A stretch of DNA of 64,000 nucleotides from Phorcus lineatus. Lineage: Eukaryota > Mollusca > Gastropoda > Trochida > Trochidae. The notes under the pieces are model-generated. The model ran no database searches, had not been told where the DNA came from, and saw only the letters and a program-made list of their open reading frames with translations. This document shows positions 1 through 64,000 of the stretch, piece after piece. Position 1 is the stretch's first letter; each line of letters starts with the position of its first letter. The stretch covers positions 24,777,997 through 24,841,996 of the forward strand of contig OV121082.1 of NCBI GenBank assembly GCA_921293015.1. The letters are read 5' to 3'. Made by a program: the position numbers and the translations under genes.

Positions 1-169
1 CAAACACGTTCTACAATGACGAACATTTGAGCAAAGGCAATATTCTGGCATACCGGCGTCATTGGGAGACAAACAAGTCAAAACATCCCAGTAACAGATC
101 TACTTCGTCCATTCATCATATCAATATAGATCAATCGGATTTCGTCTATACGAATTGATGATATTGTCA

Positions 170-445
170 ACACATGTTCAAAGCGCTTCCTACATCATTA
201 CCCCGAGGGAAGTGTACTTTAAAAGCAGCTACTTAGCGCTAAGCACGACCGTATAGGTCCGTACATCCCTCTTTTCAGGTACCCATTTTAACGGCTGGGT
301 GGACTGAGTGCAATGTGGATGAAGAGCCCTGCCTACGGACACAACACAGTTTTGGACACAGTCACAACTTGTTGGTGTATCCAATGTGATTCGAATCCGA
401 GTCGTCGGCGTGAGAGGCCAGCACGCTAACCACTCCACGATGTCA
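170..445 (-). mobile_element. tRNA-derived SINE copy
   Basis: Read on the minus strand, 445 to 382 looks like a tRNA-related head: a GTGGTTAGCG A-box-like stretch, a CTCTCACGCC anticodon-arm-like stretch and a GGATTCGAATC B box, as in RNA polymerase III promoters. The body continues leftwards through an AATGGGTACCTG core and ends with a CAAAGCGCTTCC segment near 171-205. The same tail recurs at 30938-30966 and the same head/core arrangement at about 11320-11520, so this is a dispersed family. No open reading frame belongs to it. The exact ends and target duplication are not resolved. Confidence 0.6.
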
Positions 446-1040
446 CCGGGAAACGTCTCCTTTACTGAACAGGACGCTGAGGTTCTATTTTGTTCTGATA
501 ATGCAATTGTCAGAAGAGTTTTGAAATTTAGAAGCCCCTTAGGTTCTCAGATTGCTTATATTGCAAAGACAGAATTAAATGTTGATGTTGCAGGACCTTC
601 TTCCAGGTTTATATGTTCGTTGAATGATGAAATCGTTTTGGTTTCCTGTCTTTACATCATAGTCCGTCATCAACATAAATCGAATACATATTGAGGGTCT
701 ATTTCTGATTCTTTAAAAATATTCCTCAAAATAGTCAATCCTTTAAAAGGTCTAGAATCACTCTTGATTGATGAGTTAATCGGATAAATATAGGTCCATT
801 AAAATAAAAATATGATAAGATGTTCCATTCAAAGATTTGGGGAATTTTGAGGCTACATAGTTTCGTTTTCTTAATGTTGGGGGATGACTTCTTCTATGTA
901 TTAAAACGAGACCAATATCATTATAAAGGCAGTTACACTATCGATTGTTATGGTATACTTTGAAGGTGTTATCAATATTGTTTGGTTGCCTCTGGTTGTT
1001 ATCTTAACCCAACAAACATTATGGTGACATATAAATTTTG
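446..1040. other. Intergenic stretch without recognisable gene
   Basis: AT-rich sequence between the SINE and the satellite. A 102-codon frame (386-694) starts inside the SINE head and resembles no family I know, so I treat it as chance. I see no splice-flanked exon, repeat array or RNA gene here. Confidence 0.5.
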
Positions 1041-2110
1041 TTTTATTTTACGGAATTACCGCCTCAGTGTAACATGATAAAACATTTATATTCGGATAGA
1101 CAAACGTAGTGTTTTTCATTTGAGTTAACATCAAGATTGTTGAAAAAGTCCTTGGTAACCTCAAAAATTGGTGTTCCAATTGTGAAAATAAAGAAACTGT
1201 ACATCCATAAAATATTCTTGTAGTTCCAGTTGGCGTATACAGCATAACCGCTTCTATTTGTAATTACGTTACATAATCAAATTGATATAGAATCAAATTA
1301 TCTTTCAAATGAGTACCAATAAATTCTTACATTGCAGTACAAATGTTACTTTTGCTCTTCAGACAATATTACTGCCGACAAAATTTTACTTTCTTTGTGT
1401 AGGTCTTTAACCTTAAACTGTATGACTGCTTCTATTGTTTTCTATGTTTATCTTTTATTCGAGTACAGTAAGCCCTGTTCTATGGACTTAACGGTACGAC
1501 CGCCTCTATGTATTATAACGTATTATACCACACCGGATAGGTAATAAAATTATCTTTCATTTATTTATAGGTACAAGGTGGTACATGTGTTTCTTGATAC
1601 TCCAAGGAGTTGGTATTCGAACAAGAATAACACAACAAAATAAGTTGGTACATAGTTACGCTTTTTGTGATATCACGGTACGACCGCCTCTATGTATATT
1701 ATAACGTATTATACATCATTGGATAGGTTATAAAATTATCTTTCATTTGAGTATAAGTACAAGGTGGTACAAATATTCCTTGATACTCTAAGAAGTTGTT
1801 GTTTATCATTTTTGGTAGATAGTAACGCTTATTGTGAATTTACGGTAAAACCGCCTTTATCTATTATAACGTATTATACCTCATTGGATAGGTAATGAAA
1901 TTATCTTTCATTTGAGTATAAGTACACGGTGGTACAGATATTCCATGATATTCATTTGTACACAGTAACGCTTATTGTGACTTTACGGTACAAACACCTC
2001 TATGTATTAAAACGTGGTATACTTTATTGGATAGATAATTGAATTGTCTTTCATTTGAGTATAGATACAAGGTGGTACAAACATTCCTTGGTACCCTCAG
2101 ACGACTGTTT
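1040..2110. repeat. Degenerate tandem satellite, units about 145-200 bp
   Basis: A recurring block can be followed through this stretch: a start like ACGGTACGACCGCCTCTATG, then ATAACGTATTATAC, then GGATAGGTAATAAAATTATC, then TTTCATTTGAGTA, then TACAAGGTGGTACA and CCTTGATACTC. Clear unit starts lie near 1042, 1241, 1488, 1672, 1838 and 1982, so spacing varies between about 145 and 245 bp and units have partial deletions. All copies are in the same orientation. No coding capacity is evident; it is probably an old satellite or a tandemly amplified transposon fragment. Confidence 0.6.
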
Positions 2111-3149
2111 ATGGAAAAGTAAATGGAAAAGTTGAATATCGAATAAGGAATAAGGAATAAGTAACCAACTTCACACTGCCCATCAAGGTAAACGTCTCAG
2201 GTAAACGTAAACGGTCTTGAGCATAACAGAGATCAATTAAAAAGATATTTATTGGCAAACGATTCTTGGAAGGGTAAAACTGATATAATTTGAGAACGGT
2301 ATAAGATCGATACAAGTATAAAGAAGTTGTAAATTATTTAGAATGTCCTTCTTCTCCTTATTCAAAACTAAAAATATACAACCTGTCTGTGACTGTGAAG
2401 TATTGTAAAAGTATTAATGTTTAAGAAAGTTTAATAAGTTTTTCTAGCATTGTTTCGGCAAAGATCATAGGTGACGGCTATCCTTTATTCCGCAATAAAA
2501 TATAGTTATTGAATGACGTCACGAAATAATAACCCATCACCTCGCCAACACTAGCGTTAGGACGTCAACAGTCGAGGATTTTCAATTTACGTTATTAAGT
2601 GTATTTACGTTTAGTTTGGTTGAAATTGTAACCAATGATAGATTCAAGTCAATAAAAGATGAATAGTAAATCATTTATAACGTAACAAATAGCCCAAGAC
2701 ATCATTTCGAATATTTTACAGTCGCTTCTCTTATTTCGTCAAATTCTATTAATTTATAGATGTAAGAAGGAAAATGACATGACAGCATTTTCGTATCGAC
2801 AGGAATTTCCACGCACCTTCCCCTTTATTAGATGAAAATTCATTAATAGAATAAATGTATACTTGAATTTTTTAAAAATTATCTCATTAATTCAGTTCCA
2901 ATAATAATTCATAGTATAATTTCAGGAAAATATATGTATACGCAATACTTTTTTGATTGACAGTTTTCCCATGTCATCATCTTTTTGGTTTTATAGAATA
3001 TTAGTCTTTGCATACGGGGACTGAAGTTGTTCATTCAAACGTTACCCCTGTTGCGAGTGGACAATAATTTTCTGTCCTTTCAAAACACCCTACAGCTGAA
3101 CATCGATACCGCCCGTATTCTTTCAACCCCAGCTCTACATCACCAAGTG

Positions 3150-3245
3150 ATCTCGGTGTTATAAAGGTTCGTAGGGATTCCAGTCGTCACTGTTACTGGA
3201 ACACACCAAAGGCGATCGGTTCAAACCAATATCGCTGTTTACAAC
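3150..3245 (+). mobile_element. Possible SINE head relic
   Basis: The stretch reading GGAACACACCAAAGGCG followed by GGTTCAAACC resembles the anticodon-arm to B-box spacing of the SINE-like element at 11320-11520 (AACACGCCAAAGG then GGTTCGAATCC). It lacks a convincing A box and tail, so this is a weak call. Confidence 0.25.
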
Positions 3246-6200
3246 TGACTTTGATTGCAAAGCTTCACTTGTTTCAGAGGTTGTGGGGCAAGATATGTGT
3301 TCGGTGATTTTTGTCTGAAGAGATTGTGTCTAAACTGAATTAAAAATCCTCGTTTGGGAAACTAACAAACCAACAAATGTGACAGTAAGAAAAACTGATG
3401 AGTTGATCTAATTTAATCTTAATAATTTAGATACATTCGATCTTTGTTCGGCCTTTTGTGTACCTATCTGCCAACGGAAAATTCAATTAAGATGTAAACA
3501 TATTTTTTGCATCTTTATCTTTTTTAATAAAAATCTTATTTCAAGGGTTCAAAAACCTTTTACATGAGCGTATATGTTCAGAGAAGTTCCTGCAACTCCC
3601 TGATAACTTTCACGGCTAATGCCTGTTCAGTATAACAGCTAGTTGTTCAGGGCTAGTATAGCGGGTACGAATATACTGATGTCACAGGATGCAGGTGAGC
3701 ACTGAGCACCGAAACGGACATAAAATCTCAAAACCGCGCTTCTTAATATTTTCATGGTTTATGTGTAAAATAGTATTAAAATTAAAAGACTGATTCTTTG
3801 CATATCATTTCATTATAATTACCAACCGGTTTCTCACAAATGTGATCATCGGGGTATTGTATACATGTTGTAACTACGCATGTAGCGTTAACAATGTCAA
3901 GAGATCGGACGTATAATTCATGACGTTATTTCATGCAAATAAATTTTCATTTCATCCTTTATACGATAACTTTAAGAAATATATATGTATACAAAATTCA
4001 ATGACATTTTGGATGTATTTATTTAAATGTTTATGTGAATTTAGCTTATTCTATATATCACATTTGTACGTGTTGTTCAAGGCATCAGTAAACGATTGTT
4101 TTGTAACTGCCTTACAGAAGTGGTAATCGCTTTCTTGATTTAAAAAGAACTTAGAATGATCGAGTGAGTACACGTATTGATTAATGAACGCTTTCGTGCC
4201 AACGCAAAAGGGTTTAAAAGTAGGGTAAATAAACTGATGTTTTGCATGTGCAATTCAAATGCAATAATGCATTACAATATGGCCATAACGTCAATATAGA
4301 CTGTTTTTCCATCATTGTATTTGTCATAGGGATTAAAGCCAGAATTTTAGCGTGAAGAGTCATAGTCCCGGTGTGATAGTAATCTCTGTCATTTCGTCTA
4401 ATGTCTTAAAACACTTATCCGTGCTATTAACACTAACGGTAGTATACATGTACGTGCGTGCTAAAGATTATACATTTGGTGTATACATTTCTACGCTTTG
4501 TGATTTGTGGCTTTGTTTTTTAAATTTCTCAAATGAACATGATCATCACAACATGGTTGTTGAAAAAGAAATTATTTGAAAGGCTTTAAATTTAATCCAA
4601 TATTTCAAAGTCACATATGATCATAATTAAAATAATAAAATGTATAATGGGAAGAATTGGTTGGTATTTTCCAAATCAGTATAAAAAGGTGAAGAAAAGA
4701 CATGTAAAGATTAAATTTACATATTGTAGGGTGATTACAGATAATTAAAATGTATAAAAACATTGAAAATGTTGCTTAGTGTATCCTATCATGTAGAACA
4801 TTTAACACAGTTTATTTATAATTATACAGTGTAATATCATCTTAAAATAGAAATCAAATCTCATTTCAGGTAAAAAGATGGACGAAGAAGGGCCTAGCAG
4901 GCACCCCTGTCCAATACACCAGCATGCTTTTATTATCTGTTACAGAGTTCACTTTTCCCTGTTAATCCTTGGCTTCACGATTGTTGTGTCTCAGGGTGGG
5001 GTTAATATAGGTCATGGGTCATACATAAAGGTCAGCAGATAGAAATGGTAATATACACAACATCCAGCGGGGACAAAGTCCAATATCCTTGCCCTTGCTG
5101 TACCCGTACCTACATGTACTGCATTTGTGTTTGCTCAAACAAATCTGAAGATAAGTACCCTCAGACGCAATGTTTGTCCAAACGTTATCTCTCTTTTTAT
5201 AAATGAAGCATTGGAAGGCCTATCGTTTAACACGTAGACGTTTCTAATATATAACCGTGACCAAGCATTATTCAATGAAAGCGAAATCTTTACCGATGAC
5301 TTATGTATATTAACAGAATCAACGTATCACGTCATTAATAGCTAAATGATGTCTCAGGGGATTCTAAATATATTTCTATGTGGAATCTCCTAAAATTATT
5401 TAAAAACTTTGAAAATCTACCACTAATCCTTATCTCCTTATCTCTTAAATTACCGGCGAATTTACAAACATTATGTTTCGACATTTACTCGACCTATTCT
5501 GCTTACCTGAAAACTTGCAGGCAAATTAAAATACGACGCAAATGATAATAAGATTTATCATGAACTAATTTGATCCTACCTGTATAATATTGCTTCCATA
5601 ATTGCCTTATCTCAGACGGACACTCTTAAGCAGTGTAGTGTCGTATACGTATAGGGACAAATCAACAATCAATCTACTACATCCACGTAGAAAATCTAAC
5701 AGATTTGAAATGAAACTACAACGACCAAACTATCAAATCATTGAATATCTCTTACTTTATCTCATTTGAAAGGTTATCCCGTCAAACATCTTAATTGAAA
5801 TAAATTTAAGTTTTTACTTTCGAGATATGTTTTAAAAAGTGAATATTCGTATATTATCAATTATACACTAGCCAACCAATGCCATGAGTTGTAATTGCAA
5901 AAGGCAATCCTTTCATAAGTGCATAAGGCACTCGTAGGTATTATCATTAATTAGAATCTAAGGAAATATGTTTTGAATTTAATCAAATATTTCTATTCAA
6001 TTTAAAACTGCAACAACATGTCATTTAACATGGTTTTTGTTTTATTTTCCGTCAATTTGTAACAATGTCTCCAGTGTAAGAATGACGATAAGCTGGATAT
6101 TTAAAAGGACTATAATGGAAAAAACTTGTTAGCGCACTCATATAGATAAAGGATACAATAAAAACATACGTCGGCAATGTAAAAGGCAATGTGACTTCGA

Positions 6201-8967
6201 TTGCCTCTCTTAAGAGACACATCCTAAATAAACCATTGGATAGAATGTACGATTGTAACTCCAGGGTGAAATGCAGTGTACAGTGATGTCTAATAGCCTT
6301 CCTTGACTTCCTTGTGATGGACAGTTATACAATCAATCGTTATCGTACTTTGGCTTTCATTCAAATACGTCACACAATTGATTCCTCTTGTTTATTATCA
6401 GCATCAGTTATTGTCATTAACACACACTGCACCAGGTTCAATAAGATTCCTGTCCACGGTTACGTATACCTAACCACCATTGGAAACAATAATTTATCAT
6501 GAAATTGGTTACTGCAAATGGAGAAACAACTACCTGCGTGAATATTATAGGACGCCATGGACATCAATGGATTGTGAAACATGGTTTGCAAGAGTTGCAA
6601 TTTAAATATCGTAACTTCTAATATGTCTAATTTGAAATGACTTTTGAAAAATTCATCCACTGATTCATCTAATTATGTTATCATCATTAGCTGCATTTTC
6701 ATGAAGCCATATAACGTTGGAGATAAAAAATCATTTGTGCATGCTACGGTGGTGTTAAAACTTGTGTATAACAAATGTTGCTTTGTAATTTGTCTTCGTA
6801 AGATCCCTTTCTTTACCTAAAAAAGGTAAAACTAAATGAAAAATGTAAATGCCATCGGTTGTACCTGCTGTCTTGACAATAACAACGTCGTTCATTAATT
6901 CTTGATTTAAATTTCAGATTAAAAATCTTTTGAAAGCAAACCAATAAGTGCATTATGTGTGCAAAACAGCTGCAATTGTGGATATACTTGCGACATACAT
7001 TGTAGCGTTAAGTTTCTGTACATTTCAAACGATTGCAGATGCGTTAAGATTTGCTTTGTATGGAAGCGTTTTGCTGCCAACAATGAGGTAAAATAACAAA
7101 GGTTCTTTTAGGTGATAGTTTTATTTAATTAGATGATAGTTTAATATATTAAGATGATAGTTTTATCTAATTAGATGATAGCTTATAATAAGACATTAGT
7201 TTCTTAGAAATTCTGTATACGTTTTTCGCTTCTGGCAGTAATGCGCTTCCTTAGCTTTGCGACTGTATAAGGTCTACTTTTCAAGTACAGTGTATGACTA
7301 CATGTCACTGTGACATTGCATATCATTTCCTTTGAAATACAGAATAGTATCTGTAATTTGTGGTTAAGGCATAAGTGAATTGGGTCAGGGTCTTCTCGAA
7401 TGCCGGTATGGAGCATTAAAAGAGAAGATGACTAGACATTTTTTGTGACAATTTAAAACCTAGAAGATTCTTTATGCACACGTGTGTTTTCTTCTAGTGT
7501 TCATCTGGAAACCCTATAACCAATATAGTTTAAAGGCATGTTAAATACGCTACTTCATTGAGATTAATTAACAAATAATGTCCCCTCGAATTTCGTCTTT
7601 TAAATAATACCTTATTTGGACTACAGCATAAACTATTGACTCTAGCTAAAGTGAAGAGTTACAAATTGCGGGAAACTCACGGTCCATGAATTTCTTTTCG
7701 TAGATTCAATTCTTATTTAAAAAACGTTTTCTTAACTGAAGGGGTCACAAACAAAAGTAAAACTTTATTTAAGCGGACCCTTTGGTTAAAACATGTAACA
7801 AGTTGTCACAACCTACGAAATTATCCAATATTACTTAAACGAATTTACCAAGAATGCACTCGTTTTTTGCAGTCTTTAAATAAATATAACACTTTTTTAA
7901 TAGGATATACTTCACTACGGTTTGGTTTTACTCTCACAATCTGTTTGCAACACACAAGTGTCATGGGTGCAATGTATGGTTAAAAATAGCGTATCTATTC
8001 TAAAGTTGAGCGAAGTCAAGACCTCCCATAAATGAATTGATCTTTATCTAAATTCTCTGGAGGAGGTTACCAAAGTCTCACATAACCTCTGTAAAATTAC
8101 GTCTATGTAAATTCAAATTTTCGAAGCATGGTGTTTTGATAAGCACCCTTGCGTTTCAGTGAACTGTCTCTGCATTTCAAATGACGATTACGGAAGCTCA
8201 AACGCCGCCCAATACGCCGAATATTATATTGAAACGATCGATTGACGGTCATTTAACGTACTTCACAAGCGTAATTGCTTAATTGAATGTTACGTACACG
8301 TGGTGTTAGATATGATTTGAATAACTAAGGCAATACACTCCTTTACTCCTCTACCTGACGAGATAAGAGATTAAAAATGGGCATTTTGACTTGTCTTTTT
8401 TGCCTCCTTAAGTAATGATGTGTCAACAAATTAATGTCGATAACATCTTATATTTATTTCTACATCTCATAAAGTTTTAACTTAAAGCCAAACATTGTGG
8501 ATCAAACATTTTGTTTGTTACTCTGTAGAAAATCGGACGTTTCTTTTGCTCTTGACTTTATATAGTTCGAGGGACCGGGGGTAAAGGCTATCTTTTATTA
8601 ACTTTATTACTTCATCCTCCTAATGATGAATGCCTAATGTCGGCTTCATGACGTATTAAACATATTGTCACTAATCGTGGAGAACGTGAGGATCGTTTTT
8701 CAAAATGATGATGATCGTTAGGGATCCCTGGTCATCGTGAGACCTATTAAGATCGTGATATTTTTTTTTTACAAATGTCATACTTGAGTGTGAGTGTTTA
8801 TTCTACTCAAGTGTAGATATACTGAATGCATAAGGTCCCCAACATGAAGGTTGTCGTAAAGCTCGTAGCTATAAAATATTTAACAAATACATGAAGTTAG
8901 AAATAAAACGATCCATTTCAACAAGCATGTTCAGGCAATGGAAAACGCCGTCCTAAAGATAATACAT

Positions 8968-9012
<45 letters not shown>

Positions 9013-9052
9013 TGTATAAACTTATCTATGTATATATATATATATATATACA
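8968..9052. repeat. (AT)n microsatellites
   Basis: Two runs of alternating A and T, at about 8968-9001 and 9030-9051, separated by AT-rich sequence. Simple-sequence DNA of a type also seen at 55170-55234. Confidence 0.85.
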
Positions 9053-9552
9053 GATTTTACTTTATCCTTCAAGACTTTTTATATTTTGTACACGTTTCAT
9101 AAAAATGCGTTCACATATCCGTGACGCCAAGCTTCGTCTGAATTTCAAACAAGTTTAGATGTTAACATGACTTTGTATATCATTTCCATTGAAAGCTTGA
9201 AAAGTGGAACACGCTGTATGAATAAGCTTAGGGACTTTTGAAGATAAAGATTTACAGATAAAATTAGTTGAAAGTCTAATTTCGAGCGGGTGGAGAACAC
9301 AAAATTATTGGGCAAAAAGGGGCATTTCTTTATTTGTTGCACATTTTATATTTAAAAAAAATAAATAATCAAATGAAAGCACTCTTCAATTTCTAAAAAG
9401 AGAGTAATAAAAAGCAGCAGATTTTTTACAAAAGTCACGGAACATGAGAAAGTTTTAGTGATCGGAATAGATAGTAGACCTACTGCGTGAAGATCGTGTA
9501 GGAACTGACCAGATTGCAAGATCTTTGAATCGTGAACAATTGTAAGAAAACA

Positions 9553-9849
9553 TTTTATCATCCAAAACTGTGTTCCACAGGAGATATCGCTTGTGGAAGA
9601 TCAAGCGATATCTCCTAGGAGATATCTTTTCGGCAGTAGATTTTGAACAATGCCCCTCTGACGTCAAGTATATGACATCACAGTTGTTTTACATCATCAA
9701 GTAATGACATCACAATGCTATGACGTCAAAAACATTACGACGTCACAATGCTATGACATCACCGCACTTGGAGTCTTAGGGTAGCAGGGTGTTCAGTAAT
9801 GTTCATTTATCAATCAAATGTAATGAAAAATGATTTTGGATGATGAATA
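9553..9849. mobile_element. MITE copy A with inverted termini
   Basis: About 295 bp bounded by inverted termini: TTTATCATCCAAAA on the left and TTTTGGATGATGAATA on the right. Just inside the left end is a palindrome built from GGAGATATCGCTTG and CAAGCGATATCTCC. It contains several TGACGTCA/TGACATCA-like words. No transposase frame is present, so this is a non-autonomous DNA element. A second copy in the same orientation lies at 9965-10259. Confidence 0.6.
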
Positions 9850-9887
9850 GAATCTCAGCCTCGTGTCTTCTGATATCAAGTATATCA

Positions 9888-9962
9888 ACACTCGTTGATA
9901 AAAGTAAAATATCCTCGGCAAGCCTCGGATATTTGTAACTTTTATCAACTCGTGTTGAGTCT
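9888..9962. repeat. Inverted repeat between the two MITE copies
   Basis: AACACTCGTTGATAAAAGT and AAATATCC on the left face GGATATTT and ACTTTTATCAACTCGTGTT on the right, giving an imperfect hairpin around a CTCGGCAAGCCTCGG centre. It lies between MITE copies A and B, so either it is a separate fold-back element or the three parts form one larger composite. Confidence 0.55.
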
Positions 9963-9964
9963 CT

Positions 9965-10259
9965 ATTTATCATCCAAAACTGTGTTCCACATGAGATATC
10001 GCTTGTGGAAGATCAAACGATATTTCCTAGGAGATATCGTTTTAACAGTAGATTTTGAACAATGCCCTATTACAGTCAAGTTTATGACATTACAATTGTT
10101 TTACATCATCAAGTACATGTAATGACATCACAGTTCTATGACGTCATAAGCATGATGACAGCACTCCACTGAGTGACTGATAGCCTTAGAGTAGGGCAGT
10201 GTACAGAAATACACATTTTTCACAGAATCGAAATGAAAAATGGTTTTGGATGATAAATA
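9965..10259. mobile_element. MITE copy B with inverted termini
   Basis: Same architecture as the copy at 9553-9849: ATTTATCATCCAAAAC on the left, GTTTTGGATGATAAAT on the right, and the GAGATATCGCTTGTGG/CGATATTTCCTAGG internal palindrome. The two copies differ by many substitutions and small indels, so they are not a recent tandem duplication. Non-coding. Confidence 0.6.
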
Positions 10260-10830
10260 AAATCTCTATATATAGGTATAAGAAAGCCTTACAATTCTCA
10301 ATATGGAAAATATTAACAAATATTCTGTGATTTGAAAAATACATGTATATCACGAACTTGGATCGCATCATATCGTATAAATAACGTGGTCAAACGTACG
10401 CTTTGCATGAAATCAGATTCTACGAGATATCAGATACCATGTTCCTTTATGAATAAAACAAACAATATTTTTCTGATTAGTGATAATAAACGATGAAAAA
10501 ATTATGATTTTTTTTACGTTCTATCGCATCAAGTTTATTTCTGTACAAACAACGCTCCTCCGGTGAATAGAATCTGATTTTCCCCCCTTGTTCCTTATTT
10601 TGGTTGCATCATGATAACAACTTTTGAATATAGATAAAGTTACCTTTTGTCGTACAAATCACATGAAAATATTGCTTTGACTTATTCGGTTTCAATTCAT
10701 GAGATCGAATGAATAATATTCACAGACTACGTAGGTCTTAAGATAAGTTTGGTAGAGTCGGGTAACCTGCGACTTACCAATTATCATTTTTTGCCAATGA
10801 ATATATATCAGTGTTGTACGGTCACAAGAC
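10260..10830. other. Non-coding spacer
   Basis: AT-rich sequence between the MITE pair and the fold-back element. No exon, RNA gene or repeat recognised. Confidence 0.5.
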
Positions 10831-11051
10831 TATTACTGAATGTCGAAATTAGAATTGTAACCTAGCTAACCGCAGGACGTCTTTCCTAATGACATTATGA
10901 AAGACGTCCTGCGGTTAGCTAGGTTACAATTCTAATTTCGACATTATGAAAGACGTCCTGCGGTTAGCTAGGTTACAATTCTAATTTCGACATTATGAAA
11001 GACGTCCTGCGGTTAGCTAGGTTACAATTCTAATTTCGACATTCAGTAATA
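10831..11051. mobile_element. Fold-back element with triplicated right arm
   Basis: The left arm (10831-10884) begins TATTACTGAATGTCG and ends GACGTCTTTC. Its reverse complement follows after a short spacer as three tandem 49 bp units beginning AAAGACGTCC, at 10900, 10949 and 10998; the last runs on to CATTCAGTAATA at 11051, which mirrors the left terminus. A fragment of a further unit (GACATTATG) sits at 10891-10899. The units look identical to one another and to the left arm, so the event is young. No coding capacity. Confidence 0.75.
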
Positions 11052-11319
11052 CAATGGAAACCCAAATCATCTTTTGAGTTTATTATGTATATCATTACAC
11101 ACTAACTTGATGTCAAAAGTTAATAAACATTAGAATCGTCAAGTATTGCTAGATTGGAAAACCAAGTAAGTTTATCCTTGTTTGAGCCAATTATGCTTAT
11201 AATTCAAAACAAAAACAACATCTTGTTTTAGGGCATATTATCAGATGAATACGGTTTGATCCCTAAAACCGTTGTTATGATGTAATCGGGTATTCTGTGA
11301 TTGCAACGTTGACTGCACC
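11052..11319. other. Non-coding spacer
   Basis: Short AT-rich stretch with no feature recognised. Confidence 0.4.
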
Positions 11320-11520
11320 AGGTAGCATTAACAGTCATACTGTCATGGAGGTCGGTGTTTTTGTTAACACGCCAAAGGAACAGGTTCGAATCCAGGCGGA
11401 AACACCAAACCTGTGAGACCTGGTCTTTACACTGTGTGGTATCCTTAGGAAGCCTCTTCATCCTCCTTGTGATCAGTTCACCCAGCTGTACAATTGGGTA
11501 ACTGGTAAACAGGATAGTAC
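11320..11520 (+). mobile_element. tRNA-derived SINE-like copy
   Basis: Plus-strand AACACGCCAAAGG followed by a GGTTCGAATCC B box near 11385, then downstream CACCCAGCTGTACAATTGGGTAACTGG, which parallels the core of the SINE at 170-445. A box degenerate. It overlaps a spurious minus-strand frame. Ends uncertain. Confidence 0.5.
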
Positions 11521-11927
11521 GGAACTACACGGTAGCGATACCAGCTTCTAAAAACATTCTTAAGGATAGTACAAATGTGCAGTCAATGTGCAGTTCTTGC
11601 ATTGTCATTATGACTTGGTTATATGTAATAAAAACCTCCACAGATTACGGGTAAATAAAAAGCTATTCTTATCATCAGACACTATTAGGTTTGTTATTTC
11701 ACTACTATGTATCACGAGAAAATACCTAGATTATAAATACACCCTCAATTCAATACTCCAAGTTTAATTAATTTTGAAAGAGAAAGCGCATTAGCCTTGC
11801 TATACGCTAATATAAACAATGGATACGGCTTTAGCTTGATAACGTTCACAGCTTATGAATATTGATCACCCGACCCTCAAGGCTGGGTCGTGTGTCAATA
11901 GAAAGAGATGACGCAGCGAAACTGAGA

Positions 11928-11933
11928 TATAAA
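11928..11933 (+). promoter_or_regulatory. Possible TATA box for first-exon candidate A
   Basis: TATAAA lies 78 nt upstream of the ATG at 12006. The stretch between, up to the ATG, is richer in G+C than its surroundings. This would suit a core promoter with initiation near 11955-11960, but AT-rich DNA produces such hexamers often, so it rests entirely on the first-exon candidate being real. Confidence 0.25.
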
Positions 11934-12005
11934 CCACTCGCAGACGCGGCAAGCTGTAGTGTAGAGACGCAGATCCTGGGGACTTTACGGACACTACACA
12001 CCAAC

Positions 12006-12043
12006 ATGCCTGCAGTAGGCTCTGTGCGAATTACGAAACGAAG
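12006..12043 (+). CDS. Candidate A for coding exon 1 of aldehyde oxidase-like gene 1
   Basis: ATG followed by eleven further codons (MPAVGSVRITKR) and two extra bases (AG), then a GTAGGG donor. The leftover AG joins the single leading G of exon 2 (23722) to make an arginine codon and keeps the frame through all downstream exons to the stop at 45393; the summed coding length is 3945 nt, or 1314 residues. That phase match is necessary but weak, since one in three random donors would fit. The implied first intron is 11.7 kb, far longer than the others. Competing candidates are at 16712-16743 and, weaker, 22962-22975. Confidence 0.3.
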
Positions 12044-15000
12044 GTAGGGATTAAACTTTGTTTTCGTTCAACGTTGTATCACAGCGGTTGCTATCTATGC
12101 AAAGTAAAACAGGAGTCAGAAATAGGTCCTAGCGAAGGTATTTACTATTTGGTTTACATTATCAAACTACCTGCATTCGGTTCATGGCGAATTGTACAAC
12201 GAGGGCGAGAATAAAATTAGATGGAGTTTGTTCTTATTCATCAAAGAAATGAATGGAGTCGGTTTGTTTGCATGAATAAGCGGGGTTCAAGAAGTAGTCC
12301 GGTATTTGCTTTGATTTATCAACAAAACCTGTGTAAGGAGTGTTTGTTTTGATTAATCAGTCAGTAGCTCACTGTTACGTGTTGAGAATGATTAAATAGC
12401 GTTTATCATTATTTATGTACAAAAACCCATGAACTTTAATTTTAGAGTTCTTAGAGAGTTGTTTATTCAAATGTAGCCTTCTTATATGCGAACCCAAAGG
12501 CAAACTTAAAAGAGCCAGATAATCTTTGCAAGTTGAAATCGCCTTAGCTCCGATATCTGGCATTCCTCGGTGGGTGATCGTTTCAAATCTTTTAAGCGTA
12601 CTTGTCCGTCTGCCTACTCGCTGTTACTGCGCGAATACGTATGCGCAAAGAGTAGGTATGTGGAACGTCTTTAAAGGGGCAGGAGCACGTTTTTCGAAAT
12701 ATTATTTTTTTAATTTTTCCCAGATTGATAAGTAAGTACTTAAAAGGGCCAATACATTTCATTGCAAAACTGTAGTCGTAGAAAAAATAATCAAATATCA
12801 AGTAAAAAACACTGACGGCCATTTTGGGGGGAACGCATTTAAATCATTCGTCATAGGGATATGAATTAGAATAGTCTAACCGATAATTGTTCGTTCGTTT
12901 TAAAACTGCATTTTGTAAATTAAAAATCATTGTCTTGCTGTCAGAAACGTTAATTTTCGTATTCATGAGACAATTATCTAAATTACAACAAAAAAACGTG
13001 CTACTTCCCCTTCAGATAGGTGATTAAATGATGTAAATATAATGTGTAATTTTAGTCCGGCAAATGGAAAGGGCGACTTATATTGGAAACAAATACATTG
13101 TTTTTCAATTGGAAACAGGTATTTACGTTTTCATGAGATCACTTTATTGACTTAATACTGCCCCTTTCCCTTACGCCCTTATGAATGACTAACGCGTAGA
13201 CAGGGTATCATCAGAGTTGATTTTCGAAAGATTTTTACTAAATATTGTCTTATCCTCTGTACACAACCCTTTCCATCCGACATACGTCTATTACTGATAA
13301 ATTACGATATGTTTTACACTCTATCTGCTAAATACATTTGATCATACACCTGTTAGGTTTCTAACAGAATGCATATTCAGTTGGAGTTTACATATGCATT
13401 TCGAACCTGTAACTAAGATTCAAAGGAGATTTTTTAAAGGTCGTACACTAATGCATTTGAGTGTTGTTTTTATGTAAATGTAAATAGCCTAACAGCACAG
13501 TCGTTCACGCCGCCAAGCCTTCACACCTCCTCTTATTCAATAAGTGCGCTTCATTCGGTATGACCTATATTTCAGCCCCCATCTTGACCTATATTCATGA
13601 CGAAGCTTTTACAATCTGAAGTTAGTCAATATTGCTACATGTATACTGACGATGGTTTCTTCTCATACGCCTACATGTATACTGATTATAGTTATTACAA
13701 CTTCTAAGACACCTGCGTATATATTAACCAGTAATGATGATCATGAAAATCTTTTCTTAGTTACGCTTTTTCGGGACCGGGACTCTCTTAATTGACAAGG
13801 TTTGCTTGGAAGTACATATTTAAGGTGCCGGCAACGGAAAATGCTGTAGTTATGGGCGTGTACAGGAAAATAATCATGCAATACCAAAGTTGGATGGTAT
13901 TATTGATCTGTAATCTTTATTTGGAAAAAAGTCAATGCTACAAAATTTCCATCACGTAGGCAATGTCCTTGTCGTACACACTGGAGAAATCAGGGTAAAT
14001 ATTTTATATTTTTAATAGTTAAGATATTTTGTGAGACACAAAGATATTTTGTAATATAAAACTATGGGTTTTTTCTCATGTCGTTAATGAGTGATAAGAC
14101 TTTTAGATATGCCCTGATATGCCCTACCACTCTCAATACCTTATGTGGTGGTTTGAGTGCTTCAAATTATCTGCAAAATTTCAGCCAATGAAACATTACA
14201 TGCATGGATATATAGCATATTCATTTCCATCTGGCAAACGCTCTTATTACTACAGAGGTTAGTATATGTAATTGTGACCGAGCTGCCTCTGTTGGGAGAG
14301 AAAGTTTAAAAAAGGGTGTCAGAGATAATAATGTTCTATTCTATTCTAACTCAATATTGTATTGGTGTCTGTTTGTAACCTATCTTTTCCTCGATCAGTT
14401 CCTTTAAAAAGCATTAGTTAAATACTCCTGCTCCATGACTATAATAGTTTCACAGGTTTTTTATTCAGCAAGTTAAGATTTCTAAGACCAGGACATGAAG
14501 AAACACGTTGCTTATTATCATAAAGTATTTTAAAAACTTCGTACGTACGTACATGAAGCAACACCCAAAATGACAGTGTCACCCAATGTCTGACAGTACT
14601 CTGTCATCAGAGTTCAATGAATTGGGTAAAGAAAACTGGTCTTAGGGGAATTTTTCTTATTCTTTGTTTGATTCGCCCTAAAACTTTGCAGTTGTCGAGA
14701 TCGACATCATCCAGATCAGATTCTTTGTAATTGATATTGTTGATTAGGATAATGAAAAATCATCAACAGCGTTTCAACAGCGATTTTACCTGCCACGATT
14801 CAGGATGAGGAATTAGCCTACGTACTCGTGACACTGCAATTCAGTCACATGGTCAAAAGACGTTTAACTCTTGAATTAGATGTCCAGTGATGTCCCCTAC
14901 GTGTTCCAGGGGACTCAAAACTGATTGCAAGCCAGAATAGTTGGGGGATTGCAGATTTTCAGAACACAAGCCTTAACAACACGGAAATAATGAGACCGAG

Positions 15001-16600
15001 CGGTGTCAAGAACGAAAATTTTTCAAAATGAGGGAAAAGGGCAGGGCAAGAATGTTCCGAATGTATATCATTCATCATTGAGATTTCCCCGTACCGGAAC
15101 AAGCTTCAGTTTACATTCATGGTATGAAAGGTATCCCTCAACCACAAGTGACTATCGGTCAAACGAAATTTAAACCTGGATGTTTCACATTCTTGGCACA
15201 TTCGCAGTTTATTTTTTCCTCACGCATGGCTGACGACGGTCTCTGACATTTAAAAAAGGAGTCGACCTTCGTCCGACCAATGGACCACCATGACGTCAAC
15301 TATCACTGATGTGTAAAAAAAAATCACTCCTGTACCATATAGTGATAAGAGAATATTGTTGAACGTTATTTTCATTATACACTATTCGGCATATCTGATT
15401 GAAAGTGATTTGTGATGTGCATGTGGGTACATTGCATTTCATGCACTTTGTTGTGTTCATGCTTTTGCTGCAAACCCGAAACTTAAATTCTATTCGAGGA
15501 AAACTAATTTACAATCTGTACACCATCAAAACATCACAATTTTCAATTTGTAGAAAATGATTGCTTTAACAATTGTAATTCCACCTGTTATGTCACAATC
15601 ACCTGAATCATTTCGATACCTAGTATAGCTAAGTTTCTAAATTCTGACTGACAACGTGTTTTTGACCCGTTTCACTGAAGCGAGACTGTATCACTCCCGC
15701 TCATCCTTTTCAAGTGAGTTACAGAGGCCCCATTGAAGATAAGCGAATTCCCTGCTGTGCATTCTCGATTTATGCTTTTCATGCTAGCAAATAAACACTT
15801 CTCGAAGCCTTAATGTGTTCATATTATGTCTAGCTTTGTTGAAGTATGTTTAAAATATTGTTAACTGATAGCTTTGTGGACCTTTGAAGAATAATGAATG
15901 TGAATATTCACATGCATTTTTTCATGTTAACTTGTACATTAGCGTGTGTAAAGTAAGTATCAATAAAGCAAAACTACTGTTAGTAAATAGAAAATATCAA
16001 GGAGAAGTTCGTAGAAAGGATAATCTTTGTTCAAAATGATTACAATATACAGTGTAGCAATAAATTTATTCAGATTGATATGATCAACTGTCCCGTATTT
16101 TCCATATCGTACATATGGTATTCACATTAACAATATCTATAAATGTATTAATCCAAATGGTAAGTATGCAGTATTTACTATTAAATTGAATATACTGTAT
16201 GACATGAATAGATTGTGATTTTACGTTAATTAATATGCCCCTTAACTTTAGGAGGTTTAGTTGCGTGAGTGCATTTTAAATATGAATTATCAATTATCAA
16301 TTTCGATTTCATAAAACATACTGATCTAGTGTACAATACACCTATATGAAAATAAAACAACCTTAATCATATAGTGGCAAATATTTGTAGCCTTATCAGA
16401 CTGTGTAATGTATTTAATATTTTCCTGTATATCATGTTTGTACTAAGAGGGTCATACCTTCGAGCATAGGCGTTCTTTAGCGTTTCGCAAAGGATATGCA
16501 AATAAACTAGTTTCCCCTCTGTGCGAGAGAACTTTCGGGCATATTCAAGTTGTTTTCATATCCGTTACGTTATCAAGACTTATTACTCGCCCGTGTAAGT
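12044..16600. other. Non-coding region (intron 1 if candidate A is used)
   Basis: AT-rich. A roughly 200 bp repeat-like stretch at 12672-12880 has a diverged relative at 17309-17520: both contain CAGTCGTA or TAGTCGTA, AATATTATTT and a G-rich run before an ACATTT or CATTTT segment. No exon is recognised. Confidence 0.45.
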
Positions 16601-16711
16601 TACTGCAGTGTAGTATCTATACGGCGATATTAAACTAGTGTAATACCGCTACACGTATGACGTAATAATATTGTGTGGTTGTGACGTTACAATGTTGGCA
16701 CCGCCCTCACA

Positions 16712-16743
16712 ATGGCGGCAAAGTCGCGGAAAATTTTCGTTCA
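16712..16743 (+). CDS. Candidate B for coding exon 1 (or first exon of another transcript)
   Basis: CACAATGGCGGC opens ten codons (MAAKSRKIFV) plus two bases (CA), then GTAAAC, which could serve as a donor. The surrounding 80 bases are unusually rich in G+C for the window, and ATGGCGGC resembles the YY1-type motif often found at animal transcript starts. The splice phase also fits exon 2 of gene 1 (CA+G gives glutamine). I cannot choose between this and the candidate at 12006 from sequence alone. Confidence 0.25.
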
Positions 16744-18767
16744 GTAAACTTTCGGCAATCATCCTTGATTACCGAGGTCAAGTTATAAACAGAATACTAA
16801 ACTTCCTTCTATTTAATACTATTTCTATTAAACTCGTTAATGATCTGGTATCAAACTCGCTTCCGTTCGTTTTATACTGAATCATTAGCTCGGTTGATAA
16901 AAAAAAGTATTAATTGGAAGGTCGTTTGGTATCCTCTATTTGGCCGATTGGTGGAAAGACGTGCAGTTATCATGACATCAGTAGTTTGTAGTAAGTGCAA
17001 GGGTCAAAATCCGTTACTGATGTTTCAACATACAGTTGCCCGTTTTGCCCTACATGTATGCAGCAAAGCTTCGTCTACACTAGCAATTTAGAAAACTATC
17101 AAGTCATCATGTCATTTAATCCCTCTCTCATTTATAATCTTTTGTTATGGTGATGGTGTTTCCCCTTGACGTACAAAAGAACAGTGTGCTGTCAGATCCG
17201 AGGATAATAGTGACCCTGTATCCATCAACTTCATAAAAACAAGTATACATGTACCTAACCTGATATGTTGGTGATGATACATGGTCTTTGTCGCTTCCTT
17301 GCTAGTTAAAGGTGCTGACAAACGTTTCTGAAAATATTATTTCTTCAAATTTTCCCCAACGAAGATAAACCTCTTCTTAAGGTCAAACATCTCTTTACTC
17401 AACTCTGTCATCCGCAGTCGTAAAAACATATTAAAAGAATCAAACAAAAACCGCTGGGGGACATTTTTTGTGTGAACACATTTTGGTTACATTTATTTTT
17501 TTTCGTCAGATCATTTTATATATCTAAAAAAAACTTTAAAATTAAATTTTCAAGGATTGATTCTCTGCCTCGGATTTGATACAAGTTGATAAAAGAAACT
17601 TATAGCATATTTTTGAAGCATTAGCTCTGTTTGATTATTTAGAGAAGAATCTCAACTTGAAGATCTTAAGTGTCAAATTATTAATTGTAACACGTTATCT
17701 TACAAGGGAAAATAGGAAAAACAGCAAAAGAGAACAGATGTAGCCTTAAGAAAGTCTAAATTTAGTACATTATTACCAACATATACATGTAGGTAATGTC
17801 ACTCAACGTCCTTATCCTGCATATGAATTAGAATGATAGATGATTCACTGTATGATTCACATATTCCATGTAGAGCTTGGTCTGGTTTTTGCTAACATTT
17901 GTTACAGGACTTGCTAGGTTTTAAAAAATTTAGTCTTATGTGAGTATATGTATGATGTAATGGTAGAAATCTTCGAAAGAAACTGAAGTGGATACAGAAC
18001 ATATGATTAATTTGGTAGTAAGACTTAAATGCTTAAGATAAATATATGATTATGATATGAAGTTTGTTGTTGTCTCTTCTGAAAGTGAATCCCTCAAATC
18101 ATTGGCCCAAAATAAACCATGTCAATGGTAATGAATAAATAACAACAGTCCATACATGCCCAGATAACAGATATGTTTTAACCATGGTTGCAAATCTGGA
18201 TCATTTATTTTGAGTCCCATCCCAACAGCCAAGATTCTTATAGTATATAGCATACAATTTCTTCTTTGCTCGATCATATTTTAGTAGTTGATAAGACTCG
18301 CAGTTATTCATCTGTGTAATCTGTCTTTGTCCGTTATGTCAGCATATAGGAAAATGCAGTCTATTGACTCAATTGACGTGATACGAATCGAATGAAAGGG
18401 TTAACTTAACAGGTGCATTGCACTTGTTTATCATAAGTGAGCTAGTGCATAAATCACGATTACACAGGAGAGGCCATTGTGAATACAACCTCATTTCTGT
18501 CTGTATCGTGAAATGCAGTAACCCTGTCGATTATACGACAAAACTCCTTTACCTTGTTACGTAAAAGATTACTTGTATGTGTTTCTAGTAATGATTATTG
18601 CGGTTTCGAAGTGTTTAATCACAGACGAGATGACCAACATCACATATGAACAGTTATTTAACCCCTATGTCATGTCACTGCACCTGAAACAAGGTCATAT
18701 GATATTTTGTATTTTCTCAACAAATGTTTTCATGAGAATTTTCCTCAAGTCAGGATCATTTAAATAA
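16744..18767. other. Non-coding region
   Basis: Contains the second copy of the diverged 200 bp repeat at about 17309-17520. Open frames at 16840-17091 and 18573-18767 have no recognisable domain and no coding bias that I can see. Confidence 0.45.
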
Positions 18768-18768
18768 G

Positions 18769-18875
18769 GTTTTAACTCATCCTGTCTCAGGGTAAGACGT
18801 ATAGCTGACGCTCCATTCCACTTTGGAGTGGAGCGTCAGCTATACGTCTTACCCTGAGACAGGATGGTTTTAACT
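18769..18875. mobile_element. 89 bp hairpin element with 9 bp target duplication
   Basis: Arms 18778-18820 and 18824-18866 are reverse complements over 43 bp with one mismatch and a 3-base loop. Termini are CATCCTGTCTCAGGG and CCCTGAGACAGGATG. Flanking direct repeats GTTTTAACT at 18769-18777 and 18867-18875 look like a 9 bp target-site duplication, the size made by Mutator-like (MULE) and some hAT-like transposases (8-9 bp). No coding capacity; it would be a minimal fold-back MITE. Confidence 0.75.
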
Positions 18876-21385
18876 AAGTGTAAGCAATTCATAATGACCT
18901 ATTACTTCGTGATTCGAAATAAAAAAATATATTCCCGATGCGGTGTAGGCAAATATGTCTTGTCTGTTTCTTTGAATACATAATTCATATATATTCAACT
19001 CATATTCATGACTCTTGATGTTGTATTATATAATGGAAGTGATGACATACTTGACAAAACTTTGACAAATAACGTTATGAATATACACTGTTATTCACTT
19101 TAAATTAAAAAAAAGAATTTATGTGAAATAAGTCATTACAAACCGTATCTCTAACCAACCCCCTAACATACATGTAAGTACGTCACTACAGTAGGTTGGT
19201 AGTGACAGCGACGCTTATTTGTTGACACAGGGGGACTAAGGTCATATTTATCTTATATACTCTAAACTCTAAGTATACGCTGTGCTTCATGTCAGTATAG
19301 CCAAGAGACTTAAGAATGTACTGCATAACACAGTGTGAACCACTATTAAATAATCAATTGCTTGAGTATTTTCAGAACTCTAACAGATATTTTAGGCCCA
19401 TTTAAAGAAATAGCAGTAACTTTGCCTTTTATGGGATTTTGATTTTGTTTGATGTGTCTGGGAAGCGTACTATACGTTTTAATGTTAATCGACTTTTAAC
19501 CTCTTTATTACAACATATTATGATATTGCCTCGGTGGTCCTGCTGTTTGAAACGTAAATAAAGTGTGTCATATATTGTTTATGATTTTTTTCTAAAGCAG
19601 ACAATAACACACTATTTGTTTTATACAAATGATTTATATTTGATAGATGTAGAACATCACAGAAGACAGGTGTTCGATTGTCATCGATCACAAGTAAATT
19701 TTTCATTTTTTAATGAGTGTACAAGTTCAAAGAGTTAATTAAAATTGAAAGCAATACACATAACGTATTTGCACACCTCAAAGTCATTTTAAGAAAGATT
19801 CTTCATGTTGCTGAAAAGGCATACATGTAACAGCACGCTTTCCGGTTGACACTTGCTAATTCCAGGCATATGAAAATAAAGGTCCTCACTTTAGCTTTCC
19901 ATCGATGCAATGAAATACTTATCATTATATATATTTTACCTGTAACCAACAATGAAATTATTAAGACGGCCGAAGTTGACCAAGAGATATCTATGGTCAG
20001 CTATGCACAAAATGAACAAAACATGGACATTTGGTAACGACTGACCTAGTACTGTGAGCAACTTCACCAAAACCGAAATGATAATGAAGGATTGAATATT
20101 GTTTTAAAGAAATCTTGTAACATTTCAATAATGTACTTTAAGCATTGATATTGCTATAAACAAAATTTGAATATTTACGATATCGTAGTCCATGCGGACG
20201 TTGCATTAACTACTTCCGGTCTTTAAGAAAAAACTTTATAACCTGAATACGTACGTATTTGCTAAATACCTTACAAGGAGGACTGCCCGAGTACAGATCC
20301 TTAACAATATCGAGAGTTATGTACTATATGTTCATTCGCTGTTTATACAATATATTGATGTGCACTGGCACCTTTACAATTCTAATAATTCTACATACAT
20401 GTATATATCTGAAATTTGAGAAAAAAAAGCAAAAGATGTCTTTAGGTTGACTTGCTTCTAGGTTATTTTCAGTGACCTAAATATTTATTAAAAGCCACTT
20501 CCCTAGATTTGCTTGATGGTCAAAGTTGAAATATGTTTCATTCAATCAAATTTTACCCATTTCGTTAATTTGAAATTTAATAAATATAATCACTGATTGA
20601 AAGGCTGAACGAATAGCAGATGGCCGTTGTATAGAATGTTTTTATCAATTTCCTTTATCAAAAAGTTAATTTGAAAGTCAATGAATACACTCATTTAATA
20701 AAAGACAATAAGAGACACAGCAATTTATTTTAACATAAAGTTAGATTTATTTTTTTTCATTCGAAAACTACATTTGAAAAAAGGGTATGGGTAATGAGAA
20801 ATGTCTAATTAAAGTCAATAAGTTTAAAAACACATGGTACATGGATAGTTTATAGAAACGCATCAATAATGCTGTCATACTAAATTGTACATTATCCTGA
20901 CGCTTAATAAATACGCACTATGAAACAGAGAGTAGGATTATATGTTTAAACTTGCATTTTTTTAAAACTTGAAAATTTTAATTTTAACATTCAACCTTAT
21001 TGTTATTTGATCTGAAATGTTATCATCGTTAAAAGTTGCATTGATATTGCAAAGCGAGCTCACATTACACAAAGAAAGTGTGAATACCATTGTTTGACCA
21101 ACCTCAATAACACTGCAATCCACTACAATTGTTAAAAGTTCACATAATACTTATCACTCTAAAAACACGTTTTGTTGGAAAAATATGTTTTTACCACTGA
21201 AATGAAGGAAATACTTTATGTTTGATGATATCTATCATTTAGATATTTATGTTAGTATTGAAACTAGGATTTATTTGTTAATGATATTATTCTTTTGGTT
21301 ATATATGTAAGGTCTATGTGAAATGTTTAACAATCACAATCAATTTTAACTCGTTTTTCATAAAGATTGTTCCAGATTGTTTCTT
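18876..21385. other. Non-coding region
   Basis: AT-rich sequence without exon-like or repeat structure that I can name. Confidence 0.4.
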
Positions 21386-21980
21386 ATACGAGGGGACATC
21401 AATAAGTTCATAGGCATGCATAGAAACACAGAAGCCAATGGTTAAAATATTGATTTTATTTTTCAATATAAACTCAATGGACCTCGATACACTTTGCCCA
21501 TTTGTCTTTGAGACTGTCTATGCCCTTGCAGTAGAAGCCTTCTGACTGGCGTATCAGGCACGCCTTAGTTGCTGCCTTGAGTTCATCATCTTCACCAAAT
21601 CTTGTACCATGCATTGCATGGATTCTTGCTTGGTTTCAGGATCCCAGTGCTGAATCCACGTTTCGTCACCCTGTAACCAGACAGGCATGAAAGCATTCGG
21701 CATCAGTATTGTAGATGTCAAAGAGGTCACTGCTGTATTCAACTCATTGTTGTCGATTTTGTACTTAAAACTTTTAATGCTCAGTTTCTGAACTTTCCAT
21801 GATTACAGGAGGGGATATGTGTTCAACAGGCTGTAAATCTCAAGTAAATAATCGGGAACGGTTGTTTATGTCTGTAAACTGTGGACTATGGACTATCTAA
21901 ATAATGCCATCAACACTGAGGTCTTCAGAAGTGTATTAATACTTACTTGATCTTATGAACTTATTGACGTCCCCTCGTAT
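21386..21980 (-). mobile_element. Internally deleted mariner-family element
   Basis: Inverted termini ATACGAGGGGACATCAATAA (left) and TTATTGACGTCCCCTCGTAT (right) delimit about 595 bp. Both match in style the ends of mariner/Tc1 elements. Minus-strand translation shows GDETWIQHWDPETKQ, the block around the second catalytic aspartate of mariner transposases, and further on, in another frame, a C-terminal block ending KDKWAKCIEVH. The N-terminal DNA-binding part and the region between these blocks are missing, so it cannot make a transposase. Confidence 0.8.
21554..21742 (-). pseudogene. Mariner transposase remnant
   Basis: A 62-codon open segment carrying GDETWIQHWDPETKQESMQ, the signature around the second catalytic Asp of the D,D34D-type mariner transposase. 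It then goes out of frame; the conserved C-terminus continues toward about 21470 in another frame. Full-length mariner transposases are about 340 residues, so most of the protein is gone. Confidence 0.75.
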
Positions 21981-23721
21981 CAATCACTTTACTTCGCCTG
22001 TTCATGTATGTGAATCAGCTTTACAATTGACATATATGACGGCAATTAATATGCATGCACTTGAGAGTCCATAGAACGAAGTTTTCATTTAAGCCACTTG
22101 TCCATATGAAAGCGTATGCAGGTGACAAGAATTTGCAGTGTTTCAGAGACATTTGCATTTTGATTATTATTATGAAATGAATCTTGTTGACGATAATTTC
22201 GAAATTTAAAAGAAATTTAAAGTATGTATATGAAACATTCTTTAAAATAAATCATCCTATACGTTTATTCCCGCGACTTCTTTTAAAAAACCGAGATTTT
22301 ATGTCACTAAATCAAAACGTTCTCATTCATATTTTTGCAATGACCATACGGAAATGATTAACACATTTAAAAAGTATGATTTGTACGTGTTGATTTGATA
22401 TTCGCACAAATGTTAAAAAACGACTTTTCACGCGAGTTTCAATTTATTCACATGGTATACATCAATTCTTTTAATTTTGTTTTATTCTAAAATTATTTGG
22501 TATTGTGTACAAGAAGTGCAGAATCGATGCATTTTTGTAATGATTCATATTGGTTTAGTGACGTCATAGAAAAGTGATACATTTGTACATGCACATATGA
22601 TATGATATGACCCTGAATATTTTTCCTTCACAAAATATCAATTACTGATAACATTGTTACTGAATGCGTTATTGTTTAACGCCGCTTTCGCAAAATTTCA
22701 GCCATTAGCGACCATGGGCCTACATGTACCATTGTAGTACGCACGGAGTTATTTACTGATCGCAGTATTGCATTACTCGAATTGAAAACAAAAACCAAAG
22801 GTCCAGTGTTCTGGCGTTGTTATTTGTACGTGATTATCATCATTTACATGTATTAATTACTCTCCATTAATACTTAACCGTGAATTGGTGACGCGTTACA
22901 TTTTATATTATCGTGGCTCTCTGTATATTAAGTAGATAATAGTAGAGAGTTACGGTAATGTATGGATAAACAAAGGTCAACTCTATCACATCCGCGAAAT
23001 TAACAATAACGATACAATTCAGCTTAATTCTTCTACGAAAGCATTTATCTGATACTGAATTACCATAAATGTCAACTGGAAGGCGTCAGTATTATTTTCA
23101 GTTCCTGTTACCACGTTTGTTAATAAGATTTTGCCAATAGCATATATTAGCATAACTACTCATAGAGCATACATTATCTGACTAAAGGGTCATTGAAAGG
23201 CGTAGAACCCGATTTATCTATTAAATAGATCATTTTATTATATGTGAATAAACATTATCTAATTATATGGCTTTATCTTTTTATATTGCATTCAAACAAT
23301 GACTGTTTTGAAGAAATAGTTGTAACTTCAAACATCTTTTTAATCCTGAATAGTTGTTTGTACTTTGTAATCAAATTTAAGGTACATTTTTTTTTATACT
23401 CGTTGTGTTTCATGTATGATAGATATAACATGAAATGACATGAGTACATGCATGAGACACTAGTTGCCGTAAATGGAACTAAGTGTTTTATAGTAAAGCT
23501 ATTTCATTGGATTAAAAATCTAGTTATCCTAATTACACGAATTTAACTTTACTTCTAGAGTATAGTTACTCAAAAATTCGACTGTGCATTTCAATCGACT
23601 TGATACATTGTTTTGTCAATTTTTATTCTTATCTCTATTTGATTTATTCAGTATTTGTTAGTAAAAGAAGTTGTTTATTGATTAAGAATTTCAATGTTTA
23701 AACCCTTTTTGTTGTCTTTAG
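21981..23721. other. Upstream flank or intron 1 of gene 1
   Basis: AT-rich. A 14 nt phase-compatible ATG segment (22962-22975, MDKQ plus AG, donor GTCAAC) could be an alternative first exon but is too short to weigh. The polypyrimidine tract and AG at 23720-23721 form the acceptor of exon 2. Confidence 0.4.
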
Positions 23722-26189
23722 GGCAGATGACACTACTCCCATCAACTTCACGATCAATGGAAAACCATACTCGGGTGAGTAAGATTAAAATGAATTTTTG
23801 ACATTGAAAATTAGTTTTGAAAAATACTTTCTTAAACTGAAAACATTTGATCCAGCACAACATTAGATTGAAAGGAAACTATATTGACAATAAGGTATTC
23901 GCATCTATGTTCAACATTAAAAACATTAATGTGTATATTTGATGCAGATATCAAGTAATAGATACATTTTTGCCTAAAAAAATACTTCCAATGATCTTAG
24001 CATATGTGGTGTAACTAGGAGTAAATCAATTATATTTATCAAAGAAAAATATCATCATAATAAACGGTTGAAGAAATTCAAAAGTTGAAACGTATGTTAT
24101 TCTAAAAAGTGTATTGTGCTACATCTTGTTTTTGGATCACACTATCTGCCCTGTAAATTTTTTGGTTAACGTCTTTTACGAACCAACACCAACAAAATAA
24201 GGCAACAATGTCCAGAACGGACAATTGGGCTACCAGGGCTCGAACAAAAACAATGTAAGAATGGTTTATTTTGTAAATTTCTTATATTTCTATTTCTTTT
24301 ACTCTTCAAATGCGGTGAGTATGGAGATCATATCAAACTCATGTCACACCCAAATCATACCATTAAACAGCTTCTCTTATGTGATAATTTTCAAGTGGCG
24401 GGTGAGTATGATGTGGAGATGACCCTGAACGACTACCTGAGGGAGGTGGCGTGTGTGACGGGCACCAAGGTCATGTGTCGGGAGGGAGGGTGCGGATGCT
24501 GCGCTGTCTCGGTCACCAGACTGGACCACAACACGGACAAGGAGACCACAACATCCATCAACTCCGTGAGTGGCCTCCTTATCTTCTCTCTTTGGAATCT
24601 AAATATTCTGAATTGGCCACAGTCGGTCTGATTAAAATCGTCCATGTTCCGAGGAATTAAAGCTCCAAAATATTGACTTTGTTGAGATTCGAACTCGTTA
24701 CGTCTATGACTTTACACGGTTTGACCATCCACACGTAGCATACTCTCAGTTAATCAATCCCAATGCCTCCGGCAAAGGCATTCGGTATCAGTATCTAGAA
24801 ATAATAACTCCCGTTTCAGGACCCATGTGTATATGAAGAGATATGAAAATAAAAGTAACATACTGCGCAGTATGTAATACATGAGTACTTCTGTATACAA
24901 ACATGTACCTATCACATACATTCAAATTCGTCTTTCTCTTTCTCTGGCAGCAATATTTTACTTTTACTCTTTGCTCGTGAGTTGGAAAACACATTCAACA
25001 AAGAGGGAAACTCATTTTATTAACACAGCTAAATCATCAGGTAAATGACATATCAGCAGATAATTTGCGATATTGATTTGAGTGTTACAGAATACCAACA
25101 CATATGTAATAATCGTCTCGTATTCTAGTGCTTGTGCCCACTATACAGTGTTGACGGGTGGCACATCACTACAGTGGAAGGTCTCGGCAACTCCAAGGAC
25201 GGGTTTCATCCCATTCAGGAGAGAATCGCCAAATACAACGGGACACAATGTGGCTATTGTACCCCGGGAATGGTCATGAATATGTATGGGTAGGTATCAC
25301 ACATTTGTTTTACAGTGAATGCCTGAAACTTTATGTTTTAACAACAACACTACATATGTATATACTTAGAAATCGCCGCAATAAAGGAATGACAAAACTC
25401 ATGCAAATTCATCTAGATCAACCCGTCATTATTACCTGGCGCCCGATACGGTAATATGTTAATATTGACAGCATTTTATTGCATTGAAGTGTGGTTTTAG
25501 TATGCATAACTTTAATATTGAAAATACCGATAACCTAACTTTCGTTATTCCTTTCTTTACGAAATCACAGACGATATGATAACAAACATTATTATTACTA
25601 GTAGAAAATGTGCACATGTGCATTTTTTTATTTGCACATGTGCGCACCAGAAGTAAAAGATAATACCATTAATGAAATCGTTGAAAGAGTTAAATCCAAA
25701 AGCGTTTAAATACAAATTTTGGTTCCATGAATTCTAAAGAACAATGCCCTGACATCATCAACTACAAGACATCCATATGCTTTCACTTGTTCCGGAAAAT
25801 GGGAAGCCAAGCTCATTTCTTTTCAAATTTATGAAGCAACGATTTTGAAAATAAATGGAATGTCGCTTTCATTCCAAATGTTCAAATTATCTACAATTAA
25901 AAATTTCTGTGAGCGCGTTTGCTGATAAACGAGTTTAAATTTTACACAAACATTGCTCCCTTTTTTTAACAAGGGTGATGCTTAAAAACTAATACTAATA
26001 TCAAAAGATTTTGTGAAACATTATTATCTCAGGATCCTACAGAAGAACCCGCAGCCGACAGAACGTGAGATTGAGGACCAGTTTGGAGGGAACATCTGTC
26101 GATGTACAGGATACAGACCTATACTGGACGCCATGAAGTCATTTGCCAAGGACTCGAAAGATCCGGCAGCATCCTGCATAGACATTGAG
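23722..26189 (+). CDS. Gene 1 exons 2-5: the two [2Fe-2S] domains
   Basis: Exons 23722-23774, 24396-24565, 25129-25289 and 26033-26189. Exon 2 gives [11 protein letters not shown], the usual first strand of the ferredoxin-like fold. Exon 3 carries CREGGCGCC, supplying three ligands (C-x4-C-x2-C), and the fourth is the first Cys of exon 4, 22 residues on, as in bovine xanthine dehydrogenase. The second cluster uses CGYC at the end of exon 4 and ICRC in exon 5, with 35 residues between the first Cys of each pair, also matching the family. [18 protein letters not shown] is the form I associate with invertebrate aldehyde oxidases. Exons 3-5 and their introns are nearly identical to those of gene 2 (56462-58255). 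Confidence 0.93.
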
Positions 26190-29100
26190 GTAAACATCAC
26201 GAAGTAACATTAAGCAGTTCTTCTATGAGAAGAATTATGTAGTTATGTTGAGATTTTGCCTTATCGTTTATTGTTATAATCTCGTATTTTAGCAAAAATT
26301 TGGTTATGTAGATATTATGATATACAATGCCAACCCTTGTTGAAATTGAGTTTGTATCAGTATTAATTTGGAAGAGCCTATTGGGGGATCAAACTATTCT
26401 ATTCTAAGATTATTCATTGTCTTGAGCATATTATTAATTAATCATAAATATTAATACAATATTCAAGTTATACATATTAATCTGTTTTACCTGTCAATGC
26501 GAATGTGTTTAAAATGGCTATTATGTTACAAATATAGATAAAGAGTAACCCGAGGTTATTCACGAGAAGGTAATATCACAGTCAAAAATGAAAATCTCTT
26601 CATAAAGGTAAAAACAATCCCAAATAATTGTGTCACGCTTGTCGCACAAATATTGTCGTTTGATTAATAAGGGCAATAATTTAATAGCCTGGGGAAAAGA
26701 GCACACGTCGTTTCCTTATGTTTTGAAATGTTTGTTTTAAAAGGATCTCAAGATATGTCAGCGCACCGGCAAAGCATGTGAGGGCCATGATGATCACGCC
26801 AATGGTAGCTCGGCTAATGGATCGTCGGCTAACGGTTCAGCTAACGGATCTTCGGCTAACGGATCTGCAGACAGCGAAGGATTCCAAATAAAAGCCGGAG
26901 ACAAAACTTGGTATCGTCCCCAGAGTTTACCTCAACTTGTTAAGGTTCTTAGGTCAAACAAGGGGAGACAAGTCCGCCTTGTGTTCGGTAACACAGCCAC
27001 TGGTGAGTAGGTTTCAAGGTTTCATTTTGGCAAAACGCTAAACAAAAGAGTCCAATGGCGCTCGTAGGGTTCAGTCTCTTGCAAAGCTGCAGTTCGAGGG
27101 GAGTCTTTCTTTGAAGCAAACTTTTTAACTTTAATGATAAGGGATAAAATGCTTATCATCATTTGCCAATACAAGATATGAATATGAAATTAAATATGAA
27201 TACTTAAGGTGTAAAGTAATAATTTTGTCTTGCTATTCTGTTCAAATACTTATGGCAGTCTTATTTAAACTATTTATGCATGGCCTAGTCGTATATCCCA
27301 CTAAAACTGTTGACTTGTGAAGTTTCCGTGACACTCGCTACAGCCAGGGAGCGCTTTTGGAGTAAACAGTCCAAATTCACAAAGTCTTGTTCCAAATAGA
27401 TATATGAATTTTTAGCAATGCAAAAGTAATGATACGTGGGCTTAGTTTAAATGGTTTTACTATAGCACATAATTTTGTCGCGTACCTTATAAGTGTGTCT
27501 CACAGGTGTTTTCAAGAATGATGGTCCCTTCGACGTCTTCGTTGATCTCCACGACATCAAGGCACTTAGCCAGATCGAGGTTAGTGCGCATTCCTGACTG
27601 TGTTTAGTTTGGAGCCTTTAATACAGTCTAGGTCCTCATTCAGAAGGTCTAGGTTTGACTGCATACAAAAGTATAGTTGACAAAGGAGCAGTACATTATT
27701 AAATCCTTTTATATTCTAAATTTTAGTCTAGATCGATGTTTGTAAGCTTTTTATTTCTTTAGAATAAAAAAAAGGAATGTACGAAAAAATATGCGAACAA
27801 AAACAATGAAATCTATGAACCTACATGTACATAAACCCCTCCAAAATTCCTAAAAAGGAACAAACCATGGCAAAACATGTACTACCAATCATTGAAAAAA
27901 ACGGCAACCTTTTCTTAGTTATTATCAAGTAGAATAAAGACATTTGAGAAAATAACTAAGATATTGGATGTGTAGTTTCTTATTTTATCCACATTATTAA
28001 TTAATAGGTTTTTTTTAAAATGGAAATATTTGCCCCGTTTAAGTAAAAATGTCAAACCTTCGGTTTCGTGCTTTAATCGCACATCGAAACTAGGTTTGAT
28101 TGCAAAACATAAAGATATATTTTGGCATCTATTTCCTTAAGAGCTAAAACGGGAAAGACACAATAAAATGCAAATAGATTTGCATGAAACGAATGAAATG
28201 TCTAGATCTAGGGGTTCAAACGGAAATAGAAAGGACTAGGTCTTAGGAAAGTGTTCATGATTCTTGCATAACGTTTGTTTCAGTCCACCCGCAACAGTTT
28301 TAGGTTCGGATCCGGTCTGTCCATATCAAACCTGATGGACGCTCTGACAGCAAGAGCAGATGAAAAGGGTTACAACTACTTCAGCAGGATCGTCAGTCAT
28401 CTGGAGAAAATTGGCAACGTCCTTATCAGAAACGTAAGAATTGATAAGTATTTGAAAATACGCGGCTTTATCGTAGGATGGCTTTTCCATGTTCAATCGT
28501 AAAATCATACCACTGAGATCTGAACTTTTTATTAGCGGTTTTCATTGTTTTGTAGAAAGGGAAAAGATTAGCCTTGACGTAAAAGATGGGAAAGTGTAAC
28601 GTTTTAATGCTGTATTTGTACTCTAGGCCGAGAACATCTAGAACCTTATCAGTTATCGTGAGCTTGACATCTTTTTAGTTTATTGTTTTCTTCCGTTCTG
28701 TAGGCTGGATCCTGGGCAGGCAACCTGATGATGAAACATGCGCACCCTGACTTCCCATCAGATGTCTTCACACCAATGGAGGCCGCTGGAGCTCAGATCT
28801 ATGTCCTGGGTAGACTTCATAAACATTCCATGTTGATATAGAGAATATGTCCGCCTTTTTCTGAGTATTACTCCACAAGGAAGTACTTTAGTGGCCTCAT
28901 TAGACGATCTGATCATTTTTATACGCAATAATTGACTGTGTTCAATCTGTTTAATGATTGAACCACCGTTGGGGAAATCTCATGGCCTCGGTTGCAATGT
29001 GACGTAACAAAAGAAATCGTTACGATGGACGTTTTATTCATAACGTCAAACATGTTGTTTTTTTCCATTTCAATTAGTGCAAATAGAATGTTTTCACTTT

Positions 29101-32100
29101 TGATAATTAATAGCGAGTTATTTCAATGTCTAAATGGGGGTATTTCAACAGAACTCATCTAAGATATGGGAACAAGCTTTTCTTCCTTTCTCAGCAAACA
29201 GTATTGGGGTATAGTTTGTTGATCGAATCATTTTCATTAAATTTGAAGGCCATTAAATAGATACCTGTGTGGCCATCAGTATTGATTTTATAAAAAAAAA
29301 TTTATGTAATACATGTCATCAGTTTTATAAAGCGATTACCAAATATTCTCAACACTCTCTGCCTTAAATATCGCCGTATTTTTAGTAGCCAGCCCCTCAA
29401 TAAAAAAATTACAAAGTTCCAAATCTAAGTTTTCAAAAGATAAAGTAACTTTTTATTTCCAGATGGGAAGGACGGCAGCATCAAGTCCTACCCACTTCTC
29501 AGCCTGGTAGAGTGTCTAGACATGACTGGTAAAGTAATCGTGTCTATCGAACTCTTCAAACACGAGATGAAGTACAGGTTCAGATCCTACAAGATCATGC
29601 CACGATCACAGGTAATCTATCGTTAGACCTTCCAATATCATGCCACGATAAGAGGTAATTAAGGTTCAGATCTTCGAAAATTATGCTCAGATCACAGGTA
29701 TTTAATGTTCAGAATTTCCAAGATCATGTCCCGATCTCAGATAATTTAGGATCAGATCATAAAGATCATTTTAAGATAAAAAATTATTAAGGTTCAGATC
29801 TTCCGAAATCATGTCCCGATCTCAGATAATTTAGGATCAGATCAGTAAGATCATGTCAAGATCAAACATGATTTAGGTTGAGACCTTCCAAGATTATGCC
29901 AGATCACAGGTGATTAATTTTGACAACCTTTAGGAAGGGCAATTGGGAGTTTCATTCATAATAACCTATTTGATGTTTTCATTTTAAAGACGTTTTGGGT
30001 CAATGTTTTTGGTGTTTCTAGACTTAAACACTTTTCACAAGCCACATAATCTATCTATTGCAGCGGTCTATTCAAATTCTCAACATTTGTCATTGTTTTT
30101 TAATGATTGTGGGTGGAGCTAAAAATCAGAATCATCAATAATGAATAACTGAAAAAACACAACCTATAATTCATAGGAATGTTGAACAATAGTTTTTACC
30201 ATTAATAGGATCTATCTATCTGTCATATGTCAATATCATAATTTTTTTGGGGTTAAATTTGTTAACAGTATAACTTCCTAAAATAAAAGCAAAATGTTAA
30301 CTACTGTATAACAAAAAGTCACTTTTGAAGTGTTTATATCTTCTATCCCGTGTAGTATGCCATGTAAATTTACAATGCAGATTTATTGAGATATTGTAAA
30401 CTCTGAACTCTTGTACCTTTCAGAATGCACACGCCTATGTGAATGCAGCTTTCCGTGTGACAATTGACAACATGACGTTCCAGGTTCTTGGCAAACCTTC
30501 CCTCGTATACGGTGGCATCAACAAGTCAACCGTGAGCAATTGCTATTTGGAACAATAGGTTATATGAAGACTGATGAATGCAAGTCTATTGACATACAAC
30601 ATTTTTATTCTGAGAAGGTGACGTAGATACTTATGTCGTTTTCAAGTAAGTGACAATAATATCTCTGTCGAAACGTCACAGAATAAAGAAGTTGTATATC
30701 CATAAACTTGCATACCTCATTCTTCATCACCTAAATGATGCCCATTGTTTACATATTTCTTGTATATTTGGGACGATTATCATACGATCGCCTCTCTTCA
30801 TCAATATCAGTCAGTTCTGTAAATAAATACCATTAGAAATAAAGTTTCGCTGACTTTGTTATTTATTTATATCAATGCATTTTAATTATAATTAAATTAG
30901 GGTATTTATATAGCGCACATATCCACACCGAATGCATGCTCAAGGCGCTCCCTGCATTATTACCCCGGTCTAACCCAAGCTGTCGGTTACAGCGCTTAAA
31001 GGTCACCTCAATTATCTTTCTACTTAAAATAGAAAGACAATTATGGTTTTTGACACAACGATTCACCACTAAGATAAGATCTTCTGGATATTTGCCTACT
31101 TCTTCTTAATTGTAATCAATCTCAATAGGATGTTATATTTTATAGAATCATGCCAAGAAGACGGAAGAGCTCTTGACTGGTAAAAGCCTGAAAGACGCAT
31201 CGGTTATTCAAGGTAACGAATTCTACCTCTTTCATAAATTGTTATAAGTCATCAACAAAACCAAGCAAATTCTATCTAAGTAATGGGGATTCATAAGCAG
31301 AAGAAGGAATTCATTGAACATTTCAAAGTCTGTTGTAAACTTTGGAAAAATTGACATTCTTAAATCTAAATTTCTAATTTAAGAAGGACGAACGGTATGT
31401 ACAGAACCATGTTACAAAGGCAGTAGAAATGAAGTTGTCGCCCTTATTAATACTGCCAAGTGACTGCCGCAATAGAAAGAATCTCCTGCCACCACAAAAA
31501 TGAACACCACATGCTATGTCAGTGTATTCGTTTCCGCCGAGCTCCTATCCTTGTATATACCTAGTCAAATGCCTTTTCTCGCTCTTTATATAATCAGTCC
31601 ATGAAATGACTTGAATCTAGCTGAAGCAATACCCTGATAACAGGACCGTTGACATCTTTGATGTTTGCTTAGAGCTCTTTGCATCACGACATTTCATTGG
31701 CTGATAAACATTACGCGCTTAACATAGCCATGAATAACCAAACGCCAAGAAGATATTTGACCTTGTGGATACCAGGGTAATGTAGGACATGTGAAGATGC
31801 AAATACGCTGATGAAGCAGGTGGAAAATGCAATTCATCCTCCCTAGTCTGTTGATAACCCTGTTATATTCAACATGACATTGTATTACAGGAGCTCTACA
31901 GAGCCTCCACTCCGAGTTGCATCCAGAAGGTGATCAGGTCCTCGCCAGTCCAGAGTTCAGACGAAACCTTGCCGTCAATCTCTTCTACAAGGTAGGTTGT
32001 ATTTGGTATCATTTGATAAACGACTTGCGTGGTTTATATTAGTTTATCCCGAATGAGAACGAGGGATTTGCCTACACAGTCTCATGATTGTAATATGTCC

Positions 32101-35100
32101 AATAGCAAGGGATATTCTTCAGATGGGCAACATATGTAAATATCATTCTCGATATGTTTACCTTCTTACATGTATAACAAACGAGGAATTTTTCAAAGTT
32201 GCTAAAATCACTTTGGTAGATAATGCTTTATTATCTATTCATATGTCTTAACGGGAATGTTAATCGGAAAAAAACTATCATATCCGGATCATAAGTGTTT
32301 AACTGATTAATGATATTCTGAACGCTAAAATTTACCTTATCGTCAAGCTGAAAGTAATTAGATAGAGAATTAATTGTAAACCTTGCTACAGTTTATCCTG
32401 AATATCACCGAACCAGAAAGCCAAAGTCTCCTTTCTGGGGGTCAGCCTCTTGATCGTCCAGTTTCCTCCAGTCAAAGAGAAGTTCCAGAACAGAGAGAAG
32501 AATGGCCGCTCAAACAACCCATGCCAAAGTTGACCGCGCCACTCCAGGTACAAGACAAATTTGCAATGTACAATTTTGAATTTTTCAGTAATCCAGTCAT
32601 GCCAAAGATGAGTTTGCAACTCTAGGTACAGTGAAACGAAAAAGTTATTACCCCATTCAATTAAATAATTTTCAGTTCTAAAACAATGCCAGAGTTAACA
32701 ATACTACTCTAGGTACAACGGAATGGAGAATAAATAACCCATGCAGACTAAATGTTTCCAGTTCTTTTGAAATCATGCCAAAATAAATACGCCTGTACAG
32801 ATACTGTGGTTTGGTACCATACAATTTAAGTATGTAACCAAAATCTAACACTCAATGCAAAGTGTCTGCCCAACTGTAAGTGTCTGTCCCACTGTAAGTG
32901 TCTGCCCCATTGTTAGTGTCCTTCCATGATTGGAGTTTTGGGAACTTTATTTTTCTTGGAAGATTCTTTTATATTCATTTGTCATATCATGTGACTGTTC
33001 ACAACAGGTCGTGTTAGAGCATTTAAATATAACAATAGCATTGTGTGGACTATTGGGGAATCTTATCTAAGGGACAGTGCTCCTTTCAGTGCAGTGAATC
33101 TTCAATGGCATTGACTTTTTATCAAATGTTTTGAGCTCTAATGACATTTTTGTTTTGTCTATTTTTCGAATACGAATACTGAAATGTTGCAACATGAAAA
33201 ATTAACATATTTAAAACGATTTAATGTAAGAAATTCTAGATTTCGACATGACAGGAAAGTCAGCATATCAGCACTATCTATCTTACGTTATTTTTTGTCA
33301 TTTCTATATTGCCAGGCCTCAGGAGAGGCAGAGTTTATAAACGATATCCCAGTTTCTACCAAAACACTCTGTGGGGCCTTCGTAACGACGACCATTGGTG
33401 CTGGCACCATTGACCAGATTGACCCGTCTGCAGCATTGGTACGTTAATCAAATGTATCAGAAGGGTGAACTTGAAATACTGCACCCCATCAATTGAATGA
33501 ACTTACCTCAAGTGCAAGTGTAAGAGCATATTATTGTCACTGAGTAGAGTTAAAAGTGCATGTTGTTACTAATACAAAGTATTTTGACGTCATGAACAAT
33601 GGTCTGAATGAAAAAAATATTTTATTATATCATATTGTTGCTATCGGCGTTCAGTTTGAAATGTTTGTTTCGGGTCAGTAGAAAGATGCTGTGTTAAAAA
33701 TTGAAATATCTGTTAATACCATCTCGTTAATCAGGAAAAGACAGATATCTATTATTCATTTATGAAGTTCCTTTGTTTACCAGTAAATTATGATGAGTAT
33801 CAGTATCAATGATATACATGAAATGTCATGTGTTTCGGTATGCATATTGATCTGACGATCACATATGAATAAAGAAATGACTTCTACGTATATACCACTA
33901 CCCTTTGTTTTTATAATTTACGTACTGGTTTATATGTGCAGCTTCAACCAGGAGTGGTTGATTTCATCTCAAGTAAGGACATTCCAGAAAGTGGCGAGAA
34001 CAACTTTATGGCCACGTACTTAGGCATGCAATTCAAAACTGAAGAGGTAGCTATTTGGATCATATATACTCAGAAATGGTTGTTATTTTTAATTCCATTC
34101 CAAGCCTAAGGCATCCTTGAAATCACCAAGTCAGCTATTGCTTTAGCTCCTACCTTGATTACTTTTTTTTAAATCTAAGAAATGAAGGACATCACTGGTC
34201 CAACCCTATCTATTTATTCGTTTCAAGTAAACGTCATTCAGAACAATGAAGGGTCAAACCCTCACCTAGTTCTTCACTTCAAATTAAGCTATGCGTTAGT
34301 AGCTCAAACCCATGTGCTTAAATTTAAACCAAATCCACCCAGGATATCGCAGGTCCAACCATAGCCATTGCTTCATTTGGAATTAAAGAATCCAATCTCA
34401 AGAAGGGCTTTATTTTAAAACACTATCCTCCAAGGAGATCTTTAGGTCCACCCCTTAGCTTTAATATGTTTCATTTTAAGTTACTTTAAAATTTGACACT
34501 AGATTTAAGAGTTGTACTAATTGTTTTAACTAATTAATTTCATGAAAATAACCTTAAGGGTTTTGATAGCAATGATTTTTTTAATTTCTAAAATCGCAAA
34601 GTCTTGAAAAGAAAGTAAATTTATCATGATCATGCAGCCGGTACATTTCTCCACGTTAAATATAATGTGAATGTTTCCAGGTGTTTTGCAGTGGGACCGT
34701 TGAATACGATGGGCAGCCTTTAGGAATGGTTCTAGCAGGTAGTGCATTTACTTTTGCATTACATCTTTTTTATCTAATCCTAGCTGTTGTTTGATCCTAG
34801 CTTTCTATAAACTTGAACTGAGACGATTGTTTTCAGTGGCATCATATCATGATAATGATAATTGTTAAATATTGTCAAATTGTCAACTGATATTTGGATC
34901 CATTTATAACTTGTATATTCATTAATGAAGTATGTAGTTTTTCTCAATTATTTTCAATAGATTCCCAGGCTGTTGCTGATGCTGCAGCCGCAAAGGTGAA
35001 GGTTACGTACAAAGACCAAAAGAAACCGGTTGTGACAATTGACCAGGCCATTGTAGAGGAAAGTTTTCTTGCGAACCCATTGATGGAACACAAAGTTGGA

Positions 35101-38100
35101 GATGTTGAAGGTGAAATTATCAGAATCACGAAGAGAACCTCTGCTTACTACATATAATGAAAATAAATACTTGTACAATTTGAGTGAATTTAACCTTGAT
35201 TTTCAAAATACAAAAGTACTTTTCATGTTGTGTGCTACGGTATATAGATGAAAACTTATTTTACCATACAGTACGTATAGATGTTTGAGTACGTGTGATA
35301 TATTTACAATTTGACAAGTTAGTAAAACCAGTACGCAATTTGCGTACTCTGTCGTGGTTTATAAAACTGCTTTCAAAACGTCATCTGTTGCAATGTACAC
35401 TTTTAAGACGAAAATTATATCAGAAATTATTATTGAAAGTCAGGAAATTTTAGGTTTTTCCATTTTTATATGTGGAAAATCGATGTAGAAATTTATGGGC
35501 AAACAATGTATATATAGTCGTACTTTCACACATATCATGATGTAAAAACGTTACAGTTTTACAGTACGATACTAAATGTTATAAATATCTGTATTTCGTA
35601 ATACTTTATCTGTATTTTTGAATTTGCAGATGCCTTTAACAAATCAGCCCATACAATCAAAGGATCGACAAGACAAGGAAACCAATACCACTTCTACATG
35701 GAAAGCAATGTGAATATTATTATTTCTTATTCTTTTCAATTACATAACTTATTATTCTCTGTCTTGTTGTAAAGTAATATGCACATCAAGAAACAAGTTA
35801 ACCTAGGATCGCATTACACCGTAGCCTTGTTGTGGCATTAGCGTCGCTTAACGAAAGCGTAGTATTTGTCAATTTTTTTATTGGTATGCATGCACAATCT
35901 GGACTATTACAACGGACTTCTTTTCCCACAAAACTTGTTTCGCTTTAAGTCTCTCGTCAACCTTATGATCTTGCCACCAGGTGGCGCTGTCAGTACCATC
36001 TGAAGACAGGATGGATGTATCAAGTTCCTGTCAGGGAGCTGATGCCATCCAAGCAGCTGTTAGTCAGGTTCTTGGAAAGCCAAATAACTAGTAAGTAGTG
36101 AATATTTAGAGCAATTAATGTTTTATCTCATCAAGGTGGGTAGCAAGTTCATTACATCCCAAGTGGCAAGAGGATATCTTCTTTCATTGACATATACCAT
36201 GTTCGAATTCATCTCAACGAGCTGGGTAAAAATAACGTTATTGCACGAGTGAAATATCAGCTGTTGTACCGGGTAGTTCATTAAAACATCAAAAACGTTT
36301 AACTTCCGTGCGACTTACAGGATACATCCGACCATTGTCCATCTTCCAATATGAATAACGTTATATTGCACCACTCACTTTTCATAAAAGAAAATTATGA
36401 AATGGTCACTGAATATGTACACCATTTATCACGTGCACTCGCTACATTTTACCGTCAAAAAGTGCAATATTATCGCTGACGTGACGATATATATTGTATA
36501 CAGCTGGAAGAAACTTTAAGTATTTCCACACCAACTTTGCCTTTAATTCTTCCTATGTTCTTTGATATGAATTACATATTTTTACCGATCTAATATCAAT
36601 AATTTGTAATTCGACAGTCATTGAAAAGCAAATGTTGCAATATTTCTTCCATGTGTATAGATGGCGGCATTTATAAGATACTTTTGATAACTACTGATAC
36701 ACCTAAAGATTTATTACGCAGTAGGCTATGATGTTTGAAGAGGAGAACATCGTGAATTTCCGATGAAAAAATGAAAACAAAATCAAAAGGCACTCCTGCA
36801 ATTTGCTAATTAATGCTTTAGCTTTTCAATCAGTTTATTTTAAAAAATAAAAAGATTTGAAACCAAAAAGTTCTTAAATAAAGAAATATGAGTAATAAAC
36901 TTTATAAAGTTATAAGTTGTTATGACATGTTTCGTTTATTTCAGCATAAACGTAAACGTCCCCCGAGTAGGGGGTGCATTTGGAGGGAAAGCGTTCTGTT
37001 CACTTCCGGTGGCTTCAGCTACTTCAGTCGCTGCCTACAAGCTGAACAGGTAGGAAGGGAACACAGCTGAATCATGTGTTGTTTTCGGCAAATGAAAGGG
37101 AAACGATGATGCGGGCCATATGTCCATTAATAAACGAGATTGTATTATTGCATTATCCGAGCGGGAGCTACGGTTATTGACTTAGTTGAACTATTTTCTT
37201 TAAAAAACTATCCGTCTTCCGGGTTAATAATATGTTGCTATCGGTTACATTCCATTGAAATCACAGAGGGAATAAAAAAAGGAGCGCGCTTTTCTTGCAT
37301 TGATGACATACCGAATATTTGTTTTATGACGGTTAAGATGACGAACAGAGGTCCTCGCCTTCAAACAATATGCATTATATTCGAAAATAGTTTTTAGAGA
37401 TGTTATTAATTGTATTCCATAATATTGGTATAACAGGACGTGATATACATATAAATACACAAGTTGAGCCGTGGCCCCTTATACGGCTACGCTATATGAC
37501 TGCTAGGAATTTATTCGCAAACCAAAACAAACTATTACGTTAAAAGATTGTTGGACAGTTCGACGCTAAGATTGTAAGGGACAAAATTAATTCATTTTAT
37601 TCAGGATTTACTCCATGATGAGACATCTTTCAACATTGTGTGAAAATTATCATATTTCTTTACACAGACCAGTCAAATGCAGTGTTGACTTGTCAAACAA
37701 CATGAAGATGTTTGGAAAGCGGTTCGCGTTTTTAGCCAACTATGAGGTAGGTTCAACCAACATGACAATATTCATTACCATCAGAGTCGAAACTGAGTTG
37801 AAACATGCCAAGGACATCATCTAAGGTTTAACCAATGTTATATTTCCCTTTTTTATATTCACTCTTATTTGTTTTTGGGTTGGTTTTTTTTTTCAACTTT
37901 GCAAATTTAAAAAAAATGAATTTAATGCAACAGCATCTCTAATAAAACCTAGAGCCAATTTTGAACGAGCATAATTTGGGATGAGTTTCTTTTATATTGA
38001 GGATGAATTTAGTCTCAAATTTTATATTTGACAGATCGGTTTCGACGATAGCGGAAAGATGAATGCCATCAGTGTAGACGTATATACAGACGCTGGATAT

Positions 38101-41100
38101 GTGGCAAACTTTGCAGTCATCTTTCATGAAATAATCACCCATATAGACCAGGGTAGGTATAGACATTTATTGGAAATCATCATAAAACTTAATTGGTGCC
38201 TGCATGTAGAAGGTTTAGAGCATGTATTCATAAAATTTCTTTCATAGCTTATTTGGTTGTACTTTTCTTTTTTCCCTATATCCCCAATACAAATTTCAAG
38301 TCTTTGATTATAGTAATATGATTCTGCTGTCATGAAAGACAGCCCAGAAATAAATGCAAAGTAATGCATTATACATCTGAGTTTTTGGATTAGATTTGAA
38401 CAGTATGCGTTGATTAAATTAACCATATATCATCAGTTATCAAGTCTGTGTTTCTTTTATTGTTACAAAGCAATTTAATATAGCCGTCGGTTACTGGAAA
38501 TGTTACAAATGTATCTATCGACCATAACTGTGTCTCTATTGTTGAAATCAAGTTTTATACGATAACGATTTCTATGAAGTATGATAAATGTTATCATAAC
38601 GTAATATGGCGAATTTTTAAGATTTACGGTAATTGCATCAATATCTTGAATTCTCGTCACTTATTGTTTCTACTACTGCTTCATGTCGTTTATACACTTC
38701 CTATTTTGAAACACAGGATACCACATCCCCAATTGGAGAGTAAAGATGATAGTATGTAAGACCAACAAAGCACCTTCACAGCCGATGCGTGGACCAGGTA
38801 GGAATTTTGATATTGAATCTCTCTCTTAAAGCAATATTCCATTAACATAGTTGAGGCCATCGATATTAGCTTACCATCGCCATCGAGTACTGCAATTCTA
38901 GTCTTTAGCAGACATGTGCAAGTATTCAACAAACAAATAAACATTTTCTTCCGCAGTATAGGTCGGACAAAAACCGCTGGTCAGGGTTATTGTTAATCTA
39001 TGGTAATGCTGTGAGTGATGATGATGAAAAGAGACAGTAATATAAGTAAATACGAAACACTAATTATAAAATTATCAGATATATTTTATACGTTTCAGGT
39101 CCCTACCCTGCTGGATTGATCATTGAGTCGATGGTTGAACATGTTGCCAGCGCTCTTGGCAGGGTACCAGCAGATGTGAAGGAAACCAATCTATACACCG
39201 AAGGACAGGTTAGTCACTATATTAAAATAACACCCCCTTTCTAAATGCAAGCATATTTTTATTTGAAAAGTCCAAAGATAATTCATCAACTTATTATTAA
39301 CCTGTACAGGCTGAAGTTGTATCTCAAGGACATATTATACCATGCTATCATGATCAATTATTTTGCTTAATACTTTGAATCATCTATTTGGAACTGTCAG
39401 TAACAAGTTTCTACCATTCAACACTTCTCTGAACGGACATTCATCTCATTATTACCCATATGGTTATTCTTAAGCGGTGACATATTTTCAATATGAGCAC
39501 ATGTGCACATATCACTTTTGCCTACCAACGATTGTCTAAGCGCGAGTTACCGTATTTCGTCGTCTGGCTCGGGTAATACTAAAATTCACACTCGTTAAAG
39601 TCATATGACACACTTCCTCGGGTAATAATCTCTATTTATATCACTTGTTATTCCAGTTCTGTACGAGATTTTTTATTTATCATGGAGAAGTCAATTTTTT
39701 ATATCTTGTCAATCACTGTCTTTGATTGATTACAGAATTCCAGAACTGATAATTAATGTTACGTTAATGAACCTAGTCGTCACATTGCACATTATCTGTG
39801 TTATGCAATTAGTAGATAAAAAATTAGCAAGCTCGAAAGTGCTTCAAACATTTGTACCGTACAAACATATGCCTCCAACACCCGATCGGCTTGTATATAC
39901 ATTCACAGCCGTTTGGTTCAAATGCTATGATACACTTGTTCATGTAAAAATATTTTTATATTACAGATTGATATCATGGGTCATGAGTTGAAGGATTGTA
40001 CTTTAAGAAGAATATGGCAAGAACTTCGTGTGTCATCTGAGTTTGACAAGCGGCGTGCAGAGGTCGATGCCTTCAACAAGGTTACTTTACTTTTACCGAA
40101 ACATGGAAAGATTAGCCATGGATCCTTATGTTAATTCATAATTAAAAGAAGTTCCCAACTCACAGAATTATTGCACTTTAACACATTGTCAGCCTTCTTA
40201 TGGAAGTTTAACATGGAATGCTACAAACCACACCCTTCAGACCCCCCGCCCCCTACCTAGCCCGTCTCTCGTTGCACACGAATAGCCTGTTGCCGCTCTG
40301 TAAAGCACGAAATGAGATGCGAAGGATGTAGATGTTTAACATCTATTGTCAACTCCAACTAACCATCCAGTTCAAACTTATTTGTCATTGAGGTATGGGA
40401 GTCAAGCCTTAACAACCTAATCATTAAGAAATCTGAATCTTTTTATTGTGAATAAAGTTAAGCCTTCAAACATCGGCCATCTTTAGAGTGTTAAGGTAAA
40501 TTAGAATGGTAAGGGCCATATGGTTAATATTTCTTCTTAGATTATATTAAAAAAAACTACATAAAATTCATATTCCTCGCTGGGAATCTAGTGACATTTC
40601 TTTGTCGAAAAGTAATATGTGCATTAAACTTTGAATTTTGATGGGTACATGCCATCTTTATTCTCTTAAGTCTCCAAGTAGTGTTGTCGAGCAAACAATA
40701 TACTGATGAGCGAGAGAATTAATTTCTTATTTAGGTCCAAACTCAATATCAGATAACGATGTTAAATATTCTTCATTTTCAAGGACAACCAATGGAAGAA
40801 ACGAGGAATATCAATGAGTCCAGCGAAGTATGGGTTCTTCTACATGGGTGGAGGGATCACAGTGGACGTAGCCATTTACTACAGAGATGGAACTGTCACT
40901 GTCAGCCAGGGAGGAATCGAGATGGGACAGGGGCTGTATACAAAGGTACACAGTTGTTTTATCGGAGTGCCATTGATCACATAAATCATATAGTTTTTAT
41001 TTCACATTTAAAGATATCACTTACTATTGTGTCCAGAATTTTGGTAATTCGTCAAAGGACTATTGTCGGTAATGGTTGAAACGTTCAGGGACTGTATATC

Positions 41101-44100
41101 TTATCAATACGGTTTGTTTTATCTCAAAGCAATCATCATGGGTTAAATTGGTTGATGCATTGCATTACTTTATATATTGGCTTAGAATGATATAACTTGT
41201 ACGTGCTTCAAATTTTCATGAAATGTACCTAACGAAATCTCCCAAAACGACAGTATATATCTCTTCATTAGTTGTAAAAAAAGCAAGTATACAGGAATTA
41301 GATAGTTGAGGTCGGCAATTGAGCCAATAATTTAATTTACAGCTCAAGTAGCAGGAAATCGTATCTTAAGGGAAGTTTGATAGGGTACCTTTCAACAGAA
41401 CAATCATTTCAACCTTCCAAAACCCTTTCCCCATGCAGAAATTGATTGTCTTCAATCAAATAAATCATCATTTTGCCTTCATTTCAAGATTGCCCAGGCA
41501 GTTGCAAGTTCTCTAGGAATACCTATCAGCATGGTCAAGGTGAGACCGACCAACAGCCATATCGCCCCCAACAACCCTGTATCAGGAGGCAGTGTTGCTA
41601 GTGAACACGCAGTTGAGGTACGTGAGGTCGAACGTAATAGGTAAATGTAACGGTGAAACACGCGTCAAGTGTTTTGGCCAGAACTTTAATTTGCTTCTTT
41701 ATTCCTAATGTTCAAATTAAAAACAACAAGAGCACGCATCATTTAAACATCCTTATTTAATTTTCATGCTTTAAGTTATTAAGTAAACATCTTAAAGTAT
41801 ATGCTACAGGTCCTATTTAACCGACTTAAAACAATCTTTGGAAAGCGAACTCGGTTGTTGCTCAGGATACTGTTTAGAAGCGGAAGCAGATATTTCGTTT
41901 GGGCGTTGTGCGCCCCATATGTGTCACAAATGACAATTTATATACTTTTAGTTAACTATTTTGCAGATTCGTTTAATTCAAATTTGAATGAATCTTTTCA
42001 TCAAAACCTTCCTTGTATACATTTATCATGTATGAGAAATACTTTCTTTGGGCCTGTCTTGCGCACCCCCGATCTCTCCCCCTTGATTTGCCATTGCTGT
42101 ATATCTAATGGCGAATTATGCAGGGTGGTAAGCCTGATCAATATCTTTTACCTTTAACACTCCTTCTCGTCTACCCTTGTTCCAGTCTGCTCTTCGATGC
42201 TGCGAGATTCTGAACGAGAGGATAGCGCCAATAAAAGCCAAGCATCCTGACTACGACTGGAAGAATTTGGTCACTACCTGTACCGTCGCAGGCATTCCCC
42301 TTTGTGCTAAACACAAGTACGGTTGGATATTTGTTCAAAATTATCTGTTTATGTCACGTAATGTTTCTATCTGTATCTCTGTTTCAATGAGGACCAAATG
42401 AAAAACATGTTTTGCAACTCATTTTAATGTGACATTTAGGACTTGCAAGAATTCAACCACGTACATGAATGTGCTCATTGTTATTGAAAACTGCATACTG
42501 ATGCATATTCTCAAGGCAACACATGTCATGACACTGCATTGTCAATATATCTTTTAATTTAGTTAAAATGATCCTTCGGATAAACGGTATATACGGTTGT
42601 TAAAAGGCATTTCATGTTGAATTTTAAAGTTAAAGGAACAGCAATTGATTGCCCTCTAAATATGAATTTTTTTATCTGAGTTTGTAAAAGAAATACCCTC
42701 CCATTAGAAGACTTATATCTGCCATGTGCCTTGATTATAACAAATAGCATCGCTCCTGAGCCGGCTATTCTATTCAATTGAACAGATTATTGAGCCAAAG
42801 CATGAACTCTTGGTCGCAGCTCAGCTCACCTAACACTTAATTGCCACTTACCTTTTGACGTCATGCACCAGCGATTGATCACATACATGTGACCTATTAC
42901 AAACCTCTCCTTAATACGCTTATATGAATATAACTTTCAGCTGGGCTCCTAAAAAGCATGACGGACCTGGAGTGTTTCACTACTTCTCGTACAGTGCAGC
43001 GGTCAGTGAGGTGGAACTCGATGTTCTCACTGGCGAGAGTCAGATCAGGAGGGTGGACATTCTCTTCGACTGTGGGGAGAGGTATGTAGGATAAATTGAG
43101 GTAAAAAAATGATTGTTCAATTATACCCTGTCCCTACGAAGTTAGTTGGGAATGACCTCCGTCCGTAGTGACGTAACGAAATGTTTTCGCTTGCACAGTA
43201 GGGTGAATAAGTAGCTTTGGGGCCCGTGCTTGGGTCAAGTATGCTGGTTTTGCCAAACCGGAGAATTCTAGGTACCCTTACCTGTGTCCGACATGTTGGA
43301 AATAAGTGACACACACGTTCCATTCCTGATATTTGATTCAAAGGTCTTCGAAGTAAAGAGTTATCACAATTACCTGGTTATTTAGTTGGACAATTAATGG
43401 TTCTTAAGTGTTACATGCCTTCTCCTATTCTTATTTCTCCACACTACCGTAAACCACTCAACCACAAGCTTGGTTACATTTATATGCAGCATAGAATGCG
43501 ATTAATTAAGTGAATTCTGATTCTGCAAAGGAAACGTGTCATCTCGATGGCATTATCAATACATTGTCTTGGATTCTCTCCAGCTTGAACCCAACAATCG
43601 ACATGGGACAGATCGAAGGGGCATTCATGATGGGTGTGGCAGGCCACATGTTTGAGGAGGTCATCTATGACAAAGATTCTGGTCGTGTGCTCAACGATGG
43701 GACATGGGTAATGAACATTTTGTATATATCATCTGAGATTCACATCTAAATGATAACTTCCGTGACAGTTTGTACTATAAGGAGTCACTGCATTTGAGAT
43801 ATGAATTAAAAATATATTTAACCTTGTGTCTACACCACTTATTCCATTTCTGTCTAAAATAGTCTCATATGGTGCGTGTCAATTATGAAAAATCGATTAC
43901 TTTGTAGTATTTATAAATTTACATTATATGACCGTTGCTGGCGTAAAATAAATTGTTTGCATCAATAAATTCCACTTCAAGTCAACAGATGTGATGTTGC
44001 GTTATTTTGCGTTTTAGGAATACAAACCCCCAACAACAAAGGATATCCCAATCGATTGGCGGATCAAGCTGTTGAATGATGTCAAGAATCCTCTTGGAGT

Positions 44101-45393
44101 TAGGGGCTCCAAAGGTATTCCACATGTTAATGAAACAATAATGAATGATTGTTATTTACTGATACATCGGTGTAGGTCCAAGCATATAGGTAAGACGAAA
44201 CACTAAACCTGCCTTTAGTTCTCAACAATTATGACTGTGGCGTAAGGATTTAGTTTGATCTCAACTATATATAGTAAATTAAATAATCCATTTTGTTCCG
44301 TTACTGCCTCAAAGACGTAGTCTCATATACATGTACGATACCTCCAAATTCATAAAGAAGTCATTTTGTCCACAGAATATATATCTACAAAACTATACAT
44401 GCTGATTTCACTAAATATGTCAGAAATGATGCCTTAATGTGACTGTTGGTAAAATGTATACATGAACACTGCATACAATGCATTGCGGTTTCGTTTATCA
44501 CAATTTGACTCAATGATAAATTCCTTTTTTCTCCCAAAAGTTATATATATATGGCACTTGAAAGACATGTTCATCTTAGTCCCTGGATGGGTAAGATATT
44601 TGAATGAGTGAGTGTATACTGGTCATCAAAGAATCTGTAAGCTTATGTGACTATAGCTGGAATTACCTTTTTTGTAACAGCAAGTGGAGAACCGCCCATT
44701 GTCCTCTCTGCTTCTGTCCATTCTGCGTTGAAACACGCCATGGAAGCAGGGCGCCAAGACATTACCGGAGAGAAGGACTTCCAGCCTACAGGTAATGGGT
44801 CTGAACTATATTCAAATTATTTCACAGTGAAAAAAAGAATTGTCCAATTGACAAGATATGAAAATAAAAGTTGTGCAATTGGTTGTGTAGAGTTCAATAC
44901 TTTTATCTTCTCAACCTACATTTATTCGTCCACATGACAGAGTATTTTCAAGAAAGCAGGAACTGATATTGTTTGCATTAATTAAACATCTCTAAGGTTT
45001 GAAAAGAGACGAACTATCCATGAGGTCATCGGTTTGTTTGGTTCTGATGCCTTAGTATTCACACGTAGCGTGAATAAAGAAATAATAAATAGCAATAAAA
45101 TGAAAGTTTCACAACAGCAAGATGAACCCTAAATTCTAAAGCACTTTGATTAGTTCTCGTTTTGGTCTAAGAAGGTGGTCAAAGTCATTAACAAATATGA
45201 CAATATTTTTATGATAATGTGGTATGACTTTGCGCATGAATTTGTAAAATAAATAAAACATTTAAATTATAATGCATTGTCCTTTCATAGGGAAGTATAA
45301 ATACATGAACTTTATCAATTTCCAGTTTCTCCTTTGACCGTTGAACGGCTTCAAGTCGGCTGTGGTTTCAACATCAGCAAGATGGCTATTTAA
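23722..45393 (+). CDS. Aldehyde oxidase-like molybdo-flavoenzyme, gene 1 (33 coding exons placed)
   Basis: Cytosolic enzyme of the xanthine dehydrogenase/aldehyde oxidase family; it should oxidise aldehydes or N-heterocycles at a molybdenum centre and pass electrons through two [2Fe-2S] clusters to FAD. Every exon was located by homology, GT-AG borders and phase continuity. Coding length with exon-1 candidate A gives 1314 residues against about 1330 for the family. Domain order: 2Fe-2S (about 20-105), 2Fe-2S (115-190), low-complexity linker (about 205-230), FAD (240-480), Mo-cofactor (590-1290). Aldehyde oxidase rather than xanthine dehydrogenase is favoured by loss of the FFPGYRKT-like flavin loop, GGAFGGKA where xanthine enzymes have GGGFGGKE, Glu in place of the xanthine-binding Arg880, and RGPG in place of RGFG, while the catalytic Glu in GEPP is kept. 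No frameshift or stop is seen. The start exon is unresolved. A tandem paralogue begins at 55915. Confidence 0.93.
24390..26211 (+). repeat. Block about 99% identical to 56456-58277 (first copy)
   Basis: Covers exons 3-5 with introns 3 and 4 of gene 1, i.e. both iron-sulfur cluster binding sites. It includes the intron 3 SINE-like relic and the ATGTGCACATGTGCA direct repeat in intron 4 (about 25605-25645), both present at the matching positions of gene 2. Confidence 0.9.
24675..24775 (-). mobile_element. SINE-like relic in intron 3 of gene 1
   Basis: On the minus strand a GAGTTCGAATC B-box-like motif follows a tRNA-like stretch (CTACGTGTGGATGG, TAAAGTCATAGACG). It also occurs in intron 3 of gene 2 at 56741-56841 as part of the nearly identical block, so it is not an independent insertion. 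Weak call: tail not recognised. Confidence 0.35.
26744..30531 (+). CDS. Gene 1 exons 6-11: linker and FAD domain
   Basis: Exons 26744-27002, 27506-27579, 28284-28433, 28704-28809, 29463-29611 and 30424-30531. Exon 6 starts with [12 protein letters not shown], then a Ser/Ala/Asn/Gly-rich linker of repeated SANG/S units (26795-26870), then [12 protein letters not shown]. The flavin-binding loop is VFGNTATG (family VVGNTEIG) and the second flavin contact is [10 protein letters not shown] in exon 9. Where NAD-using xanthine dehydrogenases have a PGYRKT-type loop there is [10 protein letters not shown], which argues for direct transfer to oxygen or another acceptor. Exon 11 ([12 protein letters not shown]) parallels QNALAIVNSGMRV-type sequences of aldehyde oxidases. 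Confidence 0.92.
29612..29920 (+). repeat. Tandem decayed copies of the exon 10 end and splice donor in intron 10
   Basis: Exon 10 ends TCCTACAAGATCATGCCACG then ATCACAG and the donor GTAAT. After it, intron 10 has about seven further imperfect units of about 40-45 bp, such as AAGATCATGTCCCGATCTCAG, GGTTCAGATCTTCC and AGATCACAGGTGATT, ending near 29920. Some units retain CAGGT and so look like extra splice donors. The equivalent intron of gene 2 (after 60929) has no such array. Confidence 0.8.
30890..31030. mobile_element. SINE-tail-like repeat in intron 11
   Basis: TATATAGCGCACATATCC, then CATGCTCAAGGCGCTCCC and ATTATTACCCC, match the tail of the SINE at 170-205 (CATGTTCAAAGCGCTTCC, ATCATTACCCC). 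There is no tRNA-like head here, so it is a truncated copy or a related element. Confidence 0.5.
31146..35709 (+). CDS. Gene 1 exons 12-19: first half of the molybdenum domain
   Basis: Exons 31146-31212, 31891-31991, 32392-32547, 33316-33438, 33942-34046, 34681-34738, 34961-35110 and 35630-35709. Exon 12 and 13 cover the hinge ([30 protein letters not shown]). Exon 14 ends [15 protein letters not shown] and exon 15 begins [12 protein letters not shown], the entry to the Mo-cofactor domain (family ATGEA-DDIP). Exon 17 contains [10 protein letters not shown], including the glutamine that contacts the molybdopterin in family structures. Exon 19 has NQYHFYMES (family QEHFYLE). Phases are continuous throughout. 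Confidence 0.92.
32548..32800 (+). repeat. Decayed copies of the exon 14 end with splice sites in intron 14
   Basis: Exon 14 ends ATGCCAAAGTTGACCGCGCC, ACTCCAG and donor GTACA, with ATG at 32521. The block recurs with ATG at 32599, 32686 and 32775, a period of 78-89 bp. The first two copies keep AACTCTAGGTACA or TACTCTAGGTACA, i.e. an intact GT after the exon-like segment, and each is preceded by a TTTTTCAG/TTTTCAG acceptor-like run. The fourth is broken by a TAA. Confidence 0.75.
34095..34490. repeat. Degenerate tandem repeat in intron 16
   Basis: Four or five loosely similar units of about 70-95 bp share words like AGGTCCAACC or GGTCCAACCCTA, TAGCTATTGCTT and TTCATTT. Divergence is high, so unit borders are only approximate. 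Confidence 0.4.
35981..40945 (+). CDS. Gene 1 exons 20-27: substrate pocket and cofactor loops
   Basis: Exons 35981-36090, 36945-37049, 37668-37746, 38035-38152, 38717-38797, 39099-39208, 39967-40080 and 40784-40945. Exon 21 encodes [10 protein letters not shown]: the xanthine-enzyme Glu802 position is Ala. Exon 23 reads [11 protein letters not shown], aligning Glu with Arg880 of bovine xanthine dehydrogenase, and exon 24 gives YHIPN, VCKTN and QPMRGPG, keeping Arg912 but with Pro in place of Phe914. These are bovine positions counted from the family alignment I know. Exon 27 carries [12 protein letters not shown], a strongly conserved molybdopterin-binding loop. Confidence 0.92.
36190..36500. 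other. Inverted-repeat-like segment in intron 20
   Basis: TAACGTTATTGCACGAGTG at about 36232-36250 is echoed in a different orientation and spacing by GAATAACGTTATATTGCACC at about 36353-36372, followed by further GTGCAATATT words. It could be a decayed MITE, but I cannot fix termini. Confidence 0.25.
41489..45393 (+). CDS. Gene 1 exons 28-34: C-terminal molybdenum domain and stop
   Basis: Exons 41489-41617, 42186-42316, 42941-43081, 43584-43707, 44018-44114, 44681-44791 and 45326-45393. Exon 28 has [18 protein letters not shown], the aldehyde oxidase form of the family's TVPN-SPTAAS loop. Exon 31 has [13 protein letters not shown] (family DIGQVEGAF-QG). Exon 33 contains [19 protein letters not shown], whose Glu corresponds to the catalytic base Glu1261 of bovine xanthine dehydrogenase. 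The last exon encodes about 22 residues ending NISKMAI and a TAA at 45391-45393. The C-terminus is slightly shorter than in vertebrate homologues. Confidence 0.92.
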
Positions 45394-45444
45394 AGTGGAA
45401 CCAGGCAGTTGGTGTTTTTACAAGAATTCTCAGGTCAATAAGCA

Positions 45445-45450
45445 AATAAA
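45445..45450 (+). other. Poly(A) signal for gene 1
   Basis: AATAAA 52 nt after the stop codon, with a GT/T-rich stretch (TATTTTGTTGG, ATTGTC) about 30-50 nt further on, as expected for a short 3' UTR. A second AATAAA at 46420 could serve a longer form. Confidence 0.5.
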
Positions 45451-47700
45451 CAATCATGTTATGCCTTATTTAAATTCAATATTTTGTTGGAAATTGTCTA
45501 TATAGAGGAAACCTATTTCAATGCATCTACAATGTCATCTCACTGTCTTTGTTCTACTGTACTATCTTCTATCTATAATATATTTTATCTACCATATCTT
45601 TGTTATATAGTAATATGCATAAGCAGATGATGACTAGTTTATCATGAGTTGATTATGAGGGTGAAAAGTGTTGGTGTCACCATAAAATGCTTGTTTGGTT
45701 ATCAATATTAAAAAGTAACAATGATTTATATATATTATCTCACACTATCTACTGATGTTTGTTTGCAGTTTTTTCTTATAGTGTGGAAGTTGAAAAATCA
45801 GTACATATCAGATTAACATATAGTTTTAACATTTACATTTGCGTGTTTTAATTTACATATTCCAGATACTACATCGAAGAGGTATTTTTTCTGTCATAAA
45901 CTTTCGAGAAATATCAGTTTTTGTTTATATTATGATCTTTAATTATAAAATTTAATATGAGAAATACTTATCAATGTTATCAACAAATGAATAACGAAAC
46001 ATGAATAGACAAGCCAACAGTTTTGCCATAGTACCTATAATCAAAATGAAGTATTTATCTATGCTATGCGAAATCGATTATATCTGTTTACAAGCATAAC
46101 ACAGCGACGTCATAGTTTCGTCAGACAAATCAAGCGAGTGCTTTCATTCGGATTGTAATGTGTACATCGCCTGTTCTAGTTAATCAGTAGTCTGAATGTA
46201 AATTTGCATTGTACATTGAATATAATATATATATAACCTCGTCTTTAGCGCTGCATTTCTACTGTGGGAACGATTAGCCGCGTGTGAATCTTTTACTTTT
46301 ACATTTTTTTGTGATAAATCTATTCATTATGTGATACACGCGGATTTTCTGTGTTATCTTATCGTTTAGTTTAATACTTTTCTATTGAAATCTCAACTTT
46401 TCTTATGGGTATTTTGTTCAATAAAGCTAAATAATTTGAATGTCTGACTTTATCAATGAATAACGAAGATTTTCACACCCACAATACAAAGGGAATCATA
46501 AGGTAGATCCCAAGGATGGACAAAGTCATTTCTTAGCAGAAATGAAACCCTTTCATAACCGTTGTAACAGCAAAATAAATCTCTGTGAAAATGTTTCTTA
46601 TTTGCCCAGCATTGTCAACCACAAATAAGAATAATAAGTATTTCATTTTACGGCGGGTGGCTGTATGACCGATTCATGGTATTCGGTTCACTAGAATCAT
46701 AACGGGTGATAATGCCTTTTCCTCTACACCAAAATTTTCAGTTTGAAAATTTTATTTTCAAACTATGATGTACTTAGTTCATTTTGAACGCAAGGGAACA
46801 AAAGAGGAGCAAGAAGCAAGGGAACAAAAGAATGTCGTCACATGTTCTACCTAAACACATTTATCCTTTAAAAATGGAATCCTTCGTTTGTAACATTTGA
46901 ACATATGTATGTCTCTGTCAGTGTGTTCATCAATGACTATGTTTTGAACATACAATCATTATTAACTTTTAGACAGTCGTTTCATTTCGAAAGGGTTCAC
47001 TTCAGACAAGTCACTTTGTTCTTCTTTGCATTAATAAATGACAAATGCCACCCAAATAAAATCAACTTAAAAGAAGGTCCCATTTTTTTAACATTTTCAC
47101 ATAACATTTAAATGTACATGTAATGACGACCAATGATATCAATGTGGGATGTCTATATAACAAACACATATTGAAGTAGCTTAAATCACTTCATAGATTT
47201 CTGAACATTGTGAAACTAAAAATCGGAGAATTTCCATTCAAAAACAATACCTAAGGATTGATATTAACGTTATATATAGATGCGAATTGTAAAAATCATT
47301 ATTGACGCCTTTCCCGCATTTACGCACGTGAGTATAGTCATAATGACATTGCTTGGGTTGTTGGCAGAGTCATTTACGCTGATCTAAAAGAAGAGTCAAT
47401 ATTTGCACTAACGATTACTTTTGTCGATCTATTTAAATGAGAACTATAATTATCTTCAGTTGTAGTCAATCAATACTTGACAAGTTCGGGTAAGATATTG
47501 TTTGAATTGACGAAATGTTATGTTATGTAATTATTGAATTGTTTAAAAGGTTTATTCTTCAGAAGCCATTTTCTTCCAAATAATAAATAAAATTTTAAAA
47601 TGAGATAAATATCAAAGGATTATTTTACAAATGAAGTAGGTCTCCTGAATCGAAATCGAAAATTTCATGAATCTTATAACAACAAATGGTTTCTAATCGG
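45451..47700. other. Intergenic spacer downstream of gene 1
   Basis: AT-rich, no exon recognised. One isolated GACAAATGCCACCC word at about 47039-47053 matches the minisatellite unit at 47706, hinting that the transposon to which that array belongs extends to here or has a second copy. Confidence 0.45.
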
Positions 47701-47703
47701 GTC

Positions 47704-47844
47704 TAGGACAAATGCCACCCGGACAAATGCCACCCGGACATAACCCACCCGGACAATTGCCACCAGGACAAATGCCACCTAGGACAAATGCCACCTAGGA
47801 CAAATGCCACCCAGACAAAAGCCACCTAGGACAAATGCCACCCA
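47704..47844 (+). repeat. Minisatellite of GGACAAATGCCACCC units
   Basis: About nine units of 15-16 bp with variants (GGACATAACCCACCC, GGACAATTGCCACCA, GGACAAATGCCACCTA). It lies about 180 bp beyond the 3' end of the MULE transposase fragment at 48022-48540, which reads toward it. Arrays like this may form the terminal region of Mutator-like elements, which makes it a candidate element end. I found no inverted partner to the right. Confidence 0.8.
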
Positions 47845-48021
47845 ATATTTTTAAAAAACAAAAAACGATATTTGACTCATGATATATGTATATTCTGTAA
47901 AAACAAGTGATCATGTTCTTGTTTTCAGCACTATAATGTATTCAGCACTACATTTGACATTACCACTAGGCAAATCATTGCATTTCACGCATACACATGT
48001 GTATGTCAGTTCACTGTCAGT

Positions 48022-48540
48022 TTAAAGTCGGATGTTGTGTGCAACACTCCTCAGGTCAATTTGTTGTCTGTTCCTGAAGTCTGCCGCGATGGTCTGCAGA
48101 CGCTGCTGGCAATCCCTGTACTGTTTCCTGTGTCGGGCAACGTTCTGGCCGGCCAACATCTGCGTGATGACCTGGTCGTTCAGGGCTTGTTCCTTCCTCA
48201 GAACCTCAAGGAAGCGCCAGATGCTGGGATGACAACCAGCCATGCTGGTCAGAAGTCTCCGGTGCCATCCCTCAAGATTGTTGTTTGTCCTAGGCAGGTC
48301 TGTCAGTGTCCTCTGATGCTGGTTCCAGCTCGAGATGGCAAACATCGGGGGTCGTCGTCCTCGGTGATGCAACCGCCCAATGTAATTGTCCTCAAAGTAG
48401 TCAACGACTGTCTGCAGGGAATCAGGTAGAGTTTCGGCCAGCGTCTAGAAGGCATTGATCACCTGGTCCTCGGGGATGAATGCCAGAGCTGGTATCATCC
48501 TTGCCTGCATCTGTAGCTCGGGCGATGCTGAATATTCACC
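48022..48540 (-). pseudogene. MULE-type transposase C-terminal fragment
   Basis: Minus-strand frame whose first part reads MIPALAFIPEDQVINAF then a TAG at 48445-48447, then TLAETLPDSLQ, FEDNYIGRL, RTNNNLEGWHRRL, HPSIWRFLEVLRKEQAL and ADFRNRQ, ending at a normal stop at 48022. The RTNN-EGWH and HP-IW-FL-L-KEQ pattern is the C-terminal region of Mutator-like transposase proteins (often with an N-terminal FLYWCH zinc finger) common in marine invertebrates. The zinc finger and DDE catalytic core are absent and an in-frame stop interrupts it, so it is a dead fragment. Confidence 0.75.
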
Positions 48541-49237
48541 CTGTAGCATAGGGTAAAATTTTCGGGTAACATGGAATTCAGAATATTTGTGTAGCGTTTG
48601 TCAGATGAATGTGTTTCATGTGATGATTTTATCCTCATAGTACTACGGGTTTCCGAACCCTTTTGTATAAGGGGCGTAGGCACACCCTTGAAATTGTTCC
48701 GGCATGGTTGAAGTGATAATGAGTTGCTCCGCAAAATTTGCATTTATGGTGTCTTATGTTTGGTCACTGAACATTGAATAAGAAGTCAAATAGATACTAC
48801 AAATAAGCCTATTAATTCCGTTTAGGTACATTATTGTTAGAAAGTAATAATGTGTTTTCACTCGACTGAGCTATAAAAAAAATAAGAAATGCATTCATGT
48901 AGATATGTTCATTTTAAGTGATTAAGTGGAAACGTTTTTCGATGATTAAGAAATTTTCTTCCGCTGAAATACTAAAACTATGTTTTGAATCTCTGCAAAC
49001 TCACAGATGCTTAAAAATTCAGGTTTCACTGAATCGGAAGGAATTACCTTGTAATCCACATGACGTGAGCATAACCTATCTGCAAGTCATAGCAGCAAAA
49101 GTAACTGCCCTTGTTGAGTGAATGACATAAAAGCGACGCTTTCAGAAGCATTGAATATACTAGCAATTGTGGCCAAATATAGATTATCATGACACCGCAA
49201 AACATGTTGACTAGGCTGTAGGCGTCTCACTTGTCAG
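48541..49237. other. Non-coding spacer
   Basis: No exon or repeat recognised; the frame at 48918-49121 has no known motifs. Confidence 0.4.
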
Positions 49238-50776
49238 CTCAACACGGATAGGACGAAAGGTCCTCAATTTTTCTACAAAATGCCGATCCGATGTCATTCT
49301 AGAAAACATGACAGGTAAGCATTATCAACCGATAGGACACCAGATTACATTATCGTTTTTTTTTTCAATGTGATATGATGCGCTAATTTCTATTTATTAA
49401 AACATTTGAATCTTGGTTATTTTATTTGCACCTAAATGGATATTTTACTTTTGGGGTATGATGGTTCATTTGTTATTTTGTAAACCAATTAAATCGATAA
49501 AATCGAATATTAATTTGGTCTTTTGGAGGTTATTTTATTTAAAAATGAAAAAATCTTCACAGTTTGTCATGAAACTTCTATAAATCTCGAAAGCCGTTTC
49601 AATTTTATCGAATTTGATTCTGGGTAAAACTATTTCAAAATGCTAATTTAAGCTTACGCCGATTCGATATTAAAATCTAAACTTGCAAAATGGTATTTTA
49701 ACTATTCATTTACCTTAAGGTTTTAGCCTTGAATTACTAATGTGTTAAACGAGTTTCTTTACGGAAGATAAAATGGCAACTCAAAGTCGGAGTGGTGAGA
49801 TCGAGCCAAGGACGGCCATTAAACTGCAACAATTATTGAAACAACCATTTGTTATTGCAATGGTTGTTGTGTGCAAAAGTGCAAAACAGATTTTTTCCTA
49901 TCCATCGGTAGCGTGGAAACTAAAGCTGGTTTGACCTACATCTAGCTCATGTATTCAAAGGAAGTCACTGCGACTGGTGTAAATAACAGGTTTGATCGAG
50001 CGAAAACGAAACTATGCAGGACTTGCTTTACCTGTTGCATGACAGCTAGTTATTACAGCAGAATCCTATTTTTGTGGAAATGAAATTCAAGGGGAGATTA
50101 CACAGTTCACACAGTATTCTATTAGTTCATGATTAAAACATAACCAAGTGGGGAAATGTAAATGAGCAAAGAAAAAAAAGATAGAAAAAAACCAGTGCAC
50201 ATTCGGTAAAATAAAAACAAGAAAGAGAAGTGAAGCCATTCATCGTTGCTACGAACGTGAAAAATATTGCTAGGGCATTACAAGGCATTGTTTAACAATG
50301 TTTCATTAACAGAATGTTTTATTAACAGACACTTGCATTAAACGAAATCTGTCCTGTGTGCATGGAACTTGTCATTGTGTTTCCCTTTTGTGACAATTTG
50401 TAGCTGTTGTATTTACCAAGCAAATAAATCCAGGGATGTTTAAAAAGCAAATAAATCCAGGGATGTTTCAATCAGACTGCATTGCATTGCATTGCAATGT
50501 TAGGAAGGTGTGCGAACATAACAAAGTAAACTCGCTGACGCTGACAAAATAGATTCGCTTTATGGTATGTTTTGTTGAATACGCAAGTAGTTATTGCAAC
50601 CCATTCGTGAAGTGCAGCGAATAAAAGATTCGAAAATTCCCACATTTACCATTTGATTATTTTCTATTCTATTCTATTTCTAAAATTAGATCTTTCTGGC
50701 AAGAAAAGACTTACATCAATGCTGTCGATCAAAGCTTTAGTTTAAATCACCCTTCATAGTCGTTTAAATCACTCAA
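49238..50776 (+). repeat. Unit 1 of a 1.54 kb tandem repeat
   Basis: Begins CTCAACACGGATAGGACG and ends near TTCATAGTCGTTTAAATC. It contains an ATGCCGATCCGATG segment followed by CATGACAG and a good donor-like GTAAGC (49315), and later ATGGCAACTCAAAGTCGGAG (49773) opening a frame that reads QSRSGEIEPRTAIKLQQLL before being interrupted. A 24 bp direct repeat (AAGCAAATAAATCCAGGGATG) occurs twice at about 50417-50467. I do not recognise the family. Confidence 0.7.
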
Positions 50777-52555
50777 CTCAACACGGATAGGACTAAAGGT
50801 CCTGAATTTTTCTACAAAATGCCGATCCGATGCCATTCTAGAAAACATGACAGGTAAGCATTTTCAACCGATAGGACACCATATAACATTATCGATTTTT
50901 CTCAATGATGCCCTAATTTATATTTGTTTAACCATTTGAATCTTATTTGCACCTAAATGTATAATTACTTTTGGGGTATTATGGTTCATTTGTTATTTTG
51001 TAAACCGATTAAATCGATAAAATCGAATATTAGTTTGGTCTTTTAGGGGTTATTATATTTAAAAATGAAAAAAACTAAACGCCGCTTAATGGATCTTCAC
51101 AGTTTGTCTTGGAACTTCTTCTATAACTCTTGAAAGCCGTTTCAATTTAATCGAATTTGATTCTGGGTAAAATAATTTCAAAATGCTAATTTAAGCTTAC
51201 GCCGATTCGATATTAAAATCTAGACTTGCAAAATGTTATTTTAACTATTCAGTTACCTTAAGGCTTTAACCTTGAATTACTAATGTGTTAAAACAGGTTT
51301 CTTTACGGAAGATAAAATGTCAATTCAAAGTCGGAGTGGTGAAATCGAGCCAAGGACGGTCATTAAACTGCAACAATTATTGAAACAACCATTTGTTATT
51401 GCAATGGTTGTTGTGTGTAAAAATGCAAAACTGATTTTTTTCCCTATCCACTGGTTTGACCTACATCTAGCTCATGTATTCAAAGGAAGTCACTGCGACT
51501 GGTGTAAATAATACGTTTGATCAAGCGAAAACGAAAATATGCAAGGCTTGCTTTACCTGTTGCAAGACAGCTAGTTATTACACAAAAAGGAGAGTTCTAT
51601 AGGGGTATTTTTGTGGGAACGTAATTCAAGGGTACATTCCAGTATATATTCGTCAGTTATTATTACATGATTATAACAAAACCATGTGGGAAAATGTTGA
51701 TGAGCGGAACAATGTAGTTTATTTAGATTGGATAACGTGAAAAATAAGAAATGAAAAATAACACCGACATAAGGTAAAATAAAACAAGAATGAGAAGTGA
51801 AGCCATTCATCGTTGCTACGAACGTGAAAAACATTGCTAGAGCATTACAAGGCATTGTTTATTTGTCTTATCATTAACCATTGGAAAGTGTGTGCACATT
51901 CTATCCATACATATAGTTTATCTTTAAAATTTTGTAACATTTTTAAGTGTACAGCCGCTTTGTCGATATGCCTGAAAACAAAATGTCGGACCTGGTGACT
52001 ATAGGTACATGTATGGCTCTTGGCAGTTTTGTGCCTGCAGTATCGATTACAAGTTTAAGCTAGCGAATGTTAACAATGTTTCATTAACAGAATGTTTCAT
52101 TAACAGAAACTTGCGTTAAATGAAATCTGTCTTGTGGCACTATTTGCATGAAACTTTTGTGTTTCCCTCTTGTGACAATTTGTAGCTGTTGTATTTACTA
52201 AGCAAATAAATCCAGGGATGTTTCATTCAGACTGCATATCATTGGAAGGTTAGGAAGGTGAACAAACATTACAAACTAAACTCGCTGACGCTTTCAAAAT
52301 AGATTCGCTTTTTGTAACATGTTTTGTTGATTACGCATGTCGTTATTGCAACCCATTCGTGATGTCCAGCGGTAATGACATGGGTCGAAAATCTAAGATT
52401 CGAAAAGTCCCACATATTTACCATTTTATTATTTTCTATTGTGTTACAAAATGCTTTTTACAAAAGTATTTAGTTTTTCTCTCGGAAAATTAGTTGGTTT
52501 TTTTGCAAGATGCTGTTGATGAAAGCTTTAGTGTAAGTCACCGTTCATAGTTAAA
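50777..52555 (+). repeat. Unit 2 of the tandem repeat, with a 210 bp extra segment
   Basis: Follows unit 1 directly with the same start (CTCAACACGGATAGGAC) and end (GTTCATAGTTAAATCG). Alignment is good apart from about 210 bp at roughly 51861-52070 that unit 1 lacks. The frame at 51317-51511 is open for 64 codons (QSRSGEIEPRTVIKLQQLL, then FDLHLAHVFKG), longer than in unit 1. No known protein domain. It may be a duplicated low-copy transposon or a decayed duplicated gene segment. Confidence 0.7.
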
Positions 52556-55147
52556 TCGGTGTATGATATAATGCACTATTAGGGTTTATCTTCAGATGAT
52601 CTTATTTTATATTTTACATAAAATTCATACGCTTTATCTCTCATGCAAATGTATTTGTCATCTGTGTGTGCATAAGTGGACTGATATTTACTCAGCGTCT
52701 ACATACTCATTGACGTGACATCGTGCTACTGGGCAAAAACGGTTGTGATGTAGACGTGTGTTTAGGGGAAGTTCCTCAAAAGGTGGGGAAATGCAATTAA
52801 TTCAATATAATATTTTAGCAACTGAAAGACAATTTTTGTAAATTGACTGACACAAAGTCCTATTCCGGAGCCGACTGTTACGATGCTTAGAATCTCATTA
52901 AATTGAGTTCCTAAAGTTGCTGCATTGCGTTACCAAGATATATATCTCACAAGGCCCAATAATTTCACCTCTAGCTACGCTCAAAAGGCCAATCAGCAAA
53001 CCCGCCCCATGCAAGAGACCTCGTCCTCGCGTATACATGTCCCTTCTTCAGTAGACGGATAACAAACATCTCCAACTATTCAATCAAATGAATCACTTAA
53101 AGTTGCAAACAATCGACAATAGCTCCATAAATGGTATAAAAAGTTCAAGAAAAACCTATGAAATTACTATTCGTGAGGCAATATCCGCAAGCCACAAGTT
53201 TTAGCTCTCATGGAAGAGCCAATTAAAAAAAAGCTGTAACTCATTATTTAAAGAAATTGTAGTTCTGAAATACTTATCTATTAATAGATACGTTGAATAA
53301 AAGTTTCTTTTGTTAATTTGTAATTTCATTGTATACTCATTAAATTGCGAACCTGAATAGGAATCTAAGAATACTTCTGTTGTTGATCGATTTGAAACAA
53401 TGCCGATGTAAATTTCCTAATCAAAACAAAAAGCGTTCCGTCAAAAACTGATATATTATAAGTCTATTCGTCAATGAATGGTGATATAGTAGAAAAAAAA
53501 TAACTTCAATTAGCTTGTGGTAAATCGAATAATTACAAGAGTTCATTTCACGATCTACTCCATACTTTGAAAACGCATGTTTAATGACACCAGGAGCAAA
53601 TTGAGTGAATTTCCTTAAAAGCATGTATAGTGTCTTGCCGAAACAATACTTTTATCAACTACGAATCTCATGTCAATTTCACATGTAGACTGACACCAAT
53701 TATTGCTTTTAAGACGGTGTGCTACGTACAATTAAAAACAATTGGACGTAAAATGTAAAAGGTTGTCTTTCAAGTTCTCGACATATCGAATAAATGTATG
53801 TCCGCGATGCAAATTTATTAAATTACCCCTTGCCCTTCAATAACTCATTCACTCATTCCCATACTTAAAGTACCTTGGATACAACATCCATCACACAACA
53901 TTTCGACGTTTACATTTTAACACTTTAAAGAAGAAAATAACAGGGTTTACAAAGTTTTATAAACACAAGTCCTCATAACCTTAGAATCGGAAGGCAGAAG
54001 AAGATTCAATTGGGTGAAATGGATGGGGTAGTAATCGAAATGCGATTAAGGTTAGGCGAGATTATTTTGGATTTAACGCTGCTTTCACTTCTGCTGGTAT
54101 AATCGAAGGGAGAAACCCCGCAACACTTTTGTGGCTATGGACTGCCGTGAAACCTGCGAGCATTGGTCGAACCTAGAGAACCATGGGTGCAATGCTCTGG
54201 AATTCAGTGTAGCTTTGCCCTATGTTCTCGACTGAAAAGTTTTCTACTGCAGACAAAGTTGCCGAGCCCATGGCTGGATTCGAACCCAGGACCTCTTGAT
54301 CTGAAATGCAATTGAATGGGGCTCAACGAGATTGAAAGATTTTGTCTATGTTATTATAAATTTGTTGTTTTGTACACAGGTGAGCCGACAGTTTAGGGGG
54401 TTGTATTTTTAATCTAAGACAGCATGATTCAACTTTTCTTTAGTAATCCTTGCCAGCAATAGGAGTTTTGCAAGTCATCGGGAAAGTTGCATAGCTCCAG
54501 TAACATGCGTTTTTATTAGTAAAGTGACATTGCAGTTTACAACAAAATACTTCATTGTGAAATAACCATGTCAACATGACCTGATCGTATGCAGAGACTG
54601 AAAGGTGAGTAACACTATTACAGACCCTCATTGGGAACATTTAGTGTTCAACACAAGTGTAGGGCATGTTAATGTTAACCACTCTAACCGCTGACATTAC
54701 ACAGACATACATCAAATTACGATGTTGATATTTGAAAAGATAAAATTTAATTAAAAACAACTTAACCATTAATAACGAAAACAATTGTACCCTTTTTCAC
54801 TCGAATTTAAAGGAGGATGTTGTGAATTTATTATATCAAAAGTAGGGGAGAACGGGTTCTGTGTTCGTTCTCTGCTAAATGATAGAGTCACAAATGATTG
54901 GATGTTTGCTTATCCATGAAACCAGGATCGGGGACTATGAATCAAGACTACTAATGTAATGAGCTTGAGATAGATCGCATTAGTGCAGCTATTTATTGTG
55001 ATCCACAATTCACTGGCACTGAAAAGATATGGAAAACAAAGTGTAACTGTCACAACCGATTGTCTTGAGATGACTGCGGAAATATTAACATATCAGGAAC
55101 ACCCATGTACAAACAGGACCCTGCACGTAAAACGATTAGGACCCCTG
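52556..55147. other. Intergenic spacer upstream of gene 2
   Basis: AT-rich non-coding DNA that should include the unplaced first exon and promoter of gene 2, or part of its first intron. I could not identify a phase-compatible ATG exon I would defend. A SINE-like relic is at about 54260-54330. Confidence 0.4.
54255..54335 (-). mobile_element. SINE-like relic with a perfect B box
   Basis: Minus strand reads AAGAGGTCCTGGGTTCGAATCC then AGCCATGGGCTCGGCAAC: a consensus GGTTCGAATCC B box at about 54276-54287 and a TGGGCTC acceptor-stem-like sequence. There is no complete cloverleaf, so it is a tRNA-derived repeat rather than a tRNA gene. Confidence 0.4.
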
Positions 55148-55166
55148 TCGACTACCTCTTTGCATA

Positions 55167-55238
<72 letters not shown>

Positions 55239-55257
55239 TATGCAAAGAGGTAGTCGA
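55148..55257. repeat. (AT)n hairpin with 24 bp unique arms
   Basis: TCGACTACCTCTTTGCATAA on the left and its reverse complement TTATGCAAAGAGGTAGTCGA on the right enclose about 60 bp of pure alternating AT. The whole 110 bp is a near-perfect palindrome. Overlapping open frames here encode only Tyr-Ile repeats and are artefacts. Confidence 0.85.
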
Positions 55258-55914
55258 GGTATATATATATTTCAAAGAAGTGTAAGGAGCTTTAAATGAT
55301 GGCACAATGAAAGGCCGGATAGTTAGAGGATTTATATATTTTTCTCGTCGAATAAAAAGTAGAAACGTATATGACATAGCCACGATTGTTAGTATTTCAA
55401 AATGTTCAACTCCGTGACATGAGAAATACATTGTATTCGATGTGAAAAGTCAAATGTATCTTTCATATGCTCAGAACGTCATACATGTATGAAAGCTTTA
55501 GTCAGATCGCTTCGCTAATCTTGGACATTCAAAGATATCATTGTAATATGACGTCAGTGATGACGACAAATGAGTGTTAGCGTAATTTCTTAGCGTAGAT
55601 TCGCATTTAATGTGATATAATCTCTGTGAAAATACGTTTACTATCTAATCGATAAATGCCGTGTTTCACCGTTGCATGTATGTGTTTATTCATAGCAATT
55701 AACCAATATTTAATACATATATATCAAAGCATTTGGTATGAACTGCAGATGCGGATCCTATAAAACTGATTTTTTTCTCAAAATAGTTTTGCTGATATGG
55801 TGGCATAAATTCGCACAATGCCTTCAGAGAAGAAATAAAAATTGTGTATTTAAACAAGCTTGTTCGAAGAACACTTGTAATTATATATTTATATAAGTTT
55901 GTTTCATTTTGCAG
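55258..55914. other. Non-coding flank of gene 2 exon 2
   Basis: AT-rich; ends with the polypyrimidine tract and CAG (55912-55914) that form the exon 2 acceptor. Confidence 0.45.
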
Positions 55915-58900
55915 TACAAACGATATTGGCCCCATCAACTTCCTCATCAATGGAAAACCATACTCAGGTACATTTTGAACATTTCAGAAACAATCATATT
56001 TATATCGAATAATTGATTATTAACTTTAAATGTCCAATATTTGAGACCAACTGTAAAATAATGATTCAAGTTTAGAAGACAAACAGTTTTAATTTTCCAA
56101 AAGGAATGAAAGTAAGAAAAGTTTTGTTCATGATTCGAACATAACTTGGAACACATGGTTTGTTGTTCATGCATTTTCACAACATCACTATCAAAACATA
56201 TTCCAGTAAATAACATTCGACACTTGTAAGCATTTTTGTAAGTGGCGGATGAGAATGATATAGCGATGTCCCGGAACGACGGTCAAAATCATATCATTGA
56301 TACATTAAAACTATCTCATTAGTATACTACACTCATCATTTGTAACACTTTCAAACGGAGGGGGGAATAATGTAAAACTTTTCCTGAACGACTACCTAAA
56401 TCATTGCATTAAAAACTAATTCATCAGTATATGACATTGATCATTTGAAACCATATTCAAGTGGCGGGTGAGTATGATGTGGAGATGACCCTGAACGACT
56501 ACCTGAGGGAGGTGGCGTGTGTGACGGGCACCAAGGTCATGTGTCGGGAGGGAGGGTGCGGATGCTGCGCTGTCTCGGTCACCAGACTGGTGCACAACAC
56601 GGACAAGGAGACCACAACATCCATCAACTCCGTGAGTGGCCTCCTTATCTTCTCTCTTTGGAATCTAAATATTCTGAATTGGCCACAGTCGGTCTGATTA
56701 AAATCGTCCATGTTCCGAGGAATTAAAGCTCCAAAATATTGACTTTGTTGAGATTCGAACTCGTTACGTCTATGACTTTACACGGTTTGACCATCCACAC
56801 GTAGCATAGTCTCAGTTAATCAATCCCAATGCCTCCGGCAAAAGCATTCGGTATCAGTATCTAGAAATAATAACTCCCGTTTCAGGACCCATGTGTATAT
56901 GAAGAGATATGAAAATAAAAGTAACATACTGCGCAGTATGTAATATATAAGTACTTCTGTATACAAACATGTACCTATCACATACATTCAAATTCGTCTT
57001 TCTCTTTCTCTGGCAGCAATATTTTACTTTTACTCTTTGCTCGTGAGTTGGAAAACACATTCAACAAAGAGGGAAACTCATTTTATTAACACAGCTAAAT
57101 CATCAGGTAAATGACATATCAGCAGATAATTTGCGATATTGATTTGAGTGTTACAGAATACCAACACATATGTAATAATCGTCTCGTATTCTAGTGCTTG
57201 TGCCCACTATACAGTGTTGACGGGTGGCACATCACTACAGTGGAAGGTCTCGGCAACTCCAAGGACGGGTTTCATCCCATTCAGGAGAGAATCGCCAAAT
57301 ACAACGGGACACAATGTGGCTATTGTACCCCGGGAATGGTCATGAATATGTATGGGTAGGTATCACACATTTGTTTTACAGCGAATGCCTGAAACTTTAT
57401 GTTTTAACAACAACACTACATATGTATATACTTAGAAATCGCCGCAATAAAGGAATGACAAAACTCATGCAAATTCATCTAGATCAACCCGTCATTATTA
57501 CCTGGCGGCCGATACGGTAATATGTTAATATTGACAGCATTTTATTGCATTGAAGTGTGGTTTTAGTATGCATAACTTTAATATTGAAAATACCGATAAC
57601 CTAACTTTCGTTATTCCATTCTTTACGAAATCACAGACGATATGATAACAAACATTATTATTACTAGTAGAAAATGTGCACATGTGCATTTTTTTATTTG
57701 CACATGTGCGTACCAGAAGTAAAAGATAATACCATTAATGAAATCGTTGAAAGAGTTAAATCCAAAAGCGTTTAAATACAAATTTAGGTTCCATGAATTC
57801 TAAAGAACAATGCCCTGAAATCATCAACTACAAGACATCCATATGCTTTCACTTGTTCCGGAAAATGGGAAGCCAAGCTCATTTCTTTTCAAATTTATGA
57901 AGCAACGATTTTGAAAATAAATGGAATGTCGCTTTCATTCCAAATGTTCAAATTATCTACAATTAAAAATTTCTGTGACCGCGTTTGCTGATAAACGAGT
58001 TTAAATTTTACACAAACATTGCTCCCTTTTTTTAACAAGGGTGATGCTTAAAAACTAGTACTAATATCAAAAGATTTTGTGAAACATTATTATCTCAGGA
58101 TCCTACAGAAGAACCCGCAGCCGACAGAACGTGAGATTGAGGACCAGTTTGGAGGGAACATCTGTCGATGTACAGGATACAGACCTATACTGGACGCCAT
58201 GAAGTCATTTGCCAAGGACTCGAAAGATCCGGCAGCATCCTGCATAGACATTGAGGTAAGCATCATAAAGCAACATTGAGAATGAGGCGTGTTTCAGAGA
58301 TAGATTAAGAGATTATTATGTTTTGTGTTATGCTTCTCGAATAAATTTCTAATAATTTTAATAACTCTAATAATAATTTTTTAAAATACAGTGTCATTAA
58401 ACACATTTGTTTCAAAGGATCTGAAGATTTGCCCACGGACCGGTAAAGCTTGTGAGGACCACGGTGATCGTGCTAACAGAAATTCAGCTAATGGGTCAAA
58501 TAAGGGATCGGGCAATGCTACGGCTAAAGGGTCTCCTAGTGATGATGGATTCGTCACCAAAGCAGGGGACAAAACATGGTACCGGCCAGATACTGTGCAA
58601 CAACTCGTCAAAATTCTGCAGACAGACAAAGGAAAGCAAATCAGGCTTGTTTGTGGCAACACGTCTACCGGTAAGTAAATAACACTTTCAGAAAAAATTA
58701 ATTGAAGTGGTCTCTATTTCTGTCTGTCTCTCTGTGTGAAGTAATTGACAGAACTTTGTTTCAAATTTATAAATGACTTTTGTAAAGAGTTGCATCACTT
58801 GCATCTCCCCTTATCTGTAAAATTTTTATCCATTTAAAACCCTGCTAGTATCTGTTTTGCAGGCGTTTTCAAAAACGAAGGACCATTTGATGTCTATGTT

Positions 58901-61900
58901 GATCTTCATGATATAAAGGCTTTCAGCAAGATTGAGGTCAGTGTTGATTTTACTTCATTATAAATGTATTATCGAGTTAACACTTTGTTCTTTTGTAAAA
59001 TATGCAATTTGAAGATGTTAAGAATATAAATGTCTTATGTCTCAGATGTAAATTTTATCGAGATTTTTTAGATTTTTTTGAAGAGTCGTTTGATCTCAAA
59101 CATCACACGATTTTCATCTAGTCATTTAATTTGTGGATAAGTCGTTGTTGCAATGAATTCATAGTCACATTAACAAAATGTTTAAAACGTTTGGTGTATT
59201 TTATCTATTTTTGCTGAATCATTGATGTTTAGGAATAAATATTTCAAAGAGTAAGTACAATTAAAGCAATACAAAAAAATCTGTGATTCAACACTGTGGT
59301 AATACTTCAACATCAAACGAAAAAGTATATCGGTTATCGGAAAAATAGAAAAACGACATTTTCCCTTGTCGATCATTGTCAAAACAAACTTTAAAGAACA
59401 AGTAGTAAATAAGTAACTTACTTTCATTATGTGTACAGGCTTCTCGGAGCAGTTTCAAATTTGGATCAACTTTGTCTATATCGCAACTGATGGATGCCAT
59501 GGCAGCAAGGGCCACGGAGAATGGGTACAGCTATTTCAGCGCAATAGTCAGTCACTTCGAGAAGATTGGAAACGTTCTTGTCAGAAACGTAAGAAATTTT
59601 GTCTAAGTCTAGGATCCTTTGAAAAATACATTATGATATCAAAGAATTCAACTCGCTTGTCATATTCAAATGCAAAGTAAATCATAATTCATGGTTTCAA
59701 ATTACAATCCACGGTACGTCGCCTGGTGTTCTGTCAAAATCGAGACTTGTTCTTTATTGTCACAATATTGAACCAAAGAGCATCGGAATAATCGTTTCAT
59801 CAATAACTAATACTTTTCGATTAAAAACCTCTATTTATAACGTTACGTAAATGTGACCGCAACAAACAAACCATGAGTGTTAAGCTTTGTCATATTCCAA
59901 AGCTATAAAATTTTATAATAAAAAAATTATGGATGTTTATGACTTTCACATAGGATTGTGCATCTAGAATAGAGAGACATTGGAATTCTTTATCAATACT
60001 ATTACTACGTGATTTCCTCCCTAACATTTCTTATGGAATATTCAATTTTTAGATTTATGTTTTTTATATTTTGATGTGAACGTCACTCCTTCACTATGTT
60101 GTCTACATGCTACAGGCTGGATCCTGGGCGGGCAATCTGATGATGAAACATGCCCACCCTGATTTTCCCTCTGATATTTTTACTCCTCTCGAAGCAGCTG
60201 GAGCTGAGATCAACATTTTGGGTAAGTGTCGTGTTTGTTTAAAACATGGTTGACATTACCCGTTCATTTATATGATAAGTGCACGACTGCACATACAGCA
60301 ATTTAGGTTGTAAGTGGATGCTTACTAGTTTTCTTATGAGATTAGACAAAAAAACCCATATCTTCTGGGATGAAAGCTCTAAATGGATTCCTTGATAAAC
60401 AACTCTTCAAACTGGAGATACGTGTTGCTTTCCTGGTTTACGCTCAAATCTTGCAATGGCTACATTGGAAATATATTACGTGCAGTTGGAATGTACCTCT
60501 AGATAGACAATAATTGTTTCAGCTTATCCCATTCTTCATTATTATCAAACGAAAACGAATGATTAAAATGATACCTAAATGAATTATTCATACTTATATG
60601 GATTTTTTTCAATTTACAATCTTCAAAAAATTTATTTTTTTTTCCAAACTTAATTTCATAAAAAGGTCGAATGACTTATTGTGTTAGGAAAAAACTTATC
60701 ATTTTACAATGCCAAAACGTAAACCAGTGAAACGTGTTGCTTATATGTGTGTCTGATGATTTGTTTATTTTGGGTATCAGACGGGAAGGATGGTCACATG
60801 AAAACTTACCCTCTGCTGAGTTTGGTCGAGAAGATGGACATGACCAACAAGGTCATCGTGTCTGTTGAACTCTTCAAGCATGAAATGAGGTTCAGGTTCG
60901 GATCTTACAAGATCATGCCCAGATCACAGGTAACAGTACCATGTCTAGTCCGATACCGTAATAGTACCAAAAGTCTTCTCTTCGTAGTTACCAATTCATT
61001 CTGATCCAAGATGTTTTTGCTGTTTGCTATGATTGAACGAAATATTCTACACATCTTTGCCTGTACAAGTCTATACATAGTGTCTAACAATGCAGATTGT
61101 AAATATTATGCAAATCTTTTTAACATATCTATGTATTTGTTTTTTACCAAACACTGTCACTCATATCTAGCTGTCTAATCCTTTTTTTGAAAGTATATTA
61201 TAATTCCCCCGCTTACTAGATTGCTACCATCTAAGTGATCATGAGAAATTATGCCAACATGTTCTATTCTGTCTTAAAATGTAACAAAAATTTCAGAACG
61301 CCCACGCCTACGTAAACGCTGCTTTCCGTGTGACAATGGACAAGAATTCATGCCAGGTTCTTGGGAAACCTTCCCTTGTCTATGGCGGGATCAACAAGTC
61401 TACGGTATTTTGTTACATTCTTATTGAAATAATTTAAAACCTACCCCTCGCTGCGTTTCCGATCTGCGCACTGCTCTGTAGGGGTTATAACAGGTGACGT
61501 TGTCAGTGACCTTTCACCTTACAAACAATTAGAGACCCGTTGAAATATCAAATCGTAGCGAAGGCTTGCTTGCCTCTTCATTGCTTCACTGTTTTCTACG
61601 GAGACCCGCACTTTTTATATCTTTCGAAGGTAAGAGAGTACAGTGGTTATTCTTTCAAATATGTTCGAAGATATTCTTTTCATTATGGGGGAAATCTTTG
61701 CAATTCTTACTGTCTGTGATGTTTGAATTCTACACAATCAGTTTGAAATTACAACTTAAATTACAGTCAATCCATAAAACAATGGCTTTTTGACAATATT
61801 TCAATCCGTTAACATGTTAAAAATCTTACGGATAACCAAAAACAACATTCAAACCATTATTTAGCTTTTTATTTATACATGATTTATTGATTGCCACTTC

Positions 61901-63530
61901 TACTTATTATTCAGATATGCCGCTGTCACGTCTAATACGTTATATACCAAAAATGTTCTTTGGTAACTCTCTTGACGTTTATTTAGGGAATCGACCAACA
62001 CTCAACTTTTACCTACTATATAGCGTCGGTAGATAATACTTTTATTTCAACAAAAATAGTTTACTCTAAGTAAACAATTTACCTCAGTAATCCTTTTTAT
62101 TGATATTACAAACCCAGTTATTATTTGACTTTTTTGTTGAACAGCATCATGCAAAGAAAACAGAGAACCTGTTGAGTGGTAAAAGTCTCAAGGAGCAATC
62201 AGTTATTCAAGGTAAAACAACTTAAAAGATATGATTGGAACTTTAATAAAAAACACATTGAGGCAATAGGTAGTGATCAGAAGGTTTCTTATTTATAACA
62301 TTCAATGAGGTGAAATTTTTCACCTTACATTATATTTAAATGCAAATCGCAAAAGATCTAATAGGTAGTTTTGTAGCAGTTATTTTCGTAATGATTAGAG
62401 TTTGATTTTCAGGCGAATGGTGATTCTTTGTTATTTTACTTAGTTATTAGTTTGTATTTTGAAAGATTTTTGTTTTGGTCAAGAGAAAGATATTTTTGTT
62501 CATGTGTATATTTTAGAAAAAAAAACTATCTATAAACGTCATTGTATTCCGTAAATAAAGATATTCGGGATTTCATGTTTTTTGTTTGATTATGCAACTT
62601 AAAAATATGGTTCACATTGCAAAATATCCCCCAAAATTGAAGAAACCAGTTTTAATACAACTACAAATTGCATTTCAATAATGTTCAAATGACTTTATGA
62701 TGAGTTGGTTCTTCGTATCACAGGAGCTCTACAGACATTGTACTCCGAGTTGAACCCAGAGGGTGATCAGAGCCTCGCCAGTCCAGAATTCAGACGTAAC
62801 CTGGCCGTCAATCTCTTTTATAAGGTATATTTTTATCGAGCGTTAGACCAGATAATATTGTACAACATGGATGTCAATAAATACATATAGATATTTCCCG
62901 AGCGATTCCGAGGGATTTGGTTGGAGTTGTCAGGACCTTGCTATTAAAGAGTTCAGATACAGCCTGGCCGTCAAACTGTCTTAAGGATGGTTCAATCTAA
63001 CTTTGGACAATATTTGTTTTATTCAACACTGTGGTTAACGTCATGGGTTGATCAGTTTGTGTTTGTCTCGAGCGATACCGATGAATTTTTAGAGAGTGAT
63101 GGGGACCTGCCAGTCCTGATTTCAGATGTAACTTGGCCGTCAAACTCTTCTTTTCGGTCAGCGTTAGAAAGATAAAAATCGGTTTATATTACAAATTTAG
63201 CAGATTTATAAAAAGTCGACGTTAGAACAATAAAAGGCGGGAGTTATTTTGATTTATTATTACGTCAATTCTGGCTAATACAGAAAATACTACGATATTG
63301 TAAAAGTTTCTTTAAAATAATTATGTTTGCCTTGTCGTTTTACGATACCTTTATACGTAACTGTTGTTGTTCAGTTTCTCCTGAGTATCACTGAGCCGCA
63401 GACCCCGAGCCTGATGTCAGGCGGTCAGCCCCTTGACCGTCCAGTTTCTTCCAGCAAGAGAGAAGTTCCAGAACAGAGAGACGAGTGGCCGCTCAAACAA
63501 CCCATGCCAAAGTTGACCGCGCCACTGCAG
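55915..63530 (+). CDS. Aldehyde oxidase-like molybdo-flavoenzyme, gene 2 (exons 2-14, 3' part outside window)
   Basis: Tandem paralogue of gene 1 with the same role. Exons: 55915-55967, 56462-56631, 57195-57355, 58099-58255, 58418-58670, 58863-58936, 59439-59588, 60116-60221, 60781-60929, 61297-61404, 62145-62211, 62724-62824 and 63375-63530. Every exon has the same phase and length as its counterpart in gene 1 except exon 6, which is 6 nt shorter in the linker. Both [2Fe-2S] cysteine sets ([17 protein letters not shown]) and the flavin loop (VCGNTSTG) are intact and no stop or frameshift appears. The first exon is not identified and exons 15 onward, including the Mo-binding loops, lie beyond 64000. 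Outside exons 3-5 the proteins have clearly diverged: 36 of 50 residues match in exon 8. Confidence 0.92.
56456..58277 (+). repeat. Block about 99% identical to 24390-26211 (second copy)
   Basis: Offset from the first copy is a constant 32066 bp from exon 3 through the start of intron 5, so there are no net indels. By eye I count about 14 substitutions from 56462 to 58255, only two of them in exons: adjacent bases in exon 3 changing LDHN to LVHN. Identity begins about 6 bp before the exon 3 acceptor and fades about 20 bp after the exon 5 donor. Outside those borders the introns do not align. Confidence 0.9.
62880..63180 (+). repeat. Two decayed partial copies of exon 13 in intron 13 of gene 2
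   Basis: Exon 13 contains AGAATTCAGACGTAACCTGG and CCGTCAATCTCTT. The intron repeats this as AGAGTTCAGATACAGCCTGG/CCGTCAAACTGTC near 62950-62982 and as TGATTTCAGATGTAACTTGG/CCGTCAAACTCTTC near 63117-63150, with AGCGTTAGAAAG after the second echoing GAGCGTTAGACCAG just after the real exon. Spacing is about 165-175 bp. Confidence 0.65.
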
Positions 63531-64000
63531 GTACAATGCTGTGCAAAATAAAGTACCGAGTATGATTTAGAGTGACTTTGCAAACAATTTACATTTCAAG
63601 TGTAGCCGAATCATTATGCAAAGAGATAAAATTATTCAGTACAAATTGTTTAACGTAATCCTAATTGATGATCTTTCTACTTGTACGACATGTGAAATTT
63701 GACGAAATGAGGTTTAACACAATTTTCCTTAAATATTCAGTTGCTGTAGGTGGATAGTATCAATCTTGAATATGACTAATGTTAATAAATGTTAGTTCCA
63801 TTTGAATCCGTGTGTTGCCAGTGATTTCCTATTTGAATCGAATGTATTTATGTTGTTCATCCCTTTGTAAATATCCTCTCATCAAAATCTGAGCTGACTA
63901 CCATTTCATTTTAAACCAAATTGAGTTTATAAGCCTGTTTGGCTTGGGTGATTATATGATACACTTTAATAAAATGTCTTGTTCGACCGTTCCGATTCCA
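63531..64000. other. Start of intron 14 of gene 2
   Basis: No match to exon 15 (ASGEAEF-NDIP) is visible before the window ends, so the intron exceeds 470 bp. Nothing else recognised. Confidence 0.6.

Follow-up and report, generated by a model that had tools for sequence, protein, structure and literature searches.

In the gastropod Phorcus lineatus, two neighbouring genes share a block of three exons that is nearly identical, introns included, and the question is how this block came to be so similar in paralogues that are otherwise strongly diverged. The window analysed is the whole stretch of 64,000 nucleotides on contig OV121082.1 (GCA_921293015.1, positions 24,777,997 to 24,841,996). Gene 1 and gene 2 lie in tandem on the same strand (+) and encode molybdo-flavoenzymes of the aldehyde oxidase/xanthine dehydrogenase family. 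Both models were above the curated cut-offs for Fer2, Fer2_2, FAD_binding_5 and CO_deh_flav_C, with the N-terminal pair first, and the best PDB chain was 7px0, 'Aldehyde oxidase 1' (394 bits; next 222). The same domain order is found in the family (7px0), against which exons 2-14 are unremarkable except for a variable linker of 12 residues in exon 6. Both models are stop-free, with intron phases that had been picked to agree between the genes. Exon numbers were taken from an earlier note on this DNA, and a scan for an ATG followed by a donor gave no candidate for exon 1. Further downstream in gene 1, the ORF 40766-40981 was above the MoCoBD_2 cut-off, the ORF 38032-38244 matched MoCoBD_1 below the cut-off, and two other pieces aligned in order to XDH/AO chains, in stretches that are not significant singly. 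An Rfam scan of the window returned 0 families at the gathering threshold. The gene models comprise:

23722-23774, + strand: gene 1 exon 2, outside the tract, 70.6% amino acid identity
24396-24565, + strand: gene 1 exon 3, with the first [2Fe-2S] cysteines, CREGGCGCC
25129-25289, + strand: gene 1 exon 4, with the CLC and CGYC cysteines
26033-26189, + strand: gene 1 exon 5, with the CRC cysteines
26744-32547, + strand: gene 1 exons 6-14 (FAD part), diverged from gene 2
33317-44800, + strand: gene 1 putative downstream molybdenum-domain exons, ORF pieces only, limits approximate
55915-55967, + strand: gene 2 exon 2, from the gene model
56462-56631, + strand: gene 2 exon 3 (gene 1 exon 3 +32066)
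57195-57355, + strand: gene 2 exon 4 (gene 1 exon 4 +32066)
58099-58255, + strand: gene 2 exon 5 (gene 1 exon 5 +32066)
58418-63530, + strand: gene 2 exons 6-14; the gene continues past the window end

Self-BLAST aligned 24387-26211 with 56453-58277 over 1825 bp, with 19 mismatches and no gaps (98.96% identity). In the 1804 bp core of this tract, 1316 bp of which are non-coding, 1790 bases are equal (99.2%) and indels are absent; the 14 mismatches, counted by hand from the mismatch list, are six transitions and eight transversions. Exon order, splice positions and intron lengths are the same in both genes. The core begins 6 bp before exon 3 and ends 4 bp after exon 5:

24390-26193, + strand: homogenised tract core, gene 1 copy, 14 mismatches, indel-free over 1804 bp
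56456-58259, + strand: homogenised tract core, gene 2 copy, counterpart of 24390-26193
26194-26214, + strand: right fringe in gene 1 intron 5, forming with 26190-26193 a stretch of 25 bp at 80% identity
58260-58280, + strand: right fringe in gene 2 intron 5, the intron-start match to gene 1

The earlier note had described about 99% identity, introns included and without net indel, at 24390-26211, with borders just outside exons 3 and 5 and both [2Fe-2S] clusters encoded in between. Self-BLAST and base-by-base comparison confirmed the identity, the borders were found where proposed, and both cysteine sets lie inside the tract. The interval itself held up to 26193; its remainder is a short, worse-matching fringe. 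Intron 5 opens with 25 bp (26190-26214) that contain five differences, transitions only; after the GT, 18 of 23 positions match, whereas none of 132 off-diagonal comparisons gave more than 13. Beyond these 25 bp, similarity is at chance, and 180 of 500 shuffles align equally well. If the tract ends were placed randomly in introns 2 (494 bp) and 5 (162 bp) of gene 2, borders this close to the exons would, by our own arithmetic, each be expected in about 1-3% of cases, a chance that rises to about 15% for the right border when the tract is taken to include the 25 bp fringe. The mismatches are evenly spaced (largest gap 433 bp, permutation p 0.30) and show no clear deficit in exons (2 in 488 bp) relative to non-coding DNA (12 in 1316 bp; Fisher p 0.38), which argues that the identity reflects shared descent of the DNA and not protein constraint.

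Divergence was then compared inside and outside the tract. Over the 163 codons inside, protein identity is 99.4%, nucleotide identity 99.6% and dS 0.005; over the 405 aligned codons outside (exons 2 and 6-14), the values are 77.3%, 75.3% and a dS of 1.57, which is near saturation and hence rough. None of 72 four-fold sites differs inside, versus 77 of 144 in exons 6-14 (Fisher p 2.5e-18; exon 2, with one of four such sites differing, was excluded). Introns 3 and 4 (1306 bp), both inside the tract, align near-perfectly with about 1% difference, whereas nine of the ten pairs outside, among the 12 intron pairs compared, do not align above the best of 20 block shuffles (intron 7 ties). The tenth, intron 5, slightly exceeds its best shuffle (32.5 versus 30.5); 8 of 500 shuffles were as good as the whole intron, the score of which is owed to its first 25 bp or so. 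At the 20 exon edges outside the tract, identity runs are 0-14 bp long. Homology of the whole of intron 2 between the genes was considered and found unsupported (91 of 500 shuffles as good), and alignments of its end, equalled by 4 and 2 of 500 shuffles, are suggestive only. The protein identity of about 72% previously given for exon 8 was measured at 72.0%; the outer introns, described as unalignable, clearly exceed chance only in the first 25 bp of intron 5; and the proposed comparison of synonymous divergence did not reveal equally low values across the genes.

Third positions are richer in GC inside the tract (108 of 163) than outside (218 of 407 and 211 of 405; p 0.0065 and 0.0021). The excess comes mostly from exon 3, and the tract introns are not clearly GC-richer. 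Such a GC3 rise is a prediction of biased conversion.

Within intron 2 of gene 2, the intron 2/exon 3 junction recurs twice in degenerate form, and these two copies form a tandem array with the live exon 3 in units of about 110 bp:

56240-56280, + strand: relic A, a degenerate exon 3 start in gene 2 intron 2, 34 of 41 positions identical to the block
56350-56397, + strand: relic B, a second exon 3 start with a poorer match, whose last 15 bases are identical to exon 3
56281-56455, + strand: spacers and relic B, linking the tandem array, from the unit alignment

Relic A differs from the block by 17%. Its E value is 4.5e-4 against the whole window and 4e-7 against the four flanking introns, none of 500 shuffles equalled it, and its score of 54 compares with 32 for the best unrelated place in the window. 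The 15 exact bases of relic B (E 0.009) are weak alone and are backed by the unit alignment of 56271-56362 with 56383-56468 (score 74, none of 500 shuffles, shuffle maximum 44); the array spacers alone reach 60, against a shuffle maximum of 39. A candidate relic of exon 3 in gene 1 (24305-24328) was dropped; its score of 28 beat 500 local shuffles, but unrelated places reach 32. At third codon positions, relic A matches the block in 11 of 12 cases, which would have a probability of 0.005 if it derived from an exon of gene 2 with the divergence seen in the other exons; rates at third and other positions are not significantly different (p 0.40) in this test of 12 codons. A relic that is 17% diverged and still matches at these positions suggests that block-type exon 3 sequence was present in gene 2 long before the copies reached their present divergence of less than 1%, and thus long before the last exchange, a reading that this short test supports.

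Taken together, interlocus gene conversion has probably exchanged the block of exons 3 to 5 between the tandem genes. One gene would have suffered a break that was repaired on the neighbouring gene as template, with the conserved exons 3 and 5 as anchors for pairing and everything between them copied, introns 3 and 4 included. Copying would have ended at the outer edges of these two exons, where homology ends, since the adjoining introns 2 and 5 have diverged too far to pair. Judged from the relics in intron 2 of gene 2, a single recent copy from gene 1 to gene 2 is disfavoured. What remains is one event with gene 2 as donor, or repeated homogenisation of the block since the genes separated. 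The 3-mer composition of the tract introns is slightly nearer to the other introns of gene 1 (distance 0.189) than to those of gene 2 (0.217); it is weak evidence on direction, favours the opposite of the relics, i.e. speaks against gene 2 as donor, and was not used.

The divergence threshold for conversion has been quoted, in the part of PMC3728101 that deals with it, 'as high as 20 percent'. The exons outside the tract are about 25% diverged at the nucleotide level and thus past this threshold, so that a single event between already diverged exons would be awkward, a difficulty that repeated homogenisation would resolve. It is possible, though less likely than not, that the Fe-S module and its two internal introns have been in concerted evolution since the gene duplication, and that the flavin and substrate modules escaped; the borders would then have been fixed by exon edges flanked by diverged introns. 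Exons 13-14 may carry a weaker, older echo of concerted evolution.

Allelic divergence in outbred invertebrates spans a range that takes in values below 1%. The 14 differences could therefore be heterozygosity, with an allele of the block of one gene placed in the other during assembly. We regard such an artefact as unlikely. Polishing with mis-mapped reads would be expected to alter exons, not whole introns that are otherwise unalignable, and a graph error requires shared k-mers, whereas both borders coincide with exon edges, and the runs of identity at the exon edges outside the tract are only 0-14 bp. In addition, the left junction of gene 2 looks native, as the spacer and the exon 3 start were duplicated together as old relics; this leaves the junctions of gene 1 and the right junction of gene 2 uncleared.

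A slightly smaller probability is given to selection on the Fe-S module for homogenised copies, i.e. adaptive concerted evolution instead of neutral, homology-limited repair. The tract comprises exactly the exons that carry both cluster cysteine sets. However, exons within it show no clearly higher conservation than the introns there, homology accounts for its extent, and, as far as the survey part of PMC2720389 reports, overlap with functional domains was not significant in three mosaic pairs. Adaptive homogenisation would be a cause added on top of conversion, so that its odds overlap with those of the conversion reading. A neutral cause fits as well as homogenisation that would serve the electron-transfer module.

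The earlier note had left the choice between recent conversion and partial duplication open. Recent partial duplication can mimic conversion, as discussed in part of PMC3966223, and leftovers of exon 3 are indeed present in intron 2 of gene 2, as would be left by an inserted copy of exons 3-5 and subsequent loss of the original exons. These leftovers, however, are junction duplicates of 41-48 bp in a tandem array and are block-like, not a separately diverged exon; a search for a remnant of exon 4 or 5 found none, and the intron positions are in keeping with those elsewhere in the two genes. The block has equal exon order, intron positions and intron lengths in both genes, and tblastn over the window found no third Fe-S copy or second exon 3-5 set, which weakens partial duplication to a very improbable origin; conversion explains the block best. 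Lastly, the Fe-S domains are conserved in the aldehyde oxidase/xanthine dehydrogenase family, as also in our alignment, but strong purifying selection alone has practically no chance of having held the block identical, as it is refuted by introns 3 and 4, which differ by about 1% next to unalignable introns, and by the identical four-fold sites.

Interlocus conversion that includes introns, and conversion that ends in diverged introns, have precedents in the relevant parts of PMC3728101, PMC3966223 and PMC2720389. The mammalian pairs DDX19A/B, TUBG1/2 and BMP8A/B were described, in the sections of PMC2720389 devoted to them, as mosaic concerted evolution: at least two consecutive exons and the intervening intron are more than 97% identical and the remainder is diverging. 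GC3 is raised in two of these pairs; in the present tract the GC3 excess comes mostly from exon 3. According to the same sections, those pairs were followed across many mammals and their segments do not coincide with functional domains, whereas here one genome was studied, the exons outside the tract have a dS of about 1.6, and a whole cofactor module lies in the block. In Caenorhabditis, passages of PMC3966223 describe linked paralogues, col-12/col-13 with 99.5% identity including an intron and with dissimilar flanks, and fog-2/ftr-1 with conversion at moderate divergence; in the former the whole ORF is homogenised and in the latter the described tracts are short, unlike the three internal exons here. 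The arthropod Tigriopus has GOT1 paralogues with a diverged and homogenised mosaic, for which the portion of PMC3728101 on these genes proposes diverged introns as conversion ends; in GOT1Sd/GOT1Sr, introns are the diverged islands, whereas here two introns were copied and the outer introns would be the barrier. A literature search of open-licence papers found no relevant report of gene conversion in the aldehyde oxidase/xanthine dehydrogenase family.

The tract is thus most likely a new instance of an already known process, although such exact borders in paralogues this diverged look unusual. New here are the relics of the intron 2/exon 3 junction in gene 2, which suggest a possible way to date and orient an exchange without an outgroup. 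If real, the tract would be a very clean natural case of heterology-limited conversion, 1.8 kb long and running edge to edge at exon boundaries, in which long-diverged enzymes have been homogenised over one whole cofactor module. If homogenisation has indeed continued since the duplication, one module would in effect be common to two enzymes and kept so by repeated conversion. If the exchange is real, phylogenies based on the N-terminal Fe-S region of these oxidases would pair the wrong genes.

The window contains two genes of the aldehyde oxidase/xanthine dehydrogenase family, which lie on the same strand with an offset of about 32 kb. Both models passed the curated cut-offs for Fer2, Fer2_2, FAD_binding_5, and CO_deh_flav_C, and among solved structures 7px0, 'Aldehyde oxidase 1', was the top match to gene 1 (394 bits, residues 9-562).

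Oxidase genes in the window (both on the same strand)
Gene 1 model: 23722 (exon 2) to 32547 (exon 14); exons 2-14
Gene 1 C-terminal pieces, outside the model: up to about 44.7 kb; one above a MoCoBD_2 cut-off
Gene 2: from 55915; exon 14 ends at 63530, then the gene exits the window; exons 2-14

In exon 6 of gene 1 (26809-26866), a 15 bp coding repeat yields an NGSSANGS linker, the counterpart of which in gene 2 has another length and sequence. Between the genes, at 49234-52371, lies a tandem duplication of about 1.5 kb with pieces about 85-89% identical. Two long open frames outside the oxidase genes, 48025-48444 (-) and 323-691 (+), matched no Pfam family at E 0.001.

Self-comparison of the window returned a gap-free match of 1825 bp with 98.96% identity, in agreement with the earlier note that 24390-26211 and 56456-58277 are about 99% identical, introns included, with no net indel. 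The core of this tract, comprising exons 3-5 and introns 3 and 4 (24390-26193 versus 56456-58259), has 14 mismatches and no indels in 1804 bp. The mismatches are evenly spaced (permutation p 0.30; widest gap 433 bp); exons, with 488 bases, hold 2 of them, and non-coding sequence, with 1316 bases, holds 12 (Fisher p 0.38). Both coding differences fall on neighbouring bases of one codon, GAC (Asp) in gene 1 and GTG (Val) in gene 2 (24525-24526/56591-56592), and this double substitution is the sole coding change in the tract. At this site, the printed alignments show Asp in the solved xanthine dehydrogenase 3una and Asn and His in the aldehyde oxidases 28mb and 7px0; none of the three has Val, and therefore gene 2 probably holds the new state.

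Synonymous divergence was compared inside and outside the tract, as the earlier note had suggested. The dS was 0.005 in the 163 tract codons versus about 1.57, a rough value near saturation, in the 405 aligned codons outside, where pS was 0.66 and protein identity was 77.3%. None of the 72 four-fold sites in the tract differed, versus 67/106 in exons 6-12, 10/38 in exons 13-14, and 1/4 in exon 2. The lower value for exons 13-14 than for exons 6-12 (31891-32547; 62724-63530; p 1.2e-4) comes from a comparison picked after looking at the data; the intron between these two exons did not align above shuffles, and the two exons possibly represent an older, exon-only conversion.

Introns beyond the borders had been described as unalignable. 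This held for nine of the ten pairs outside the tract, which scored no better than the best of their own 20 block shuffles (intron 7 tied), but not for the start of intron 5. That pair scored slightly above its best shuffle (32.5 versus 30.5) owing to 80% identity over its first 25 bp (18/23 after the GT, whereas none of 132 mismatched pairs exceeded 13); past this fringe, similarity between the genes was only at chance level. All five differences in the fringe (26190-26214 versus 58256-58280) are transitions, compared with 6 of 14 in the core.

The cysteine motifs CREGGCGCC (exon 3), CLC and CGYC (exon 4), and CRC (exon 5) align with the Fe-S region of solved enzymes. In this enzyme family these motifs hold the eight cluster ligands, and therefore the block carries both clusters, as had been claimed. 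The borders, previously placed just outside exons 3 and 5, were located precisely: identity begins at 24390, 6 bp upstream of exon 3, and the match is perfect to 26193, 4 bp beyond exon 5. Were the ends free in the adjoining introns, the chance of each falling so close to an exon edge would be about 1-3% by our own arithmetic; with the fringe taken as tract, the figure for the right end rises to about 15%. Random ending in the neighbouring introns is thus unlikely to have placed both ends there, and protein constraint cannot explain the tract because introns 3 and 4 lie within it. The natural reading is that pairing between the genes could extend as far as exon homology does and hardly beyond.

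When the 26 modelled exons were compared with the window, off-exon matches (E <=0.01) came from exons 3, 10, and 13 only, three sites at which part of an exon is duplicated into the adjoining intron. For exon 3, the copies are two relics of the exon start.

Exon 3 relics in intron 2 of gene 2
Relic A: 56240-56280; degenerate exon 3 start, 34/41 identical
Relic B: 56350-56397; poorer copy whose last 15 bases match exactly, E 0.009

Relic A was significant against the window (E 4.5e-4) and the four flanking introns (E 4e-7), and was matched by 0/500 shuffles. Together with the live exon 3, the relics form a tandem array of units of about 110 bp, each an intron spacer plus exon start (score 74, reached by 0/500 shuffles). 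Comparison of the 12 complete codons of relic A with the block gave six differences at first or second positions and one at a third position, rates that do not differ significantly (p 0.40). At most one third-position difference has a p of 0.005 if the relic came from a gene 2 exon diverged like the others, in which 193/405 third positions differ between the genes. Relic A is 17% diverged and the blocks less than 1%; therefore, gene 2 probably carried a block-type exon 3 well ahead of the latest exchange.

BLAST with exon 10 found three copies in intron 10 of gene 1, where a degenerate tandem array (29578-29917; 43 bp unit, about eight copies by TRF) spans the exon 10 end and the intron 10 start, with units resembling the exon end and its donor site. 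Intron 13 of gene 2 holds two degenerate partial exon 13 copies (62930-62983 and 63091-63149). A perfect inverted repeat of 110 bp that includes a (TA)33 run (55148-55257) is located upstream of exon 2 of gene 2 and may be a fragile site.

The tract pattern is real and clean, and its best explanation is interlocus gene conversion, limited by heterology, between the tandem oxidase genes. Two histories remain. Repeated homogenisation of the block since the genes separated accounts for exons that could still recombine despite about 25% divergence elsewhere, and for a block extending to the very exon edges; the raised GC3 of the tract (108/163 versus 218/407 and 211/405) agrees with this history too, but its introns do not clearly do so. 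One recent copy from gene 2 to gene 1 is the other. One recent copying event from gene 1 to gene 2 is disfavoured because gene 2 probably had a block-type exon 3 earlier; 3-mer composition leans weakly to gene 1 as the source. An assembly artefact, with one gene's block allele placed in the other, is improbable, as it requires an allele to be grafted, introns and all, at exon edges, and the left junction of gene 2 appears old.

Conversion of this kind is already known. Excerpts of earlier reports propose that diverged introns can stop conversion (PMC3728101), describe 99.5% identity, intron included, between dissimilar flanks, with the warning that a recent partial duplication may mimic conversion (PMC3966223), and describe consecutive exons and introns homogenised in otherwise diverging pairs (PMC2720389). 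A tract coinciding with a whole cofactor module in paralogues this old merits follow-up; functional selection for a homogenised Fe-S module is a hypothetical cause.
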